NCBI RefSeq assembly: GCF_000374445.1
Contig: NZ_KB894403.1
Span: forward strand, 25,232 to 89,231
Direction: 5' to 3'
Length of the DNA: 64,000 nucleotides
Source of the DNA: Actinokineospora enzanensis DSM 44649
GTDB taxonomy: Bacteria > Actinomycetota > Actinomycetes > Mycobacteriales > Pseudonocardiaceae
Shown here one piece after another: positions 1 to 64,000 of this stretch. Positions within the stretch are counted from its first letter, which is position 1; each line of letters starts with the position of its first letter. Made by a program: the position numbers and the translations under genes. Below the pieces are notes generated by a model. It was not told where the DNA came from, made no database searches, and was given only the letters and a program-made list of their open reading frames with translations.

Positions 1-530
1 CGCGCAGACTCGCGCGTTGCAGCTGTTTACCGACAGCGGCGACCTGTTGGGGCAGGGCAACGCCCTCACCGATCTCGGCCGCGTGTATCGGTTGCGGGGT
101 GATCTGGTGGCCGCGGAGGACACGCAGACCCGCGCGCTGCAGCTGTTTACCGACAGTGGCAGCCTGTTGGGGCAGGGCAACGCCCTCAACAATCTCGGCT
201 ACGTGTGTCTGCTGCGGGGTGATCTGGTGGCCGCGGAGGACGCGCACACCCGCGCGCTGCAACTGTCCATCGACAGCGGCGACCTGTTGGGGCAGGGCAA
301 CGCCCTCAACGACCTCGGCCGCGTGTATCGGGCACGGGGTGATCTCGTGGCCGCGGAGGACACGCACACCCGCGCGCTGCAACTGTCCATCGACAGTGGC
401 AGCCTGTTGGGGCAGGGCAACGCCCTCAACGACCTCGGCTACGTGTATCGGGCACGGGGTGATCTCGTGGCCGCGGAGGACACGCACACCCGCGCGCTGC
501 AACTGTCCATCGACAACGGCAGCCTGCTAG
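1..530 (+). repeat. 120-bp tandem repeat inside the TPR gene
   Basis: About 4.4 copies of a 120-bp unit are stacked in register; matching bases fall at the same column every 120 nt. Neighbouring copies differ at only a handful of positions (for example ctgtttacc versus ctgtccatc). The identity at DNA level, and not only at protein level, shows recent unequal duplication or gene conversion. Each unit encodes one 40-residue TPR. Confidence 0.9.
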
Positions 531-943
531 GGCAGGCCAACGCACATCTGCAGCTAGGCATCGCCTACCACCTGAAACGCGAGTACGACCTCGCCACCAC
601 ACAACTCAACCACGCGATACGCTTGTTCACCCGAGTCGAAGACATTGATGGTCAAGCCGAAACCCACAACGCACTCGGCGACCTCACCTTCGACCATCCC
701 GACGCGGGCGACCCGCACACCCACTTCACCACCGCACTCGCGCAAGCCCGCGACTGCGGTACCAAACTCCACGAAGCCAACGCCCTCGTCGGGCAAGCTC
801 GATGCCTTCATCGTTCCGGAGACACCCCACACGCGATCACCCTGCTACGACAAGCCCTCGCCATCCACCACGCGATCCACGCTCACGAAGCAACCCACAC
901 CGCCGACCTGCTCCAAACCCTCGACCCAAACAAGCAGTTCTGA
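2..943 (+). CDS. TPR-repeat protein, C-terminal part (5' end outside window)
   Basis: The reading frame is open from the first complete codon of the window, so this is the 3' end of a longer gene; a TTG at 17 is inside the repeats and is unlikely to be the true start. The protein is a run of about seven 40-residue helical repeats with the pattern GNALNDLGxVYRxRGDL followed by AAEDxxTRALQL, which is the tetratricopeptide type seen at the C-terminus of AfsR/SARP or NB-ARC regulators in actinomycetes. The last repeats (from about residue 180) are more diverged and end at KQF. The TPR fold normally mediates protein-protein contact; no catalytic motif is visible in this part. The upstream domain (for example NB-ARC or a peptidase) is not in the window, so the role cannot be set. 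Confidence 0.85.
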   Translation, partial: AQTRALQLFTDSGDLLGQGNALTDLGRVYRLRGDLVAAEDTQTRALQLFTDSGSLLGQGNALNNLGYVCLLRGDLVAAEDAHTRALQLSIDSGDLLGQGNALNDLGRVYRARGDLVAAEDTHTRALQLSIDSGSLLGQGNALNDLGYVYRARGDLVAAEDTHTRALQLSIDNGSLLGQANAHLQLGIAYHLKREYDLATTQLNHAIRLFTRVEDIDGQAETHNALGDLTFDHPDAGDPHTHFTTALAQARDCGTKLHEANALVGQARCLHRSGDTPHAITLLRQALAIHHAIHAHEATHTADLLQTLDPNKQF

Positions 944-1413
944 CACCACGTCAATCCAGCGTCACCCCATCGACATCCAACCCCGAGGTCAGATGCGCGT
1001 CCTCAGCGAGCTATTCAACGGCCCTCGTGACCAGTCCGAGCGGTCGGCTGACCGCGACGATGGTGACCAGGAATTCGATGGTGTTGAGGTGTTCTGCGGC
1101 GAGGGTGACGACCCGATAGGGGACGGCTGTCTCCATGAGGGCATCCAGGATCACGCGGATGGTCACGTGGGGCTACTCGGCGTCTCGGATGAAGCGAAGC
1201 TTCCGGTGGAAGATCGACCGGCGAGAAGGTGATCACGTCGAGTGCTTCGGTCTCCAGCTCGCGCCACACGAATGTCGGAAATCCGGGCGGGGTCTAGCCA
1301 CCTTCGTTCGCGGCAGGTCCATTCGTGTTGCCACCTCGCTGGTGTAGCCGGTGTCGAGCGCAACGAGATGTCGACCTCGCGGTACCAGTCGTGCCGGTCC
1401 GGCGCCGGGGTGG
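944..1413. other. Gene-poor stretch between convergent genes
   Basis: No full-length gene could be supported. On the minus strand short pieces in different frames look faintly protein-like (for example WRELETEALDVITFSP near 1210-1265 and a frame ending FIRDAE near 1190), as expected of a decayed gene, but they do not join into one frame and I cannot assign a family. No clear hairpin terminator was found. Confidence 0.4.
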
Positions 1414-2784
1414 TCAAGACTGTTCGCCCTTTGCTCGCCCCGGCAGGCCCGCGGCGGGAATGACAATGAGTGCCGTGGCCGCGAGCAGCCAGCAGAACGC
1501 TCCCCGGTAGGCGTCATCGGCCGTCAGGAGCGCGGCCGCGCCCGCCGCGCCCACTGCGCCGCCGAACTGGAGGAGTACGCGGCTGATCGTGCTGGCGTCG
1601 GGGACCGACGAGCGCGGGATCCCGTGGTAGGCGGTGGCCATCACCGACACGGTCACCACGCCGATCCCCGCGCCGCGCAGGACCAGGCCCGCCACCTGCC
1701 ACGGCAATGCGGTGGCGCCGACGAAGAACGGCACCGTGCCGAGGCAGGAGGCGAGCGCGCCGACGAGGACCACGGCGCGCGGACCCCACCGGTCGGTGAA
1801 CCGGCCCACGGCCTGCCTGGCCACCAGCGCCCCGATGCCCTGGACCGCCAGGACCAGGCCCGCGAAGAGCACTGTGTGGTGCAGCACCCGCTGGTAGTAC
1901 AGGGGGAACAGCACCAATCCGGCGTAGAAGACCGCGCTCGCCGTGAAGAGCGCACAGGCGGTGGCCACGAACGGCGGTGCGCGGAACAGCCCGAGGTCCA
2001 GCAGCGCGCCGCGACCGGCCTGCCTGCTGTGCGCGACGAACGCGGCCAGCAGCGACAGCCCGACGACCGCGGACAAGACGACGACCAGGTCCGCGCCATG
2101 GGTGCCGACCCGCGCCAGGGCGTGCACCAGCGCGACCGAGCCGAGACCGCTGAGCGCGAAGCCTCGCGGGTCGAACGGGCCGCCGGGCTCACGCGCGTCG
2201 TCGGCGATCCCGCGCCGGGCGAGCAGCAGGCCCGCGGCGCACAGCGGCACGTTGACCAGGAAGATCCACCGCCAGTCGGCCGCAGCCAGCACGAGGCCCC
2301 CGACGACGGGCCCGAGCACCGGGGCGATCACCGCGGGCACGCCGATCGCGGTGAGTGCCCGCCTGGCCTGCTCCGGCCCAGCGGAGCGCACCAGCAGGGT
2401 CTGCAGCACGGGCATGGACAATCCCGCGGACAGACCTTGGACGACCCGGAAGACCACCAGGCTGGGCAGGTCCCAGGCCGCGCCGCAGAGGGCGGAGCCG
2501 ACCAGGAACCCCGACAGCGCGACGAGCCAGACCCGCTTGCCGCCAAGGCGTCGGATCGCCCAGGCGCTCACCGGGATGGCGACGGCCGTCGCCATGGCGT
2601 AGCCGGTCACCACCCACTGCACCGCGGGGATGGGCACGGCGAACGCCCCGGCGAGGCCGTCCAGCGCGACGTTGACGATGGTGCTGTCCAGCAGCGGCAG
2701 GACCGCGCCGAGCAGGAGCACGCCGACGAGTCTGCGGGTGTCCGGCCGCAGTCCGGTGTCGGCCGGTGAGTGTCCAGTGGTCAC
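1414..2784 (-). CDS. MFS drug-efflux transporter, DHA2-like
   Basis: A protein of about 456 residues made almost wholly of hydrophobic helices. The N-terminal LPLLDSTIVNVAL motif is characteristic of the DHA2 branch of the major facilitator superfamily, and an FTDRWGPRAVVL loop in the second half matches the motif-A type loop. It is expected to be a proton-driven exporter in the cytoplasmic membrane. I place the start at the GTG at 2784 because GGGGAGG lies 4 nt upstream; the longer ATG at 2826 would put a palindromic operator inside the coding sequence. It is divergent from a MarR gene (start 2877) and two palindromes lie between them, so repression by that MarR protein, relieved by the exported compound, is the likely control. 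The substrate is unknown. Confidence 0.9.
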   Translation of the reverse strand: MTTGHSPADTGLRPDTRRLVGVLLLGAVLPLLDSTIVNVALDGLAGAFAVPIPAVQWVVTGYAMATAVAIPVSAWAIRRLGGKRVWLVALSGFLVGSALCGAAWDLPSLVVFRVVQGLSAGLSMPVLQTLLVRSAGPEQARRALTAIGVPAVIAPVLGPVVGGLVLAAADWRWIFLVNVPLCAAGLLLARRGIADDAREPGGPFDPRGFALSGLGSVALVHALARVGTHGADLVVVLSAVVGLSLLAAFVAHSRQAGRGALLDLGLFRAPPFVATACALFTASAVFYAGLVLFPLYYQRVLHHTVLFAGLVLAVQGIGALVARQAVGRFTDRWGPRAVVLVGALASCLGTVPFFVGATALPWQVAGLVLRGAGIGVVTVSVMATAYHGIPRSSVPDASTISRVLLQFGGAVGAAGAAALLTADDAYRGAFCWLLAATALIVIPAAGLPGRAKGEQS

Positions 2785-2797
2785 GATGCCTCCCCAA

Positions 2798-2820
2798 AAC
2801 GCGTGCGAATCACACGCGTT
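2798..2820. promoter_or_regulatory. Palindromic operator 1, MFS/MarR intergenic region
   Basis: Inverted repeat AACGCGTG-N7-CACGCGTT, with 8-bp perfect arms, just upstream of the preferred MFS start (2784). Size and place fit a MarR-family binding site. Confidence 0.75.
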
Positions 2821-2834
2821 CAGCATAACCCGAC

Positions 2835-2856
2835 ATGCGTGCGAAGCGCACGCGTT
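2835..2856. promoter_or_regulatory. Palindromic operator 2, MFS/MarR intergenic region
   Basis: A second inverted repeat, GCGTGCG-AA-(G)CGCACGC, sharing the CGTGCG/ACGCGTT core with the first site and centred 36-37 bp away. Two related sites in a divergent promoter suggest the regulator represses both genes. Confidence 0.7.
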
Positions 2857-2876
2857 ACGCTGAGTAGGCTCGGCGC

Positions 2877-3335
2877 ATGGCCGATGAACTGGGCAGTCGC
2901 CTGGAATCCGCGCTCGGTGAGCTGCTGCAGCGCCGGACGCGGGTGGACCTGTACGCCGATCTTGTGGCGGGCATCGGCCGCGGCCTGGACATCACCTCCT
3001 ACCCCATCCTCAGCGGCCTCGCCCGCACCGGACCGAGCACCGCCAACGCGCTGGGCGGCCGCATCGGCCTGGACCGTTCCGGGGTCAGCAGGCACGCGAC
3101 CCGCCTGGAGGAAGGCGGTCTGCTCGCCCGCACCCCCGACCCGGACGACGCCCGCGGCACCCTGCTGACCCTCACCGAGGAGGGCGAGCGAGTCGTGGCC
3201 CTGCTCCGCACCCGACTGGCCCGCCTGTTCGACGACTGGCTCGCCGACTGGCCACCCGACGAGGCGGCAGCCTTCGTCACCGGCCTGGAGCGTTTCGTCG
3301 GCGAGGGCCTGAACCGCGTCGCGCGGAAGGACTGA
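2877..3335 (+). CDS. MarR-family transcriptional regulator
   Basis: A 152-residue protein with a winged helix-turn-helix: GPSTANALGGRIGLDRSGVS is the recognition region, followed by RHATRLEEGGLLAR, a DPDDARG wing and LTLTEEGERV, the usual MarR order. Helices at both ends should form the dimer interface. ATG at 2877 is the only reasonable start; the Shine-Dalgarno is weak. It is divergent from the DHA2-type exporter, and the palindromes at 2798-2820 and 2835-2856 are the probable binding sites, so it most likely represses the pump and itself until a small ligand binds. Confidence 0.92.
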   Translation: MADELGSRLESALGELLQRRTRVDLYADLVAGIGRGLDITSYPILSGLARTGPSTANALGGRIGLDRSGVSRHATRLEEGGLLARTPDPDDARGTLLTLTEEGERVVALLRTRLARLFDDWLADWPPDEAAAFVTGLERFVGEGLNRVARKD

Positions 3336-3492
3336 TCCCCTCAGGATGCCCGGTTGTCGGCACGGCATCATTTCGGTGATCGCCCGCGAGGTCGCGCCAG
3401 AGTGTCCAGTAGGCCCATTCCTCGGTGGTGACGCCGCAGACGTGGCCGCCGGTCAGGGACATGGCGACGGACTTGGGTTCGCCGAGGTGCAT
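3277..3492 (-). CDS. Possible small ORF or gene remnant
   Basis: A 71-residue frame starting at ATG 3492 (reading MHLGEPKSVAMSLTGG...) with a weak GGA about 12 nt upstream. Its first 40 residues have a natural composition (TTEEWAYWTLWRDLAGD); the rest runs antisense through the 3' end of the MarR gene and is Arg/Pro-rich like a shadow frame. It may be a fragment of a larger lost gene. I recognise no family. The rest of the 3336-3649 gap holds nothing else I can support. Confidence 0.2.
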   Translation of the reverse strand: MHLGEPKSVAMSLTGGHVCGVTTEEWAYWTLWRDLAGDHRNDAVPTTGHPEGISPSARRGSGPRRRNAPGR

Positions 3493-3649
3493 GACCAGGT
3501 TTCCGTGATTCGTAGTGGGCGGGGTCCCAGACGGATGTGAGCCCAGGGGAGTGGATCCCGTTGCCTGCGGGACCGCGTCGCGCGGGCCAGCTGCAACGCC
3601 GCTGCTTGGGCACCTCAAGCTGACACAACAGGCGCAGGCGGGACGGCCA

Positions 3650-4726
3650 TCAGCCGGGCAGGGCGGCGGGCACGGTGCGGGCGGGAGTCGCGTCGGCGAA
3701 GGCGTTCCACAGCAGGTTGAGCGGGTGGTCGGCGGCGTAGCGGTCGCGTTCGCCCTTGCGGGCGAAGATGCCGGTGACGATCTCCAGGCGGGGCCGGTAG
3801 TCCTCGGCGAGGTCGATCTTGCGCAGGCCCTGGCCGGGCAGCCTGCCCTCGCGGGCGGCGTCGGCGACGCGTTCGGTGGTCAGCAGGCAGCCGTGCAGCA
3901 GGTCGCTGGTGAGCAGGTTGAGGCCGTAGGTAAGGGAGTCGATGTCGGCGATGACGTGCAGCACGCCGCGGTAGTCGGGGCCGTACCAGCGGCTGAGGAA
4001 CTGGGCGAGCAGCCCGGCGGTCGGCGCGAGCAGCGGCAGGCCGGGCAGACGACCGGCGCCCACCAGGGTGTCGGGCAGCTCGCGGGCGCTCAGGTTGGTG
4101 AGCAGCGCGACGCGTTCGCGGTGCCACTCCAGGAAGTCGTAGTCCAGCGTGGGCGGGCGGCCGGGTTCGGCGGCGAAGCTGCCGCACACCAGGTCGACCT
4201 TCTTGCCGTCGAGCTTGCGCCACAGGTCGCGGGTGCGGACGTGCTCGATGTTGAGCTGTACGCCGCGCCGCTCGAAGTCCTCGCGCAGCGCGGGCCACAC
4301 CGCGCCGAGGAACTGCACGGTGAACTCGGTGGTGCCGAAGGTGACAGTGGATCCGACCCGTCGCCTGCTGCGGTGCAGGCTGTCGGTCCACGACAGCAGC
4401 GTCTGCCGCGCCAGTGCGACGACCTCCTCCCCGGAGGGGGTGAACAGGAAGTCCTTGCCCCGGCCCTGTTTGACCACCAGCGCCTCGCCCACCAGCCGGG
4501 TCGCGGCTTTGTTGAGGTTGTCGAGCTGCTTCTGCACGCTGGACTGCTCCCGCCCCAGCGCACGAGCGGCCCGCTGCGCGGTGCCGGTGGCGTGCACGAC
4601 GGCCAGGGTGCGCAGTTGGTCCAGGCTGACGTCGAGCATCTCCGGCGGGCAGCCCAGCAGCGCCGCCAAGACCTCCGCCGCCTCGCCGACCTCCGCCGTC
4701 TCGGCCTTGTCCGCGGTGTCCGGCAC
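3650..4726 (-). CDS. LysR-type transcriptional regulator
   Basis: About 358 residues. The N-terminal part contains a LysR-like winged HTH: LDQLRTLAVVHATGTAQRAA followed by ALGREQSSVQKQLDNLNKA, then the linker helix. The C-terminal two-thirds (from about residue 120, TVTFGTTEFTVQFL) is a LysR effector-binding domain. The region before the HTH (about 30 residues, Ala/Glu-rich) is longer than usual. GTG at 4726 has GGGAGG 4 nt upstream; a GTG at 4729 is alternative. It is divergent from the radical SAM operon that starts at 4952, with several palindromes in between, so it most likely controls that operon and itself. The ligand is unknown. Confidence 0.8.
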   Translation of the reverse strand: MPDTADKAETAEVGEAAEVLAALLGCPPEMLDVSLDQLRTLAVVHATGTAQRAARALGREQSSVQKQLDNLNKAATRLVGEALVVKQGRGKDFLFTPSGEEVVALARQTLLSWTDSLHRSRRRVGSTVTFGTTEFTVQFLGAVWPALREDFERRGVQLNIEHVRTRDLWRKLDGKKVDLVCGSFAAEPGRPPTLDYDFLEWHRERVALLTNLSARELPDTLVGAGRLPGLPLLAPTAGLLAQFLSRWYGPDYRGVLHVIADIDSLTYGLNLLTSDLLHGCLLTTERVADAAREGRLPGQGLRKIDLAEDYRPRLEIVTGIFARKGERDRYAADHPLNLLWNAFADATPARTVPAALPG

Positions 4727-4783
4727 CACGCCTCCCTGGTTCCTGCCACATGGCTCGATGGGCACCCACCCTGACATGGGAGT

Positions 4784-4808
4784 TGTCCGATCGGACAGTT
4801 GGACTGTC
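4784..4808. promoter_or_regulatory. Nested palindromes upstream of LysR gene
   Basis: TGTCCGATCGGACA (4784-4797) is a perfect 14-bp palindrome and overlaps GACAGT-TGG-ACTGTC (4794-4808). Both lie 58-82 nt upstream of the LysR start and may be its autoregulatory site or alternative forms of one operator. Confidence 0.55.
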
Positions 4809-4839
4809 GTTGATCGCACTTCCCGTCGAACTGTCCCAC

Positions 4840-4859
4840 AGATGTTCGCGCGAACATCT
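4840..4859. promoter_or_regulatory. Perfect 20-bp palindrome with extra half-site upstream of radical SAM operon
   Basis: AGATGTTCGCGCGAACATCT is fully self-complementary over 20 bp. A third half-site, GAACATCT, follows at 4882-4889. A site this strong, about 93 nt upstream of the first gene and flanking an AT-richer stretch (taacgatactgttt), is most likely the operator of the 4952-8127 operon. The GTTCG..CGAAC order is the reverse of the actinobacterial LexA box, so I do not call it an SOS site. Confidence 0.7.
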
Positions 4860-4951
4860 CCAGTAACGATACTGTTTGACCGAACATCTTGTGTGGTGTG
4901 CCCGACCGGGCCCGCCCGCTGAGGAGCGCCTGGGGAGCGGAGGTTCCGCTG

Positions 4952-6067
4952 GTGATCGCTCGCAGTATCGCCACCGACGAGGTGGTCTCGTCCTGCTACT
5001 TCCGCACCACGGTCGAGCAGCCGTTCCGCAAGGCGCTGGTCCAGATCAACGAGGACTGCAATCTGCGGTGCGCTCACTGCTTCGTGTCCGCCACGCGGGT
5101 TGGCAATCAGATGCCGCTGGCCGAGGTGGTCGAGATGGTGATCCCGCGCCTGGCCGAGTGCTGCGTCCGTCGGGTGACCCTGACCGGCGGTGAGCCCACG
5201 ATCCACCCGGACTTCCTGGACATCGTGCGCGCGTTCCGCGCGGCTGGGATGGATGTCGGGATCTGCACCAACGCCACCACCCTGAACTACGTGCAGATCG
5301 CGGCGCTGGTCGAGCTGGGCGTGCACTGCAACGTCTCCCTGGACGGGTTCGCCGCCGACTCGCACGGCAAGTTCCGGGGCGACCGGGACAGCTTCGCCGT
5401 CACCGTGGCCACCGTGGAGAAGCTCGGCCGGGCGGGCATCCTGCAGGGCCTGCTGTGCACGCCGAACACCCTGGCGCAGAACGAGGAGTACGCCAGGTTG
5501 TGCGCGTTCGCCCGCGCGAACGGGGCGCGCTACGTGCTGCTCAACCCGCTGGGCAGCATGGGCCGTGGCGTCAAGTCGAAGGCCAAGCTCGCGAAGACGA
5601 CGCTGCACATGCGGGAGATCTTTGAGCTGACCGCGCCGTTCGACGGCCCGGACCTCGATATCGCGCACATCCGCTTCCCCAACACCGAGGGTCGGCCTCT
5701 GGCCGGGTGCGAGGCCGGGACGATCATCTACGTGTTCACCCCCGGCGAGGTCACGGTGTGCCCGTACCTGGTGTTCGCCGCCCGCACCCCGGCCTCGCGG
5801 CACGCCGACACCGAGTTCATCGTCGGCAACATATTCACCGACCCCGACATCGCCGCCCGGCTGGACGACTACCGCTTCCACGACCGCTACCAGGTCGGCG
5901 CGAACGCCACCTGCACGGCGTGCTCGATGAACACGCGGTGCGGCAAGGGCTGCCCGGCCGCAGTGGTCGCCGGTGGCGGCCGGATTGGCGGCGTCGACGC
6001 CGAACAATGCCCGGTCGTCGAGGACCACGGCGAGGGGCGTCGGCTGCTGCCGCTGATGCCCGCATGA
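4952..6067 (+). CDS. Radical SAM protein with SPASM-like C-terminus
   Basis: About 371 residues. C36-x3-C40-x2-C43 (CNLRCAHC) is the 4Fe-4S/SAM motif, followed by TLTGGEPTIHPDF, the GGE motif of MoaA/PqqE-like enzymes. The C-terminal part is Cys-rich (GCEAGT, VCPY, CTACSMNTRCGKGC), matching a SPASM or twitch domain holding auxiliary Fe-S clusters. Such enzymes usually modify peptides, but no precursor peptide is visible nearby. GTG 4952 is preferred because GGAGG lies upstream; the frame is open further upstream. It is the first gene of an operon whose next gene overlaps by 4 nt (ATGA). The partners handle nucleotides and nucleic acid, so a nucleotide or nucleic-acid substrate is possible, but that is inference. 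Confidence 0.88.
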   Translation: MIARSIATDEVVSSCYFRTTVEQPFRKALVQINEDCNLRCAHCFVSATRVGNQMPLAEVVEMVIPRLAECCVRRVTLTGGEPTIHPDFLDIVRAFRAAGMDVGICTNATTLNYVQIAALVELGVHCNVSLDGFAADSHGKFRGDRDSFAVTVATVEKLGRAGILQGLLCTPNTLAQNEEYARLCAFARANGARYVLLNPLGSMGRGVKSKAKLAKTTLHMREIFELTAPFDGPDLDIAHIRFPNTEGRPLAGCEAGTIIYVFTPGEVTVCPYLVFAARTPASRHADTEFIVGNIFTDPDIAARLDDYRFHDRYQVGANATCTACSMNTRCGKGCPAAVVAGGGRIGGVDAEQCPVVEDHGEGRRLLPLMPA

Positions 6068-6714
6068 CCGGCCCGCTGCTCGATGAGCCGCGTCGCCTGC
6101 CGGGCACGCTGATCACCCTGGACGGCCCCGGCGGGGTCGGCAAGTCCACCACCGCCCGCCTGGTCGCCGCGACGCTGACCGCGGCCGGGTTGCCGGTGCA
6201 CGCGACGACCCAGCCGTCCCGCGCTCCGCTGGGTGAGCTGGCCCGGCATGGCACCCACACCTACCACGGGATGGCCCTGGCCTGCCTGTGCGCGGCCGAC
6301 CGGCACCACCAGCTCGCCACCGAGATTGTGCCCGCGCTGCGCGACGGCGCGGTGGTGGTGTGCGACCGTTACGTCGCGTCCTCGCTGGTGCTGCAAGGGC
6401 TCGACGGGCTGTCCGCGCAGGTGGTGTGGCAGCTCAACCACGGCGTCTATCAGCCGGACCTGTCGGTCATCCTCACCGGCGACGCGGGCGTGATCGACGC
6501 CCGGCTGCGGGCGCGCGGCGGGCACAGCCGGTTCGAGCGCGCCGAGGACAACAGCGAGGTGGAGACCGGCCTGTACGTCCATGCCGTGGTCGACCTGCGG
6601 CAGCGGGGCTGGCCGGTCGCCGCGCTGGACGCCACCACCGACCCGCCCGACACGATCGCCGCGGCGATCGTGTCCCTCATCCAGAACGTCCTGAGCGAGA
6701 AGAGCGCTGCCTGA
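6064..6714 (+). CDS. Thymidylate-kinase-like (d)NMP kinase
   Basis: A 216-residue protein of the thymidylate kinase fold. The P-loop DGPGGVGKSTTA is at about residues 20-31, the DRY motif in VVCDRYVASSLVLQ at about 100, and a LID-like segment RARGGHSRFERAEDN near 145. Length fits Tmk (about 210). In the family it transfers phosphate from ATP to dTMP or a related nucleotide. The start ATG overlaps the stop of the radical SAM gene, showing translational coupling. A housekeeping tmk is not normally placed in such an operon, so this is probably a dedicated paralogue, perhaps phosphorylating a modified nucleotide; the substrate cannot be read from sequence. Confidence 0.85.
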   Translation: MTGPLLDEPRRLPGTLITLDGPGGVGKSTTARLVAATLTAAGLPVHATTQPSRAPLGELARHGTHTYHGMALACLCAADRHHQLATEIVPALRDGAVVVCDRYVASSLVLQGLDGLSAQVVWQLNHGVYQPDLSVILTGDAGVIDARLRARGGHSRFERAEDNSEVETGLYVHAVVDLRQRGWPVAALDATTDPPDTIAAAIVSLIQNVLSEKSAA

Positions 6715-7553
6715 TGACTTTGAGCCTGATCACCGTCAACGTCGGCGCCCCGTCGCTGGACCGCGCCCACCGGCAGCTCCGCTGGCTGGCGGCCCGGCCG
6801 GAGGAGGTGCTGGTGCTGACCGAGACCAAGGCTACGCCCGGTAGCCAGTTCCTCGCCGAGGCGTTCACCACCGCCGGGTACGCGGTGACCTTCCCCGAGC
6901 ACGCGCCCGGCGAGCTCGGCGTGATGATCGTCAGCAAGCTGCGTACCGCGCCGGACCCGCTTGGCGCGGCACTGGACTATCTGCCCGCCCGCGCGGCCGG
7001 GGTCGTGGTCGACACCACCGACGGACCGCTGCGCGTGGTCGGGGCCTATGTGCCGTCCCGCGACGCCACCGCCGAGAAGACCGACCGCAAGAAGACCTGG
7101 CTCCAGCGTTTCGGCCGCGCCCTGGACGCCACGGCCAGCGAGGTGCCGCTGCTGCTGCTTGGTGACCTCAACGTGCTCGAACCCAGCCACACCCCGGCGC
7201 ACCGGGGCCAGTTCGCGCCGTTCGAGTACGCCTTCTACAGCAGCCTGCCCGACCGGCACGGCCTGCTCGACCTGTTCCGGCACCTGCACCCCGACCGGGT
7301 CGAGCACAGTTGGGCCCGTCGCGCGGACCTGGGCTACCGCTACGACCATGCCCACGCCTCCCGCACCCTGACCGAGCGGCTCACCGCGTGCGAGTACGTC
7401 CACGAGACCAGGGAACCCACGGCGGACGGCAACCGGCTCACCGACCATTCGGGACTCACCGTGCGCTTGGCGCTGACCGCCACCAGCACGCTGCTAACGT
7501 CGGACCCCACCACGGCGGCCACGCCTGCCGAGCCGGAGCCCACCCTGTTCTGA
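6714..7553 (+). CDS. Endonuclease/exonuclease/phosphatase (ExoIII-like) protein
   Basis: A 279-residue protein of the EEP superfamily. The catalytic pattern is complete: ITVNV at the N-terminus, LTETK (metal-binding Glu), [12 protein letters not shown] (Asp and Asn), [10 protein letters not shown], and LTDHSGL (terminal Asp-His). These are the positions used by exonuclease III and AP endonucleases to cut phosphodiester or phosphate bonds with Mg2+. The start ATG overlaps the previous stop by 1 nt. The C-terminus after about residue 258 is a low-complexity Thr/Ala/Pro tail. In this operon it may cleave a modified nucleic acid or release a nucleotide for its neighbours; that role is inference. 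Confidence 0.88.
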
Positions 7554-7629
7554 TCCCCACCGGCCGGTTCGCTTCTCGGCTGCCGGAGCACACGCCCCGT
7601 CAGCCGAGACCGCGAGGACCAGCCGCCCG

Positions 7630-8127
7630 ATGACCGCCTCGACCAGCACCGTCACACCCCGCATCGGCGCCCGCGTCCTTCTGCTGGACCCCGCTGACCG
7701 TGTGCTGCTGATCCACGCCCTCGACCCCAGCGACCCGGCCCACCACTGGTGGGAACTGCCCGGCGGCGGCGTGGACGTGGGCGAGGACCTTCACGACGCC
7801 GCGCGCCGTGAAGTCGCCGAGGAGACCGGGATCATGCTGCCTGGCTTGGGCCGGGAGCTGTGGGTGCGCGAATCCCGGTTCCGGTACAAGGGGCGCGACC
7901 ACCACCGCGTCGAGCACGTGTTCCTCGGCCGTACCCCCAGCACCGCGCCGCAGGTCGCGCCGCGGCCCACCGAGAACGAGAAGGCCGGGCTGATCGAACG
8001 CCGCTGGTGGCAGGCCGACGAGCTGCGGCACTGCACGGACAAGCTCCTGCCCGCCGAACTGCCTAGCCTGCTCGACGACCTCCTCGCGGATCGTTTCAGC
8101 CCGACGCCCCTCACCCTCACCGGCTGA
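7630..8127 (+). CDS. Nudix hydrolase
   Basis: A 165-residue Nudix-fold protein. The Nudix box reads [20 protein letters not shown] followed by ETGI, matching Gx5Ex7REUxEExGU with all key residues. Family members hydrolyse nucleoside diphosphates linked to another moiety, for example oxidised nucleotides or sugar nucleotides. It begins 76 nt after the nuclease gene and is probably the last gene of the operon that starts at 4952. A sanitising or pyrophosphatase function fits kinase and nuclease partners. Its end overlaps the minus-strand P-loop fragment by 11 bp. Confidence 0.9.
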
Positions 8128-8496
8128 CGGGTCGTGGTGCCCGATCTGGCGGTGCGGGCGCCTGGCCTACGGTGTGCACCGTGACCGACACTGCGCGGGC
8201 ACCGAAGGCGCTGTCCGATGTGCAGGGCGCCTGCGCCCAGCCGCCAACGAATGCGCCGCGCCCCATCAGCCCCTCGCCGAGGGCGACCGGTGCTTCGGCA
8301 TCAGGCCGCGCGTCCAGGGCCACGGCCGAGACTGCCCACCCGCGCTCGCGCGGGCGTCGATGATCTCGGCGGTGATCGTGCTCTTCCCGCTCCCGACGGA
8401 CCCCGCGACCAACAGCTGACTGGCGCCACCGGCCAGCGCCTCGATCACGGTGGCCGCGTCGGCGCGGGGGATGCGTTCGCCGTCGATGTGGTGCAC
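8117..8496 (-). pseudogene. Frameshifted small P-loop NTPase gene
   Basis: From a GTG at 8496 the frame reads HHIDGERIPRADAATVIEAL, then LLVAGSVGSGKSTITAEIID, a clear Walker A motif. It then leaves frame in a GGGTGGG run near 8335-8345. The other frame continues as AGWAVSAVALDARPD to a stop at 8117. Joining the two gives one plausible product of about 126 residues, so a single-base indel is the simplest reading. The family could not be named. It lies downstream of the nucleoside catabolic genes on the same strand. A sequencing error at the G-run cannot be ruled out. Confidence 0.5.
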
Positions 8497-8565
8497 GGCG
8501 ACGCGATCCGCGAACGCGGTGTGGGGCGGTTCGATGCTGGGTCGGGGTGCGGGCGCGGAACGTTG

Positions 8566-9387
8566 TTACGGTGGGAGTTCTCCTTCTTGGGCGCCGGGCC
8601 AGGTGGTGGCTGTCGCGGCCGCCCGCACCGCGGCCTGGAGGGCGTCGGGTGCGGGGGTGCCTGCCGCGAGGTGGGCGGCGAGGGTGCCCGCGAAGCTGTC
8701 GCCCGCGCCGGTGGTGTCGATCGCCTCCACTCGCGGCGGTCGGCTGATGTCCTCCCCCCATTGAGCCCCGCGTGCGCCGAGGGTGACGCATACCGAGCGC
8801 GCCGTTGTCGGGAGGAAGCGGGATTCGTGTTCGTTGACGATGAGGAGATCGGCGGCCTGGATCAGTTCGTCGGGAAGTGTCGTGGCGGGAGAGGCGTTGA
8901 GGATGATCCGTACGCCTGCCTCGGCTGCGAGGTGCGCTGCCTGGAGGACCGCTGGAAGGGGGGTTTCCAGCTGCAGGAGCAGCACCGCGGCGGTGCGGAT
9001 CGCCGCTGCCGCCTGGGTCACGTCGTGCGGGGTGAGTGCGGCGTTGGCGCCGGGGACGACGGTGATCGTGTTCTCGCCGTGGTCGTCGACGGTGATGTGG
9101 GCGGTGCCGGTGGGGTGTCCGGGAGTGAGCAGGACCGCGCTGGTGTCGATGTCGTGGTGGCGCAGCGCGTCGCGGTAGCGGCGTCCGGCCGGGTCGTCGC
9201 CGACCCGGCCGATCATCCGCACCGGGGCGCCTGCGCGTGCGGCGGCGACGGCCTGGTTCGCGCCCTTGCCGCCGGGTCGCTCGGTGAGACCGCTGCCGAG
9301 CACGGTTTCGCCCGGTTTGGGGTGCGTGGCCACCCGGATCGTCCGGTCCAGATTGAGCGATCCCACGACGGTGACGATCCCGTTCAT
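8566..9387 (-). CDS. rbsK: Ribokinase-like PfkB-family sugar kinase
   Basis: A 273-residue protein with the PfkB signatures: VVGSLNLDRTIRV at the start, ERPGGKGANQAVAAARAG (substrate-binding glycines), and IDTTGAGDSFAGTLA (anion hole and catalytic Asp) near the C-terminus. It is expected to phosphorylate D-ribose or another pentose with ATP. ATG 9387 overlaps the stop of the nucleoside hydrolase gene by 4 nt. It is the last gene of the operon whose first gene is at 13029, and would take the ribose set free by the hydrolase. Confidence 0.9.
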   Translation of the reverse strand: MNGIVTVVGSLNLDRTIRVATHPKPGETVLGSGLTERPGGKGANQAVAAARAGAPVRMIGRVGDDPAGRRYRDALRHHDIDTSAVLLTPGHPTGTAHITVDDHGENTITVVPGANAALTPHDVTQAAAAIRTAAVLLLQLETPLPAVLQAAHLAAEAGVRIILNASPATTLPDELIQAADLLIVNEHESRFLPTTARSVCVTLGARGAQWGEDISRPPRVEAIDTTGAGDSFAGTLAAHLAAGTPAPDALQAAVRAAATATTWPGAQEGELPP

Positions 9388-10385
9388 GCCGTGCCGTCCA
9401 GCAGGGTGGTCAGGAACAGGTCGCGGTACCGTCGCGCGTCCACCTGCCAGGCGACGTCGACGCGCGGGACCGCGACGGGCGTTCCGTGGATCTCCTGTTC
9501 GCCCGGCAGGGCTCGGCGATCGACCACGGTCTGGCCTCGGCTGATCCCCGGCGCGAGTTCGACCTGGACCGGCAGATGTTCGGTCACCAGGCCCCCGGGG
9601 TCGGCGACGGCACAGACCGCGCCCGCGTCGCCGAGCAGACCCGACCCGGCGGGGACACGGGGTTCGCCCGTGCCCACGCGGATCTGGTGGCACAGCAGCC
9701 GTCCGGCCAGGCACACCCCGGGGTCCTCGTGGGCGGCCAGTTTGCCGCAGGTGACCTGGTCCACACCGACCTGATAGAACACGTCCAGACCGTACATGGT
9801 GACCGGTACGCCCGCGCCGAACACGATGGCGGCGGCCTCGGGGTCGTGCCAGGTGTTGAACTCCGCGACCGGGCTGGCGTTGCCCGCCGACGCGCTGCCG
9901 CCCATCACCATGATCCGCTCGATGCGCCCCGCGACACCGGGGTAAGTGCGCAGCAGCAGCGCCAGATTGGTCAGCGGTGCCAGCGCGATCACGGTGACCG
10001 GGTTCGGTGCGGAGCCGAGCACGTCGCGGAGCAGTTCGACGGCGTGCCGGTCGTCCGCGGTGTGCGTGGGCGGGGGCAGTTCGAGATCGGCCAGGCCGTC
10101 GCCGCCGTGCACGTGCCCGGCGTGGCGTGGTGCGGCGATCAGCGGGCGATCGGCGCCCGCGGCGACCGGGATGTCGGTGCGGCCGGTGTGTTCGAGCACG
10201 GTCAGGGTGTTGCGCACGACCTGTTCGAGACCGGCGTTTCCGGCCACGCACGTCACCGCCCGGACCCGCAGGCCCGGATGGCGTACCGCGAACAACAGGG
10301 CCAGCGCGTCGTCGACGCCGGTGTCGACATCGAGGACCACGTCGACGGGTGCGGCACCGAACGGGCGTTGTGCCAAGGGGTTCAT
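9384..10385 (-). CDS. Inosine/uridine-preferring nucleoside hydrolase
   Basis: A 333-residue protein of the IunH family. The N-terminal DVDTGVDDALALLFA is the Ca2+-binding Asp cluster; VIALAPLTNLALLL and VMGGS are further family motifs; EFNTWHDPEAA gives the catalytic-site Asn/His/Asp. It hydrolyses the N-glycosidic bond of ribonucleosides to base and ribose. It overlaps both neighbours by 4 nt (amidohydrolase upstream, ribokinase downstream), so the three enzymes should be made together: uptake, cleavage, then base deamination and ribose phosphorylation. Confidence 0.92.
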   Translation of the reverse strand: MNPLAQRPFGAAPVDVVLDVDTGVDDALALLFAVRHPGLRVRAVTCVAGNAGLEQVVRNTLTVLEHTGRTDIPVAAGADRPLIAAPRHAGHVHGGDGLADLELPPPTHTADDRHAVELLRDVLGSAPNPVTVIALAPLTNLALLLRTYPGVAGRIERIMVMGGSASAGNASPVAEFNTWHDPEAAAIVFGAGVPVTMYGLDVFYQVGVDQVTCGKLAAHEDPGVCLAGRLLCHQIRVGTGEPRVPAGSGLLGDAGAVCAVADPGGLVTEHLPVQVELAPGISRGQTVVDRRALPGEQEIHGTPVAVPRVDVAWQVDARRYRDLFLTTLLDGTA

Positions 10386-11581
10386 GAGTTGCCGACCAGT
10401 TTGCCGTAGCGCGCGACGATCCTGCCCGCCTTCATCACGAGCGAACGTTTCGGGGGCGAGACGACCACTTCGCCGAGTGCCTGGCCGGGCAGCGCGACCA
10501 GATCGGCCGGGTCACCGGGACGGAAGTCCGCCCGCGGCCAGCCGAGCGCGTCGCGGCCCAGGGTCGTCGCGATCCGGAGGGCGAACTCCAGGTCCTCGTC
10601 GCGACGGAAGTAGCACTTGTAGGCCATGAACATGGCGCGGGAGAGCATGTCGCCGTCGCCCCAGGGGGACCAGAGGCTGCGGGAGGAGTCCGATCCCAGG
10701 CACATCTTCACCCCCAGGCCGTGCAGGGTCCGCACGTCCGGCACGGGCAGCAGGCCGTGGACCCCGACGGCGACCGCGATGCCTGCCTCGGCGAGGGTGT
10801 CGCCCATCTCGCGCAGGCGTTGCGGCGTCGGATCGGCGAGGCTGAACACGTCGCAGAGGCAGACCTTGCCCTGCAGGCCGAGCGCCTTGGTGCGTTCGGC
10901 GATCCGGCGGATCAGCCACCAGCCGAGCTCGCCGTCCTCGTGCATGTGGAAGTCGACCGCGACCCCGTACTTCGCCGCGAGCCCGAAGACGATGTCGAGC
11001 TGGGCGATCGCGTCACCGTCGACCCCGGCCGGGTCCAGGCCGCCGATGGCGTGGGCACCGAGCTTCAGCGCTTCCTCCAGCAACACCTCGGTACCGGGCT
11101 TGCGGAGGATGCCCAGCTGCGGGAACGCGACGACAGTGAGATCGGTGAGGTGGCGCATGTCCTGGCGGAGCTGGAGCATGGCCTCCACGCCTTCGAGTCC
11201 GATCTCCGGGGCCACGTCGGCGAACGTGCGGATGCTGGTCGATCCGGCGGCGACGCACGCGCCGAGGAAGGCGCGTGCCCGGGTGGCGACCGGGGTGGTC
11301 GTCGCGGCCCATTGCGCGACGGTGTCCTCGAACATCTGGTCCATGGAGATGACCTCGGAGGTGCGCCGAGCCCAGGGCTCGCCCCAGAGCGACTTGTCGG
11401 CGTGGCAGTGTCCGTCGACGAACCCGGGCACCACGATCTGGCCCGCGAGGTCCTCCACGTGGTCACCCGGTTCCGGGGCGGGCGGCTGATCGGTGACCGC
11501 GTCGATGACGCCGTCTCGCACGGCGACGGTCCGCGGTTCGCCGCCGTCGAGGCGGGCGTTGGTGAGGAGGATGCGGGTCAT
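10382..11581 (-). CDS. Cytosine-deaminase-like amidohydrolase
   Basis: About 399 residues, metal-dependent amidohydrolase fold. The first metal motif is VDGHCHADKSLWG, the form HxHxDK typical of cytosine deaminase and its relatives; VDFHMHEDGE gives the second His pair, and CLGSDSSRS the metal-binding Asp. Small beta-sandwich segments at both ends (LLTNARLDGG; VMKAGRIVARYG) complete the family layout. Likely activity is hydrolytic deamination of a nucleobase, perhaps the base freed by the neighbouring hydrolase; the exact base is unknown. ATG 11581 has AAGG upstream. It overlaps the nucleoside hydrolase gene by 4 nt. Confidence 0.85.
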   Translation of the reverse strand: MTRILLTNARLDGGEPRTVAVRDGVIDAVTDQPPAPEPGDHVEDLAGQIVVPGFVDGHCHADKSLWGEPWARRTSEVISMDQMFEDTVAQWAATTTPVATRARAFLGACVAAGSTSIRTFADVAPEIGLEGVEAMLQLRQDMRHLTDLTVVAFPQLGILRKPGTEVLLEEALKLGAHAIGGLDPAGVDGDAIAQLDIVFGLAAKYGVAVDFHMHEDGELGWWLIRRIAERTKALGLQGKVCLCDVFSLADPTPQRLREMGDTLAEAGIAVAVGVHGLLPVPDVRTLHGLGVKMCLGSDSSRSLWSPWGDGDMLSRAMFMAYKCYFRRDEDLEFALRIATTLGRDALGWPRADFRPGDPADLVALPGQALGEVVVSPPKRSLVMKAGRIVARYGKLVGNS

Positions 11582-11622
11582 CGGTCGAACCTTTCGTTGC
11601 TGCGGTCGGAAAGTGAAGGGGG

Positions 11623-13029
11623 TCAGCGGATGCGTGGCTTCAACAGCAGGGTGGCGATCATGCCCAGGACGACGAATCCGCCCGAGCACCACACGGCCGC
11701 CTGCAGCGCCGCGAAGGTCATCTCGCCGTCCGTGGTCATCCCGGTGACGACGTTGGCGGCCACGGCGATGCCCAGCGACGCGCCGAGTCCGAAGCAGGCG
11801 CCGTTGATTCCGGGCACGGAGCCGGGTTTGTCCGCGGGCGCGGCCTCCACCGACAGCCCGGTGAGCGCGGTCTGGGTGTATCCGGTGAAGGTGATTCCCA
11901 GTGCTGCCAGGCACAATCCGGCGATCCACGGCGTGTGGAGGAAGAACGCGAACGGTACGAAAGCGACGGTCGTGCCGATGACCCCGATCCGCACCGAGCG
12001 GAGCCACCCGATGTGCGGGCCGAAGTGACCGGCGATCGGTGCCGCCACGATGCCGAGTATGGAGGCCGGGGTGAGGAACAGGACGGCGGACGCGATGGCC
12101 GACAGCCCGTACCCGACGTGCGCCTGCGTCAGCAGCGGAATGGTGAAGTTCAGCATCCCGAACACGCCCGCCAGCGTGCACACGGTGGCCAGCAGGAGCG
12201 GCCAGACCTGGCGTGAGGCCAGTGACGCGGTGTCGATGACGGGATCGGCGACCCGCTTCTCCACCAGGGGGAAGGCGACGAGCGCCAGCACCCCGACGAT
12301 CAGGAGACCGATGACGGCCGGTGATCCCCAGCCCCAGTCCGAGCCCTGGTTCACCGCGAGCAGCAGGCAGCTGAGCCCGACACCCAGCAGGGCCGCGCCC
12401 TTCCAGTCCATCTTCCCGCCCGCGGACGGGCGGGAGTCCGGCACCCAGCGGTACAGGGCGACCAGGGCGACCACGGTGACGGCCAGGGTGATGAGGAAGA
12501 TCCCGCGGAACCCCACGGCGTCGGCGACCCAGCCCGCGATGATCACGTCGAGGCCCGCGATCCCGCCGCTGACCGCGGTGATGATCCCCAGTCCCCGCCC
12601 GAACTGCTTCGGCGGAAGCACGTCCCGCATGATCAGGTACGACAGGGTGTAGCTCGCCGCGGAGATGCCCTGCAGCGAGCGCCCGACGAGGAACACGGCG
12701 ATGTTCGGGGCGAAGATGCAGGCGAGCTCACCGACGATCAGCACGATCATCGACAGCACCAGCAGCGGCCTGCGCCCTAAGTAGTCGCTCAGCCGGGCGA
12801 GGGTGACCTGCCCGACCGCGGCGAACAGGAAGAACAGTGTCTGGGAGAGCCCGACCAGACCGCTGCTGGTGTGCAGCTGGCTGATGACGTCGGGCAGGGC
12901 GGGCGCCAGCATGGTCGAGTTGATGTCGAACGCCGCGACGGCCAGTACCAGCGCCAGCACGAGTCTGCCGCGTGCCGGTGTCGAGGAACCCGACGGTCCT
13001 GATGCGACGGTTTCCTGGGGGGATGTCAT
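11623..13029 (-). CDS. MFS transporter, probable nucleoside/nucleobase permease
   Basis: About 468 residues with some 14 hydrophobic helices; the first segment AVAAFDINSTMLAPALPDV and the loop LARLSDYLGRRPLLVLS (motif A) place it in the major facilitator superfamily, DHA2-like by size. I start it at ATG 13029, preceded by GGAGG and 7 nt; a longer ATG at 13059 would overlap the palindromic operator. It is the first gene of the catabolic operon, 41 nt from the amidohydrolase. Uptake of a nucleoside or base is inferred from context only; export is the more usual job of the DHA2 branch. Confidence 0.85.
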   Translation of the reverse strand: MTSPQETVASGPSGSSTPARGRLVLALVLAVAAFDINSTMLAPALPDVISQLHTSSGLVGLSQTLFFLFAAVGQVTLARLSDYLGRRPLLVLSMIVLIVGELACIFAPNIAVFLVGRSLQGISAASYTLSYLIMRDVLPPKQFGRGLGIITAVSGGIAGLDVIIAGWVADAVGFRGIFLITLAVTVVALVALYRWVPDSRPSAGGKMDWKGAALLGVGLSCLLLAVNQGSDWGWGSPAVIGLLIVGVLALVAFPLVEKRVADPVIDTASLASRQVWPLLLATVCTLAGVFGMLNFTIPLLTQAHVGYGLSAIASAVLFLTPASILGIVAAPIAGHFGPHIGWLRSVRIGVIGTTVAFVPFAFFLHTPWIAGLCLAALGITFTGYTQTALTGLSVEAAPADKPGSVPGINGACFGLGASLGIAVAANVVTGMTTDGEMTFAALQAAVWCSGGFVVLGMIATLLLKPRIR

Positions 13030-13056
13030 CTTGAAGCCTCCGCTACAACGATGCGG

Positions 13057-13073
13057 CACTTGTCTGACAAGTG
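13057..13073. promoter_or_regulatory. GntR-type operator at transporter promoter
   Basis: CACTTGTCTGACAAGTG is a 17-bp palindrome around a central T. The core TTGTCTGACAA fits the TnGTnnnACnA pattern of GntR-family sites. It lies 28 nt upstream of the transporter start. Confidence 0.8.
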
Positions 13074-13189
13074 GAGTGGTCGGGCATTTATATCTGGACG
13101 ATCCGGTGTCGTCAAGGTCACAGAAGTCGACATCTGGGCTGGTTCATGGGAGAGGAGGGCCGGTTGGCCGGTACCCTGCTCTAGCCCTA

Positions 13190-13203
13190 GCTTGTCTGAC
13201 AGG
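13190..13203. promoter_or_regulatory. Second GntR-type operator upstream of the regulator gene
   Basis: GCTTGTCTGACAGG repeats the core TTGTCTGACA of the site at 13057-13073, 24 nt upstream of the GntR start. Two copies in one divergent region point to repression of both operon and regulator. Confidence 0.75.
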
Positions 13204-13226
13204 AACCGTCGGCTGAAAGAGGGAAC

Positions 13227-13964
13227 GTGACCGCTCATCGACCGCGGCCGGTTGTCGAGCTCTACGAACGGATCGTCGACAACATCCGTTCCGGCATCCA
13301 TCCACCGGGTTCGACCCTGCCGTCCGAACCCCGCCTCGCCGCCGACCTCGGCGTCAGCCGTCCGGCGCTGCGCGAGGCCCTGATCCTGCTCCAGGAAGAC
13401 GGCGTGATCACCGTACGCCGCGGGGTCGGGCGAACCGTGAGCAAGGAACCGCTCCGGCGCGGATTCGAACGGCTGCAACCATTCGAGCAGCTACTGGGCG
13501 GCCACGCGACCAAGGTCCGGCCGCTGCAGCGCGGTGTCGAGGAACCGACCGACTTCGTACTGCGGCACCTGCCCGTCCCGGCCAGCCGAGAGATCCGCTT
13601 CTGGGAAAGCGTCATCGTGGTCGACGGCGTCCCGGCCTGCCTCACCGAGGAATGGAGCCTGCACGACGAGGCGCTGGACGAGGTCGCCACCGGGCTCTCT
13701 CAAGCACTGGATGACGCCCAGACACTCCCGCACACCATGGTGCACGCGCTCACGACCGGGTTCCCCAGTCTTCCCCTGCGCGGCACCAGCAGCGTGTCCG
13801 CGACCATCCTCGGCCAACGACGCGGCGTGACGTTCGGACGACCGTCCGACACCCCGGCCGTCCTCATCACACAGGTCGTCTCCGTCGAGAACGCCCCGCT
13901 GATCACCGCCAAGTACCTGCTGCCCAGCGGAGCACCCACCATCGTCATCCGCCAGGCCTGGTGA
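13227..13964 (+). CDS. GntR/HutC-family regulator (UTRA domain)
   Basis: A 245-residue protein with an N-terminal GntR winged HTH (residues about 10-72: LPSEPRLAADLGVSRPALRE, then LQEDGVITVRRGVGRTV) and a C-terminal UTRA-like effector domain (about 95-240, with FWESVIVVDGVPACLTEEW). It starts at GTG 13227 behind GAAAGAGGG. It is divergent from the nucleoside catabolic operon, and the two TTGTCTGACA sites between them are its likely targets. The effector is probably a nucleoside, base or phosphorylated pentose. Confidence 0.88.
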   Translation: MTAHRPRPVVELYERIVDNIRSGIHPPGSTLPSEPRLAADLGVSRPALREALILLQEDGVITVRRGVGRTVSKEPLRRGFERLQPFEQLLGGHATKVRPLQRGVEEPTDFVLRHLPVPASREIRFWESVIVVDGVPACLTEEWSLHDEALDEVATGLSQALDDAQTLPHTMVHALTTGFPSLPLRGTSSVSATILGQRRGVTFGRPSDTPAVLITQVVSVENAPLITAKYLLPSGAPTIVIRQAW

Positions 13965-14444
13965 CCCGTGAAGTCGTCGGTGCGGTTCCGACTCGATGCC
14001 ATCGGGCTCGGCGGTGGACGGGAAATGGGTGGGCGGGGTGGTGGTCGGCGCTGCTACTACGGGAAGATCCGACCCACAACCGCCCGCTTCCGCGTGGATG
14101 TCGCGCCCATTCGGGTCCAGCACAACCGGATCCGCCACCGAACTCCCATTCCGCTCCGACGCCACCCGTACTCGACCAGCGTGCCTGCCAAGCACCGGCC
14201 CGGCTATGCCCCAGCTGGGCGGGTGGGCCGCGGATCATCCGTTGTGTCCGCTTTCCTCTCTTTCCCGGGCAACCACGAGAACGTGGACACGAGAAGGGGA
14301 GTGCGCGTTTCCGGAGGCGCACAATCGGTCACCGAGCTCGCCCGGTAGCGATCATTCGCCGGCAACAGGACAATCGGCGACCCTGCGGCTAACATCTGCC
14401 GTCGACGTGGTCGAGCGGCACGTCCGGGTTTCGAGGGGAATGCA
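13965..14444. other. Intergenic region upstream of type VII secretion genes
   Basis: No gene could be supported on either strand; open frames here are Pro/Arg-rich shadows. It probably carries the promoter of the 14445-16956 genes. No strong palindrome was noticed. Confidence 0.5.
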
Positions 14445-14978
14445 GTGGCGAGAACGGAACCGCACGCGGCGGGAATGGGTCACACCCATCATTCGGAGGT
14501 TCCACCCTGGCACGAGCAGAACCCGGCCGGGTTCACCACCCCTGCGAGGCAGGCCGACCGGGAGCACGTTGTGGACCGAGCGTTCGACGCGCCCACCAAG
14601 TCCTCCCTCAAGGATTTGGCCCGGCTCAACGAGCGGGACCGGAGGACCGATTCCGCCGCCTCCGGTGGTGGCTTCGCGATGGACATCGAGGCGATGCGTC
14701 GGCTGCTGCCCAAGTGGCGGGCGATCGCCGACAAACTCCGGTCGGCCAGGTCGAGTCACCATGTGCTCCAGCGGGTGGCGAAACCCGCCGAGGACCACGC
14801 TAGTGGCGTCCACCACGAAGGCGCCGAGAGCCACACCAAGGCCTATTTCGAGAGCCTCGACGAACAGGTGCGCTACGCCGACGCGTACGCCGACAGCCTG
14901 CAGAAGGCCATCCACGCCTACGAGGAGCAGGACAGCGCCGTGCGGAACTCCCTGCACCGGCACGGGGGCGGTGCCTGA
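14445..14978 (+). CDS. Type VII secretion locus protein, probable small substrate partner
   Basis: A 177-residue hydrophilic protein. Residues 1-70 are a disordered-looking leader; from about 80 (AMDIEAMRRLLPKWRAIADK) to 170 it is a long alpha-helical hairpin (AYADSLQKAIHAYEEQDSAVRNSL), the form of WXG100/ESX-like substrates, though no WxG is present. It begins at GTG 14445 behind GGGGAA and overlaps the next gene by 1 nt. The next two genes are a PPE-like protein and an EspG-like chaperone, so it is probably the heterodimer partner of the PPE-like protein. Family assignment rests on context and helix pattern. Confidence 0.65.
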   Translation: MARTEPHAAGMGHTHHSEVPPWHEQNPAGFTTPARQADREHVVDRAFDAPTKSSLKDLARLNERDRRTDSAASGGGFAMDIEAMRRLLPKWRAIADKLRSARSSHHVLQRVAKPAEDHASGVHHEGAESHTKAYFESLDEQVRYADAYADSLQKAIHAYEEQDSAVRNSLHRHGGGA

Positions 14979-16192
14979 TGGCCTACACGCCGCAGCAGAT
15001 CGTGCACCTGGTGCTCAGCGGCCGGGGTCCGGGCGGGCTCTACTCGGGCAGCGCGCGGTGCGAGCAACTGTCGAAGATGCACAAGCACATCCTCGACGAC
15101 ATGCTCCAGCTCAAGGGCGCCATGGAGGAGTACTGGCAGGGCGACGCGTCAGCGCAGGCCTACAACGGCGCCGGACCACTCGTCGAGGCGTCCTGGGTCA
15201 GCGGTACGCACCTCGCGAAGGCCAAGAATCTCTACAGCGAGCAGGGCAGGGCGTTCGCGGCGTTGCAGGACAAGATCACGGAGGTAGCACCGCTGGGGGA
15301 CAAGCCACCCAACGACCTGGTCAGCAACACGATGGTCTCCTTCCTGTCGGGCCGGGCGGGCGAGATTGCCGACTGGAACCGGCGCGCCCAGCAAGCTGTC
15401 GACGGCTACAACGCCTATTACCGCGAATCCGTCGACAACAGTGCGCACTGGGAGGCCAATTCGCGTTACGGCCTCCTGGGTTTGCCGCCGGGCGGGGTCG
15501 ATATCGAACTGGTCGGTCCGCGGCACGTGTCGAACCGCTCCATAACGGTGACCGATTCCCGATCGACGTCCTTGTCCACGCACACCACTCCCGACAACTC
15601 GCAACAGTCGTTGACGTTCCACGATCCCGACCCGATCGGGGACAGGGACCCCGGTGGCGGGCAGGTGTGGCACGGTGATCACCTGAGCCACACCGCCGAC
15701 TCGCCGAGCCCGGTGAACTCGGATTCGTCGGACCTCGGTGCGCCCCACCAGCCGTGGGAGACCACGACGACCTCGACCTACCTCCCGTCCGCGTCGACGG
15801 GAGGGGTGAGCGACCACGGCTCCACCGGGTACGGCCCGACCGGGTACGACACCACCGGCCGCGGATCCGGAAGCACCGGTTTCGGCCCCGGCGGTACGGG
15901 ATTCAACGCCCTCGGTGTCGATTCAGGCGCTGGGCGCGCTGGATCCGGTCCCCGATCCGGCTCCTTCGGGTCGGGCACCGGTCCGGCGGCGTTGGCAGGT
16001 GAGTCGGCGCTGGGCGGTCGCGGCGGCCGGGCAGGCGGCCAGGGCGGGATGCTCGGTGCCGGTATGGGCGGAAGGGGCGAGGGGGACGAGGACACGGAGC
16101 ACACGACCGCCGCGTACCTCCGGGAGGAAGACCCCGACGAGGCGCTGGTCGGTGAGCTGCCGAACACGGCGCCACCGGTCATCGGCCTGTAG
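14978..16192 (+). CDS. PPE/WXG-type secreted protein with Gly/Ser/Thr-rich tail
   Basis: A 404-residue protein. Residues 1-170 are helical and include EEYWQGDASAQAY, a WxG-type turn, as in PPE-like type VII substrates. From about 185 on, the sequence is a low-complexity region rich in Ser, Thr, Gly, Asp and Pro, with GYGPTGYDTTGRGSGSTGFG-like repeats and a Gly/Arg stretch near 345-370. It ends in an acidic segment (EDPDEALVGELPNTAPPVIGL). The layout is that of an exported protein whose head binds a partner and an EspG chaperone. No enzyme motif was seen. Neighbours support the assignment. Confidence 0.75.
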   Translation: MAYTPQQIVHLVLSGRGPGGLYSGSARCEQLSKMHKHILDDMLQLKGAMEEYWQGDASAQAYNGAGPLVEASWVSGTHLAKAKNLYSEQGRAFAALQDKITEVAPLGDKPPNDLVSNTMVSFLSGRAGEIADWNRRAQQAVDGYNAYYRESVDNSAHWEANSRYGLLGLPPGGVDIELVGPRHVSNRSITVTDSRSTSLSTHTTPDNSQQSLTFHDPDPIGDRDPGGGQVWHGDHLSHTADSPSPVNSDSSDLGAPHQPWETTTTSTYLPSASTGGVSDHGSTGYGPTGYDTTGRGSGSTGFGPGGTGFNALGVDSGAGRAGSGPRSGSFGSGTGPAALAGESALGGRGGRAGGQGGMLGAGMGGRGEGDEDTEHTTAAYLREEDPDEALVGELPNTAPPVIGL

Positions 16193-16203
16193 GACGGCGG
16201 CGG

Positions 16204-16956
16204 ATGTTCGTCATCGACCGCGCTCTCGTGCTGCCCGTCGACTGCCTCCTCGTCGGCGCCGAGGCCGCCGGGGTGTCGCTGCCCACCCTGCTGACCCCGG
16301 AACCGCTCTGGCGGGACCCGACGGAGACCCGGGCCCACCGCGAGGAGGTTCGCGACCTGCTCGCGAACCACGGTGTCTGGCGCTCGGGGCAACCCACCGA
16401 GGCATTCCTGAACACGATGACCGTCCTGGGCCGCGCGACCCGGGAGTTCTCCGCCCTCGTGGACGCCGCGCCCGGCCACTACCGCCTGCACGTCGCCGCC
16501 CAGGGACACGAGGCCGTCCTGGCCCGCTTCGAGCCCGACACCGGGCTCATGGCGCTGTGCCCTATCCGGGCGGACGCGCTCGCCGAGGCCCTCCTGGCCG
16601 AGCTACCACAAGCGCGGCCCGCGGCGGGCCCGTCGCTGTCGGTACCGGAATCCGACCTGCGTCGAGCCGTCGACGGCGCCGCACCCCGCGGCGACGTGCG
16701 GCGGGTGCTGGAGATCGCCGGGTTGCCCAGGCTCGGAGCGGGTCAGATCTCCGCCGGTGGCCGGGACGGGGTTCGCGGCCACCGCACCACCGGCGACAGT
16801 TGTTGTACCTACTACGACACCAGTCATGGCCGCTACCTGTTCTCGTTCACCGAACACCCCGGACAGGAGCGGTACATCATCGTGTCGCCAGGCAGGCCCG
16901 ACATCATGACGACCAAGATCCACGACCTGGCGAAGCGACTGAACTCCACGCACTAG
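16204..16956 (+). CDS. EspG-family ESX secretion chaperone
   Basis: A 250-residue protein of the EspG type: it begins VIDRALVLPVDCLLVGAEAAGV and has the alternating strand pattern of the family, ending in a helix (TTKIHDLAKRLNSTH). EspG proteins bind the PPE partner in the cytosol and present it to the type VII machine. It starts 11 nt after the PPE-like gene and is in the same operon. No EccC or other core component is in the window, so the secretion machine must be encoded elsewhere. Confidence 0.8.
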   Translation: MFVIDRALVLPVDCLLVGAEAAGVSLPTLLTPEPLWRDPTETRAHREEVRDLLANHGVWRSGQPTEAFLNTMTVLGRATREFSALVDAAPGHYRLHVAAQGHEAVLARFEPDTGLMALCPIRADALAEALLAELPQARPAAGPSLSVPESDLRRAVDGAAPRGDVRRVLEIAGLPRLGAGQISAGGRDGVRGHRTTGDSCCTYYDTSHGRYLFSFTEHPGQERYIIVSPGRPDIMTTKIHDLAKRLNSTH

Positions 16957-16962
16957 CCGTCG

Positions 16963-17358
16963 CTATCGTCTGGTGTGGAAGAGGGTATCGAGCACGATGA
17001 AAACCGCGCCCAGCAGGAATACACCCAAACCCACGCCCGTCGAACGCAGTGTCGAAGCGGCCGTCGCGGCGGGCAACCGCCACCACTGGCGCCATGCAAG
17101 CACGTCGAGGTAACTCCAGGCGATCACGGCGCCCCAGGCGAATACGGCTCCTGTGACCACTGTGGACACAGCGAGGGCGAGCGTCGGCGCGGGAAGGAGG
17201 ATCGCGATCCGCAGTTGCAGATTTCGATAGCGCCAGGAACTGTGGAATGCCACCGGCACGGCAGGCTGCGGTTCCTCGCCAATCTGCTGGCGCGTATGGC
17301 TGGTGGCGGGCGTGTCGATTCGCGCGCTATCGGTGTCGGTGACACGTGGCCGGGTCAC
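16963..17358 (-). CDS. Small two-helix membrane protein
   Basis: A 131-residue protein starting at GTG 17358, which overlaps the stop of the upstream PH-like gene by 4 nt. A polar N-terminal part of about 45 residues is followed by a hydrophobic block (LRIAILLPAPTLALAVSTVV, continuing through GAVFAWGAVIAW) and, after a short polar linker, a second helix (GVGLGVFLLGAVFIVL). No family was recognised. It is convergent with the EspG-like gene (6 nt apart) and translationally coupled to the PH-like gene, so the two membrane proteins probably act together. Confidence 0.6.
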   Translation of the reverse strand: MTRPRVTDTDSARIDTPATSHTRQQIGEEPQPAVPVAFHSSWRYRNLQLRIAILLPAPTLALAVSTVVTGAVFAWGAVIAWSYLDVLAWRQWWRLPAATAASTLRSTGVGLGVFLLGAVFIVLDTLFHTRR

Positions 17359-17822
17359 CGCCGGTTCGGGATGATCTTGTTGATCTCGTCCACGAACTCC
17401 ACCACCCGCCGGTGGTGTGTGCTGTCGGGCTTGGACACCGCGGATGTCAATCGCACCTCGGTGCCGTCGCGCAGCACCATGACCGGGACCAGCCACCGCG
17501 AGCCGGTCGACGGTCGGCCGAACGCGGTCGCGGGCGCCAACCGCAGTTCGGTGATGTCGGCGAACCGGTGGTTTCGTGTGGTCCAGGCCGTTCGTTGTTC
17601 GGAAAGACCGTTGCCGACGACCCTCAGAGACGGCAGTACGAAGATGAGTCGCACCACGCTCACGGTCGCGAACAGCGCCGCGAACGCCGCGAAGTAGCTG
17701 ATGGGGTCCGAGGTCTCCACGGCCCGGTAGCCGGCGAGTGCCCCCGCGGCCAGCACCAGGACGAGAACGGCGCCGAACAACGTCTTCTGCCCAGAATCGC
17801 GATACACCCGAAGCGTCGGCAT
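17355..17822 (-). CDS. PH-like-domain membrane protein
   Basis: A 155-residue protein, started at ATG 17822 (MPTLRVYRDSGQK). Two hydrophobic helices (LFGAVLVLVLAAGALAGY and DPISYFAAFAALFATVSVV) are followed by a cytosolic beta-rich domain (LRVVGNGLSEQRTAWTTRNHRFADI...VMVLRDGTEVRLTSA) and a final helix. This is the layout of the small bacterial PH-like-domain proteins of actinomycetes, whose function is unknown. It is coupled by GTGA to the gene at 16963-17358. Confidence 0.65.
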   Translation of the reverse strand: MPTLRVYRDSGQKTLFGAVLVLVLAAGALAGYRAVETSDPISYFAAFAALFATVSVVRLIFVLPSLRVVGNGLSEQRTAWTTRNHRFADITELRLAPATAFGRPSTGSRWLVPVMVLRDGTEVRLTSAVSKPDSTHHRRVVEFVDEINKIIPNRR

Positions 17823-18129
17823 GCCCGGACAGTAGACCGCCGCCGCGCCGTCCGTACGCAGAACGGGCAAATGGTCACCCGGCCTGCGTGTCGCAGCAGG
17901 TTCAGCCGAGCGGCGACCTCGACATCGACGAGACCCGCCGCGACCTCGACATCTGACCGACCCGACCGAGCCCCGAGGCGGACATGCCGAAGCCAACCTC
18001 TACCGCAAATCCCGCCTCGATGGCATGACCTTCCCCCGCGACGACTGAACCGTGTGCACCGTCGACCCCAGCGCCGCTCGCCGTCAACCGAAGCATCTGA
18101 ACCTGCCCGACATCGGATGGGCCTGGTGC
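17823..18129. other. Intergenic region with decayed sequence
   Basis: Holds a short direct repeat (cgacctcgacatc, twice, near 17917-17952) and scraps of reading frame but no gene that can be supported. It adjoins the MITE at 18130. Confidence 0.4.
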
Positions 18130-18294
18130 TAGTGGTGCGACTCAGAACGTCGGCCGTGTATCGGCGGGTCCACGGCGTGGCTGGTGGTGTCGCCGGGACG
18201 GCCTCGTACTGGATGTACTTGGTCGTTTCGGCGGTGCCGTCAGGCACGTCGTGGGCGGGTCGAGACATGGTCGACGTTCTGGGTCGCACCACTA
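18130..18294. mobile_element. MITE copy 1 (IS630/mariner-type ends)
   Basis: A 165-bp element with terminal inverted repeats GTGGTGCGACTCAGAACGTC / matching right end with one mismatch, flanked on both sides by TA within CTAG. The same ends and subterminal sequence (ggccgtgtat, gcgggtcgagac) recur at 24851-24924. This copy carries about 90 bp more in the middle. It has no transposase; TA duplication and CTAG target choice are typical of IS630-family elements. Confidence 0.8.
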
Positions 18295-18334
18295 GCCGCT
18301 GGTTTGGCGGCACTGGGAGAGACAGGATCGCTCA

Positions 18335-20317
18335 CTATGGGTGCAGTTCGATGAACCGCCCTTGCCAGAGTCGCCATACTTCTTCGGCAAGGGCAGCCGC
18401 GCGCGATCCGGGAACTTCCGGCCGGTCGGTGCCGCCGCTGGAGATCCATCGGTAGGCGTCGTGGCTCAACTTGCTGGACAGGGAGTGCAGGTCTCGCCTT
18501 CGGATGAGGTGTTGCGTCTCCCGCCCGGCGTCCGGGACGTCCTGAACGAACTCGGCCATCTCCACGAGGGTGGGCAGCCTCGGGTGCATGGTCAGTAGCC
18601 TGGTCTTGTCCAGCGGTTTGCGTGAGATGACCTTGTCGTCGACGATGAGCCGGTCGAGGCCGGTCGTCAGGAAACTGGCCAGGCAGTCGCCGATGTTCTC
18701 GACGATCGGTTCTGCGTAGTTGTTGAACGAGGTGTTGAGGAGAATCGGGGTTCCGGTCTTCTCTCCGAAACGCTCGATGAGCCTCCAGAAGGCCTCGTTG
18801 GATTTCTTTCGCACGACCTGCACTCGCGCCGTGCCGTCGATGTGGGTGATCGCGCCGAGTTGGTCGCGGTGAGATTCCTTGACGGGTACCGTGCAGGCCA
18901 TGAAGTCCAGTGGGCAGTCGACATCCGGGATCTCGAAATAGTCCCGGGCGCGCTCCTCCAGTACGGCAGGCGCGAATGGGCGGTACCCTTCGCGTTTCTT
19001 GACGAGCTTGTTGACCCGGTCCTTGTTCTCGGCGGGCCGGGGGTCCGCCAGGATGCTTCGATGTCCCAGGGCTCTGGGGCCGAACTCGGACCGACCGGTC
19101 GCCCATCCGATCACCGCACCCTGGGCGAGCAGTTCGGCCGCGTGCTCATGGACATCGTCCGACGTCTCCCAGGTGATGAAGTCGCTCCACGCCGCCAGCT
19201 CCGCTGTCCGGGCCTGTGGATCTCCGATATCGAGGCCCCAGAAGACGTGCGAGAGAGACTTCGGTTGCGGGCGTTGTTTCGTTCCGAACTTCCTGTCGGT
19301 CAGAATGGCCGCGCCGAGTGCGGCGCCCGCGTCGTGGCTTGCCGGGTGCACGAAGAAGCCGTCGAACAGCTTCGATTTCAGGATCAGCCCGTTCACCGTG
19401 CTGTTGTGTGCGACACCCCCTGCGATGCACAGGTTGGGCAGCCCGACTTCTTCCCGCCAGTATTCGAGTACATGGAAGACGATTTGTTCAAGGTGGGCCT
19501 GGACCGAGGCTGCCAGGTCCTTGTGCTCGGTCGTGAAGGGCGAGCCGGATCGTCTCGGCGCGAAGCCTGTCGAGAGCAATGCGGTCTGGAGACCGTCCAC
19601 GTCCAGGTCGTACTCGCCGTCGGGGCCGAGGACCGTGAGCGAGCACAACAGCTCCCGGTATCGGGTGGGGTCGCCGTAAGGTGCCAGGCCCATGACCTTG
19701 AACTCGTCGAAGAGACGGTATCCGAGAGCCTCGGTGGCGCGCAGGTAGTAGTACCCGAGTGATTTCGACTCCGGGTAGGTGCGGAGTAAGTCCAGGCCGG
19801 ATTCGTCGGCTCGGTAGACGGATGTCGAGTGCGACTCTCCATTTCCGTCCATGACGACGACGAGAGCGCTCGGGAAACCGGACTGGTAGAAGGTGGAAGC
19901 GGCGTGTGCTTCATGGTGGCTCCAGAAGTCGATACGCTCCGGGTCCACGGTATGCGAGAACGCTTCGGACAGTCTCGTCACGATCATCTCCCGGGCGGAG
20001 CGAAGCGGCATTCCCGGGTATCGCATGTGATAGATGCCCAAGCCGTTGTCAAGGTGCTCTTCGTTCCAGAAATATCCGATCCGGTCGATGTCGCCGAGTG
20101 ACACGCCTGCTTCCTGCAGGCAGTGTCCGGTCGCCGCCAACGGAAACATGTTGGTGTGCTTCACGCGAGTCAGGCGTTCCTCCTCGATGGCGATCACCAC
20201 TTCGCCATCGTCGAGCAGGCAAGCCGTCCCGTCGTGGAAGAATGTACCGAGTTGTAGACCGGGTAGGAACTCGTCGTGCGGTGTGGAAAAAGAGCCGTTC
20301 AGGCCAAGAACCAGCAT
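18335..20317 (-). CDS. NodU/TobZ-family O-carbamoyltransferase
   Basis: About 660 residues. The N-terminal ASKHA-like domain has MLVLGLNGSFSTPHDEF, the ligand loop FFHDGTACLLDDGEV, and SHHEAHAASTFYQSGF (Fe-binding His motif); the C-terminal domain carries RSEFGPRALGHRSILADPR, the signature of carbamoyltransferases. The family uses carbamoyl phosphate and ATP to carbamoylate a hydroxyl of a sugar, antibiotic or lipochitooligosaccharide. ATG 20317 is preferred (GGAAG upstream and a family-like N-terminus), though the frame is open to 20470. It stands alone, without other biosynthetic genes beside it. Its acceptor is unknown; it might serve the cluster after 36212, but that is a guess. Confidence 0.9.
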   Translation of the reverse strand: MLVLGLNGSFSTPHDEFLPGLQLGTFFHDGTACLLDDGEVVIAIEEERLTRVKHTNMFPLAATGHCLQEAGVSLGDIDRIGYFWNEEHLDNGLGIYHMRYPGMPLRSAREMIVTRLSEAFSHTVDPERIDFWSHHEAHAASTFYQSGFPSALVVVMDGNGESHSTSVYRADESGLDLLRTYPESKSLGYYYLRATEALGYRLFDEFKVMGLAPYGDPTRYRELLCSLTVLGPDGEYDLDVDGLQTALLSTGFAPRRSGSPFTTEHKDLAASVQAHLEQIVFHVLEYWREEVGLPNLCIAGGVAHNSTVNGLILKSKLFDGFFVHPASHDAGAALGAAILTDRKFGTKQRPQPKSLSHVFWGLDIGDPQARTAELAAWSDFITWETSDDVHEHAAELLAQGAVIGWATGRSEFGPRALGHRSILADPRPAENKDRVNKLVKKREGYRPFAPAVLEERARDYFEIPDVDCPLDFMACTVPVKESHRDQLGAITHIDGTARVQVVRKKSNEAFWRLIERFGEKTGTPILLNTSFNNYAEPIVENIGDCLASFLTTGLDRLIVDDKVISRKPLDKTRLLTMHPRLPTLVEMAEFVQDVPDAGRETQHLIRRRDLHSLSSKLSHDAYRWISSGGTDRPEVPGSRAAALAEEVWRLWQGRFIELHP

Positions 20318-20473
20318 GTCGACTTCCATTCCTGTGCGGATTTGGAATCCGGGCGCCGAGACCGGTCGTCGAGCTGCTCCCCGTACGGCACGAGGAGTGT
20401 CGAGATCCGTTCCCCCAACTTGGCAAGCTCTGCAGCGTCCGCGGACACTTCGTCCTCGGATGACATGCATCTC

Positions 20474-20497
20474 AAGGTAGCTTTCTAAAGCAACCTT
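20474..20497. promoter_or_regulatory. 24-bp imperfect palindrome upstream of carbamoyltransferase
   Basis: AAGGTAGCTTTC and TAAAGCAACCTT are complementary at 10 of 12 positions. The site lies about 157 nt upstream of the preferred start, in a short AT-richer patch, and is probably an operator. It resembles an IdeR/DmdR iron box only loosely (AGGT/ACCT outer parts). Confidence 0.55.
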
Positions 20498-20567
20498 TAC
20501 AAGCCTTGATCACGCTGCGGACGCCGCAGCTGTGGCCCTGGATCGGCCGAGTAGTACCGGCAAACGA

Positions 20568-21530
20568 TCAGCGCGGGGAAAGCCCGACCATGTCATGCAG
20601 GGACAGGAACGCGTACTGGGTCGTGCCGTGTGGTGTGCGGTGGGTGTGGACGAGGTCGGCGAGTTGGTGGACCAGGACCAGGCCGCGTCCGCCGGGTGCC
20701 GTCGGGCCGACCGGGCGTCGGCCTGCGAGAGGGTCGGACAGGTGGCCGCTGTCGTGGACCTCGCAGACGAGGTGGGAGTCGTGGTGGTGGAGGCGGAGGA
20801 GGCAGTGGCCGCCGCCGTGGGTGAGGCTGTTGGTGGTCAGTTCGGTGACGATGAGGGTGAGGTCGGGGAGGCGGTGCGGGGGCAGGCCGAGGCGGGCGGC
20901 CTCGGCGGTCGCCCAGGTTCGGGCGCCGCGGATGTGGGTCGGGGCGGTGAGGCGGTATTCGGCGGCGGGGGTGTCGAGCGGGAGTTCACGGTTGTGGGCC
21001 TCGACGACGGCCGTGGGGGCGTAGTGGTGGCTGGGGATGAGGCTGTGCTCGGACCACAGCAGCGGGTGGGTGTGGCGGGCGTCGGCCACGACGTCGGGGG
21101 CGAGGCGGGCGACGTCGTAAGGGCAGACGATGGTGACGTCGCGGCCCGCGAAGGCGAGGTTGATCAGGGCCTCGTGTTGGGCGCAGGCGGGGTGTTCGAC
21201 GGGGGAGCGGCCGGGCCAGACGGGTTCGCCGATGATGCGGACGTGGTGGTCCGGGTGCGGGTCGGCGAAACGGCGCAGGACCGTCAGGATGATGCGGCCG
21301 GGGTTGCGGCCCGCCTCGCGCATGTCGATCCAGGTGACCCGCTCGGCGTCCCGGCCGAGTGCCCGGCGCAGTGCCCGCGGGTTCGGCACCGCCGCGGCGA
21401 CCGGGTCGCCGCGGGCCAGGCCGTCGACCACGAACGGGACGAGGGCGCTGAGGTAGTCCTCGTCGGTTCGGTAGAACAACGCGGTGTGCGCGAAGGGCTC
21501 CCGGCTGGGGGTGTCTGGGGCGACGCTCAC
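20568..21530 (-). CDS. RsbA-like anti-sigma regulator: MEDS domain plus HATPase kinase
   Basis: About 320 residues. The N-terminal half (HTALFYRTDEDYLSALVPFV...DMREAGRNPGRIILTVLRRF) is a MEDS-type sensor domain. The C-terminal 130 residues are a GHKL/HATPase serine-kinase domain with LIVTELTTNSLTHG (N box), EVHDSG (G1) and GGRGLVLVHQLAD (G2). Proteins of this layout act as anti-sigma or anti-anti-sigma switches in actinomycete stress responses. GTG 21530 has GGAG 9 nt upstream; GTG 21545 is alternative. A STAS protein and a two-component pair lie close by and may belong to the same signalling chain. Confidence 0.82.
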   Translation of the reverse strand: MSVAPDTPSREPFAHTALFYRTDEDYLSALVPFVVDGLARGDPVAAAVPNPRALRRALGRDAERVTWIDMREAGRNPGRIILTVLRRFADPHPDHHVRIIGEPVWPGRSPVEHPACAQHEALINLAFAGRDVTIVCPYDVARLAPDVVADARHTHPLLWSEHSLIPSHHYAPTAVVEAHNRELPLDTPAAEYRLTAPTHIRGARTWATAEAARLGLPPHRLPDLTLIVTELTTNSLTHGGGHCLLRLHHHDSHLVCEVHDSGHLSDPLAGRRPVGPTAPGGRGLVLVHQLADLVHTHRTPHGTTQYAFLSLHDMVGLSPR

Positions 21531-21721
21531 GTTGGCAGGCTCCACTCGGGCGTTTGCGCGGATCCAGCGCCCGGCGACGGTGCCCCGGGCGACCGCATAC
21601 CGGCCAGGGTATGCCTTGCGGGCGTGCGAGTCAGCGGCAGGATTGTCCGGGTGGCGGATTCCCGTGTCACGACGGGACGGGCACGTCGACGATCCTTCCG
21701 CGCCGACCTGCGAGGCGTGGG

Positions 21722-23809
21722 TCAGCTGCCCCGGCCGGTGCTCCGCGCGTTCGGTCGGGGTGGGCTCTGTTCGCCTTCCGAGCGCGGCGCCGGGGGCGTG
21801 AAGCCGCAGGCGGGGCGGGAGGTGGTGGCCGGAAGGGTGAACGTGAAGCGGGTGCCGCCGCCGGGGTTGTCGCCTGCGCTGATGGTGCCGCCGTGCCGTT
21901 CCACGATGCGTTTGCAGATGGCCAGGCCGAGGCCGGTGCCGGGGTAGCGGGCGCCGGTGTGCGCGCGGTGGAAGGTGGTGAAGATCTTCTCGTGTTGGCC
22001 CGCCGGGATGCCGATGCCGTTGTCCGTGATCGTCGTGGTGACCACGCCGCCGTGGCGGGTGGTGGTGATGGTGAGGTGCGGGACGGTGCCGGGGGCGGTG
22101 TACTTGACGGCGTTGCCGATCAGGTTGTCCAGGAGTTGGCGGAGCAGGACGATGTCGGCGTCCACCGGGTCGAGTTCGCCGTGGGTGAACCGGGGGACAG
22201 GCGTGCCCGCGACCACCGCGGTGTCCGCGCGGGCTGCGGCGATCTCGGTGACCAGGGCGGTGAGGTCGACGGCGGTGGGGGCGATGGTCGCGTCGCGGGC
22301 GGTGGTGTAGGCGAGCAGGTCGTTGATCAGGATCCGCATCCGTGCGGATGCCCGGGTGACGCGGACCAGCGCCAGCTCGGCGCGGTGCGGGTCGGCGTCG
22401 TGCAGGGCCTCGGTGGCCGCGTCGGTCCAGCCTTCCACCGCGGCCAGGGGGTTGAGGAGGTCGTGGGCGACGACGCCCGCGAACGCGGTGAGCTCGTCGC
22501 GGTGGCGGCGTTCGGCGGTGACGTCGTGGTAGACCAGTACGGCGCTGCGGCCGCCGCGGGGTTCGGGCAGGGCGGTGGAGCGCACGTGCAGGATGCGGCC
22601 GTCCGGCGTGGTTTCGTTGCGCACCAGCACGTCCACCTCTTCCTCGGCCCCGCCCCGGGCGATGTGCGTGTAGGGCATCTCCGCCTCGGTCATCGGGGTG
22701 CCGTCGAGGTGGTGCATGCCATGGTGGTCGGCCCGGTCGTCGGGGCCGAGGCCGTCGCCGAGCAGGTGTCCGGCTGCCGGGTTGCGCAGGGTGATGCGGC
22801 CGGTGGAGTCGACGACGGAGACGCCGTCGGCCATGGAGTCGATGATGGCGCGCTTGAGCGCGGCCCGTTGCGCCGCGGTGTCCTTCTCCAGGGCCAGTTC
22901 ACGCAGCAGCTCGGCGCGCTCGTCGCGGCCCAGGGCCAGGGTCAGGCCGACGATCGCGACGATGACCACGAACAGCTGCACGACCAGTGCGCGGCCCGCG
23001 AGCGAGGAGACCACGGCGAACGGGCCCTGGCCGTGCAGGGTGAACACCACGGCGATCGTGGCGACCGCGGCTGTGTGCACGGCGACGAACGCCGTCGACA
23101 GGCGCACCGCCGCCCACACGGTCAGCGCGATCAGCGTGGCGGCTACCGGCATGCCCCCGGTGGCGACGAACGCGACGGTATAGCCGAGCACCGAGCACGC
23201 GGCCACGGCGGCGTACTCGACCAGTCGCCACCCGTCGACCGGCGCGGACGGGCGAGCCCGCAGGACGGCACGGGCCGCGGACAGGCCCGCCGTGCCCAGG
23301 ACCAGCACGCCCGCGATGTTGCGCGCCAACCACACCTGCGTGGTCAGCCACGAGGGGATGTCGTCGACCAGCCACATCCCGACCGCGCCCACGACCGCCC
23401 CCGCCGCGGTCGCGACGAACGCCGCCGCCAGCAGCGCCCACAGGTCGCGCAACCCGCGCAGGCCGCCGCCGTCCGCGAGGGACCACAGCCGCGGCCGCCA
23501 CCGAGTGATCAGCAGCGCGAACGACCCTGCCTGCAGGACGTTGGCCACGACGAACACCGCGGCCTGACCCGCGGTCGCGCCGGTGGCCACGTTCGCCACA
23601 ACGGTGATCACCGCCAGCACGGCCACGTCGAGCCACCGCAGTGGCGAGCGGCGTTGCACGCACAGCCACAGCGCGGCCACGCCCGCGGCGGGCCACACCA
23701 GGCTGAGGTTCGTCGCGTCCAGCGCCGTCAGCCGCCCGGCCACGGTCGCGGCGGCGAACAGCACGGCGAACGCCGCCGTGCGCGTCAAGGGGCTCGCTGT
23801 GGTCGTCAA
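21722..23809 (-). CDS. MASE1-PAS histidine kinase
   Basis: About 695 residues. Residues 1-300 form eight or so membrane helices with LVWPAAGVAALWL, a MASE1-type sensor. A PAS domain follows (AIIDSMADGVSVVDSTGRIT, then LRNPAAGHLL), then HisKA with FAGVVAHDLLNPLAAVEGW (phospho-His) and a HATPase domain with N box (LLDNLIGNAVKY), DNGIGIP (G1) and GTGLGLAICKRIV (G2). The C-terminal 30 residues are Pro/Arg-rich. The start appears to be TTG 23809, which overlaps the stop of the receiver gene (TTGA); no better start fits the first membrane helix. It should phosphorylate the receiver protein just upstream. Confidence 0.85.
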   Translation of the reverse strand: MTTTASPLTRTAAFAVLFAAATVAGRLTALDATNLSLVWPAAGVAALWLCVQRRSPLRWLDVAVLAVITVVANVATGATAGQAAVFVVANVLQAGSFALLITRWRPRLWSLADGGGLRGLRDLWALLAAAFVATAAGAVVGAVGMWLVDDIPSWLTTQVWLARNIAGVLVLGTAGLSAARAVLRARPSAPVDGWRLVEYAAVAACSVLGYTVAFVATGGMPVAATLIALTVWAAVRLSTAFVAVHTAAVATIAVVFTLHGQGPFAVVSSLAGRALVVQLFVVIVAIVGLTLALGRDERAELLRELALEKDTAAQRAALKRAIIDSMADGVSVVDSTGRITLRNPAAGHLLGDGLGPDDRADHHGMHHLDGTPMTEAEMPYTHIARGGAEEEVDVLVRNETTPDGRILHVRSTALPEPRGGRSAVLVYHDVTAERRHRDELTAFAGVVAHDLLNPLAAVEGWTDAATEALHDADPHRAELALVRVTRASARMRILINDLLAYTTARDATIAPTAVDLTALVTEIAAARADTAVVAGTPVPRFTHGELDPVDADIVLLRQLLDNLIGNAVKYTAPGTVPHLTITTTRHGGVVTTTITDNGIGIPAGQHEKIFTTFHRAHTGARYPGTGLGLAICKRIVERHGGTISAGDNPGGGTRFTFTLPATTSRPACGFTPPAPRSEGEQSPPRPNARSTGRGS

Positions 23810-24189
23810 CGGTCGCGTGACCCCGTCGGCTCGGCGTCGGTCACCAGCTCCCGCACCACCAACCGCAGCTGCGCACCGCTGGACGGTTTCGGCAGGTAGG
23901 TCGCGCCCGCCGCGCGGATGCGCGCCACGTCCGGCCCGGACCACAGCACCGTCAACGCGACCGCGGGCAGCCCGCCGTCGCGTTGTCGCAGGCGGGCGAG
24001 CAGGTCGAGCCCGTCCATGTCGGGCATCAGCACGTCCACCACCGCCACCTGCGGCCACCCGTCGTCGACCGAGTCCAGCGCCAGCGCGGCACTGCCCACG
24101 TCGATGACCTGGTGGCCGTCGACGCGCAGCCACCCGGCGACCAGCTCGCGCACATCGGCGTCGTCGTCGACCACCAACACCCGAACCAC
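23806..24189 (-). CDS. Stand-alone response-regulator receiver
   Basis: A 127-residue CheY-like receiver with no output domain. VRVLVVDDDADVRELV holds the acidic pocket, VAVVDVLMPDMDGLDLL the phospho-accepting Asp, LTVLWS the switch Thr region and LPKPSS the conserved Lys. GTG 24189 is preceded by GGAGG. The stop overlaps the kinase start, so the two are translationally coupled. Because it cannot bind DNA it probably acts by protein contact, for instance on the nearby anti-sigma switch proteins. Confidence 0.88.
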   Translation of the reverse strand: MVRVLVVDDDADVRELVAGWLRVDGHQVIDVGSAALALDSVDDGWPQVAVVDVLMPDMDGLDLLARLRQRDGGLPAVALTVLWSGPDVARIRAAGATYLPKPSSGAQLRLVVRELVTDAEPTGSRDR

Positions 24190-24466
24190 CCTGTCCTCCC
24201 GCCCTGGCCGCGCCCCGGGGTGGGCGGCCACCGATCGGTCCTGGCCGCGGTGGTCGGGATGCGGCCGGACCTCCCCCCCTCGGTTGTAGGCCCGTGCGCC
24301 CGACGGCGCAGCGAAGTACCCACGATCAGGTGTCACCCGCCCGAACCCGCCGTCGTGGCGGAGTAGGCCGTACTGCCCGTACTGGGCGGGCCGCGGACGG
24401 CGTACCGTCGCGGGCGGCTCCCACCGCGCCGCACCCGTTCGCACTCGAAGATCGGAGTGATGCCCA

Positions 24467-24853
24467 GTGACCCCGCCCGATTTCTCGATCACCACGACGG
24501 TCCGCGTCGAGGGCACCCCGATCACCGTCACCGACCACCGGGACGTGCGCGTGCTGCGCTGCTCGGGAACCATCGACGTGGTCACCGCCCATCCATGGCA
24601 GGCGGCGCTGACGGCGTTGATCGCCGATCCGCCGCGCGGTACCAAGACGATGGTCGTCGACCTCTCGGAGGTGGCGTTGCTGAGCGCGGCCGGGATGCGC
24701 GCGCTGTTCACCGCGGCCGCGGTCGCACCCGACAGCGTGCGCCTGGCCGTCGTCGCCCGGGAGACGATCCGGCGACTGCTCGGCATCGTCGGCCTCGCCG
24801 ACGAACTCCCGGTGGCGGCCGACCTCGCCGCCGCGTTGGCTGTGATCGACTAG
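24467..24853 (+). CDS. STAS-domain anti-sigma factor antagonist
   Basis: A 128-residue single STAS domain: VRVLRCSGTIDVVTAH, then VVDLSEVALLSAAGMRALFTA, where Ser in LLSAAG is at the position of the phosphorylatable Ser in SpoIIAA/RsbV proteins. GTG 24467 has GGAG 9 nt upstream. It is divergent from the receiver/kinase pair and close to the RsbA-like gene, its likely kinase partner. The stop codon TAG lies within the CTAG target of the MITE that follows directly, so insertion took place exactly at the 3' end without lengthening the protein. Confidence 0.85.
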   Translation: MTPPDFSITTTVRVEGTPITVTDHRDVRVLRCSGTIDVVTAHPWQAALTALIADPPRGTKTMVVDLSEVALLSAAGMRALFTAAAVAPDSVRLAVVARETIRRLLGIVGLADELPVAADLAAALAVID

Positions 24854-24924
24854 TGGTGCGACTCAGGACGTCGGCCGTGTATGGGCGGGTCGAGACGCGG
24901 TCGACGTTCTGGGTCGCACCACTA
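24851..24924. mobile_element. MITE copy 2, compact form
   Basis: A 74-bp element with the same terminal inverted repeats as 18130-18294, also bounded by TA in CTAG on both sides. It lacks the central segment of about 90 bp in copy 1. Its ends can pair as a long hairpin and could act as a terminator between the convergent genes at 24467-24853 and 25028-28648. Confidence 0.8.
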
Positions 24925-25027
24925 GGCCTGACCTCCGGTGCGCGAGGGCAGTCGATGCGGGCTGTCGAACGGTCCGTAGTCCCATTGGCGGACGCAGGTC
25001 TGGACAAGGGGAGCCGGTCCGTCTCGT

Positions 25028-28000
25028 TCAGGCGGGGTGGCTGTCCGCGTGGGACGAGTGGGGGGTGGGTCGGAGATGGCGGGATCGGGTGTGCAGCTTG
25101 TCCAAGAGCCGGGTGACGTGGGACTGCACGGTGCGCCGGGGCAGTCCCAGTGCGGCCGCGATGTCTGGATTGGACAGTCCATCCGCGACCATCCCGGCGA
25201 TCTTCTCCTCCAGAGCGGACAGTGTGGTGCCCGGTGTCTCGGCGGCGTCGCCGGTGGCCAGCCAGGGCATGCGGAGGCGGGTCCGGGCGAGGTCCCACGA
25301 CGCCGAGAGGGAGCGGTAGACGGTCCTGGCCGCGGTGGCGGACGAGGTCGCGGCGTCCAGCCTGCCCCTGGCGGCCAACAGGACGGCGGCGTTCTCGGCG
25401 GCGGTGGCGGATTCCAGCGGCCGTCCGACGGCGCGGTAGTGCTTCGCCGCGTTCAGCGCGCCGGTGGGGTCGCCGGTGACCAGGGCTCGACAGTGTTCCG
25501 CCGCGGCGAACGCGCGGGCGGGCAGGACCTCGGCGGCCGCTTCCGCCTCGCAGACGGTGAGGGCGAGCCGGGCGCGGGCGCGGTCGCCCGCGTCCAGGGC
25601 GAGGCGGGTGAGGTAGGGGAGCCACTGGTGGCGGAGCATGATCCGGGCGTATTCGGGGCGCAGGATCGGGTCCAGCAGACACAGGGCCGCGCCGAGGGCA
25701 CCGCGCCGCTCCTCGGCCATGGCGGCGGCGACCAGGTGGAAGTCGCAGCTCTCCCGCTCGGACATGTTGCTGGGCGCGTAGCACTCGGCCGCGTCCAGGT
25801 GGGCGGCAGCCTCGGCCGGGTCGCCGCGGTGCACGGCCAGGAGGGCGGCGACGCCGTGCGAGAGGAGGGCGGCGGCGCCGGGTTCACGCAGGCCGTAGAA
25901 GGTGATCGCCGGGCCGTCCTCGGTGACGCCGTCGAGCTCGACCAGCGCCTCGTCCCACCGGCCGGTCCAGTAGTGGTGCACGGCGGCGGTGACGTGCATC
26001 CCGGCGGGCAGGTTGTGCCGCGCGGCGAGCTCCCTGGCCTGGCGCAACGTGGTCTCGGCCTCGACGAGCCGGTCCAGGTTCTGCAGCGTGAAGATCCGGT
26101 TGTCCATCATGTCGATCCGCTTCCCGGCCAGCTCGGCGTGTGCGTCGAGGGCCGCCACCGCGCCGTCCACATGGGACAGCGCGGCCGGGTGGTCGCGCAG
26201 CCCGGTGCTGATCAGCCACAGCGTCTGCTTGCTGTGCGCGATCGTGTAGGCATCGCCCGAGCGGATCGCCTCGGTATGCACCGCGACGGCGGTGCGCTTT
26301 GCCACGTCGAGATCGTCCAGGGAGGTGCGGTGGAAGTTCGCCATCAGCCACCGGTGCCGGGTCCGCCAGATCTCCGGGGTGCTCGGATCATCCAGCGCGG
26401 CCTGGGCGACGGTGATCGCGCCCGCGGTGTCCCCGCTCGCCTGCCGCACCGAGGCCAACAGGTGCCGCGTCTCGGCGACGTCGGTCGCGAGCGACAGCGC
26501 CAGCCCGGCCTCGGGCGGTGCCAGCTGGTTCAACCGGAACAGGGTGCGGACCAATGTCGCGTGCAATGCCGACCGTTGCACCGCGGTGGTCTCGTCGCCG
26601 TCGAGCACGGTCCGGAGCACGTCGACCGCGACCAGCGGTGCCCGGGTGGCGAGCGTCCGGTGGTGACCGACCAGCCAGTCCACGACCCAGGCGTCCGGTC
26701 GGGCACCGGCGACGTGCTCGGCCACCACCGCCACCGGCGCCTCGCGTCGGTCCAGCAGCTCCGCGGCCCGGCGGTGCAGCACGGGCCGCAGCCCGTCCGG
26801 GATGCCGTCGTAGAGCACCTGTCGGAGGAACGGGTGCCGGAAGGCGAGCCGGTCCCCGGACTCCACCACGACATTCCCCGCGATCGCCTCGGCCACCGCG
26901 TCGGCGAGGTCCATCGGTCCGTCCCCGGTCAACGCGGCCAGCTCGTCGATGCCGAACTCCTGCCCGAGCAATGCGCCCGACCGCAGCAGCTCCCGGGTCC
27001 GCGGCGTGAGGAACTCCAGGGTCCGGCGGACGGCGGCGGCCAGCGAGCGGGGCGCGTCGTCCGGCCGGTCCGGGTCGACCTCGGCGATCCCGTCCCGCAC
27101 CCGGACCGCGGCCCGACGCAGCAGCGACTCGGTCAGCTCCCGCACGTAGAGCGGGTTCCCGGCGGCGTGGTCGGTCACCTCGGTGAGCCCGGGGCCCGGC
27201 CGGGCGCCGACGAGCCGACCGACCAGCAGCGTGGTCTCCGGCGGTGTCAACGGGTCCAGCCGGATCAGCCTGCCGCCGTGCCGGTCGAGACCGCGCCGCA
27301 ACATCACCAGGTCCCGTCGGCCCTGGTCCGGCCGGGTCGCGGCGACCAGCAGCAGCGGCAGCTGCCGGGTCGCGCCCGCCAGCCGGTGCCAGAGCAGCAC
27401 ACTGGCCTCGTCGGCCCATTGCAGGTCGTCGATCACCAGGACCAGCGGGCCGGTCGTGCACGCGTCGTCCACCAGCGCCAGCAGCTCGTCGACCGGGGCG
27501 GCCAGCGGGTCCGCGCCGGGTGCGTCCGCGGGGCCCGCCGCGGCGGCCCGGCGCGGGTCGGCGGAATCCGGTTCCACGGCAAGGCATTCCATGATCGTGC
27601 GCAGCGGATGCCGCCGGTAGGACTCCTGCGCCGCGGTCCAGGCCAGCTGGCAGCCCGACCTGGCGGCGTCGCCCAGACCGACGGCCAGCAGCTCCGACTT
27701 GCCGATGCCCGGCTCGCCCTCGATCCACACCGACCGGCCACGGCCGCCGACCACATCGGACACCAGGTCGCGCAGCAGCCCCACCTCGGCCTGCCTGCCG
27801 ACATACCGGTCGAGCCGCTCGGCCCGCTGGGCGTCGTCGATCGCCCACGACGGTGCCACGCGCAGCCGCCGCGGCCGGGGAGCGCGTACCGCGCCGGACG
27901 CCACGAGCGCGCGCTGCCGCAGTTCGGACAGCACCGGACCCGGCTCCACGCCGTGCTCCTCGACCAGCGCGCGGCGCGCCTGCCGGTAGGTCTCCAGAGC

Positions 28001-28648
28001 GTCGTCCGGGCACCCGTCGGCCAGTTGCGCGCGCATGCGCAACTCGCGCAGCAACTCCCGGGCCGGGTGCCGGGCGATCAGGTCCGCCAGTTCGGCGGCG
28101 GGCTCGGCGTGTCGGCCGAGGGCGAGCGCGGCGCGGACGCGCAGCTCGGTGGCGATCAGTCGGGACTCGGCGAGATGCCGCCGCCGCGCCAGGGCGAACG
28201 GCGCGGGCACGTCGGCGTACGCCTCACCGTGCCAGAGCCGGGCCGCCTGTTCGAGCAGCGCCAGCGCGCCGTCCGGGTCCCCCGCGGACAGGAGGTTCCC
28301 GGCCCGCTCCACGGCCCGGGTGAAGACCGAGCTGTCCAGGGCGTCGTCGGCCAGCCGCAGCACGTACCCGCCCGGCGCGGACGCCAGCGACTCCCTGGCC
28401 GGGCCGAGGACCTTGCGCAGGCCGCTGACGTAGGTGTTCAGGTTGCCATCGGCACTGCCGGGCCGGGGGCCCGGCCACACCTCGTCGATCAGGTCGACCC
28501 GGGGCACGACCCGGCCCGCCCTGGCCACCAGCAGCGCGAACACCGCGCGCTGCCGGGCCGGGCCGAGTGCCAGTTCGACGTCGTCGAGCCAGGCCCGCAG
28601 CGGTCCGAGCACCTGTATCCGCAGGTTCGGGTGCGGACTCGGGGACAC
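25028..28648 (-). CDS. SARP-type BTAD/AAA/LuxR multidomain regulator
   Basis: A 1206-residue protein. Residues 1-95 are an OmpR-like winged HTH (IQVLGPLRAWLDDVELALGP...NLNTYVSGLRKVLG), 100-250 the BTAD domain (LRMRAQLADGCPDDALETYRQARR), then an AAA/STAND NTPase with Walker A WIEGEPGIGKSELLAVG (about residue 310) and Walker B LVLVIDDLQWADEA. A long helical TPR-like part leads to a C-terminal LuxR HTH (LSALEEKIAGMVADGLSNPD...RRTVQSHVTRLL). Fusion of a SARP head to a LuxR tail gives two possible DNA-binding ends. GTG 28648 has GGAG upstream. Its 5' end overlaps the upstream SARP gene out of frame by 425 nt. Confidence 0.88.
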   Translation of the reverse strand: MSPSPHPNLRIQVLGPLRAWLDDVELALGPARQRAVFALLVARAGRVVPRVDLIDEVWPGPRPGSADGNLNTYVSGLRKVLGPARESLASAPGGYVLRLADDALDSSVFTRAVERAGNLLSAGDPDGALALLEQAARLWHGEAYADVPAPFALARRRHLAESRLIATELRVRAALALGRHAEPAAELADLIARHPARELLRELRMRAQLADGCPDDALETYRQARRALVEEHGVEPGPVLSELRQRALVASGAVRAPRPRRLRVAPSWAIDDAQRAERLDRYVGRQAEVGLLRDLVSDVVGGRGRSVWIEGEPGIGKSELLAVGLGDAARSGCQLAWTAAQESYRRHPLRTIMECLAVEPDSADPRRAAAAGPADAPGADPLAAPVDELLALVDDACTTGPLVLVIDDLQWADEASVLLWHRLAGATRQLPLLLVAATRPDQGRRDLVMLRRGLDRHGGRLIRLDPLTPPETTLLVGRLVGARPGPGLTEVTDHAAGNPLYVRELTESLLRRAAVRVRDGIAEVDPDRPDDAPRSLAAAVRRTLEFLTPRTRELLRSGALLGQEFGIDELAALTGDGPMDLADAVAEAIAGNVVVESGDRLAFRHPFLRQVLYDGIPDGLRPVLHRRAAELLDRREAPVAVVAEHVAGARPDAWVVDWLVGHHRTLATRAPLVAVDVLRTVLDGDETTAVQRSALHATLVRTLFRLNQLAPPEAGLALSLATDVAETRHLLASVRQASGDTAGAITVAQAALDDPSTPEIWRTRHRWLMANFHRTSLDDLDVAKRTAVAVHTEAIRSGDAYTIAHSKQTLWLISTGLRDHPAALSHVDGAVAALDAHAELAGKRIDMMDNRIFTLQNLDRLVEAETTLRQARELAARHNLPAGMHVTAAVHHYWTGRWDEALVELDGVTEDGPAITFYGLREPGAAALLSHGVAALLAVHRGDPAEAAAHLDAAECYAPSNMSERESCDFHLVAAAMAEERRGALGAALCLLDPILRPEYARIMLRHQWLPYLTRLALDAGDRARARLALTVCEAEAAAEVLPARAFAAAEHCRALVTGDPTGALNAAKHYRAVGRPLESATAAENAAVLLAARGRLDAATSSATAARTVYRSLSASWDLARTRLRMPWLATGDAAETPGTTLSALEEKIAGMVADGLSNPDIAAALGLPRRTVQSHVTRLLDKLHTRSRHLRPTPHSSHADSHPA

Positions 28649-30017
28649 GGCCGCTCCACAGTGGATCGTCGGCCTGGGCGGCCGGAGGGGTGCGGTCGGC
28701 GGGTCCGGGGCCCGGTGCGACGGTCAGCAGCATCCGGGTCAGTGCCGACACCAGGGGGACGGGGGCGTCGTCGGCCGCGGTAGCCCGCCGCAGCAGCGCC
28801 ACCGCTGTCTCGGTGGGCAGCCCCGGGAGCTGTCGGGTGAGCCAGTCCAGCTCCCAGGAGTCCAGTGGCAGCGGACCGGCCAGGATCTGCGCCGCTACCC
28901 GCTCCGGCGGGCTGATCGGCGCCAGCACCCGGGCGAGGTGCCGGTGCGTGGCCAGCCTGATCGACGTGGGCAGGCCCGCGCACACCGACCGGCCGAGTTC
29001 CTCGTCGCGCACCGAGAGCCGGTCACCGTCGCGGACCAGCGCGCCTGCCGCGAGCGCGGCGTCGGGGCGGTCCGCGGTGATCGCGGCGAGTTCTGTGACG
29101 GTGCAACCACCGAGCAATGCCACTGTGCGCAGCACCCGCGCGCTCGCCGGGTCGGGTGTGTCGACCGCCGACTCGGTCGATTGCCCCGAGACCAGCCACG
29201 ATCGCGCCTCGACGCGGGGCAGCGCCCGCACCGAGGACAGTCCCGGATCGTCGGCGAGCACGCGCTGGTGCAGCTCGCGCAGCTCCGTGCCCGGTTCGAC
29301 CCCGAGCCGCGCCGACAGCAGTGACCTGGCCCGGCGGTACAGCTCCAGCGCCTCGACCCGTTGCCCGCGGCGCATCAGCGCCGTCATGAGCAAGGCATAG
29401 AGGTCCTCGCGCAGCGGGTGGTCGTGCACCAGGTCGGTCAGCTCGGCCACGACCTCGTCCGGCCTGCCCAGGTCCAGCAGCAGCCTGCCGCGCCGGGCCC
29501 TGGCCAGCAGCCAGGCGTCGGTGAGCCGGTGGCGTTCGGTGTCGGCGAACGGCCCCGGTACTCCGGTGAGCGGGTCACCCCGCCACAGCAGCAGGGCCGC
29601 GTCCAGGGCGGACAGTTCGGCGGTCCGGTCGCCACGGGTGCGGTGACCGTCCGCCGCACGCAGGTGGTCGTCGAATCGGTGCACGTCCACGGCATCGGCG
29701 GGCAACCGCAGGCGGTAGCCGGTGGGAGTGGTGACCAGGACCCGTCCGGGCGCCCAGGGCTTGCGGTCCGGCTCCAGCACGGCACGGAGATCACTGATGT
29801 GGGTGTGCACGATCCGCGCGGCCGACGCGGGCGGCGTGGTGCCCCACACCGCGCGCACCAGGACGTCGCGACCGACCTCCCGACCGGCACGCAATGCGAG
29901 TACACCGAGCAACGCCTGCCGCCTACCCGGACCGGGTCCGAACTCGCCGTCCGCGCGCCGCACCCGCGGTTCACCGAGCAACGCGACGCTCACCACCGGT
30001 TCATCACGGATCGTCAT
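28224..30017 (-). CDS. SARP-type regulator apparently lacking the NTPase core
   Basis: From ATG 30017 (GAGGGGG just upstream) the frame runs 597 codons. Residues 1-110 are the OmpR-like HTH (VALLGEPRVRRADGEFGPGP; IVHTHISDLRAVLEP) and 115-255 the BTAD domain. Residues about 290-440 look like the helical part that normally follows the NTPase in such regulators (LRTVALLGGCTVTELAAITA), but no Walker A or B is present between, as if the ATPase had been deleted. The last about 140 residues are Arg/Gly/Pro-rich and read the next gene out of frame, so the meaningful protein probably ends near the next start (28648). A frameshift joining the two genes cannot be excluded. Confidence 0.75.
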   Translation of the reverse strand: MTIRDEPVVSVALLGEPRVRRADGEFGPGPGRRQALLGVLALRAGREVGRDVLVRAVWGTTPPASAARIVHTHISDLRAVLEPDRKPWAPGRVLVTTPTGYRLRLPADAVDVHRFDDHLRAADGHRTRGDRTAELSALDAALLLWRGDPLTGVPGPFADTERHRLTDAWLLARARRGRLLLDLGRPDEVVAELTDLVHDHPLREDLYALLMTALMRRGQRVEALELYRRARSLLSARLGVEPGTELRELHQRVLADDPGLSSVRALPRVEARSWLVSGQSTESAVDTPDPASARVLRTVALLGGCTVTELAAITADRPDAALAAGALVRDGDRLSVRDEELGRSVCAGLPTSIRLATHRHLARVLAPISPPERVAAQILAGPLPLDSWELDWLTRQLPGLPTETAVALLRRATAADDAPVPLVSALTRMLLTVAPGPGPADRTPPAAQADDPLWSGRVPESAPEPADTGARTAAGLARRRRTGTRPGPAARGVRAAGGQGGPGRAPGRPDRRGVAGPPARQCRWQPEHLRQRPAQGPRPGQGVAGVRAGRVRAAAGRRRPGQLGLHPGRGAGREPPVRGGPGRRAGAARTGGPALAR

Positions 30018-30219
30018 CGCCCCCTCGGTGGGTGTCACCGCGCGTCGCGCGAACCGGTCGTCACAACCACTGGACCCGTGCAGCCTACCGGCGCCGCCGC
30101 CTGCTTGATCACGGAAATGAAGATCCGCTGGAGTCGGTCCGTTCACGCTATGGCTCGAAACCCGGGAGCCGCGGGTCGGACGAGCCGCAGGGGAGCGCCG
30201 TGGGCAGAGGGGAGCGGGC

Positions 30220-30840
30220 ATGGGACAGATCAAGATCGCGGTCCATTCGCCGGATCCGTTGACCCGGACGGGGGTGGCGGGCAGTCTGGGCGGCCGCGCG
30301 GAGATCGTGGTGCAGTCGGCGCAGGCGGCCGACACCGATGTGCTGGTCGTCGCGGAAGACCGGTTCACCGCCGGGGTGGCGGCGGTGCTGCGCCGGTCGG
30401 CGGCGCTGTTCGGCACACCGGTGGTGCTCGTGGCCGACGGGATCACCGAGGCGGAGCTGCTCACCGCGGTGGAGTGCCGGGTGGTCGGGGTGGTGCCGCG
30501 GTCGGCCGCGGTGGGCGACCACCTGACGCGGACAGTGCTGGCCGCGGTCCGGGGTGGCGGGGTGCTGCCTGCGAACCTGGTCCGGCAGCTGCTCACGCAC
30601 GTCGAGCAGATGCAGCGCGAGGTGCTGGCCCCGCTCGGGCTCGGCTCCACCGGCCTGACCTCGCGCGAGATCGCCGTGCTGCGGCTGATGGCCGACGGCT
30701 GCGACACCGCCGAGATCGCCGACCGGCTCAGCTACTCCGAGCGGATGATCAAGAACGTCATCCACGGCCTGACCACCCGGCTCAACCTGCGCAACCGGCC
30801 GCACGCGGTGGCCTACGCGCTGCGCTCCGGAATCATCTGA
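30220..30840 (+). CDS. LuxR-family regulator with degenerate receiver
   Basis: A 206-residue protein laid out like a NarL-type response regulator: an N-terminal Rossmann-like half (IKIAVHSPDPLTRTGVAGSL) and a C-terminal LuxR HTH (LTSREIAVLRLMADGCDTAE, then IADRLSYSERMIKNVIHGLTTRL). The acidic pocket is missing and the phosphorylation segment is degenerate (DTDVLVVAEDRF), so control by a kinase is doubtful. It is divergent from the NTPase-less SARP gene and 38 nt upstream of the sugar ABC genes, which it may regulate. Confidence 0.82.
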   Translation: MGQIKIAVHSPDPLTRTGVAGSLGGRAEIVVQSAQAADTDVLVVAEDRFTAGVAAVLRRSAALFGTPVVLVADGITEAELLTAVECRVVGVVPRSAAVGDHLTRTVLAAVRGGGVLPANLVRQLLTHVEQMQREVLAPLGLGSTGLTSREIAVLRLMADGCDTAEIADRLSYSERMIKNVIHGLTTRLNLRNRPHAVAYALRSGII

Positions 30841-30878
30841 ACACCCACGTCACACCCACGTTCGAGGAGGAGATTGCC

Positions 30879-32150
30879 GTGCGGCAACGAAGAACCACCG
30901 GATTGATCACTGCACTGTGGACGGTCCTGGCGATCGTCCTGGCAGGCTGCGCCGACACCGGCGGCGGCCGGGTCGAGATCGTCGTGGCGACCTTCGGCGA
31001 GTTCGGCTACGAGCCGCTGTTCACCGAGTACGAGCGCCTGCACCCCGACATCCACCTGGTCGGCCGGGTCAGCGACTTCGACAGCCACCACCGCGACCTG
31101 ATCACCGCGCTGGCGGTGGGTCGGGGAGCCGCGGACGTGGTGGCCGTCGAGGAGCAGTACCTGCCGAGGATGCGGCAGGTGAAGGACAAGTTCGTCGACC
31201 TGGCCACGTACGGCGCGGGGGACCTGCGGCCGCAGTGGGCGCCGTGGAAGTGGGAACAGGGACTCGCAGGCCCCACGGTGCTCGGGCTGGGCACGGACAT
31301 GGGTGGCCTGGCGATGTGCTACCGGCGTGACCTCTTCGCTGCCGCGGGCCTGCCGACCGATCGCGACGAGGTGGCCAAGCTGTGGCCCACCTGGGACGGC
31401 TACGCCGCCACCGCCGACCGGTTCGCCGAGCGCTCGCCCGGCGCGAAGTTCGTCGACTCCGCGGGCACCATCTACACCGCGATCGTCAACCAGGGCGAAC
31501 AGAACTACTTCGCCAAGGCCGACGACTCCTTCATCGGCGACACCAACCCGCGCATCCGGCGCGCCTTCGACGTCGCCGCCGGGCTGGCGACCCGGAAGCG
31601 GACCGCCGGGGTCACCACGTTCACCCAGCCCTGGAACGTGGCCATCAACCAGGGCGCCTTCGCCACGATCACCTGCCCGGCCTGGATGCTCGCCCAGATC
31701 AAGCAGTCGGGCGGCGCGGCCGGTACCGGCAACTGGGACGTCACCTCGATCCCCGAGGGCGGCGGCAACTGGGGCGGCTCGTTCCTGACCGTGCCCGCGC
31801 AGGGCGCGCACCCGCGTGAAGCCTACGAGGTGGCGCGCTGGCTGACCGCGCCCGAACAGCAGAAGGCGCTGTTCCTGCACGACGCGATCCTGCCCAGCGA
31901 ACCCGCCGTCTACCACGATCCGGCGGTGCTCGGGCACACCGACCCGTACTTCGCCGACGCCCCCGTCGGCCGGATCTTCGCCGCGTCCTCCGACCAGGTG
32001 CGGCCCAACTACCGCGGCCTGCGCGACGCCGACGTGCGGCCCAAGTTCGGGCTGGCGCTCGGCCGGGTCGAGGACGGCACGCAGAGCGTGGACGCGGCCT
32101 GGGAGCAGGCGGTGCGCGAGGCCCGGGAGACCCTGCGGTGGCCGGGGTGA
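30879..32150 (+). CDS. Sugar ABC transporter solute-binding lipoprotein
   Basis: A 423-residue protein. An N-terminal signal (RRTTGLITALWTVLAIVLAGC) ends in a lipobox LAGC, so it should be a membrane-anchored lipoprotein. The remainder is a family-1 extracellular binding fold (EIVVATFGEFGYEPLFTEYERLHPDI; NQGAFATITCPAWMLAQIKQ). GTG 30879 has GAGGAGG upstream. It overlaps the first permease gene by 13 nt. Next to a beta-glucosidase, a beta-linked gluco-oligosaccharide is a likely ligand; this is inference. Confidence 0.9.
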   Translation: MRQRRTTGLITALWTVLAIVLAGCADTGGGRVEIVVATFGEFGYEPLFTEYERLHPDIHLVGRVSDFDSHHRDLITALAVGRGAADVVAVEEQYLPRMRQVKDKFVDLATYGAGDLRPQWAPWKWEQGLAGPTVLGLGTDMGGLAMCYRRDLFAAAGLPTDRDEVAKLWPTWDGYAATADRFAERSPGAKFVDSAGTIYTAIVNQGEQNYFAKADDSFIGDTNPRIRRAFDVAAGLATRKRTAGVTTFTQPWNVAINQGAFATITCPAWMLAQIKQSGGAAGTGNWDVTSIPEGGGNWGGSFLTVPAQGAHPREAYEVARWLTAPEQQKALFLHDAILPSEPAVYHDPAVLGHTDPYFADAPVGRIFAASSDQVRPNYRGLRDADVRPKFGLALGRVEDGTQSVDAAWEQAVREARETLRWPG

Positions 32151-33043
32151 CCTCTCGCCGCCTGAACGGGGCGGTCCTGCTGGTCGCCCCGTTCGTGCTG
32201 GTGTTCGCGGTGTTCGGGGTGTTCCCGCTGCTGTACACGGCCTGGATGTCGGTGCGGCGGTGGCACCTGATCGACGGCGACCATGGCTTCGTCGGCCTGG
32301 CGAACTACGCCAGGCTGTTCGCCGACCCGGACTTCTACCACGCGCTGGGCAACACGGTCTGCATCCTGGTCGTGGCCACGGCCGTGCAGATGGTGCTTTC
32401 GTTGTGGTTGGCGGTGTTGCTCGACCGCGCGACCCGCGGCCGGGCGCTGTGGTGCTCGGTGGCGTTGCTGCCCAACGTGGTCCCGGCGGTGGCCGTCGCG
32501 CTGATCTTCGCGCAGCTGTTCGGCCGGGACTACGGCGTGGTCAACTGGCTGCTCAAGCTCGTCGGCGCCGGGCCGGTCAACTGGCAGGCGCATTCCTGGT
32601 CGGCCTACCTTGGCGTGGCCGCGATGGTCGTCTGGCGGTGGACCGGGTACAACGCGCTGCTCTGCCTGGCGGCCATGCAGACCGTGCCGCGGGAGCTGGT
32701 CGAGGCGGCCCAGCTGGACGGGGCGTCGCGGTGGCGGGTGTTCCGGTCGGTCACGTTGCCGCTGATCCGGCCGACGGTGTCGTTCACGCTGCTGATGTCG
32801 GTCGTCGGCGGCCTGCAGGTGTTCACCGAGCCGCAGCTGTTCGACGTCGCCGGGCTGTCCGGCACCGGGGGCAACGACCGGCAGTTCCAGACCGTGGTGA
32901 TGTACCTGTACGAGCAGGGCTTCGGCCGGTGGGACGCGGGCTACGCGGCGACCGTGTCGTGGTCGCTGTTCCTGCTGTGCGCGGCGTTCGGCGTGGTCAA
33001 CGCGTTCGTGTTCCGACGACCGCGGTCGGGGGCCGGACCATGA
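32138..33043 (+). CDS. Sugar ABC transporter permease 1 (MalF type)
   Basis: A 301-residue membrane protein with six hydrophobic helices. The cytoplasmic EAA loop is present as ELVEAAQLDGASRWRVFRSVTLPLIRPT, which docks to the ATPase. It starts at GTG 32138 inside the end of the binding-protein gene and overlaps permease 2 by 4 nt. No ATPase gene is in the operon; actinomycete sugar importers commonly share one MsiK-type ATPase encoded elsewhere. Confidence 0.92.
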   Translation: MAGVTSRRLNGAVLLVAPFVLVFAVFGVFPLLYTAWMSVRRWHLIDGDHGFVGLANYARLFADPDFYHALGNTVCILVVATAVQMVLSLWLAVLLDRATRGRALWCSVALLPNVVPAVAVALIFAQLFGRDYGVVNWLLKLVGAGPVNWQAHSWSAYLGVAAMVVWRWTGYNALLCLAAMQTVPRELVEAAQLDGASRWRVFRSVTLPLIRPTVSFTLLMSVVGGLQVFTEPQLFDVAGLSGTGGNDRQFQTVVMYLYEQGFGRWDAGYAATVSWSLFLLCAAFGVVNAFVFRRPRSGAGP

Positions 33044-33945
33044 TCACAGGGCGGGTGGGAGGGGGACATACAGCGCGGGTGGGAGGCAGGCACACAGCGC
33101 GGGTGGGAGGCAGGCACACAGCGCGGGTGGGAGGCAGGCACACAGGGCGTCGGGCGGCCCTGTCGGTGATGGTCCTGCTGTCGCTGTTCCCGCTCTACTG
33201 GTCGTTCGTGATGGCCACGCACGACAACTCGGCCATCGCCTCACCGGTGCCGCCCCTGCTGCCGGGTGGGCACCTGATGGCGAACCTGACCCGGATGTTC
33301 GACACCGTCGACTTCTGGGCGGCGCTGCGCAACTCGTTCCTGGTGGCGGGCATCGTGTCGGTGGCCAACGTCCTTCTGTCCACTATGGCCGGTTTTGCGT
33401 TCGCGCTGCTGCGGTTCCCCGGTCGGGACAAGCTGTTCGTCGCGGTGGTCGGCTCGATGCTGATCCCGAACCAGCTGGGCATCATCCCGATGTACCTGCT
33501 GGTGGGGGCGCTCGGCTGGCAGGACACGCTGGTCGCGGTGATCGTGCCGGGCATGGTCAGCGCGTACAGCGTGTTCTGGATGCGGCAGGTGGTCCGGGAG
33601 GCGATCTCGGCCGACCTGGTCGACGCGGCGCGGGTCGACGGTTGCTCGCCGCTGCGGATCTACCGGCACGTCGTGTTCCCCTGCCTGCGCCCGCACGCGG
33701 TGGTGCTGGCGATGCTCACGTTCATCGCCTCCTGGAACGACTTCTTCTGGCCGCTGGTCGTGCTGGACTCCAACGACACGCCGACCGTGCAGGTGGCGCT
33801 GTCGCGGTTGGCGGGCGGCTACTTCACCGACTTCTCCCTGTTGTTGACCGGGGTGACCATGGGGACGCTCCCGGTCGTCGCGTTGTTCCTGTTGTTGGCC
33901 GGACGCATAGTCGACGGCGTGTCGAGAGGTGCTATCAACCGATGA
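33040..33945 (+). CDS. Sugar ABC transporter permease 2 (MalG type) with repeat-expanded N-terminus
   Basis: A 301-residue permease with six helices and an EAA loop (DLVDAARVDGCSPLRIYRHV, then VFPCLRPHAV). Between the start Met and the first helix there are about 36 extra residues, 32 of which are four copies of an octapeptide of the type TARVGGRH, strongly basic, so the tail should stay in the cytosol. The repeat comes from a 24-bp DNA tandem array. The ATG overlaps the previous stop by 4 nt; the 3' end overlaps the glucosidase start by 4 nt, so the whole set is one operon. Confidence 0.9.
   Translation: MITGRVGGGHTARVGGRHTARVGGRHTARVGGRHTGRRAALSVMVLLSLFPLYWSFVMATHDNSAIASPVPPLLPGGHLMANLTRMFDTVDFWAALRNSFLVAGIVSVANVLLSTMAGFAFALLRFPGRDKLFVAVVGSMLIPNQLGIIPMYLLVGALGWQDTLVAVIVPGMVSAYSVFWMRQVVREAISADLVDAARVDGCSPLRIYRHVVFPCLRPHAVVLAMLTFIASWNDFFWPLVVLDSNDTPTVQVALSRLAGGYFTDFSLLLTGVTMGTLPVVALFLLLAGRIVDGVSRGAINR
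33051..33146 (+). repeat. 24-bp in-frame tandem repeat, four copies
   Basis: Four head-to-tail copies of a 24-bp unit; copies 2-4 are identical or nearly so and copy 1 has a few changes. Because 24 is a multiple of 3, gain or loss of units would change the length of the permease tail but not its frame. Confidence 0.92.
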
Positions 33946-35318
33946 ACTCATTTCCCGCCGATTTCCTGTGGGGCAGTGCCACGTCCTCGTACCAGATCGA
34001 GGGCGCGACCGAAGTGGACGGTCGCGGTCCATCCATCTGGGACACGTTCGCGCGTGGCGAGGGCAACGTGATCGGCGGACACACCGGTGACCCCGCGTGC
34101 GACCACTACCACCGGTACCGCGAGGACGTCGCCCTGCTCGCCGAGCTCGGCCTGCCCGCCTACCGGTTCTCCATCGCCTGGCCCCGCGTGATGCCGGACG
34201 GACGCCGGGTCGAGCCCCGCGGCCTGGACTTCTACGACCGGCTGGTCGACGAGCTGGTCGCGCACGGCATCACCCCGATCCCGACCCTCTACCACTGGGA
34301 CCTGCCCCAGGCCCTGCAGGACGCGGGCGGCTGGGTCAACCGGGATGTCCCGTCCTGGTTCGCCGACTACGCCCTGGTGGTCGGCGACCGGCTCGGCGAC
34401 CGCGTCCGCGACTGGATCACCATCAACGAGCCGCTGTGCTCCGCCTTCCTCGGCTACGGCACCGGTGTGCACGCCCCGGGCTTACGCGATGCCAGGCAGG
34501 CGGTGATCGCCGGACACCACCACCTTCTCGGCCACGGCCTGGCCGCCACCGCCCTGCGCGCGCACGCGCGCCCGGACACCAAGGTGGCGGTCGCGCTGAA
34601 CTTCGCACCCCCGCTGACCGACTCGGACGACGCCGAACACCGCGAGGCCGCCCGCCGCTTCGACGCGGTGCACAACCGGTTCTTCCTCGACCCGGTCCTG
34701 GGCCGGGGCTACCCGCCGGACCTGCGCGCCGACCTGGCCCACCTGGGAGCCCTGGAATCCGCGATCCGGGACGGGGACGAGGAGATGATCGGCAGGCCGT
34801 TGGACTGGATCGGGGTCAACTACTACGCCCCGTCGAGAGTGATCCCGACTCCGGATCCCTTACAGGAGAGCAACTGTGGGCTCCCTGGCCTGAGGGGTGT
34901 CGACGTGCTCCCCGCGCGCGGCCCGCTCACCACCATGGACTGGGAACAGGACCCGGTCGCTTTCGCCGACCTGTTGCTATGGTTGGGTGAACACTGCGCG
35001 CCGGTGCCGCTGATCGTCACCGAGAACGGGTCGTCGTTCGAGGACACGGTAGACGCCGACGGCCGCGTCCGTGACACCGACCGCACCCACTACCTCGCCG
35101 AACACCTCCACGCGGTGCACGCGGCCATCGCGGGCGGCGCCGACGTCCGCGGCTATCTGGCCTGGTCCCTGCTGGACAACTTCGAATGGTCCTTCGGCTA
35201 CACCCGCCGCTTCGGCCTGGTGCACGTCGACTTCGACACCCAGCGGCGCCGCATCAAGGACAGCGGCCGGTTCTACGCGGAGGTGGTGGCCGCCAACGCG
35301 GTGCCCGACCGGCGGTGA
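33942..35318 (+). CDS. GH1 family beta-glucosidase
   Basis: A 458-residue cytosolic glycoside hydrolase of family 1. FPADFLWGSATSSYQIEGA is the family N-terminal signature; the acid/base Glu is E163 in TINEPLCS and the nucleophile is E361 in IVTENGSSF; WSLLDNFEWSFGY is the conserved C-terminal aglycone-site motif. Length is normal for the family. No signal peptide. Its ATG overlaps permease 2, so it should hydrolyse the beta-glucoside brought in by the transporter. Confidence 0.95.
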   Translation: MNSFPADFLWGSATSSYQIEGATEVDGRGPSIWDTFARGEGNVIGGHTGDPACDHYHRYREDVALLAELGLPAYRFSIAWPRVMPDGRRVEPRGLDFYDRLVDELVAHGITPIPTLYHWDLPQALQDAGGWVNRDVPSWFADYALVVGDRLGDRVRDWITINEPLCSAFLGYGTGVHAPGLRDARQAVIAGHHHLLGHGLAATALRAHARPDTKVAVALNFAPPLTDSDDAEHREAARRFDAVHNRFFLDPVLGRGYPPDLRADLAHLGALESAIRDGDEEMIGRPLDWIGVNYYAPSRVIPTPDPLQESNCGLPGLRGVDVLPARGPLTTMDWEQDPVAFADLLLWLGEHCAPVPLIVTENGSSFEDTVDADGRVRDTDRTHYLAEHLHAVHAAIAGGADVRGYLAWSLLDNFEWSFGYTRRFGLVHVDFDTQRRRIKDSGRFYAEVVAANAVPDRR

Positions 35319-35376
35319 TGTGGTGAAGCCGCCGGGCCGTTAGTGTCTGCGGACAACCACTTCGAAGGGGTCCGTC

Positions 35377-35766
35377 ATGGTCGTGCGGCACATCAATCCC
35401 GAGGGGCTGCACCGTAGCCCGGCCTTCAGCCAGGCCGTCGTCGTCGAGCAACCGGCGAAGACGATCTACATCGGCGGGCAGAACGGTGTGGACGCCGAGG
35501 GGAAGGTCGTCGGGCCGACGGTGGGGGAGCAGGCGCTGCAGGTGTTCCGGAACCTGGCACTGATCCTGGAGAGCGAGGGCGCGAGCCTGGCGAACATCGT
35601 GCACTGGCGGATCGCGGTGGTGGAAGGCCACTCCTTCGACGAGGGAGTGGCCGCCTTCCAGCAGGTGTGGAACCGGGCCGACCCGCCACCCGCCATCACG
35701 GTGCACGTGGTGTCGGCCCTCGGGCCCGGCTTCCTCGTCGAGATCGACGCGGTCGCGGTCGTGTGA
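35377..35766 (+). CDS. RidA/YjgF-family protein
   Basis: A 129-residue member of the RidA family. It shows the expected order: INPEGLHRSPAFSQAVVVE, IYIGGQNGVDAEGKVVG, a helix QALQVFRNLALILESEGASL, and the C-terminal PPAITVHVVSALGPGFLVEIDAV. The Arg of the classical C-terminal PxRxxVxVxxL motif is replaced (PAITVHVV), so standard enamine/imine deaminase activity is doubtful and it may bind another small molecule. It begins 58 nt after the glucosidase and could be co-transcribed or stand alone. Confidence 0.85.
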   Translation: MVVRHINPEGLHRSPAFSQAVVVEQPAKTIYIGGQNGVDAEGKVVGPTVGEQALQVFRNLALILESEGASLANIVHWRIAVVEGHSFDEGVAAFQQVWNRADPPPAITVHVVSALGPGFLVEIDAVAVV

Positions 35767-36211
35767 CATCGGCGGTCAGGGCAGGGGGAACCGGCCCTGG
35801 GCGGTCATGCCGTCCATTTCCCACAGCGTCAGTGGGATCCGGTGGACCGCGTCCTGACCGCCCGCGAATGGCGAGTGCTCGGTCGCGACTCGCGGTTGGG
35901 TCGGTCGTCGGCCGTGGCTGAATTCAATGGACCTGTCCACTCGGCTGGAATTCGGTCCCGATGTGGTCATTGTGTCGTCTGCACTCGCTATCGTTGTCAC
36001 CTGTTCGGGGAATCAAGTGGGAACGGTGCAACGTTCGGTGTAGGCCGAACAGGTGAAGTGATCTAACAATAACCCTTTGAGGGTTTGTCGGGACTCTTAT
36101 CGGCCTGCTTGACGAATGGTCGGAACGGAGCCACTATCTGATGTCATGAACCGCTGAGCCACGACACCGCCCATGGCGCGTGTGGTCTTTTCGTATGCAG
36201 CTGGGGGGATC
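35767..36211. other. Intergenic region upstream of the StrR-like gene
   Basis: A 445-bp stretch with lower GC than its surroundings around 35980-36130. It holds the inverted repeats at 35998-36055 and, on the minus strand, a 74-codon frame (35776-36000) starting at GTG, reading MTTIASADDTMTTSG... and ending GRFPLP; that frame has no clear Shine-Dalgarno and no family I recognise, so I do not call it a gene. Confidence 0.5.
35998..36055. promoter_or_regulatory. Nested inverted repeats, probable regulator site
   Basis: CACCTGTTCGG (35998-36008) and CCGAACAGGTG (36045-36055) are perfect 11-bp arms 36 bp apart. Inside, GTTCGG-N6-CCGAAC (36033-36050) uses the same right arm. StrR-type activators bind GTTCGA...TCGAAC inverted repeats in other species; the GTTCGG/CCGAAC arms here are similar, so autoregulation by the next gene is plausible. 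The region is about 160 nt upstream of that gene. Confidence 0.6.
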
Positions 36212-37234
36212 ATGGGGGGATGGGTGGCACCGCTTCACGCTCCCATGGGGGCGCGGGAGTTCCTGCGGGAGTGTGCGGGGAGTCGGATCCCGACGGAGTG
36301 TGTCCCGATTTCCCTGCTGTCGGTCGAGGGGCATCCGCGCACCGGTGCGGAGAATCTGCCGTATGCGCGAATGTTGGCCGAGCGGATAGCGGAACTTCCG
36401 CCCATTGTCGTGTATCGGCCCACCTATCAGGTCTTGGACGGTGTGCACCGGTTGCGGGCCGCGGCGCTGGCGGGGCAGGAGTCGATCGGGGTGCGGTTCT
36501 TCGACGGGAGCGAGGCGGACGCGTTCGTGCTGGCCGTGCAGGCGAACATCCGGCACGGGTTGCCGTTGCGGCACGCGGACCGCGCGGCGGCGGCCGCGCG
36601 GATCGTCACGTCGCACCCGCAGTGGTCGGATCGGGCGATCGCGGCCGTGGCCGGTCTGGCGCCGAGTACGGTCGGTGCGATTCGGCGGCGTGCAGCTGAA
36701 CAACCCGAACAGTTGCACACCCGGCGCGGCCTCGATGGTCGGAGCAGACCCTGCGATCTGGTCGCGGGCAGGCAGATGGCCAGTGACCTGATCTGTGACA
36801 ACCCGACGGCCTCACTGCGCGAGATCGCCCGGGAGGCGGGAATCTCCCCGGGCACGGTCCGCGACGTGCGGGAGCGGTTGCGGCGAGGTGAGGACATCCT
36901 GCCGCCGCGGCTGCGGGCCCGGCGGCCGGACGGCGACGCGAGAGCGGAGGATGCCAACCACTTGCTCCGAGATCCGGTGCTGGCGTTGCAACAGCTGCGC
37001 CGAGACCCGTCGCTGAGGTTCACCGAGGAAGGCCGTCAGCTGCTGCGCCTGCTGCACCTGAACGCCGTCGGCCCGGAGCAATGGGACCGGCTGGTGGATA
37101 GTATTCCCCCACATTGCGCCGACATGGCGGTGGAGCTCGCGCGCACCTGCGCGGAGAACTGGCGCGAGTTCGCCGAATCGCTCGAACGTCGGTGCACGCA
37201 GTCCTCGATCGGGGACGTTGCCGGGCGGGGATGA
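36212..37234 (+). CDS. StrR-like ParB-domain cluster activator
   Basis: About 340 residues. The N-terminal part is a ParB-like domain (ISLLSVEGHPRTGAENLPYA; YQVLDGVHRLRAAALAGQES), followed by a ParB-type HTH region (HADRAAAAARIVTSHPQWSD, then RAIAAVAGLAPSTVGAIRRR) and a second HTH-like segment (ASLREIAREAGISPGTVRDV). Length and layout match StrR, NovG and Bbr, pathway activators of aminoglycoside, aminocoumarin and glycopeptide clusters. ATG 36212 has a GGGGGG run upstream; ATG 36173 is possible but has no Shine-Dalgarno. It stands at the left edge of the NRPS cluster, is coupled to the exporter, and is the probable on-switch. Confidence 0.85.
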   Translation: MGGWVAPLHAPMGAREFLRECAGSRIPTECVPISLLSVEGHPRTGAENLPYARMLAERIAELPPIVVYRPTYQVLDGVHRLRAAALAGQESIGVRFFDGSEADAFVLAVQANIRHGLPLRHADRAAAAARIVTSHPQWSDRAIAAVAGLAPSTVGAIRRRAAEQPEQLHTRRGLDGRSRPCDLVAGRQMASDLICDNPTASLREIAREAGISPGTVRDVRERLRRGEDILPPRLRARRPDGDARAEDANHLLRDPVLALQQLRRDPSLRFTEEGRQLLRLLHLNAVGPEQWDRLVDSIPPHCADMAVELARTCAENWREFAESLERRCTQSSIGDVAGRG

Positions 37235-38454
37235 GGGGCGAGGCGGCAGCGATGGAACCTGACGTGCCGGTCGATACGCGGGTGAGCGGTGGGCGGGTGC
37301 TGCCCGCGCTGGTGGTCACGCAGTTCCTGTCCGCCACCGGCGGTCAGATGACCTGGTTCGCCATCTCCTGGTTCGTGCTGGCCACCACCGGTTCCCCCGC
37401 CCGCGCCTCGGTGGTGATCGTCGCCCCGATGGTGGCGATCCTGCTGGTCGGTGTGCACAGCGGTCGCTGGGTCATGCGCTGGGGTCCCCGTCGCACCCTG
37501 TTGACCTGCGACGCCGCCCGCGTCCCGCTGCTTGCCTCGGTGCCAGTGCTACACCATCTCGACCTGCTCACCTTCCCCCTGCTGGTCGCCCTGATGTTCC
37601 TCGTCGGCATCTTCTTCGCCCCCTACTACACGGCGCAACGGGAGCTCATCGCCCAGGTGGCAGGCGCGGATGAGACCCGGCTCGGATCCTCGAACTCCCT
37701 GTTGCAGGCGGCCGTGCAGATCCCGAGCCTGCTCGGACCCGGCGTCGCGGGCGTGCTCGTCGCTCTGGCAGGCCCGGTGGACGTGCTCTTCGTCGAGTCC
37801 GTGGCGCTCCTGCTGACCCTCACCGCGGTCGCCGTGCTGACCAGGGGCTACGGCGCGAACTCGGTCGTCGAGCAGACCACGGGCACGCTCGCCGGGGTGT
37901 CGGGCATCGTCCGCGACCGCCTGCTGCGCGCGTTGAGCGTGGGCGGGGCCGCCGCGGAGATCACCTTCCAGGTGCTCGTCGTCGCCCTCCAGGTCATGGT
38001 GCTGACCCGGTACGGCGGCAACCCGCGCGTCGCGGGTGTGTTGACCGGGACCTGGGGCGGCGGCGTCCTGGCCGGGACGATCATCGCCGCGGTGCTCGCC
38101 CGGCGCGTTCCGGCGGCGCGGATGACCCTGTGGGGAGCGCTGTTCGGCCTCCCGTTGTGGCTGCTGCCGGTGGAGCTGCCGATCGTCGCGGTCGCGGTCG
38201 CGTTGGCGGCGTCGGGTCTGTTCCATGGCCTGGCTCTCGGCCCGCGCACGGTTGTCCGCAGCACCAGGGCAGGCGATCACCTGCGCGCGCAGGTGATCGC
38301 GGCCGACATCACCGCGACCATGGGCGCCGGGATGCTCGGCCTGCTGGTCGGGGGCATCGTGCTCGACCACGCGGGCCTGGCGCCGGTCCTGGTCGGCGTC
38401 GCCGTGATCGCCACCCTGGGCGGCATCCCGGTGCTGATCGAGAGCAGGCGATGA
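37231..38454 (+). CDS. MFS exporter, DHA3/MefA-like
   Basis: A 407-residue membrane protein with about 12 helices. The first segment (LVVTQFLSATGGQMTWFAIS) and the following WFVLATTGSP are typical of the DHA3 (macrolide efflux-like) branch of the major facilitator superfamily; RWVMRWGPRRTLLT is the motif-A loop. ATG 37231 overlaps the stop of the StrR-like gene (ATGA); an ATG at 37252 is an alternative. Coupled to the activator, it probably exports the cluster product and gives self-protection. It converges on the aminotransferase-like gene with only 2 nt between stops. Confidence 0.88.
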   Translation: MRGEAAAMEPDVPVDTRVSGGRVLPALVVTQFLSATGGQMTWFAISWFVLATTGSPARASVVIVAPMVAILLVGVHSGRWVMRWGPRRTLLTCDAARVPLLASVPVLHHLDLLTFPLLVALMFLVGIFFAPYYTAQRELIAQVAGADETRLGSSNSLLQAAVQIPSLLGPGVAGVLVALAGPVDVLFVESVALLLTLTAVAVLTRGYGANSVVEQTTGTLAGVSGIVRDRLLRALSVGGAAAEITFQVLVVALQVMVLTRYGGNPRVAGVLTGTWGGGVLAGTIIAAVLARRVPAARMTLWGALFGLPLWLLPVELPIVAVAVALAASGLFHGLALGPRTVVRSTRAGDHLRAQVIAADITATMGAGMLGLLVGGIVLDHAGLAPVLVGVAVIATLGGIPVLIESRR

Positions 38455-38456
38455 CG

Positions 38457-39623
38457 TTAGAGGCGGTCGACGGCCCCGCGGATCCGGTGCAGTATCTCGG
38501 TGAGGACGCCCCGGTCGGTCGCGAAGTTCAGCCGGACGAAGCCGTCCCCGCCGGGGCCGAAGGCGGGACCGGAGAACAGCATCACCTTCGCCTCCCGCTC
38601 GAAGAACCCGGCCGGGTCCGCGCCGACACCCAACCCACGACAGTCCAACCAGGACAGGAACGTCGCCTCGGGCGGGTGGTGGCCGATCTCGGCGGGCAGC
38701 CCCTCCAGCAGGATTCGCCGATTGACCGCCAAGGTCGCGCGCACCCCGTCCAGCCAAGCGTCCCCACTGGTCCAGGCCGCACGTACCGCCTCGACGGCCA
38801 GTACACCGACCTGGCCATAGGGCAGGCCGCGCTGGGCGTCCAACGCCGCGCGCACCTCAGGTACGCCGATGTGCGCGACCGCGCACCGCACTCCGGCCAG
38901 GTTGAACGCTTTGCTCGCCGAGGTGACGGTCATGGTGCGGCGGCGGATCTCGGCGCCGAGCGCGGCGAACGGCAGGTGTCGGTGCGGTGCATAGGCGAGG
39001 TCGGCGTGTACCTCGTCGGACAGGACCAGCAGGTCGTGTCGTAGCACCAGTTCCGCCAGGCCCTCCAGTTCGGTGCGGCTGAACACGCGCCCGGTCGGAT
39101 TGTGCGGGTTCACCAGGATCACCAGCCGACAGCGTGCCGGATCGCCCCGGGTCAGGTCACGGTCGAGCCGTTCCAGGTCGAAACCCCAGCCATCCCGGCC
39201 GGAGACCATCGGCACGTGCCGGGCGGGCCGGTCCGCCGCGTGCAGCACGTCCAGCAGTGGCGGGCAGGCGGGAGTGTGCACGGCGACCGCGTCCCCCGCC
39301 TCGGTGGCCAGGTGCAGCAGGACCCAGATCGCCTGGTTGACGTCGGTGAACAGCCGCACGTGCGTCGGCTCGACAGGAAAGCCGTGCCTGCGGTGCATCC
39401 GGGCGGCGTATACCTCGCCCAGTGGCGCGCCGTCCGGCTCGTTGAACCACGCGGGGTAGCCGAGATCGGTGTCGATCCGCTCGATCAGGGCCCGCCGGAT
39501 CGCCGGTGCCACCGGGAAGTCCATGTCGGCCACCCACGCGGGCAGCACGCCGTCGGCCGCTTTCGCCCATTTCTCGCCGTCCCGGTGCGTCGGTGTCGCC
39601 AGCTCGGGGTCGTGCACGGTCAT
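38457..39623 (-). CDS. PatB/MalY-type PLP aminotransferase or C-S lyase
   Basis: A 388-residue fold-type I PLP enzyme. WVADMDFPVAPAIRRAL is the hallmark N-terminus of the PatB/MalY subgroup; NPHNPTGRVFS, LSDEVHADLAY (Asp contacting PLP) and SASKAFNLAG with Lys238 as the Schiff-base Lys follow. PatB/MalY members are cystathionine beta-lyases or C-S lyases more often than aminotransferases. ATG 39623 has GAGGAG 7 nt upstream. It is divergent from the radical SAM gene at the left of the NRPS operon, with an inverted repeat at 39665-39698. In the pathway it may cleave a C-S bond or form a keto or amino acid; unresolved. Confidence 0.85.
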   Translation of the reverse strand: MTVHDPELATPTHRDGEKWAKAADGVLPAWVADMDFPVAPAIRRALIERIDTDLGYPAWFNEPDGAPLGEVYAARMHRRHGFPVEPTHVRLFTDVNQAIWVLLHLATEAGDAVAVHTPACPPLLDVLHAADRPARHVPMVSGRDGWGFDLERLDRDLTRGDPARCRLVILVNPHNPTGRVFSRTELEGLAELVLRHDLLVLSDEVHADLAYAPHRHLPFAALGAEIRRRTMTVTSASKAFNLAGVRCAVAHIGVPEVRAALDAQRGLPYGQVGVLAVEAVRAAWTSGDAWLDGVRATLAVNRRILLEGLPAEIGHHPPEATFLSWLDCRGLGVGADPAGFFEREAKVMLFSGPAFGPGGDGFVRLNFATDRGVLTEILHRIRGAVDRL

Positions 39624-39664
39624 CGGGCCGCTCCTCGTTTCCGCGCAAGGGAAAGACGATCCCA

Positions 39665-39698
39665 GGATACCGGCTGTCGGGCGCCCGGTCCGGTATCC
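39665..39698. promoter_or_regulatory. Inverted repeat in the PatB/NRPS-operon divergent promoter
   Basis: GGATACCGG (39665-39673) and CCGGTATCC (39690-39698), perfect 9-bp arms with 16 bp between. It starts 42 nt upstream of the PatB-like start and is a candidate operator for one or both divergent units. Confidence 0.6.
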
Positions 39699-39873
39699 GG
39701 ACACCCGCTCAACCACGCGGTGGCGGTCGTTGAACATTCCTTGACGGTGCCGGGGACGGCTGACACTCTCGCCGGTGGCGGGTTCTGGGGTGGGCCGACC
39801 CACTGTCCATCATGGATTGCGCAGGCAGCGTTTCGTCGAATGATCCGAGTCCGCGACCAGTCCGAGGATGTCC

Positions 39874-41793
39874 ATGATCGTAGATCTCCAGTTGACGGAA
39901 TCGGGAACCTCCGAGCGATTGGCCGCCCGGGTGCATCGCGTCCCGCGCGGGCCTGCGCGTCCGGAGTTCCGTGAGCGGTTGTCCCGGCGGCGCGGTCGGC
40001 TCGCCGACGACCTGGCGGCCGGGCGAGCCGGTACCCGCTACTTCCCGCTGCTGTCGGTGCTCGCGCCGGTCATGACCCAGGCGGAGGGCGAGATCACCTA
40101 TCCCGGCGACCCCATGTGCCTGTACGCCGCGCTGAGCGTCGCGGTGCACCGGGCCGTGCGCGACGCGGGCCCGATCGCGGGCGCGAAGCACTACAACGAC
40201 TTCGCTCCGGAGTGGACACACCGGCCGAGCCGGGACTACCGGCTCGCGGTCGACGACGACGGCTACCGTCCATACGGGACACAGCCCAACACCGACCAGA
40301 CCGTGTTCGACCCGCGCGTTTGGGACGAGAAGGCGCGGACCCGCTGGATCCGGCTGCTGCGCGAGGTCCGGCCCCGGGTCGTGCTCATCAGTGCCGTCTC
40401 GCCTGCGCACCGCTACGCGCTGGAGATCGCGGGTCTGGTCAAGGTCGAGGTGCCGGACAGCTTCGTCGTGCTGGGCGGACGCCATGTGGACGAGACGATC
40501 CGCCTCGACCCGGACGGGACCGTGCGCGGGGATCCGAGCAGCCCGGTGGCGGTGATCGCCGAGGGCAAGGTGCCCCGGGTGATCGACGCGCTGGTCAGCG
40601 GCGAGGCGTACCACTCGCTTGACCTGCTGCTGCGCGCCCTGGCGCTGGCGGTGGACCTGGACACCGGCTGGGTGCGCCGTGCGCAGGTGGCCGACTGCCT
40701 GGCCGGATTGCTCCGCGAGGAGGGCGAGGCCCCGGGGCGCTCGTTGATCGCGCTCCTCGATCGCTCCGAGGTGCACGCCTATCCGCAGGAAGGTCCGGCG
40801 CTCGACCTGGAGTCCCTGCCCTCGCCCTATGCGGCGTTCGCGATCCGCTCCCGGTTCCCGATCTTCGACGACCCGGTCACCGGCGAGACCCGCCGGACCG
40901 CGCACATCATGGTGTCCAACGCGTGTCCCTACCACTGCAACTTCTGTTCCGAGTCCGCGAAACTGGCGAACGGGCTGAAGAAGTTCCGCAACGTGGCCGT
41001 CGGCGTCGCGCTGGTCTGCGAGTACGTCGGCTACGGCGCCGAGGCGCTGTTCTTCGACGATTCGGTGTTCTGGAGCGGGAACTACCGCGACATCGAGGCA
41101 TTCTGCACCGTGCTCGCCGACCTGCGCGAGGGCACGGACCACGACGGGCTGCTCGGTCGCCTGCTTCCCGACGAGCAGGACCATGCCCGGCTGCGCGATC
41201 TCACCTGGGGAGCCCAGTTCACGGTCGACGGCCTGGTCGCGTTGCACAAGACCGAGGAGTCCGCGCGGATCCTGCGGCTGATGCGCGCGGCGGGCTGCAC
41301 CTACGTCTACATCGGCATCGAGAGCCTTTCCGCGCAGGTGATGGACGGAATCCACAAGAACCTGCGCCGCACCGGGAACCAGAGCTGGGACGACAAGGCC
41401 CGGCGCGCCACCGCGCTGGTGAAGTCCTGCGGCCTGCGCGTCGGCACATCCGTCCTCTTCGGACTGAACGGGGAGACGAGGGCGAGCATCGACGAGACGA
41501 TCGAGGGTGTCGGCAGGCTCATCGACGACAACCTGGTCGACCTGGCCAGCCCGAACATCCTGACCTACCACCCGGCCACGCCGATCACCCGGCTGCACGG
41601 CATGCGCGGCAAGCTCGACTACCACTCGCCCCGGGTGGACAACCGCAAGCCATACATCTACTTCGAGGAGGCCTTCCCCGGCGTGGTGTCCCGCGTCCTG
41701 GACGAGGACGACCTGTGGCACATCCACCGGGAGACCGAGCGCCGCTGGGGCGGCGCCCGCAACGACAGCGCCGTGCCACCGGCCGACGCCTAG
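39874..41793 (+). CDS. BchE/CloN6-like radical SAM protein with B12-domain-like N-terminus
   Basis: About 639 residues. Residues about 150-215 resemble a cobalamin-binding Rossmann domain (RPRVVLISAVSPAHRYALEIAG; FVVLGGRHVDETI) but lack the DxHxxG motif that binds the lower face of B12. The radical SAM core follows with C351-x3-C355-x2-C358 (CPYHCNFC), FFDDSVFW, and TYVYIGIESLSAQVM with TSVLFGLNGETRASID. ATG 39874 has GAGG 6 nt upstream; ATG 39868 is alternative. This layout is that of CloN6/BchE-type enzymes, many of which methylate or rearrange unactivated carbons. It is 17 nt before the NRPS gene, so a tailoring role in the peptide is expected. Confidence 0.87.
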   Translation: MIVDLQLTESGTSERLAARVHRVPRGPARPEFRERLSRRRGRLADDLAAGRAGTRYFPLLSVLAPVMTQAEGEITYPGDPMCLYAALSVAVHRAVRDAGPIAGAKHYNDFAPEWTHRPSRDYRLAVDDDGYRPYGTQPNTDQTVFDPRVWDEKARTRWIRLLREVRPRVVLISAVSPAHRYALEIAGLVKVEVPDSFVVLGGRHVDETIRLDPDGTVRGDPSSPVAVIAEGKVPRVIDALVSGEAYHSLDLLLRALALAVDLDTGWVRRAQVADCLAGLLREEGEAPGRSLIALLDRSEVHAYPQEGPALDLESLPSPYAAFAIRSRFPIFDDPVTGETRRTAHIMVSNACPYHCNFCSESAKLANGLKKFRNVAVGVALVCEYVGYGAEALFFDDSVFWSGNYRDIEAFCTVLADLREGTDHDGLLGRLLPDEQDHARLRDLTWGAQFTVDGLVALHKTEESARILRLMRAAGCTYVYIGIESLSAQVMDGIHKNLRRTGNQSWDDKARRATALVKSCGLRVGTSVLFGLNGETRASIDETIEGVGRLIDDNLVDLASPNILTYHPATPITRLHGMRGKLDYHSPRVDNRKPYIYFEEAFPGVVSRVLDEDDLWHIHRETERRWGGARNDSAVPPADA

Positions 41794-41810
41794 TCCAGGG
41801 AGGTGCGCCG

Positions 41811-44800
41811 ATGTCCGTTCCCCACGACGTCCTCGCCCGGTTCCGACACCGGGCCGCCCACCACCCGGACGCGTGCGCGATCCGGTGCGCGGGCACCGGG
41901 CTCAGCTACGCCGAACTCGACCGTCGGGCCGGGGTGATCGGGGGGTGGCTGCGCGCGCGTGGCTGTGCACCGGAGCAACCGGTGGCCGTGCTGATGGACC
42001 GGGGGATCGCGGCCGTGGCCGCGGTCGTCGGCGTGGTCGCGGGCGGATGCGCCTATGTGCCGCTTGATCCCAGGTCTCCGCTGTCTCGGATCGCTTTGAT
42101 CCTCGGTGCGTGTCGCATCTCGCTCGTCCTGGTGGACACCACCGAGCGGGCCGATCTGGTCCGGCGCGAGTGCGGTCCGGCGGTCGAGGTCGTCGTGGTC
42201 GGCGAGCTGTCGGGTCCGGCGCACCATGCGAGCGTGCTGCCGGAGCAGCTCGTCTACGTGATCCACACGTCCGGGTCGACCGGCGTGCCCAAGGGCGTCG
42301 CGGTCAGCCACGGCGACCTGGTGGCCTTCACCGAGGACCCGTGCTGGGACGGCCTGGCCGACCGGGTCCTGCACTACTCGCCGCTGGCCTTCGACGCCTC
42401 GGCCTTCGAGATCTGGGTGCCGCTGTCGCGCGGCGGTTGCGTCGTGGTCGCGCCGCCGGGGGAGCTGGACGCGGGTCTGATCGGGCGGGTGCTCGTCGAG
42501 GAGTCGGTCACCTGCGCGTTCATCACGACCTCGCTGTTCAACGTCATGGTCGAGGAGTACCCGGAGAGCTTCTCCCGGATCCGCCAGGTGTGGATGGGCG
42601 GCGAGGCCGCCTCCCCGGCCGCCGTCGGCCGGGCGCTGCGGCACTGCGCCCCTGGCACGGTCGTCAACGTCTACGGCCCGACCGAGGCCACCATCTTCGC
42701 CAGCTTCTACGTGGTCCCCGCCGAGGTGCCCACCCCGGTGCCGATCGGCTCGGCCATGGACCGGGTGCGGACCTACGTGCTCGACGACGAGTTCCACCCG
42801 GTCCCGGAAGGCGAGCTGTGCCTTGGTGGAACCGGTGTGGCGCGCGGTTACGTGGGCCGACCCGGGTTGACCGCCGACCGGTTCGCGCCCGATCCGTTCG
42901 CGGGCGGCGGTGCCCGGATGTACCGGACCGGCGACGTCGTGCGGTCCCGGCCGGACGGCCTGCTGGAGTTCGTCGGGCGCCGGGACGACCAGGTGAAGTT
43001 GCGCGGGTTCCGGATCGAGCCGGGCGAGATCGAGGCCCGGTTGCGCGACCGGCCCGATGTCGCCGACGCCCGGGTGCTCGCCCGCCCCGACGCGCACGGC
43101 GACCGGAGTCTCGTCGCCTACGTCGTCGCCCGCCGGGGCACCCGGGTCGAGCCGGTGTCCTGGCCCGGTGAGCTGCTCGACCACCTCCGCGACCGGGTGC
43201 CCGCCTACATGGTCCCGTCGGCGTGCGTGGTCCTGGACGAGCTCCCGCTCAACGCCAACGGCAAGCTCGACCCGCGGGCGCTTCCCGACCCGGACCGGGT
43301 GATCGGTGGCCGGGGTCCCCGGTCCGCGGGCGAGGAGCTGCTCTGCGGGCTGTTCGCCGAGGTGCTCGGCCTGCCCGAGGTCGGCGCCGACGACGACTTC
43401 TTCGCGCTCGGCGGGCACTCGCTGCTGGCCACGCGGGTGGTCGCCCGGGTCGAGCCGATGTTCGGCGTGCGGCCCGAGGTCCGCGCCCTGTTCGAGGCGC
43501 CGACCCCGGCCCGGCTCGCCCAGCGGCTGTCAGCCGAACAGGCCGCGCCGGTCCGTCCGCCGCTGACGGCTCGTCCACGCACCGGCCCGCAGCCGCTGGC
43601 CGCGGCCCAACGCCGGTTGTGGCTGGTCAACAGGATGGACGGGGCCGACACGCCCGACTACCACATGCCGTTGCTGTTCCAGGTGCCCGCCGATGTCGAC
43701 GTCGAGGCGCTGGCGCTGGCCCTGCGCGACACCGTGACCAGGCACGAGAGCCTGCGTACGGTGTTCCCGGTCGACCTGGGGGAACCGCGCCAGGTGGTGC
43801 TCACCGAATGGGAGCTGCCGCTGCCGGACCGCACCTGCGGCCCGGCGGGGTTCGACGCGGAGGTGACCCGTTTCGCGCGTGTCCCGTTCGATCTGGAACG
43901 GGAGCTGCCGTTGCGTGCCATTCTGTTGCGGAACGGCGAGCAGACCGCACTGCTCATCGTGGTGCACCACATCGCGGCCGACGGCTGGTCGCTCACCCCG
44001 CTCACCCGGGACATCGGCCATGCCTATCAGGCCCGGACGACCGGGACATGTCCCACATTCCCGCCGCTGCCCGTCAGCTATCTCGATTACTCGGCCTGGC
44101 AGCACGACCTGCTCGCCGCCCCGGGAGTCACCGCGTCCCAGCTGGAGTACTGGGCGGACCGGCTCGACGGCGCGCCGGTCGAGTCGACCTTGCCCGTCGA
44201 CCGGCCGCGCCCCGAGGTCGCGAGCCATGCGGGTGCCCTGGTCGAGTTCACCGTGCCGACGGAGCTGCAGGCCCGGCTGGTGAGCCTCGCGCGGGAGACC
44301 GGCACGACGCTGTTCATGGTGTTGCAGGCGGGCCTGGCGGCGATACTGACCAGGCTCGGCGGGGGTTCGGACATCGTCATCGGCAGTCCGGTGGCAGGCC
44401 GGTCCGAGGAGGCGCTGGACGATCTGGTCGGGTTCTTCGTCAACACGATCGCGCTGCGCACCGACACCTCGGGCGACCCCGCGTTCCGCGTCCTGCTCGA
44501 CCGGGTCCGGGCGAGCTGCCTCGCCGCCTACGCCAACCAGGACGTCCCGTTCGACCTGGTGGTGGAACGGGTGAACCCGGCGCGCGGCCTGTCCCGGCAC
44601 CCGCTGTTCCAGGTGGTGCTCGGCCTGCTCAACACCCCGGACGCCGTGCTGACCCTCGACGGCCGTCCCGGTGAGTGGCGGCTCGCCGACGCCGGGGCGG
44701 CCAAGTTCGACCTCGCCGCGACCCTGGTCACCCGCGAGGACGGAACGCTCGACGGGACCGTCGAGTACGCGACCGACCTGTTCCACCGCGACACCGTGCT

Positions 44801-47800
44801 GCGCTACGTGGACGCCTGGCTGGCCCTGCTCGACGACGCGTGCACCGATCCGGAACAGCACATCGGGGACCTGGTCGTCCCGGCTGTCCCGGTCATTCCC
44901 GTGCAGCCGACCGTCGACCACGGCGTCCCGGCGCCGAAGGGGACCGGCCGAACGGCGGGATCGGCCGCGGAACGGGTGCTGTGCGGGGTGTTCGCCGAGG
45001 TGCTCGACACCGACCGGGTCGGGGTGGACGAGGACTTCTTCGAGCTGGGCGGGCATTCGTTGCTCGCCATCCGGCTGGTGGGCAGGCTCAAGGCCGAGCA
45101 CGGGGTCGACCTCGGGTTGCGGGACGTGTTCCGTACTCCGACCGTGGCCGGGCTGCTGGCGGGCCTGTCCCGGGACGCGGTGTCCCGGCTGACCGGGATG
45201 GACGTGGTCGCCGCGGTCGGCATCCCGGTCACCACCGACCCGGCCCGGCAGGCTTCGCTGTCCTACGCCCAGCGTCGACTGTGGTTCCTCGACCAGCTGT
45301 GGCCGGGCCGGTGCGACTACAACGTCCCGCTCGCGCGGCGCCTGACCGGGCCACTGGACGTCGACGCGCTCACCGCCGCCGTCACGGGCCTCGTCCACCG
45401 GCACGACATCCTGCGCACCCGGTACGAGCCGGGACACGACGAGCCGTCCCAGGTGGTCGACCCGCCGGTCCCGCCGCCGACACTGCTGATCGACTACTCG
45501 GCCCTGCCCGCGGACCAGGCGTTGCGCAGGGCGGACCGGATGCTGGCCGACGAGGCCACCCGCCCGTTCGACCTCGCCTGTTCCGCCCCGTTCCGGATCG
45601 TCCTGATCAGGATCGGCGTCCAGGACCACCTGCTCGCCCTGCTGCTGCACCACATCGCGACCGACGGCTGGTCCAACGACCTGCTCTGGCGCGAACTGTC
45701 GGTGCTCTACAACGAACATCGCTTCGAGGTCACCGAGTCCGCCCTGCCGCCGATCCCGTTGAGGTATGGCGACTACGCCGCGTGGCAACACACGCAACAA
45801 CACCGGGACGATCTGGTCTACTGGCGGAACCGGCTGGTCGACCTCCCGCCCGTGGAGCTCCCGACGGATCACCGACGGCCGCAACAGTGGACCGGCCGAG
45901 GTGCCCAGATCGACTTCGAGATCCCGGGACCGTTGCGGGACAAGGCACTGGCACTGGCCAAACGGTGCGGCGCCACACAGTTCACCACGCTGCTCACCGG
46001 GTTCCAGCTACTGGTCGCCAAGTACACCGGACAACGCGATGTCGCGGTGGGCACCTCGATGGCGGGCCGGGACCGCCCCGAGCTCGAACCGCTCGCAGGC
46101 CTGTTCGTGAACACCCTGGTGCTGCGCGCCGACCTGGACCCGCGGCGGGGCTTCGCGGAGCTCCTGGCGGGCGTCACGGCCGATGCCGCCGCCGCGTACA
46201 GCCACGCCGGGCTGCCCTTCGAGCAACTCGTCGGAGAACTCCGACACCATCGCGATCTCGGCCGCAACCCGCTGTTCCAGCTGATGTTCGATCTGTCCTA
46301 TCCGGATGACTCGACCGCGGCCGCGAGGTGGGACGGCCTGGTGGTCGGCGCGCACCCGGTGCCGTTCATGGGGGCGAAGGTCGACCTGGAGCTGGTGTTG
46401 GTCGACCGGGGCGACGTCGTGGCGGGCAGTGCCTTCTACGCCACCGACCTCTTCGATCAATCCACTGTAGACCGCCTGCTGCGCCGCTACCTCGCCCTCC
46501 TGGAGACCGTGCTCGACCACCCGGACACCCCGGTCGGCCGACTCGGTTTCGACGATGAGGAAGGGCTCGGCGCCTGGAACGACACCGCCGTCGAGTTCGA
46601 CCTGGACCACGGCCTGCACGAACTGGTCGCCTGCCAGACCGACCACGCACCGGACGAGATCGCCGTGGTGCACGGGCACCGGCAGCTGACCTACCAGGAG
46701 CTCGACGAGCTGGCCAACCGGATGGCGCACCACCTCATCGCGCGCGGCCTGAGACCGCGGGAGCCGGTCGGGTTCATGCTCGACCGCTCGATCGAGCTGC
46801 CGGTGGCCCTGCTGGGCATCCTCAAGGCAGGCGGGATGTTCATGCCGCTGGACCCCGACCTGCCACCCGCCCGGGTGGACAGGCTCATGGACCGGTCCGG
46901 GGCCCGGCTGTGCCTGACCGACCTGGACCTGGACGACCTGGCCGGGTTCCCCGGGACGGCGCCCGACGTGCGGGTCCACCCGGACGACCTGGTGTCGCTC
47001 TACTACACCTCCGGCTCCACCGGCGAGCCCAAGGCGGTGGCCAACACGCATCGGGGCTGGGCCAACCGGATGTGGTGGATGCAGCACGAGCACCACCTGA
47101 TCGCAGGCGAGGGCGTGCTGCACAAGACCGTGCTCAGCTTCGACGACTCGGCGGTGGAGCTGTTCTGGCCGTGGCTGGTGGGCGGGACCGTGGTCATGCT
47201 CGACCCGGACGTCCACCGTGATCCGAGGGCCATCCTGCGGGCGCTTGTGGCACACCGAGTGGCGGTGGTGCAGTTCGTGCCGTCCGTGCTCGCATTGTTC
47301 CTGGAGGAACTCGACGGGGAATCCGTGGCGGCGCTCGCCGCGCTCCGGCACGTGATCTCCAGTGGCGAGGCACTCCCGCCCGCGCTGGTGGGCCGGTTCC
47401 ACGAACTGTTGGGGCGGCACGGCTGCCTGCTGCACAACCAGTGGGGACCGACCGAGGTGTCCATCGACGCCACCCTGCACACCTGCCGGGCCGAGGACGC
47501 CGCGCGCGACACGGTGCCCATCGGCCTGCCGATCGCCAACTCCCAGGTGCACGTGCTCGACGACGAACAACGACCCCTGCCGCAGGGCGTGGAGGGCGAG
47601 CTGCACATCGGCGGTGTCGGGCTGGCCCGGGGCTATTGGAACGATCCGCGCAGGACGGCCGAGGCATTCGTGCCCGATCCGTTCGGGCGTGGTCGGCGGT
47701 TGTACCGGACCGGTGACCGCGGGGTGCGCACCGCTGATGGCTCATTGTCGTTCCGCGGGCGCACCGACTTCCAGCTGAAGATCAGGGGCGTGCGGATCGA

Positions 47801-48341
47801 GCCCGCCGAGATCGAGTGCGCGCTCACCGAGCACGACACCGTGCGGGACGCGGTGGTGCGCAAGTGGGAACCGGCGACCGGCGCGCAGGTCCTCGCGGGC
47901 TACGTGGTGCCCGCCGCGGACCGTCGGCCCGATCCGGACGAGCTGCGCAAGCACCTCGCCGAGCGGTTGGCGCCGTACCTTGTGCCCAGCGAGATCATGG
48001 TCATCGACGAGCTGCCACGCACCGCGAGCGGGAAGCTCGACCGCAATCGACTGCCCGCACCGAGGCGCCGGGCGGTGGCGGCGGCGGGACGTGCGCCGCG
48101 CACCGACAGCGAGCTGCTGGTCGCGGACGTGTGGTCGGAGTTCCTGCCGGTCGACGGGATCGACGCGGACTTCTTCGCGTCCGGCGGGCACTCGTTGCTG
48201 GCGAGTCGGATCATCTCCCGATTGCGTCGGGTGCTTGGCATCGACCTGTCGCTGCTGCTGGTGTTCGAGAACCCGACGATCGCGGCGCTGGCGACGGCCG
48301 TGGAGCGGGCCGTGGCCGACGAGGCGGGTGAGCGGCGGTGA
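41811..48341 (+). CDS. NRPS 1: A-T-C-T-C-A-T, with an A-less C-T unit
   Basis: A 2176-residue synthetase; ATG 41811 has AGGGAGG upstream. Order: A1 (about 12-495), T1 (Ser537), C1 (about 575-1010, HHIAADGWS at 719), T2 (Ser1083), C2 (about 1130-1570, HHIATDGWS at 1280), A2 (about 1590-2060), T3 (Ser2128). T2 follows C1 directly with no room for an adenylation domain, so this unit cannot load itself. Specificity pockets read by alignment to GrsA: A1 DAFFWGVIFK, hydrophobic and closest to Val/Ile-type codes; A2 DDVQISQIDK, no match known to me. There is no epimerase domain. The absence of a C domain before A1 marks it as the starter. It overlaps NRPS 2 by 4 nt. Confidence 0.93.
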   Translation: MSVPHDVLARFRHRAAHHPDACAIRCAGTGLSYAELDRRAGVIGGWLRARGCAPEQPVAVLMDRGIAAVAAVVGVVAGGCAYVPLDPRSPLSRIALILGACRISLVLVDTTERADLVRRECGPAVEVVVVGELSGPAHHASVLPEQLVYVIHTSGSTGVPKGVAVSHGDLVAFTEDPCWDGLADRVLHYSPLAFDASAFEIWVPLSRGGCVVVAPPGELDAGLIGRVLVEESVTCAFITTSLFNVMVEEYPESFSRIRQVWMGGEAASPAAVGRALRHCAPGTVVNVYGPTEATIFASFYVVPAEVPTPVPIGSAMDRVRTYVLDDEFHPVPEGELCLGGTGVARGYVGRPGLTADRFAPDPFAGGGARMYRTGDVVRSRPDGLLEFVGRRDDQVKLRGFRIEPGEIEARLRDRPDVADARVLARPDAHGDRSLVAYVVARRGTRVEPVSWPGELLDHLRDRVPAYMVPSACVVLDELPLNANGKLDPRALPDPDRVIGGRGPRSAGEELLCGLFAEVLGLPEVGADDDFFALGGHSLLATRVVARVEPMFGVRPEVRALFEAPTPARLAQRLSAEQAAPVRPPLTARPRTGPQPLAAAQRRLWLVNRMDGADTPDYHMPLLFQVPADVDVEALALALRDTVTRHESLRTVFPVDLGEPRQVVLTEWELPLPDRTCGPAGFDAEVTRFARVPFDLERELPLRAILLRNGEQTALLIVVHHIAADGWSLTPLTRDIGHAYQARTTGTCPTFPPLPVSYLDYSAWQHDLLAAPGVTASQLEYWADRLDGAPVESTLPVDRPRPEVASHAGALVEFTVPTELQARLVSLARETGTTLFMVLQAGLAAILTRLGGGSDIVIGSPVAGRSEEALDDLVGFFVNTIALRTDTSGDPAFRVLLDRVRASCLAAYANQDVPFDLVVERVNPARGLSRHPLFQVVLGLLNTPDAVLTLDGRPGEWRLADAGAAKFDLAATLVTREDGTLDGTVEYATDLFHRDTVLRYVDAWLALLDDACTDPEQHIGDLVVPAVPVIPVQPTVDHGVPAPKGTGRTAGSAAERVLCGVFAEVLDTDRVGVDEDFFELGGHSLLAIRLVGRLKAEHGVDLGLRDVFRTPTVAGLLAGLSRDAVSRLTGMDVVAAVGIPVTTDPARQASLSYAQRRLWFLDQLWPGRCDYNVPLARRLTGPLDVDALTAAVTGLVHRHDILRTRYEPGHDEPSQVVDPPVPPPTLLIDYSALPADQALRRADRMLADEATRPFDLACSAPFRIVLIRIGVQDHLLALLLHHIATDGWSNDLLWRELSVLYNEHRFEVTESALPPIPLRYGDYAAWQHTQQHRDDLVYWRNRLVDLPPVELPTDHRRPQQWTGRGAQIDFEIPGPLRDKALALAKRCGATQFTTLLTGFQLLVAKYTGQRDVAVGTSMAGRDRPELEPLAGLFVNTLVLRADLDPRRGFAELLAGVTADAAAAYSHAGLPFEQLVGELRHHRDLGRNPLFQLMFDLSYPDDSTAAARWDGLVVGAHPVPFMGAKVDLELVLVDRGDVVAGSAFYATDLFDQSTVDRLLRRYLALLETVLDHPDTPVGRLGFDDEEGLGAWNDTAVEFDLDHGLHELVACQTDHAPDEIAVVHGHRQLTYQELDELANRMAHHLIARGLRPREPVGFMLDRSIELPVALLGILKAGGMFMPLDPDLPPARVDRLMDRSGARLCLTDLDLDDLAGFPGTAPDVRVHPDDLVSLYYTSGSTGEPKAVANTHRGWANRMWWMQHEHHLIAGEGVLHKTVLSFDDSAVELFWPWLVGGTVVMLDPDVHRDPRAILRALVAHRVAVVQFVPSVLALFLEELDGESVAALAALRHVISSGEALPPALVGRFHELLGRHGCLLHNQWGPTEVSIDATLHTCRAEDAARDTVPIGLPIANSQVHVLDDEQRPLPQGVEGELHIGGVGLARGYWNDPRRTAEAFVPDPFGRGRRLYRTGDRGVRTADGSLSFRGRTDFQLKIRGVRIEPAEIECALTEHDTVRDAVVRKWEPATGAQVLAGYVVPAADRRPDPDELRKHLAERLAPYLVPSEIMVIDELPRTASGKLDRNRLPAPRRRAVAAAGRAPRTDSELLVADVWSEFLPVDGIDADFFASGGHSLLASRIISRLRRVLGIDLSLLLVFENPTIAALATAVERAVADEAGERR

Positions 48342-51300
48342 ACCAGTCGCTGGCCGAACGGCTGCGGGCCGCGCGGGCCCGGTTGGCCTCGGTCGAGTCC
48401 ACCGGGATCCCGCGACGGCCGCCGGGACCGTTCCCCGCCTCCCACGAGCAGGAGCGGATCTGGCTCATCGACCGGATCCTGGGCGGTTCCACCGAGTACA
48501 ACGTGCCGGACTGCGTCTCGGTGCACGGCACGCTCGACCTCGGTGCATTGGAGACCGCGCTGACCGGGCTCGTGGCCGCGCACGAGGTGTTGCGCACGGT
48601 GTTCGTCGAGCAGGACGGGACACCGCGGCCGATCGTGCTGGAGCCGGACCGGGTGCCGGTCACCCGGTTGACCGCGGATGGTCGGCTCGCCGCGCTCGAC
48701 CTGGCCGCGTCGGCGGCCGAGCGCCCGTTCGACCTCGGTGGCGACCTGCCGGTCCGGTGCACTGTCATCCGCTACGACGCCCAGGCGTGGTTGATCCTGC
48801 TCACGGTGCATCACATAGCGACGGACGGGCCGTCGCTCGACCTCATGTGGCGTGAGCTGTCCGCTCGATACGTGGGCTCGGCACCCAGTGTCCCCTCAGT
48901 GCAATACGGCGACTTCGCGCACTGGCAGCGGTCGACGAGCGCGAACGACCTGGAGTATTGGCTGCACCGGCTCGCGGACTGCGCAGAGCTGTCACTCGGG
49001 CCGCGTCCGGCGACCATCGGGAACGCGGGCGCGGAGCTGCGGTTCACGATTCCCGTCGAGGTCTCGCTGCGGATGCGGAGCCTCGGCACACGACACGGGG
49101 TCACGCCGTTCATGGTGTTGCTCGCCGTGTTCAAGGTGCTGCTGTCGCGGCTCAGCGGCCAGGCGGACGTCATCGTCGGGACGCCGGTGTCCGGTCGTGA
49201 CCGTCCGGAACTGGAGACGGTGCTCGGGCCGTTCGGGAACACCCTGGTCCTGCGCACCGACCTCGCGGGCGCGACCACCTTCTCGGCCGTCCTCGACCGG
49301 GTGCGGGAGACCGCGCTCGGCGCGTACGCGCACCAGGCCGCGCCGTTCGCGATGCTGGTCGAGCGGCTGCGACCGGAACGTGAGCTGGGTCGGAACCCGC
49401 TGTTCGACGTGCTGTTCGCCTTCGAGGGCACCGGGCCCGTCGCCCTGGAGCTCCCGGGTGCCGAGGTGACCAGGACGCACGTGCCGGGCAGGCGTTCGAA
49501 GTTCGACCTGAGCCTGACCCTGGACGACGACGGACGGGGAGTCCTGGCCTGGGCGACGGACCTGTTCGACCACGACTTCGCGCGGCGGTTCGTCGACCGG
49601 TACCTGTGGTTGCTCGACGTGCTGACCGCCCGGCCGGACGGCGACCTGTTCGCGCTGATCGAGGACCCGACCGAGGCCCGCGTCCTGGCGGCCTGGGGAC
49701 AGGGCGTCGAACGGGATCCCGGTGGCCGCGCGCTGCCGGAGATGATCATCGACCAGGCCGGGCGCACGCCGGACGCCGTGGCGGTCGGGTGCTCGGGCGA
49801 GGAGCTGACCTACTCCGACCTGGTCGACCGCAGTGGCCGGTTGGCGGCGCGGTTGGTCGACCTGGGTCTGCCCCGTGAGGGCGTGGTGGGCGTCTGCCTG
49901 GAGCGTTCGGTGGATCTCGTGGTCGCCCTGCTGGCGATCTGGCGCGCGGGCGGGGCGTACCTGCCGTTGGATGTCCGGCGGGCGGACTACCTGCTGGCCG
50001 ACAGCGGCGCCCGATTCGTGATCACGGACACCGAGGTGTCGGGGGATGTCCGCGTGATCGGCGTGACCGATCGGATCGCCCCGACCTCTCCGCCCGAGAA
50101 GCCGGTCCTCGACCTCGCCCAGGCCGCGTACCTGATCTACACCTCCGGTTCGACAGGTCGGCCCAAAGGCGTGGTCGTCCCGCACCGAGCCGTGCTGAAC
50201 CTGACCACCGACATGATCGAGCGCATCGGTCTGACCGCGTCGGAAGTGGTCGGTGCGATCACCACGCCCACGTTCGACATCGCCGTGCTCGAACTGCTCG
50301 TCCCGCTGGCCGCGGGTGCCCGGGTCGAGTTGGTCGGTCGCGCGGACGCCGTCGACGGGCATCTGCTCGGTGCGGCGCTCACCCGGGTCGGGGCGACGGT
50401 GGTGCAGGCCACCCCGGCGAGCTGGGCGATGCTCGTCGCGGCGGGCTGGCCGGGCGGCCGGGTGCGGGCACTGTGCGGGGGAGAGGCGCTACCGGCCGGG
50501 TTGGCGGCGGAGATCCGGTCACGCGTCGAAAACCTGTGGAACGTGTACGGGCCGACCGAGACCACGGTCTGGTCCACCGCGCAGGAGATCACGCCGGGCC
50601 ACGCCGTCGGACTGGGCCTGCCACTGGCCAACACCACGCTGTCGGTGCTCGACGACGGGCTGCGGCCGGTGCCGATCGGCGCCGTCGGCGAGCTGTGCAT
50701 CGGCGGCCTGGGCGTGGCGCGCGGATACGCGAACCGCGCTGCCCTGACCGCGCAGCGGTTCCTGCCGGACCCGGCGCGACCGGGTGCCCGGATGTACCGC
50801 ACCGGCGACCTCGTCCGATTCCACCACGACGGCACCCTGGAGTTCATCGGGCGCCGGGACCACCAGGTCAAGATCAGGGGACACCGGATCGAGCTGGGCG
50901 AGGTGGAGTCCCGCCTCGGCGAGCATCCCGCGGTCGCCCAGGCCGTGGTGATGGCCCACGGTGTGGACCTCGACCGGGCGCTCGTCGGCTACCTGGTGTG
51001 GCGGGACCGGCCGCGGGGCGGGTGGCCGGAGGTCCGGGAGTCCCTGCGCGCGAGTCTGCCCGACCACATGCTGCCCGACATCGTGGTAGAACTGGACCGG
51101 CTGCCCACCACGCCCAACGGCAAGATCGACCGACGCGCGCTGCCGCGGCCGACCCGTGCGGGCGGCGGTGTGGCACCGGCGAACGACCGGGAGCGGGAGA
51201 TCACGGCCATCTGGGCGGACGTGCTGGGGCGCGACGACATCGGGGTGGAGGACGACTTCTTCGCGCTGGGCGGGCATTCGTTGCGGGCCACCCGGGTGGT

Positions 51301-54300
51301 GGCGGCCGTGCGGAACCGGCTCGGCGTGGACGTGCCGGTGCGCGCGATCTTCGAGAACCGCACGGTGCGGGCCTTGGCCACGGCGATCGATACGGCCCCC
51401 ACGGCTACCCCGTTGCGGATCGAACGGGACGGCGGTGCCGTTCCGCTGTCGTATGCGCAACGCAGGCTCTGGTTCCTGGACCGGTTGCGGCCCGGTCGGA
51501 GCGACTACCTGGTGCCCTCGGTGGTCCGGCTGACCGGGGCGCTCGATCTCGACGCCCTGCACGCGGCGATATCGGGCGTGGTGCGGCGGCACGAGATCCT
51601 GCGCACGCGGTTCGTGTTCGACGTCGAACCGGCTCAGGTGGTCGGCGCGGTCGGACCACTGTGGACATCCGTTGTGGACGCCGGGTCGGAGTCCGATGCC
51701 CTGGACATCGTGCGGGAGCTGTGTGCTCGGCCGTTCGACCTGGAGAACGGTCCGTTGCTGCGGGCACAGGTGGTCCGGATCTCCGAGCGTGAGCACCTGC
51801 TCGCGGTGGTGTTCCACCACGCGGTGATCGACGGCTGGTCGCTTTCGGTGTTCTGGCGCGAGGTCGGCGCCGCACCGGAACACCCGAACCCCGTCCAGTA
51901 CCGCGACTTCACGCGCTGGGAGTCGACCCGCCGAGGCGAGCACGAGGCCGACCTGGAGTACTGGCGGCGGCGACTGGCGGGCAGCACGCCGACCGAGGTG
52001 CCGACCGACCACCCGCGCCCGGTCGAGTTCGACGAGTCGGCGGGACTGGTCGACTTCGTGGTGCCCGAGGACCTGGCCGGGAAGGTGAGCGGCGGACTGC
52101 TCGGCGCGACGCCGTTCGTCGTGCTGCTTGCCGGGTTCCTGGCCACGGTGGCGACGGTGTCCGGGCAGCGGGACGTCGTGGTCGGCGCGCCGGTCGCCGG
52201 TCGTGGCCGCGAGCGTCCCGAGTTCGCCGACCTGATCGGCCCACTGATCAACACGGTCGCCCTGCGCGTCGAGGTCGGTGCGGACCTGGCGGCGACGGTC
52301 GAGCGGGTGCGGGCGGCCGTGCTGGCGGCCGCCGCGCACCAGGACCTGCCGTTCGAGCACCTGGTCGACCGGCTGCGGCCGGAGCGGGACCTCGGCCGCC
52401 ATCCGCTGTTCCAGATCATGTTCGCGCTGGACGAGGACGAGGTGGCCGGGCTGCGGCTGCCCGGGGTCCGGGTGGAGGCCGTCCTGCCGGGGGTCGCGGC
52501 GGCGAAGTTCGACCTGTCGATGACGCTGCGCCGGACCGGCGACCGGCTGACCGGGACCTTGGTGTTCGCGCGCGGCCTGTACGAGGCCGACACGGCGAAC
52601 GGGCTCATCGACACCTACCTGCGGCTGTTGGCGGCCGCCGTCGAAGCGCCACACAGCCCGCTGAACTCGCTGGACCTGATGGATCCGATCACGGCCGCCG
52701 CGCTGGAACCTCGCCCGGCCCGGCTGCCCGTGGCCCGGTGTCTGCACGAACTCGTCGCGTTGAGCGCGGCGACCTGGCCCGACGCGATCGCGGTGCAGGT
52801 CGGTGCCGAGTCGATCACCTACCGGGAGCTGGTGGCTCGGTCGCGCCGACTGGCCGCGGGCCTGCGGGCCAGGGGCGCCGGGCCGGGCCGGGTCGTCGGA
52901 GTGGTGCTGCCGAGGTCGATCGACCTGGTGGTCGGACTGCTCGGTGTGTTCGAGTCGGGGTCCACCTGCCTGCCGCTGCCGCCGGGACAGCCGTCGGATC
53001 GACTCGACCTGCTGCTCGCCGACGCGGGCGCCTGCCTGGTCCTGACCGAGGTCGCCGAGTTCACCGGCACCGACACCGCCGACGTCGGCGCGGCGTTGCC
53101 CGCCGTGGCACCGGGTTCGGTTGCGTACCTGACCTACACCTCGGGTTCCACCGGGCGCCCGAAGGCGGTGCCGACGACGCACGCCGCCGCCGTGGACTAT
53201 CTCGACCACCTGGTCGGCGAGTACGGCGTCGGGGCGGACGACGTCGTGTTGCAGCTGGCGGCGGTGTCGTTCGACGCGGCGATCCGGGACATCGTGGGAC
53301 CGCTGGCCGCCGGGGCCCGGTTGGTGTTGCTGCCCGAGGACGCCGCCAAGGACCCGTACGCGATCCGACGGGAGATCGTCGCCCGGGGAGTGACGGCGTT
53401 GCTTTCGGTGGTGCCGTCCCTGTTGACCGCCCTGACCGCGGTGGAGGGCGAGCCATCCCGGTTGCGGCTCGTGTTGACCAGCGGGGAGAAGCTGACCGGG
53501 GCGCTGGCCCGGCGGGCGCGGTGCCTGGGGCCGGATGTCGTCCTGGTCAACCAGTACGGGCCGACCGAGTGCACCCTGACCACGACCTACCACCGCGTCG
53601 GCGCCGAGGACCCGGTGCCGATCGGGACGCCCCGGCCGGGTGCCGTGGTGCTGGTGCTCGGCCCGGACGGGCAGGTGCTGCCCCTGGGCGCGCTCGGCGA
53701 GCTGTACATCGGCGGACCCGGTCTGACCATGGGCTATCCCGGGCTGCCGCGGTTGACCGCGCAACGGTTCGTGCCCGATCCGTACGGGTCGCCCGGGAGC
53801 CGGTTGTACCGGACGGGCGACCTGGGCAGGCGACGGCCGGACGGGCGGCTGGAGTTCCGCGGCCGCGCCGATGACCAGGTCAAGATCCGGGGAGTCCGGG
53901 TGGAACCGGCCGAGGTCGAGGCCGTCCTGCTGGACGTGCCCGGGGTGTCCGCGGCCGCCGTGGTCGCCCACGACGTCGGCGAGACCGAACTGGTCGCGTT
54001 CCTGGTCTCCGCGGCCGACCCGGCCGCGGTGCGCGCCGAGGTCGCGCGGCGGCTGCCGGACCAACTGCGCCCCGCTCGATACGTCGACCTCGACCGGCTT
54101 CCGCTGACCGCGCACGGAAAGTTGGACCGAGCGCTGCTACGGCGCTCGCTGCCTGCTCCGACCCCGGCCGCCGTGGTGGTGCGACCACGGGATCGATCCG
54201 AGCTGGAGATCCAGGCAATCTGGCAGCGCGTGCTCGGCCGAGCACCGATCGGGGTGAACGAGAACTTCTTCGAGGTCGGTGGGCATTCCCTGCGCGCGGT

Positions 54301-55231
54301 CGAGCTCGTCGAGGCGATCCGGCGGGACCTGGGTGTGCGGGTGCCGCTGAACCTGGTGTTCCTGAACCCGACGGTCCAGGCGATGGCGGCGGCGGTCCGG
54401 GCCCGCCAGGACGGGCGACCGCGCGGTCTGGTGGTGCGGCTGGCCGCGGCGGACTCCGTCGACCCGCCGCTGTTCCTGGTGCACCCGCAGTCCGGGGAAG
54501 TGTGCTGCTACGTCGAGCTCGCGCGCCTGCTCGGTGCCTGGCGGTCGGTGTACGGGATCGAGGCGGCGGGATACAACTCGGACGAGGAACCCTCGACCGA
54601 CCTGGTGGCCATGGCGCACCGGTACGTGCGTGAGCTGCGGGACGTACGGCCCGCGGGGCCATACCTGCTGGCCGGGTGGTCGTTCGGGGGCAATGTGGCC
54701 GTGGAGATGGCGGCCCTGCTGGAGTCCCAGGGCGAGCGGGTGGACTTCGTCGGGGTGTTGGACGCGCGGGACTTCGCCAAGGACGCGACTGAGCGGTGGT
54801 ACGCCGACACCGACGAGCTCAGCCGGTTCGCGCTGGTCCAGGGAGTCGGGAAGGGACGGTTGGCGGACGCCGACGCGGACACCGTGCGCACCCTGCTGAC
54901 CGCGCACCTGACCGACCAGAACCGACTGCCGGACAGCGCCGACAGCCACACGGTCCGCCGCATGATCGACGTCTTCACCGCCGACGGCCGCGCGGCCGAC
55001 GGCTACCGGGCCACCACCGCCGCCACCGCCGACCTGTGGTTGTTCCGAACCCGCGAACGACACCCGACCCTGACCAACCCCGTGGTGGACCCGTCGAGCT
55101 GGCGTCGACGCACGCGGGGCGCGCTGCACGTGGTCGACATCCCGGGCAACCACCACGACCTTGCCGGTCCGCCCCATGTGGACGAACTGGCCCGGCTGAT
55201 GCGGCGGGCGATCGAGGGGGGATCGACATGA
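48338..55231 (+). CDS. NRPS 2: C-A(Gly)-T-C-A-T-TE
   Basis: A 2297-residue synthetase starting at GTG 48338, coupled to NRPS 1 by GTGA. Order: C3 (HHIATDGPS at 158), A3 (about 450-930), T4 (Ser981), C4 (HHAVIDGWS at 1160), A4 (about 1440-1930), T5 (Ser1984), and a terminal thioesterase with GWSFGG (Ser2115), Asp2142 and His2272/2273. A3 pocket is DILQLGVVWK, which matches the known Gly code DILQLGLIWK at eight positions. A4 pocket is DARSLSQLTK, unassigned, and its core reads FDAAIRDI in place of the usual FDxSxxE. C4 has a shorter loop after the HHxxxDG motif than C1-C3. The TE should release the peptide by hydrolysis or cyclisation. Confidence 0.93.
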   Translation: MNQSLAERLRAARARLASVESTGIPRRPPGPFPASHEQERIWLIDRILGGSTEYNVPDCVSVHGTLDLGALETALTGLVAAHEVLRTVFVEQDGTPRPIVLEPDRVPVTRLTADGRLAALDLAASAAERPFDLGGDLPVRCTVIRYDAQAWLILLTVHHIATDGPSLDLMWRELSARYVGSAPSVPSVQYGDFAHWQRSTSANDLEYWLHRLADCAELSLGPRPATIGNAGAELRFTIPVEVSLRMRSLGTRHGVTPFMVLLAVFKVLLSRLSGQADVIVGTPVSGRDRPELETVLGPFGNTLVLRTDLAGATTFSAVLDRVRETALGAYAHQAAPFAMLVERLRPERELGRNPLFDVLFAFEGTGPVALELPGAEVTRTHVPGRRSKFDLSLTLDDDGRGVLAWATDLFDHDFARRFVDRYLWLLDVLTARPDGDLFALIEDPTEARVLAAWGQGVERDPGGRALPEMIIDQAGRTPDAVAVGCSGEELTYSDLVDRSGRLAARLVDLGLPREGVVGVCLERSVDLVVALLAIWRAGGAYLPLDVRRADYLLADSGARFVITDTEVSGDVRVIGVTDRIAPTSPPEKPVLDLAQAAYLIYTSGSTGRPKGVVVPHRAVLNLTTDMIERIGLTASEVVGAITTPTFDIAVLELLVPLAAGARVELVGRADAVDGHLLGAALTRVGATVVQATPASWAMLVAAGWPGGRVRALCGGEALPAGLAAEIRSRVENLWNVYGPTETTVWSTAQEITPGHAVGLGLPLANTTLSVLDDGLRPVPIGAVGELCIGGLGVARGYANRAALTAQRFLPDPARPGARMYRTGDLVRFHHDGTLEFIGRRDHQVKIRGHRIELGEVESRLGEHPAVAQAVVMAHGVDLDRALVGYLVWRDRPRGGWPEVRESLRASLPDHMLPDIVVELDRLPTTPNGKIDRRALPRPTRAGGGVAPANDREREITAIWADVLGRDDIGVEDDFFALGGHSLRATRVVAAVRNRLGVDVPVRAIFENRTVRALATAIDTAPTATPLRIERDGGAVPLSYAQRRLWFLDRLRPGRSDYLVPSVVRLTGALDLDALHAAISGVVRRHEILRTRFVFDVEPAQVVGAVGPLWTSVVDAGSESDALDIVRELCARPFDLENGPLLRAQVVRISEREHLLAVVFHHAVIDGWSLSVFWREVGAAPEHPNPVQYRDFTRWESTRRGEHEADLEYWRRRLAGSTPTEVPTDHPRPVEFDESAGLVDFVVPEDLAGKVSGGLLGATPFVVLLAGFLATVATVSGQRDVVVGAPVAGRGRERPEFADLIGPLINTVALRVEVGADLAATVERVRAAVLAAAAHQDLPFEHLVDRLRPERDLGRHPLFQIMFALDEDEVAGLRLPGVRVEAVLPGVAAAKFDLSMTLRRTGDRLTGTLVFARGLYEADTANGLIDTYLRLLAAAVEAPHSPLNSLDLMDPITAAALEPRPARLPVARCLHELVALSAATWPDAIAVQVGAESITYRELVARSRRLAAGLRARGAGPGRVVGVVLPRSIDLVVGLLGVFESGSTCLPLPPGQPSDRLDLLLADAGACLVLTEVAEFTGTDTADVGAALPAVAPGSVAYLTYTSGSTGRPKAVPTTHAAAVDYLDHLVGEYGVGADDVVLQLAAVSFDAAIRDIVGPLAAGARLVLLPEDAAKDPYAIRREIVARGVTALLSVVPSLLTALTAVEGEPSRLRLVLTSGEKLTGALARRARCLGPDVVLVNQYGPTECTLTTTYHRVGAEDPVPIGTPRPGAVVLVLGPDGQVLPLGALGELYIGGPGLTMGYPGLPRLTAQRFVPDPYGSPGSRLYRTGDLGRRRPDGRLEFRGRADDQVKIRGVRVEPAEVEAVLLDVPGVSAAAVVAHDVGETELVAFLVSAADPAAVRAEVARRLPDQLRPARYVDLDRLPLTAHGKLDRALLRRSLPAPTPAAVVVRPRDRSELEIQAIWQRVLGRAPIGVNENFFEVGGHSLRAVELVEAIRRDLGVRVPLNLVFLNPTVQAMAAAVRARQDGRPRGLVVRLAAADSVDPPLFLVHPQSGEVCCYVELARLLGAWRSVYGIEAAGYNSDEEPSTDLVAMAHRYVRELRDVRPAGPYLLAGWSFGGNVAVEMAALLESQGERVDFVGVLDARDFAKDATERWYADTDELSRFALVQGVGKGRLADADADTVRTLLTAHLTDQNRLPDSADSHTVRRMIDVFTADGRAADGYRATTAATADLWLFRTRERHPTLTNPVVDPSSWRRRTRGALHVVDIPGNHHDLAGPPHVDELARLMRRAIEGGST

Positions 55232-55899
55232 CCAGGATCGGCATCGTCGGCGGTGTCGGCCCGATCGCCGCAGCCCATTTCTACGAGCGTCTGCTCCGAT
55301 TGAGCGGGGCCAGCACCGACGAGACCTACCCGGCCGTCGTCCTGGTGGCCGAGCGGGTGCCCAGCCGCGTCGCGCACCTGGTCGGCACCGGCCCCAGCCC
55401 GCTGCCGACCCTGATCGACGCGGCCCGACGTCTCGAACGCGCGGGCGCCGGGGTCGTGGCCATCCCCTCGGTGACCACCCACGCCTACCGCGACGACATC
55501 GCCGCGGCCGTGCGCGTCCCCGTCTGCGACCTGCTGTCCGACACCGGCGCCGCGCTGGATCGACTGGGCTTCCGCCGCCCGCTGATCCTCGCCACCGAGG
55601 CGACGGCCTGCCTGCGCCTGCTCGAACCCCACCTCACAAACGGCACCGAGCCCGAGTACCCGGACCCGGCCGGGCAACGCGTGATCGACGGTCTCATCGA
55701 CGCCGTCAAACGCCACTCGCCCGCCGAGTCGCTCCGCGCGGATCTGACCGAGTGGCTGGTGCGACGGCTCGGTGCGGAACCGGACTGCGTCCTGCTGGGC
55801 TGCACCGAGCTCTCGGTCATCGCCCCGGGGGTCGATCTGCCGGTGCCGGTACTGGACGTCGCGGATGTGTTGGCCAGGTCGGTGTTGGACGTGTTGTAG
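55228..55899 (+). CDS. Asp/Glu racemase-family protein with one catalytic Cys replaced
   Basis: A 223-residue member of the aspartate/glutamate racemase superfamily (IGIVGGVGPIAAAHFYERLL). The second catalytic Cys is present (C192 in LLGCTELS), but where the first stands in PCNTAH this protein has IPSVTTH, with Ser81. Classical racemases need both Cys as the two acid/base residues; single-Cys relatives include arylmalonate decarboxylase. It may therefore be a decarboxylase, a one-sided isomerase or an inactive homologue. ATG 55228 overlaps the NRPS 2 stop by 4 nt. In context it could supply or alter a D-amino acid or a malonate-like unit. Confidence 0.85.
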   Translation: MTRIGIVGGVGPIAAAHFYERLLRLSGASTDETYPAVVLVAERVPSRVAHLVGTGPSPLPTLIDAARRLERAGAGVVAIPSVTTHAYRDDIAAAVRVPVCDLLSDTGAALDRLGFRRPLILATEATACLRLLEPHLTNGTEPEYPDPAGQRVIDGLIDAVKRHSPAESLRADLTEWLVRRLGAEPDCVLLGCTELSVIAPGVDLPVPVLDVADVLARSVLDVL

Positions 55900-55915
55900 G
55901 AGAGGAGAAGCAGCG

Positions 55916-56122
55916 ATGGAGGACGAGGACGGCCGGGTGTGGACGGTCGTGGTGAACGACGAGGAGCAGTACTCGATCTGGCCCGCCGGGCGCGAGGTGC
56001 CGGATGGGTGGCACGCCGTCGGGGTGGAGGGGACGAAGAGCGAATGCCTGGACCACATCGAGCGGGTGTGGGTCGACATGCGGCCCAAGAGCCTGCGCGA
56101 GGCCCTGCGCGCACAGGCATGA
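55916..56122 (+). CDS. mbtH: MbtH-like NRPS accessory protein
   Basis: A 68-residue MbtH protein with all hallmark residues: NDEEQYSIWPAGREVPDGWH, then GTKSECLDHIERVWVDMRP. These proteins bind adenylation domains and are often needed for their solubility and activity. It starts at ATG 55916 behind AGGAGAGGAG and overlaps the next gene by 4 nt. It should serve A1-A4 of the two synthetases. Confidence 0.97.
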   Translation: MEDEDGRVWTVVVNDEEQYSIWPAGREVPDGWHAVGVEGTKSECLDHIERVWVDMRPKSLREALRAQA

Positions 56123-57201
56123 GGTCCGTCGGGCGCGAGCCCTTGACCCGGTTCGTCGCCGAGGTGTGCATACGGATGGGGGCCGACACCGAGGTGGCGG
56201 ACGAGGTCGCCACCCATCTCGTGCGGGCGGATCTGTCCGGGCACGGCTCGCACGGGGTGCAGCGGCTGCGGCAGTACGTGGACGAGGCGGACCGGGGTGA
56301 TCTCGTGCCGTCGGCCCGGCCCGAGGTCGTGCGCGGCCGGGGCGCGGCCACGCTGGTCGACGCGGGCCGTGGCTTCGGGCACTACTCGACCCGGTTCGCG
56401 TGCGAGGCGGCGTCGCGGGCGGCGGAGCGGTACGGGGTGGCGACCGTGGTGGTCCGGCGGTCCGGGCACACCGGCAGGCTGGGGCACTACTGCGAGCGGA
56501 TCGCCGAGGCGGGCCTGGTGGGCTTGCTGACCGTCGGGGCGGCGGGCCCGTCCGTGGGGGCGATGGTGCTGGGCGGCACGGCGCAGCGGTTCCTCGCGGC
56601 CAACCCGTGGGCCATCGGCGTCCCCGCGACCCCGGAGGCCGTGGTGGTCGACGTGTCGTCGGCGATGCTGGCCGAGGGGAAGGTCGTCGCGGCGGCGATG
56701 CGCTCGACGCCACTCCCGGAGGGGTGCGTGGTCGACGCGGCGCGGCGGCCGAGTCGGGATCCGGTGGACTACTTCGACGGCGGCGGCCTGTTGCCGCTGG
56801 GCGGGTTGGTCGCCGGGCACAAGGGCTTCGGCCTCGGGCTGGCGGCCGCGCTGCTCGGCGGCCTGGCCATGATCGACGACGACCGGCCGACGCTCGCCGG
56901 GTCGCAGCGGCCGCCGGGGTCGACGGGCGAGGGCGAGATCGCAGGCGTGTGCCTGGTGGTGATCGACCCGGATGTGTTCGGCGGCCGGGAACCCTACGCG
57001 GCGGCGGTGTCCCGCACGACGGACCACATCGTCCGCGCGGAAGCCGACGGCGCGACGGTCACCGTCCCCGGTGTACCGGAAAGCAGGCACCGGGCGGCCA
57101 ACCGCGCCCGGGTACCGGTGGTCGACCGGGTGCTGGCGGACCTGGTGGAGATCGGCGAGCGGTACGGGGTCGGGACGGACCTGGACGGGGAACCGGAGTA
57201 G
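56119..57201 (+). CDS. Ldh2-family malate/lactate dehydrogenase-like oxidoreductase
   Basis: A 360-residue protein of the Ldh_2 family (malate/L-lactate, ureidoglycolate and piperideine-carboxylate oxidoreductases). SGHGSHGVQRLRQYV holds the substrate-binding Arg and catalytic His region, VVVRRSGHTGRLGHYCERIA and NPWAIGVP the NAD(P) site, and AGHKGFGLGLAAALLGG the family C-terminal motif. It may reduce a keto acid to a hydroxy acid or a cyclic imine to an amino acid such as pipecolate or proline analogues. ATG 56119 overlaps the MbtH stop. The exact substrate is not readable; the hydrophobic A1 pocket or an unassigned A domain may take its product. Confidence 0.87.
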   Translation: MRSVGREPLTRFVAEVCIRMGADTEVADEVATHLVRADLSGHGSHGVQRLRQYVDEADRGDLVPSARPEVVRGRGAATLVDAGRGFGHYSTRFACEAASRAAERYGVATVVVRRSGHTGRLGHYCERIAEAGLVGLLTVGAAGPSVGAMVLGGTAQRFLAANPWAIGVPATPEAVVVDVSSAMLAEGKVVAAAMRSTPLPEGCVVDAARRPSRDPVDYFDGGGLLPLGGLVAGHKGFGLGLAAALLGGLAMIDDDRPTLAGSQRPPGSTGEGEIAGVCLVVIDPDVFGGREPYAAAVSRTTDHIVRAEADGATVTVPGVPESRHRAANRARVPVVDRVLADLVEIGERYGVGTDLDGEPE

Positions 57202-57275
57202 GCGATCGACCTCGCGGTCGTCGGCAGGCGGTACGGGGTCGGATGGAACGGGACGAAGGGAACGGGGTAGGCGAT
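57151..57275 (+). repeat. Diverged 56-bp direct duplication at the gene junction
   Basis: Copies at 57151-57206 and 57220-57275 align without gaps at roughly two positions in three and share the identical blocks ggtacggggt and ggcgat. The first is the 3' end and stop of the Ldh2-like gene; the second lies between the genes and runs into the start of the hydroxylase gene. Confidence 0.6.
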
Positions 57276-58038
57276 GCCGGCTTGGGTGGCGGAGAGCAGG
57301 GCGTACCTGGAGCGGTGGATCGACGAACAGGGGGTCGATCGCGGCGCGTTGGCACGTGTTCTGGACGGAATGGACCTCAGCGCGACCCGGGAGCCGAGCA
57401 CGGAGCGATCGGTGCAACGACCCGAGGTGCTGGTCCCGGGACTGACCGCGAGTCCCTGGTGGGACAGCGCGAGCTTCCCCTGGTTGTCCGATCTTGAGGA
57501 GGCGTTCCCCCGGATCCTGGCGGAGTTCACCGAGGTCGGCGGCCTCTCCGCCGACAACGCGGTGAGTCATCCGAACACCGGCAACCTCGCCCGGTCGGGC
57601 ACCTGGAGCGCGTACTACTTCTACCTGCTCGGCCAGGAGTACTCCGACCACCTGGCCGCCTGCCCGGACACGGTCACGGCATTGTCCACTCTGGACGGTG
57701 TGCGCGAGTCGGGGATGTGCTACTTCTCGATCATGTCGCCGGGCGCGCACGTGGCCCCGCACTGCGGGTTCGTCAACACCCGGTTGCGCTGCCACCTGGG
57801 GCTGGTGGTCCCCGAGGACGGTTGCCGGATGCGGGTCGCCGACGAGACCAGGACGTGGGCGGACGGGCGGGCGTTCGTGTTCGACGACTCGTTCGAGCAC
57901 GAGGTGTGGAACGACAGCGGCGCCGGCCGGGCCGTGCTGCTGTTCGACGTCTGGCACCCGGAGCTGACCGAGATCGAGAAACGCGCCCTCGCGCACATGA
58001 TGACCGTGTGGAAGACCTTCCTGTACCGGGACAACTGA
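57274..58038 (+). CDS. Aspartyl/asparaginyl beta-hydroxylase-family dioxygenase
   Basis: A 254-residue protein whose C-terminal half is a PF05118-type 2-oxoglutarate/Fe(II) hydroxylase: VAPHCGFVNTRLRCHLGLVV (first Fe-binding His), then FVFDDSFEHEVWNDSG (second His) and AVLLFDVWHPEL (2-oxoglutarate-binding Arg lies just before). The N-terminal 90 residues are helical and fit other bacterial members. It is expected to hydroxylate an unactivated carbon, in this cluster probably the beta carbon of an amino acid, free or carrier-bound. ATG 57274 has a weak GGGG upstream. It is 2 nt from the LanB-like gene. Confidence 0.9.
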   Translation: MPAWVAESRAYLERWIDEQGVDRGALARVLDGMDLSATREPSTERSVQRPEVLVPGLTASPWWDSASFPWLSDLEEAFPRILAEFTEVGGLSADNAVSHPNTGNLARSGTWSAYYFYLLGQEYSDHLAACPDTVTALSTLDGVRESGMCYFSIMSPGAHVAPHCGFVNTRLRCHLGLVVPEDGCRMRVADETRTWADGRAFVFDDSFEHEVWNDSGAGRAVLLFDVWHPELTEIEKRALAHMMTVWKTFLYRDN

Positions 58039-58040
58039 CC

Positions 58041-60230
58041 GTGACCACCGAACCGTGGCAGTGCGCGGGCTGGGCCATGGTGAAGTCCACCGGCTTCGGC
58101 TTCGAGCTGCTCGACGACCTGCGGGTGCGCACCGGGACCGACGAGGAGCGGATCGCCGAGTGCGTCCGCAGGCTGGCGCGCACCTGCGCCGACCCGCGCT
58201 TCCTGGAGGCGGTGCTGCTCTCCAGCCGCACCGCCCACGACCAGCTGCGCGGCGGCCTGGGTGCGGGGTGGCGCTCGAAGGACCGGCGCAAGGTGCTGGT
58301 CGCCGCGATGTACCTGCAACGGTTCTGCGCCAAGAACGAGAGCACCAGCTTCTTCGGCCCCGTCTACTGGGCCCCGGTGGGCGGGACCGAGGACGTCCGA
58401 TTCGACCCGGGCGCGGGCGGCCCGCCGACCCTGGAGACCCAGTGGACGCACTGGGCGGCCCAGGCGGTGGCCGACGCGATGAGCGCCGACCCGGAGGTCC
58501 TGCCCCATATCAGGCCACGGATTCCGGCCAACCTCGTGCGGCGCGGTGACCGGCACCTGTCCGTCCGCTACGGGGACTGGCCCATCGAGGTGGTCGAGCT
58601 CGAAGGCCCGTGCACCGACCTGGGACGAAGGATCCTGGCGCACTGCGACGGGGTCGCCACCCCGGCCGGGATCGCGGAGTCGGTCGGCGCCGAACTGTCC
58701 ACAGTGGTCGAATCACTCGCCGAGCTGGCCCGTCGCGGCCTGGTGACCTGTCACGTCCAGGTGCCGTACGGCCTGCTCGACCCGCTGCGTCCGCTGATCG
58801 ACTTCGCGGCGGAACTCCCCGACGACACCTGGTCCACCGTCCTGACCGACCTGGACGCACACCGCCACGCCGTGCATGCCGCACATGCCACCCCCGACCG
58901 ACCGGCCGTACTCGACGCCGCGGACGCCGCCTTCACCGCCCTGACGGGGAGCCCGGCACAGCGCAACGCGGGCCGCCACTACGCGGATCGCACCATCCTC
59001 ATCGAGGACGGGCACTTCGCCTGGACCGACCTGACACTCGGGGGACCGGTGCACGGATATCTCCGAGACGAGGCTCCGATCGTCCTGGACCTGCTGTTCG
59101 AGCTGTCCCTGGAACGCCGCCGCCGCAGGGTGCGCGCCGTCACGGCCTGGTTCACCGACACCTTCGGCACCGCCGTGGTCCCGCTCGACCAGGTGATAGC
59201 CGCCGCCGACCTCCGCGAACAGCTGCGCGCCCTGGACGACACCTGCCGCGCCGACGGCCCCTCCGCGATCACCGATCTGCTCCTCGCCGACACCGACCGC
59301 GCGCGGGTCGAGGTGGACCTGGACCGGGCCAGGCACCACGCGGCCCGGATCGACTTCGACACCTGGTCCGTCGCGGGTGCCGACCTCTTCATCGACGCCC
59401 GTGGCGTGGCCGACCTCGACGCCGACGACTTCCGGGTGGTCGTCGGCGAGGTCCACGGTCTGCACGACCAACTGCTCCAGGGCCTCTGGCCCGCCCTGCA
59501 CCCCTGCCGCGCCGACTTCGAGGCCGAGATCGGCAAGCTCGTCGCGGGCCTCGCCGACGGCCGGATCTGCGACCCGGTGCTCGCCCACGGCCGCAAGACT
59601 CTCGCCCGTGCCGAGGTGCTCCCCGAGGTCGAGTTCCTCGGCCGCAGCCCGCGTGGCCCCGGCGAGGTCTGCCGGGCCGCCGACCTCGTCGTCCGGCTCG
59701 ACGGCGGCCTGCTCGTCCTGGAGAGCCCAACCCTGGGCCGGGTCCACCTGACCAGGCCCCCGACCTACTCCTGGGACGCCGAGGTCGAGTCGGTCTTCAG
59801 CCCGTTCTGCGGTGCCCGGCTGATCGGCGCCGAGGACATGTTCCGCACCCTCGACGGCCACGCGCACCTGCCGCGCCTCACGATCGGCCGCACGGTCGTG
59901 CACCGGGAGACCTGGCGCGTGCCACCGGAACCGCGGCCATGGACCAGCCTGTCGCCACGCAACCAGGCCGAGGTCCGTGCCCTGCGCGAGCGCCTCGGCC
60001 TGCCCGACCAGGTCTACGCCAGGTTCCAGGGCGAGCCGAAGCCGGTCTTCGTCGACTTCGACATCCCGGTCCTGGTCGACCTGTTCGCCCGGCACCATGC
60101 GCGCGCGACCGGCCCGACGGTGATCACCGAGATGCTGCCCGGCCCGACCGGTCTCTGGCTGCGCGACCACGACGGCAGGCACACCGGCGAGCTGCGGTTC
60201 GGCTACTACCGGCGACAGGGGCGCAGGTGA
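58041..60230 (+). CDS. LanB/PEARL-like protein (lantibiotic dehydratase N-domain family)
   Basis: A 729-residue protein starting at GTG 58041. LYLQRFCAKNESTSFFGPVYW-type sequence near residues 90-115 (RFCAKNESTSFFGP) and the long alpha/beta body (RNAGRHYADRTILIEDGHFA; ADLVVRLDGGLLVLESPTL; NQAEVRALRERLGLPDQVYA) match the LanB glutamylation-domain family. Full LanB enzymes are about 1000 residues; this one lacks a separate elimination domain, like split LanBs and PEARLs, which use aminoacyl-tRNA to add an amino acid to a peptide. No lanthipeptide cyclase or precursor peptide is near. In an NRPS operon it may load or extend a carrier-bound residue, or activate Ser/Thr for dehydration. Function is inferred. 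Confidence 0.78.
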   Translation: MTTEPWQCAGWAMVKSTGFGFELLDDLRVRTGTDEERIAECVRRLARTCADPRFLEAVLLSSRTAHDQLRGGLGAGWRSKDRRKVLVAAMYLQRFCAKNESTSFFGPVYWAPVGGTEDVRFDPGAGGPPTLETQWTHWAAQAVADAMSADPEVLPHIRPRIPANLVRRGDRHLSVRYGDWPIEVVELEGPCTDLGRRILAHCDGVATPAGIAESVGAELSTVVESLAELARRGLVTCHVQVPYGLLDPLRPLIDFAAELPDDTWSTVLTDLDAHRHAVHAAHATPDRPAVLDAADAAFTALTGSPAQRNAGRHYADRTILIEDGHFAWTDLTLGGPVHGYLRDEAPIVLDLLFELSLERRRRRVRAVTAWFTDTFGTAVVPLDQVIAAADLREQLRALDDTCRADGPSAITDLLLADTDRARVEVDLDRARHHAARIDFDTWSVAGADLFIDARGVADLDADDFRVVVGEVHGLHDQLLQGLWPALHPCRADFEAEIGKLVAGLADGRICDPVLAHGRKTLARAEVLPEVEFLGRSPRGPGEVCRAADLVVRLDGGLLVLESPTLGRVHLTRPPTYSWDAEVESVFSPFCGARLIGAEDMFRTLDGHAHLPRLTIGRTVVHRETWRVPPEPRPWTSLSPRNQAEVRALRERLGLPDQVYARFQGEPKPVFVDFDIPVLVDLFARHHARATGPTVITEMLPGPTGLWLRDHDGRHTGELRFGYYRRQGRR

Positions 60231-61246
60231 GCGCGGCGCACCGGCGACTGGCCGACGACCCGCCGGTCACCCGGACGCCGGTCGCGCGGTTCGACCTGCC
60301 GCTGCCGGACCGGACCTGCCGCCTCGTGCTGAAGCTGGAGGGTGCCAACGAGTTCGGCTCGATCAAGGCCCGCACCGCGTACGGGCTGGTGGCGGCGTTG
60401 GAGCGGCAGGGCGTGCTGCGTCCCGGCGGCGCCGTGGTGGAGTCGTCGTCCGGGAACCTCGGGGTGGCGTTGGCGGGCATCTGCCGCCGTCGCGGGTACC
60501 GGTGCACGATCGTCGCGGACACCGACACCCCCGAGGTCGTGCGGGACCTGATCGTGGGCGAGGGCGCGGAGCTGGTGGTCGTGCCGCGCAGGCCGGAGGG
60601 CAACGCAGTCGCCGACCGGCTGGCCACCGTGCGGCGGATCCTGGACGAACAGCCAGACACCGTGTGGACCAACCAGTACGGCAGCCTCGCCAACCCCGAG
60701 GTGCACCGCGACTCGACCGCGCCCGAACTGGCCGACGACTGCGCCGGGGACGGGCTGCGCGCGGTGGTGGCCGCCGTGTCCACCGGCGGGACCGCCGCCG
60801 GGCTGTCCGCCTACCTGCGCCGCCACCTGCCCGAGCTGACCATGATCGTGGTCGACGCCGTCGGCTCGGCGGCCACCGGAGGGGCGGCCGGGCCGCGCCC
60901 GCGCAAGATCCCCGGCTTCGGCTCAGGTCGCCGCTCGGACTTCCTCACCGACGTCGACTGGGACCTGCGGATCCTCGTCGCGGACGACCACGCCGCCCAG
61001 GCCTGCGCGGTCTTCCGCGACGCCACCGGCCTGGCGCTCGGTGGCTCGGCGGGCGGCGCGGTGCTCGGCGCGACCATCGCGGCCCTGCGCGACCCCGGCC
61101 TCACCGGCATCGGCGTCGTCTGTGCCGACCTCGGCCGGGCCTATCGGAACACGATCTACGCCGACGACCGCCGGTACCCCGACCCGCCCGACCCCGAGGT
61201 GCTCGCCGCGCTCCGGGTACTGGGCGACGCCAGGAGCGGCCGGTGA
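60227..61246 (+). CDS. SbnA-like 2,3-diaminopropionate biosynthesis enzyme
   Basis: A 339-residue PLP enzyme of the cysteine-synthase fold. LKLEGANEFGSIKARTA holds Lys47, the Schiff-base Lys; SSSGNLGVALAGI is the substrate loop; STGGTAAGLSAYL binds the PLP phosphate. Beside an SbnB-type gene this is the SbnA type, which joins O-phosphoserine and glutamate to N-(1-amino-1-carboxyethyl)glutamate. GTG 60227 overlaps the LanB-like stop by 4 nt. Together with the next gene it should supply L-2,3-diaminopropionate for the peptide. Confidence 0.85.
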   Translation: MSAAHRRLADDPPVTRTPVARFDLPLPDRTCRLVLKLEGANEFGSIKARTAYGLVAALERQGVLRPGGAVVESSSGNLGVALAGICRRRGYRCTIVADTDTPEVVRDLIVGEGAELVVVPRRPEGNAVADRLATVRRILDEQPDTVWTNQYGSLANPEVHRDSTAPELADDCAGDGLRAVVAAVSTGGTAAGLSAYLRRHLPELTMIVVDAVGSAATGGAAGPRPRKIPGFGSGRRSDFLTDVDWDLRILVADDHAAQACAVFRDATGLALGGSAGGAVLGATIAALRDPGLTGIGVVCADLGRAYRNTIYADDRRYPDPPDPEVLAALRVLGDARSGR

Positions 61247-61272
61247 CCACCCGACGGGAACAGGAGGTCAGG

Positions 61273-62289
61273 ATGGACACCCCCACCTTCACGACGGTGA
61301 GCGGACGACAGGTGGCCGAGATCCTGCGCGGCAGGCACGCCGAGGTCGTCGGGCTCGTCCGCGACAGCTACCTCGCGCACGGCGAGGGCCGCACGGTCAA
61401 CCCGCCCAGCGCCTTCCTTCGCTTCCCGGACCGGCCGCGCGACCGGGTGATCGCCCTGCCCGCCGCGCTGGAGACCGTCAACGGGGTCAAGTGGATCTCC
61501 AGCAGGCCCGGCAACCTCGACCTCGGCCTGCCCCGCGCCGCCGCCGTGCTGGTCCTCAACGACCCGGTCACCGGCTTCCCCTACGCCTGCCTGGAGGGCG
61601 CGGTGATCAGCGCGTCGAGGACCGCCGCCTCCGCCGCGCTGGCCGCCCGGGTGCTCACCGAGCAACGCGGGACACGTCCCACCCGGCTCGGGATCATCGG
61701 CGCCGGGTTGATCGCGCGGTACATCCACGAGTACCTGGACGCCACCGGCTGGCGGTTCGACCGGATCGCCGTGCACGACCTGCACGAGCAGTACGCGCAC
61801 CGGTTCGCGGAGTATCTCGACGCCGACGTCTCGGTGCACACCGACCCCGGTGCGCTGATCGAGTCCTCGGACCTCGTGGTGTTCGCGACCACCGCCACCA
61901 CCCCGCACATCGGTGAGCAGGCCTGGTTCCGGCACCACCCGCTGGTCCTGCACGTGTCCCTGCGCGACCTCACCCCGGAGCTGATCCTGGACTGTCACAA
62001 CGTGCTCGACGACATCGACCACTGCCTGGCGGCAGACACCTCGGTGCATCTGGCGGAGCAACACTGCGGCGATCGGCGGTTCGTGCACGGCTCGATGTAC
62101 GACGCGCTCACCACCGGGCTCGCCGTGCCCCGGGACCGGACCGTCGTGTTCTCCCCGTTCGGCATGGGTGTCCTCGACCTGGCCGTCGGTCGCTTCGTGC
62201 ACCGGGAGGGGACCAGGCTCGGCCTGCTCGACCCGGTGCCCGACTTCTTCAGCACGCCCGCGATGTCCTGGACGGGGGCCCGGCCATGA
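61273..62289 (+). CDS. SbnB-like 2,3-diaminopropionate synthase (ornithine cyclodeaminase family)
   Basis: A 338-residue protein of the ornithine cyclodeaminase/mu-crystallin fold. VNPPSAFLRFP and NGVKWISSRPGN form the substrate pocket, RLGIIGAGLIARYIHEYL the NAD-binding Rossmann loop, and DDIDHCLAADTSVHLAE the family C-terminal segment. SbnB oxidises the SbnA product and releases 2,3-diaminopropionate and 2-oxoglutarate; length (336 in SbnB) agrees. ATG 61273 has AGGAGG 5 nt upstream and is preferred to GTG 61243. It overlaps the thioesterase gene by 4 nt. The released 2-oxoglutarate could also feed the neighbouring hydroxylase. Confidence 0.87.
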   Translation: MDTPTFTTVSGRQVAEILRGRHAEVVGLVRDSYLAHGEGRTVNPPSAFLRFPDRPRDRVIALPAALETVNGVKWISSRPGNLDLGLPRAAAVLVLNDPVTGFPYACLEGAVISASRTAASAALAARVLTEQRGTRPTRLGIIGAGLIARYIHEYLDATGWRFDRIAVHDLHEQYAHRFAEYLDADVSVHTDPGALIESSDLVVFATTATTPHIGEQAWFRHHPLVLHVSLRDLTPELILDCHNVLDDIDHCLAADTSVHLAEQHCGDRRFVHGSMYDALTTGLAVPRDRTVVFSPFGMGVLDLAVGRFVHREGTRLGLLDPVPDFFSTPAMSWTGARP

Positions 62290-62984
62290 CCCCGACCCTG
62301 GTGTGCGTGCCATTCGCGGGCGCGGGCGCGTCGTTCTTCCGACCGTGGCGGGCTCTCGCACCCGACCTGGAGATCCTCGCCGCGCAGTTGCCCGGCCGGG
62401 AACGGCGGATCGACGACCCGCCGTACCGGGACGTGGCGGCCGCCGCCGACGGCCTGTACGCCGATCTGTTCGGTGGACTGGGCGGCGGGCAGCCGGTGGT
62501 GTTGTTCGGGCACAGCCTCGGTGCCGTGATCGCCTACGAGCTCGCGCACCGGCTGGCGGCCAAGGCCGAGGTCACCGTGGCCGGACTGCTGGTCAGCGGC
62601 TCGCCGGGCCCGTGGACGCAACGCGAGCGGCGCGCGACCGGCCTGCCGGACGACGAGTTCCTCGTCCGCGTCGCGCAGTTCGCCGGGTACACCCACGAGG
62701 CACTGGCCTACCCCGAGATGCGGGAGCTGATCCTGCCGGTGCTCCGCGCGGACGTGGAGATGCACGAGGCATACCGGTCGGAGAACCTCACCGCGCTGAC
62801 CGTGCCGATCCACTCGATCCGGGGCGAGCGGGACGGCCTGGTCACCGCGGCGGAGGCAGGCGAATGGTCCGAGGCCACCACCGGCCCGTTCGACTACGTC
62901 GAGGTCGACGGCGGCCACATGTACCTGACCGAGAACGCGCGGCCGATCCTCCGCCTGGCCGCGACGTTGGCCGGGAAGGGGTGA
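62286..62984 (+). CDS. Type II thioesterase
   Basis: A 232-residue alpha/beta hydrolase of the external thioesterase family: VCVPFAGAGASFFRPWRALA, PGRERRIDDPPY, the nucleophile in VVLFGHSLGAVIAYE, the acid region RGERDGLV and the catalytic His in GGHMYL. Such enzymes free mis-loaded or blocked carrier domains. In this cluster editing could matter more than usual because T2 has no cognate adenylation domain. The ATG overlaps the SbnB-like stop by 4 nt. Confidence 0.95.
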   Translation: MTPTLVCVPFAGAGASFFRPWRALAPDLEILAAQLPGRERRIDDPPYRDVAAAADGLYADLFGGLGGGQPVVLFGHSLGAVIAYELAHRLAAKAEVTVAGLLVSGSPGPWTQRERRATGLPDDEFLVRVAQFAGYTHEALAYPEMRELILPVLRADVEMHEAYRSENLTALTVPIHSIRGERDGLVTAAEAGEWSEATTGPFDYVEVDGGHMYLTENARPILRLAATLAGKG

Positions 62985-62987
62985 ACC

Positions 62988-63812
62988 GTGCGTCTGGCAG
63001 GCAAGACCGCGGTGGTCACCGGGGCGGCCCGGGGGATCGGCCGGGCCTGTGCGGCGGCGTTCGCCGAGGAGGGCGCGGACCTCGTGCTGGTGGACATCGC
63101 GGCCGATCTGCTCGGTGTGCCCTACCCGCTGGGCTCGGCGAGCCAGCTCGCGCACACCGCCGACCTGTGCCGTGCGCACGGGGTCGCCGTGCACACCGAG
63201 GTGGTCGACATCCGGGACATGGCCGCCGTGCGGGCCGTGGCCGACGCGGCGGAGGAGCGGTTCGGTCGGATCGACGTGCTGCTGAACAACGCGGGCATCG
63301 CCGCCCCGGCGGGCAGGCCGGTGCACGAGACGAGTGAGGCGGACTGGGCGCTGATGCTCGACGTGAACCTCTCCGGCGCCTGGCGGATGACCAACGCGGT
63401 CGCCGGGCGGATGAGCGCGCGCCGCGCGGGCAGCGTGATCAACGTGTCGTCCACGGCGGGGCTCGTGGGATACCGGCACTTCGCGGGCTACGTCGCGGCC
63501 AAGCACGGCCTGATCGGCCTGACCAAGGCGGCGGCCCTGGACTACGGGCCGTCCCGGGTCCGGGTCAACGCCATCTGCCCCGGTTCGGTGCGGGACACGC
63601 CGTGGGTGGAGGGTCGGATGCTGGCCGAGATCGCGCGGGCGCTGGACGTGCCGGTCGCCGAGCACGAGTCGACCTTCGTGCTGGCCCAGCCGATGAACGC
63701 CCTGGTCGAACCGGAGGACGTCGCCGCAGCCGCGCTCTGGCTCGCCGCCGACGAGTCCGCGCGGGTGACCGGGTCCGTGGTCACCGTCGACGGCGGGTTC
63801 ACGGTCCGATGA
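62988..63812 (+). CDS. Short-chain dehydrogenase/reductase
   Basis: A 274-residue classical SDR. TGAARGIGRA is the nucleotide loop, VDIRDM contacts the cofactor, NNAGIAAP and the catalytic SS...YVAAK follow, and the C-terminus is VTGSVVTVDGGF. An insertion of about 15 residues after strand 2 (DLLGVPYPLGSASQLAHTAD) is like that in mycofactocin-type NAD-retaining SDRs, but no mycofactocin genes are in the window. Likely oxidises or reduces a hydroxyl/keto group of a building block, perhaps the alcohol made by the AspH-like enzyme. GTG 62988 is 3 nt after the thioesterase stop. Confidence 0.92.
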   Translation: MRLAGKTAVVTGAARGIGRACAAAFAEEGADLVLVDIAADLLGVPYPLGSASQLAHTADLCRAHGVAVHTEVVDIRDMAAVRAVADAAEERFGRIDVLLNNAGIAAPAGRPVHETSEADWALMLDVNLSGAWRMTNAVAGRMSARRAGSVINVSSTAGLVGYRHFAGYVAAKHGLIGLTKAAALDYGPSRVRVNAICPGSVRDTPWVEGRMLAEIARALDVPVAEHESTFVLAQPMNALVEPEDVAAAALWLAADESARVTGSVVTVDGGFTVR

Positions 63813-63832
63813 ACATCGCCGGGAGGACGACC

Positions 63833-64000
63833 GTGGATCACTGCCACGCAGTGCGCGTCCGGCTCACCGAGCCGGTCGATCTCGCCGGGATCACGAGAGT
63901 GTGGCGGGAACCGGTCCCGGCCGCCGCCGACGAGCCACTCGCGATCCGGCGCAGGCAGGCCGAGTTGCACCGGCCGGTGACGGCGGATCCCGGTGTGCGG
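63833..64000 (+). CDS. Start of a further cluster gene (truncated by window end)
   Basis: An open frame from GTG 63833 (GGGAGG 6 nt upstream) runs off the window; an in-frame ATG at 63809 overlaps the SDR stop and is an alternative. The 56 visible residues (AVRVRLTEPVDLAGITRVWR; IRRRQAELHRPVTADPGVR) look like part of a condensation-domain or related acyl-transfer protein, where an RxxxLxxPVTxDPG-type segment precedes the first strand pair, but too little is present to be sure. It shows that the operon continues. Confidence 0.6.
   Translation, partial: MDHCHAVRVRLTEPVDLAGITRVWREPVPAAADEPLAIRRRQAELHRPVTADPGVR

What the first reader, a model, noticed from the sequence alone, without database searches (positions are those of the whole stretch)
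58041..60230. LanB/PEARL-like protein inside an NRPS operon
LanB and PEARL proteins use aminoacyl-tRNA to modify ribosomal peptides. Here one is translationally coupled to diaminopropionate synthesis genes and follows two NRPSs, with no precursor peptide or cyclase. Together with the A-less C-T unit this suggests tRNA-dependent aminoacylation of a carrier-bound or released peptide, or glutamyl-activated dehydration of a Ser/Thr residue. I know of no described assembly line that joins these parts in this way.
Basis: partly seen in the sequence, partly recalled or inferred. Interest (0 to 1): 0.85.

Follow-up and report, generated by a model that had tools for sequence, protein, structure and literature searches.

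The report
tRNA-using peptide ligase in NRPS cluster
An enzyme normally labelled "lantibiotic dehydratase" sits inside a bacterial peptide-assembly gene cluster, where it most likely adds an amino acid taken from a charged tRNA to the peptide; one enzyme of this kind has already been described, but this one lacks the trick that explained that case.

Summary
Window 58041-60230 encodes a 729-aa stand-alone Lant_dehydr_N protein (94 bits), overlapping the SbnA/SbnB (diaminopropionate) genes and following two NRPSs, with no elimination domain and no room for a carrier-peptide gene in the operon. By residue pattern it is PEARL-type (ATP- and aminoacyl-tRNA-using ligase), not a dehydratase. "No described assembly line" is wrong: SnaE (PMC11212132) is a PEARL in an NRPS-PKS cluster, needed there for adding Thr; that paper counts about 2000 NRPS/PKS clusters with such genes. 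The A-less C-T unit is not evidence for tRNA loading: that module has an intact A domain in Streptomyces rubellomurinus, a relic in Embleya hyalina, none here. What is unusual: the protein's clade (17 distinct proteins in the tree; context readable for 6) lies downstream of a C-A-T-C-A-T-TE synthetase in 6 of 6, 6 bases to 4 kb away, with diaminopropionate genes in the genome, and 0 of 27 C domains carry the ureido signature that explains SnaE. Three of the six are only 35% identical to the window protein, and an equally distant protein outside the clade (G779) has no NRPS nearby. Which carboxylate is extended, and with what, is inferred, not shown.

The parts
58041..60230 (+). PEARL-type (Lant_dehydr_N only) protein, 729 aa
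60227..61246 (+). SbnA-like PALP enzyme (2,3-diaminopropionate synthesis)
   Evidence: PF00291 163.6 bits; TIGR03945 best match, below cut-off
61273..62289 (+). SbnB (2,3-diaminopropionate synthesis)
   Evidence: TIGR03944 372.8 bits, above cut-off 326.9
41793..48341 (+). NRPS1: A-T-C-T-C-A-T (start approximate)
43578..45176 (+). A-less C1-T2 unit of NRPS1; A domain intact in S. rubellomurinus, relic in Embleya
48338..55231 (+). NRPS2: C-A-T-C-A-T-TE
55228..55899 (+). Amino acid racemase-family protein (TIGR00035 above cut-off), first catalytic-Cys motif changed to Ser
55916..56122 (+). MbtH-like protein
56119..57201 (+). Ldh_2-family dehydrogenase
57274..58038 (+). Aspartyl/asparaginyl beta-hydroxylase family protein
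62286..62984 (+). Type II thioesterase-like protein
62988..63812 (+). Short-chain dehydrogenase
63833..64000 (+). NRPS3, continues outside the window to about position 66304: N-terminal stretch without Pfam match - A (Thr-like code) - T; candidate in-trans loader of T2
39868..41793 (+). Radical SAM protein with B12-binding-like part, upstream end of the operon

Best explanation
The protein is a PEARL-type ligase recruited to a non-ribosomal peptide pathway. Inferred mechanism: it phosphorylates a free carboxylate of the peptide made by NRPS1/NRPS2 with ATP, lets the amino group of an aminoacyl-tRNA attack the acyl phosphate, and the tRNA is then hydrolysed off, leaving the peptide longer by one amino acid. 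The most likely acceptor is the carboxylate freed by the TE of NRPS2 or an Asp-type side chain of the peptide; which one, and which amino acid is added, are not shown. The A-less module is a separate matter: its A domain has been lost and its carrier is probably loaded in trans by NRPS3. Shown here: gene, family, active-site pattern, conserved neighbourhood, A-domain decay series. Inferred: substrate, donor, timing.
For: Lant_dehydr_N over nearly the full model, no PF14028 in the protein or on its contig. Invariant in 26 of 26 rows of A4: Y91, R94, D448, H472, R622, K667, E717, R719. These fit by motif and spacing the PEARL residues reported for BhaB7/TglB (Tyr205-x2-Arg208 for tRNA CCA; Asp558, Glu575-x-His577, Lys763, Glu813-x-Arg815 for ATP; PMC11962472 sections 10-11, PMC12945691 section 9). 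Controls from the same genome: two full LanBs (L001, L002, each with PF14028) and a third PF04738 protein without PF14028 (L004). None keeps the set: E-x-R is E-x-A, E-x-V, E-x-I; R622 is P and K667 is R in 3 of 3. Profiles A2 and A3 hit 22 of the ORFs given, none of these three, at E<=1e-3. Quick tree: clade of 18 rows (17 distinct proteins, P0013 being the S. rubellomurinus one), support 100. Context was readable for 6 of the 17 (window, Embleya, S. rubellomurinus, G407, G509, G532): in 6 of 6 a C-A-T-C-A-T-TE synthetase lies upstream, 6 bases (three) to 2.8-4.0 kb (three) away, and Dap genes are present (Embleya's SbnB is on another contig). Precedent in an NRPS-PKS cluster: SnaE (PMC11212132).
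Against: No substrate, product or activity is known. SnaE has a carboxylate freed by a ureido-forming C domain; 0 of 27 C domains in the six clusters have EHHxxHDG, so the reason for a separate ligase is missing here. Even for SnaE, ATP and tRNA use is the authors' proposal; gene deletion is what was shown in the parts I read. The residue matched to BhaB7 Arg34/TglB Arg10 is Lys15 in 13 of 13 rows of A2, while G407/G509/G532, the LanB controls and the other PEARL-like rows with a letter there have Arg. Some discriminating residues are not exclusive: L004 aligns D and H at D448/H472, L002 and L004 align D at D672, and R94 is also Arg in L001 and L002; among PEARL-like rows E470 is R in P0029 and L011+13213, H472 is Q in G779. 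BhaB7, TglB and SnaE sequences were not in hand, so the residue match rests on spacing and invariance. G407/G509/G532 are only 35% identical to the window protein, no more than G779 (34%), which the tree places outside the clade. No structure model could be made.
Confidence: 0.68

Rival explanations
1. The enzyme has kept the ATP-grasp-like activation but not the tRNA step: it joins a carboxylate of the peptide to an internal amine (for example the side-chain amine of diaminopropionate), giving a ring.
For: Diaminopropionate genes go with it in 6 of 6 genomes read; Arg34/Arg10 of PEARLs is Lys15 in the window's near clade.
Against: The two residues matched to tRNA CCA contacts (Y91, R94) are invariant in 26 of 26 rows, hard to explain if tRNA were no longer used; Dap may simply be a building block.
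Confidence: 0.13
2. The enzyme loads the A-less carrier T2, or esterifies a carrier-bound peptide, with an aminoacyl group from tRNA.
For: T2 has no A domain in the window; LanB N-domains transfer glutamyl groups to hydroxyls (PMC11212132 Introduction).
Against: The gene is present in S. rubellomurinus, where module 2 has an intact A domain; the A domain is a relic in Embleya. NRPS3 (Thr-like A-T) is found with the A-less or relic module (window, Embleya) and not in the S. rubellomurinus stretch, though an A-like protein without T (38971-40656, minus strand) lies 7 kb from that cluster. PEARL residues serve amide, not thioester, formation.
Confidence: 0.06
3. Glutamyl-tRNA-dependent dehydration of a Ser/Thr-type residue of the peptide, as in class I lanthipeptides.
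For: Family membership in PF04738; a Thr-like A domain is in the cluster.
Against: No PF14028 elimination domain in the protein or on its contig; ATP-site set kept, whereas same-genome LanBs lack it as a set.
Confidence: 0.05
4. The gene is a non-functional or unrelated passenger.
For: No activity known.
Against: Overlapping genes, shared neighbourhood in 6 clusters from 4 genera (window and G407 one genus, G509 and G532 another, Embleya, Streptomyces), the five relatives being 35-61% identical to the window protein, invariant active-site residues.
Confidence: 0.03

Closest known systems
SnaE of the sna (threopeptin) cluster, Stackebrandtia nassauensis (PMC11212132)
   Same: Protein annotated as lantibiotic dehydratase in an NRPS(-PKS) cluster without a recognisable carrier peptide, MbtH and thioesterase genes nearby; proposed ATP- and aminoacyl-tRNA-dependent extension of a non-ribosomal peptide.
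   Different: There a ureido-forming C domain leaves a free carboxylate; here none of 27 C domains in six clusters has the signature, the window's two NRPSs have five modules and end in TE, and Dap, racemase-family, Ldh_2 and hydroxylase genes are added. SnaE's sequence could not be retrieved, so relatedness is untested.
Carrier-peptide PEARLs (TglB, BhaB7, AmmB2; PMC11962472, PMC12945691)
   Same: Motifs matched to the tRNA CCA and ATP sites.
   Different: No carrier-peptide gene found; single copy in an NRPS operon; Lys at the place matched to Arg10/Arg34.
Class I lanthipeptide dehydratases (own-genome L001, L002; PDB 5ehk and 6ec7, which I recall as MibB and TbtB)
   Same: Shared N-domain: profile A1 finds 6ec7 (E 2.5e-10) and 5ehk (E 1.6e-7), both named lantibiotic dehydratase.
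   Different: No elimination domain; the ATP-site set is absent from the own-genome dehydratases.
Syringomycin-type in-trans loading (SyrB1/SyrC/SyrE; recalled)
   Same: A-less C-T module with a separate Thr-type A-T protein in the cluster.
   Different: No SyrC-type transferase was looked for by a dedicated search; this analogy concerns the A-less unit, not the PEARL.

Membership tests
PEARL (peptide aminoacyl-tRNA ligase) | Lant_dehydr_N domain | tested here: met
   94.3 bits, model 1-630/649
PEARL (peptide aminoacyl-tRNA ligase) | ATP-phosphorylation residues (Asp558, Glu575, His577, Lys763, Glu813, Arg815 of BhaB7) | tested here: met
   D448, E470, H472, K667, E717, R719 by motif and spacing; absent as a set in 3 of 3 own-genome controls, though L004 aligns D and H at two of the places. 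BhaB7 itself was not aligned.
PEARL (peptide aminoacyl-tRNA ligase) | tRNA CCA contacts Tyr205/Arg208 | tested here: met
   Y91, R94 invariant in 26 of 26 rows; R94 is shared with own-genome LanBs L001 and L002 and does not discriminate
PEARL (peptide aminoacyl-tRNA ligase) | Arg10 (TglB)/Arg34 (BhaB7) | tested here: inconclusive
   Lys15 in 13 of 13 rows of A2, Arg in G407/G509/G532
PEARL (peptide aminoacyl-tRNA ligase) | No co-occurring elimination domain PF14028 | tested here: met
   two matches in the genome, on contigs C61 and C47
PEARL (peptide aminoacyl-tRNA ligase) | ATP- and aminoacyl-tRNA-dependent amide formation | not testable with these tools
   needs in vitro assay
SnaE-type NRPS PEARL with chain reversal | Ureido-forming C domain EHHxxHDG in the cluster | tested here: not met
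   0 of 27 C domains in six clusters; NRPS3's unassigned N-terminal stretch not counted
SnaE-type NRPS PEARL with chain reversal | Common descent with SnaE | not tested
Class I lanthipeptide dehydratase | Elimination domain PF14028 fused or nearby | tested here: not met
Class I lanthipeptide dehydratase | Precursor peptide gene in the cluster | tested here: not met
   no room in the operon; no small ORF conserved at E<=1e-4 but MbtH and ORFs whose coordinates lie inside long genes

The most novel reading that the evidence does not exclude
A mixed NRPS/tRNA assembly line without chain reversal: a five-module NRPS releases a Dap-containing peptide, and a dedicated PEARL clade then extends its C-terminal (or an Asp side-chain) carboxylate with an amino acid from an aminoacyl-tRNA, so the last residue is chosen by tRNA rather than by an adenylation domain.
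Probability: 0.4. Interest if true: 0.7.

Novelty: new variant of a known kind. Interest (0 to 1): 0.5.

Why it matters
It suggests that PEARLs in NRPS clusters are not confined to ureido chain reversal, the only explained case my searches found. The six clusters give a small, testable family; the S. rubellomurinus version is compact (about 23.5 kb from SbnA to MbtH, joined coordinates 8407-31946; ends judged by content). If right, tRNA-chosen residues are a more general way to go on building where the thioester assembly line stops, and some of the about 2000 'lantibiotic dehydratase' annotations in NRPS/PKS clusters (count from PMC11212132) need rereading.

Tried and rejected
Dehydratase reading: rejected on missing PF14028 and residue pattern. 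tRNA loading of the A-less T2: rejected because the PEARL is present where module 2 has an intact A domain. Ureido chain reversal as in SnaE: signature absent, 0 of 27. Carrier peptide: none found. Single-sequence search of the PDB gave nothing relevant; the profile search did. Profile-profile comparison with the two own-genome LanBs gave 94.5% probability, but the second profile has two sequences. NCBIfam on the protein gave one sub-threshold match. SnaE was sought with a 17-row profile and not among the hits; that search and one search scored only the ~8000 candidates sharing most words. Literature: in the listings the NRPS-PEARL studies I could recognise were the SnaE paper and its preprint; searches returned no paper. 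The library lacks most subscription journals. The S. rubellomurinus search (listing only) showed no report of this cluster in titles or abstract starts; PMC12723261 was searched for four LanB/PEARL terms, 0 passages. Papers: PMC11212132 abstract, sections 4, 9 and part 1 of 2 of section 5; PMC11962472 abstract, sections 10 and 11; PMC12945691 passages and section 9; the rest listings only. Some hand-aligned A-domain codes differ from the script's where its motif rule failed (NRPS1 A1; S. rubellomurinus A1). Code meanings (Thr, Gly, Asp/Asn, Ser) are recalled, not tested.

Rows dropped: alignment A4 left out P0002 (the window itself), P0010, P0025, P0028, P0031 (short or poorly covering) and P0032. 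The tree left out P0002, P0010, P0025, P0028, P0031, P0032, L011+19513, L006-0 and CAN_L004 (partial or poorly aligned), so only two LanB controls are in it; it is the quick tree, the careful one did not finish.

Full report
What is there. The frame 58041-60230 is open for 729 aa and matches Lant_dehydr_N over nearly its whole length (94.3 bits, E 6.9e-27). It lies in a tight operon: radical SAM protein, NRPS1 (A-T-C-T-C-A-T), NRPS2 (C-A-T-C-A-T-TE), racemase-family protein, MbtH, Ldh_2-family dehydrogenase, Asp/Asn hydroxylase-family protein, the LanB-like protein, SbnA, SbnB, thioesterase, SDR, and NRPS3 (unassigned stretch-A-T), which ends outside the window. Gaps are -4 to 72 bases. The finding's coordinates and coupling are right.

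PEARL or dehydratase. The published PEARL model places tRNA CCA contacts at Tyr205 and Arg208 and ATP/Mg contacts at Asp558, Glu575, His577, Lys763, Glu813 and Arg815 of BhaB7 (PMC11962472, sections 10 and 11; PMC12945691, section 9). In the window protein Y91-x2-R94, D448, E470-x-H472, K667 and E717-x-R719 repeat these motifs with nearly the same spacing (K667 to E717 is 50 residues, as Lys763 to Glu813; D448 to E470 is 22 against 17). All but E470 are invariant in 26 aligned homologues. The genome has two full LanBs with both halves and a third PF04738 protein without PF14028; none of the three keeps the set, though L004 aligns D and H at D448/H472 and R94 is Arg in L001 and L002 as well. 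The clade profiles do not find these three at E<=1e-3 but do find the tandem LanB-like arrays of Streptomyces xanthophaeus and G466. I therefore call it PEARL-type. One departure: the place of the essential Arg10/Arg34 holds Lys in 13 of 13 rows of A2, and Arg in G407, G509 and G532.

Relatives. The clade is rare. Matches: 2 of 396 phylum genomes at E<=1e-40, the window's own and the distant G216; 8 of 390 family genomes at E<=1e-60, of which 4, own included, score above 650 bits; 3 of 397 in the order and 2 of 394 in the class at E<=1e-90, own included in each. Named relatives are Embleya hyalina (61%) and S. rubellomurinus (47%), plus distant S. xanthophaeus. The tree clade has 17 distinct proteins; context was readable for six: window, Embleya, S. 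rubellomurinus, G407, G509, G532 (the last three 35% identical to the window protein; G509 and G532 are one genus and nearly the same). In 6 of 6 a C-A-T-C-A-T-TE synthetase lies upstream of the PEARL gene: 6 bases away in G407, G509, G532, and 2.8 to 4.0 kb away in the window, S. rubellomurinus and Embleya with accessory genes between. All six also have a racemase-family gene, MbtH and SbnA; SbnB is in the cluster in five and on another contig in Embleya. The hydroxylase and Ldh_2 genes are in three of six. Outside the clade, G779 (34% identical), G610, G216, G846 and G1250 show no C or T domain in the stretch read (0 of 5; G610 has one AMP-binding hit at the far end); G491 has NRPS/PKS modules, G466 an array of five PEARL-like genes and two AMP-binding hits. 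So among the proteins read, the link to this TE synthetase is seen in this clade only.

The A-less unit. NRPS1 of S. rubellomurinus is A-T-C-A-T-C-A-T with an intact second A domain (code DLTKVGEVG). In Embleya the second A domain is in frame but has TSDPAGALVG for the TSGSTGxPK motif and has lost the stretch holding the substrate pocket; in the window only a linker remains between C1 and T2. NRPS3, whose A domain has a Thr-like code (DFWSVGMVH here, DFWNVGMVH in Embleya; meaning recalled), is in the window and Embleya clusters and not in the S. rubellomurinus stretch, where the nearest extra A-like protein, without T, is 7 kb off on the other strand. In-trans loading by NRPS3 is the simplest reading; it is an inference from two clusters against one.

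Peptide. The third module's code (DDVQISQID here) recurs in near form (DDVQLSTID) as a stand-alone A-T beside SbnA/SbnB in G407, G509 and G532, so it is probably the Dap module. The fourth looks like Gly in the window, Embleya and S. rubellomurinus (DILQLGV-W); the last begins DARS in six of six. Substrate names are recalled and untested.

Mechanism. In sna, SnaA joins two Arg through a ureido group, leaving a carboxylate that the NRPS cannot extend; products with the added Thr vanish when SnaE is inactivated, and ATP/tRNA use is proposed (PMC11212132; sections 4, 5 part 1 and 9 read). The ureido signature EHHxxHDG is in 0 of 27 C domains of the six clusters (the opposite-strand NRPS of G407/G509/G532 is counted as theirs). 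So the carboxylate here should be the TE-released C terminus or an acidic side chain. A PEARL makes an amide from an acyl phosphate and an aminoacyl-tRNA, so it is not suited to loading a carrier thioester.

Novelty. NRPS clusters with PEARL-type genes are known; this is a distinct clade and context without the explanation given for the known case. Whether SnaE falls in or near this clade is untested. No structure model could be obtained.

Noticed in passing
55228-55899: Racemase-family protein (TIGR00035 112.2 bits, above cut-off 93.1): the first catalytic Cys motif reads IPSVTTH (Ser) in the window and IPSATTH in Embleya and S. rubellomurinus, while G407/G509/G532 keep CNT and GCTE. Its best-scoring NCBIfam model is cysteate racemase CuyB, below cut-off; the Ldh_2 neighbour's second-best is L-sulfolactate dehydrogenase, below cut-off.
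   Followed up: partly
L031:4361-5242 (G779), L018:12346-12900 (G216): Distant PEARL-like genes lie near a PEP-mutase-family gene and near a TPP-enzyme fragment that by eye resembles phosphonopyruvate decarboxylase, hinting at PEARL-like enzymes in phosphonate pathways.
   Followed up: partly
G000 contigs C61, C47, C24: The same genome holds two full class I LanBs and a further PEARL-like protein (L006) elsewhere.
   Followed up: no
L007:6604-18998, outside the window: Beyond a Ser/Thr kinase a second cluster begins: A-T, C-T-C, KS-T-reductase, 3HCDH, acyl-CoA dehydrogenase, HAD-like (FkbH-type by recall).
   Followed up: no
38457-41793: A PatB-type PLP enzyme and a B12-type radical SAM protein (both below NCBIfam cut-offs) are also side by side in the Embleya cluster; no hit to either in the stretches of the other four clusters.
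   Followed up: no
S. rubellomurinus C1 of NRPS1 (joined coordinates 10360-18759): Its first C domain reads HHIATDE instead of HHxxxDG.
   Followed up: no
28224-30707 and 25028-28723: Two large BTAD-type regulator frames on the minus strand and a LuxR-type regulator frame (30220-30840) lie upstream of the cluster; each of the outer frames overlaps 28224-30707, so gene starts there are uncertain.
   Followed up: no
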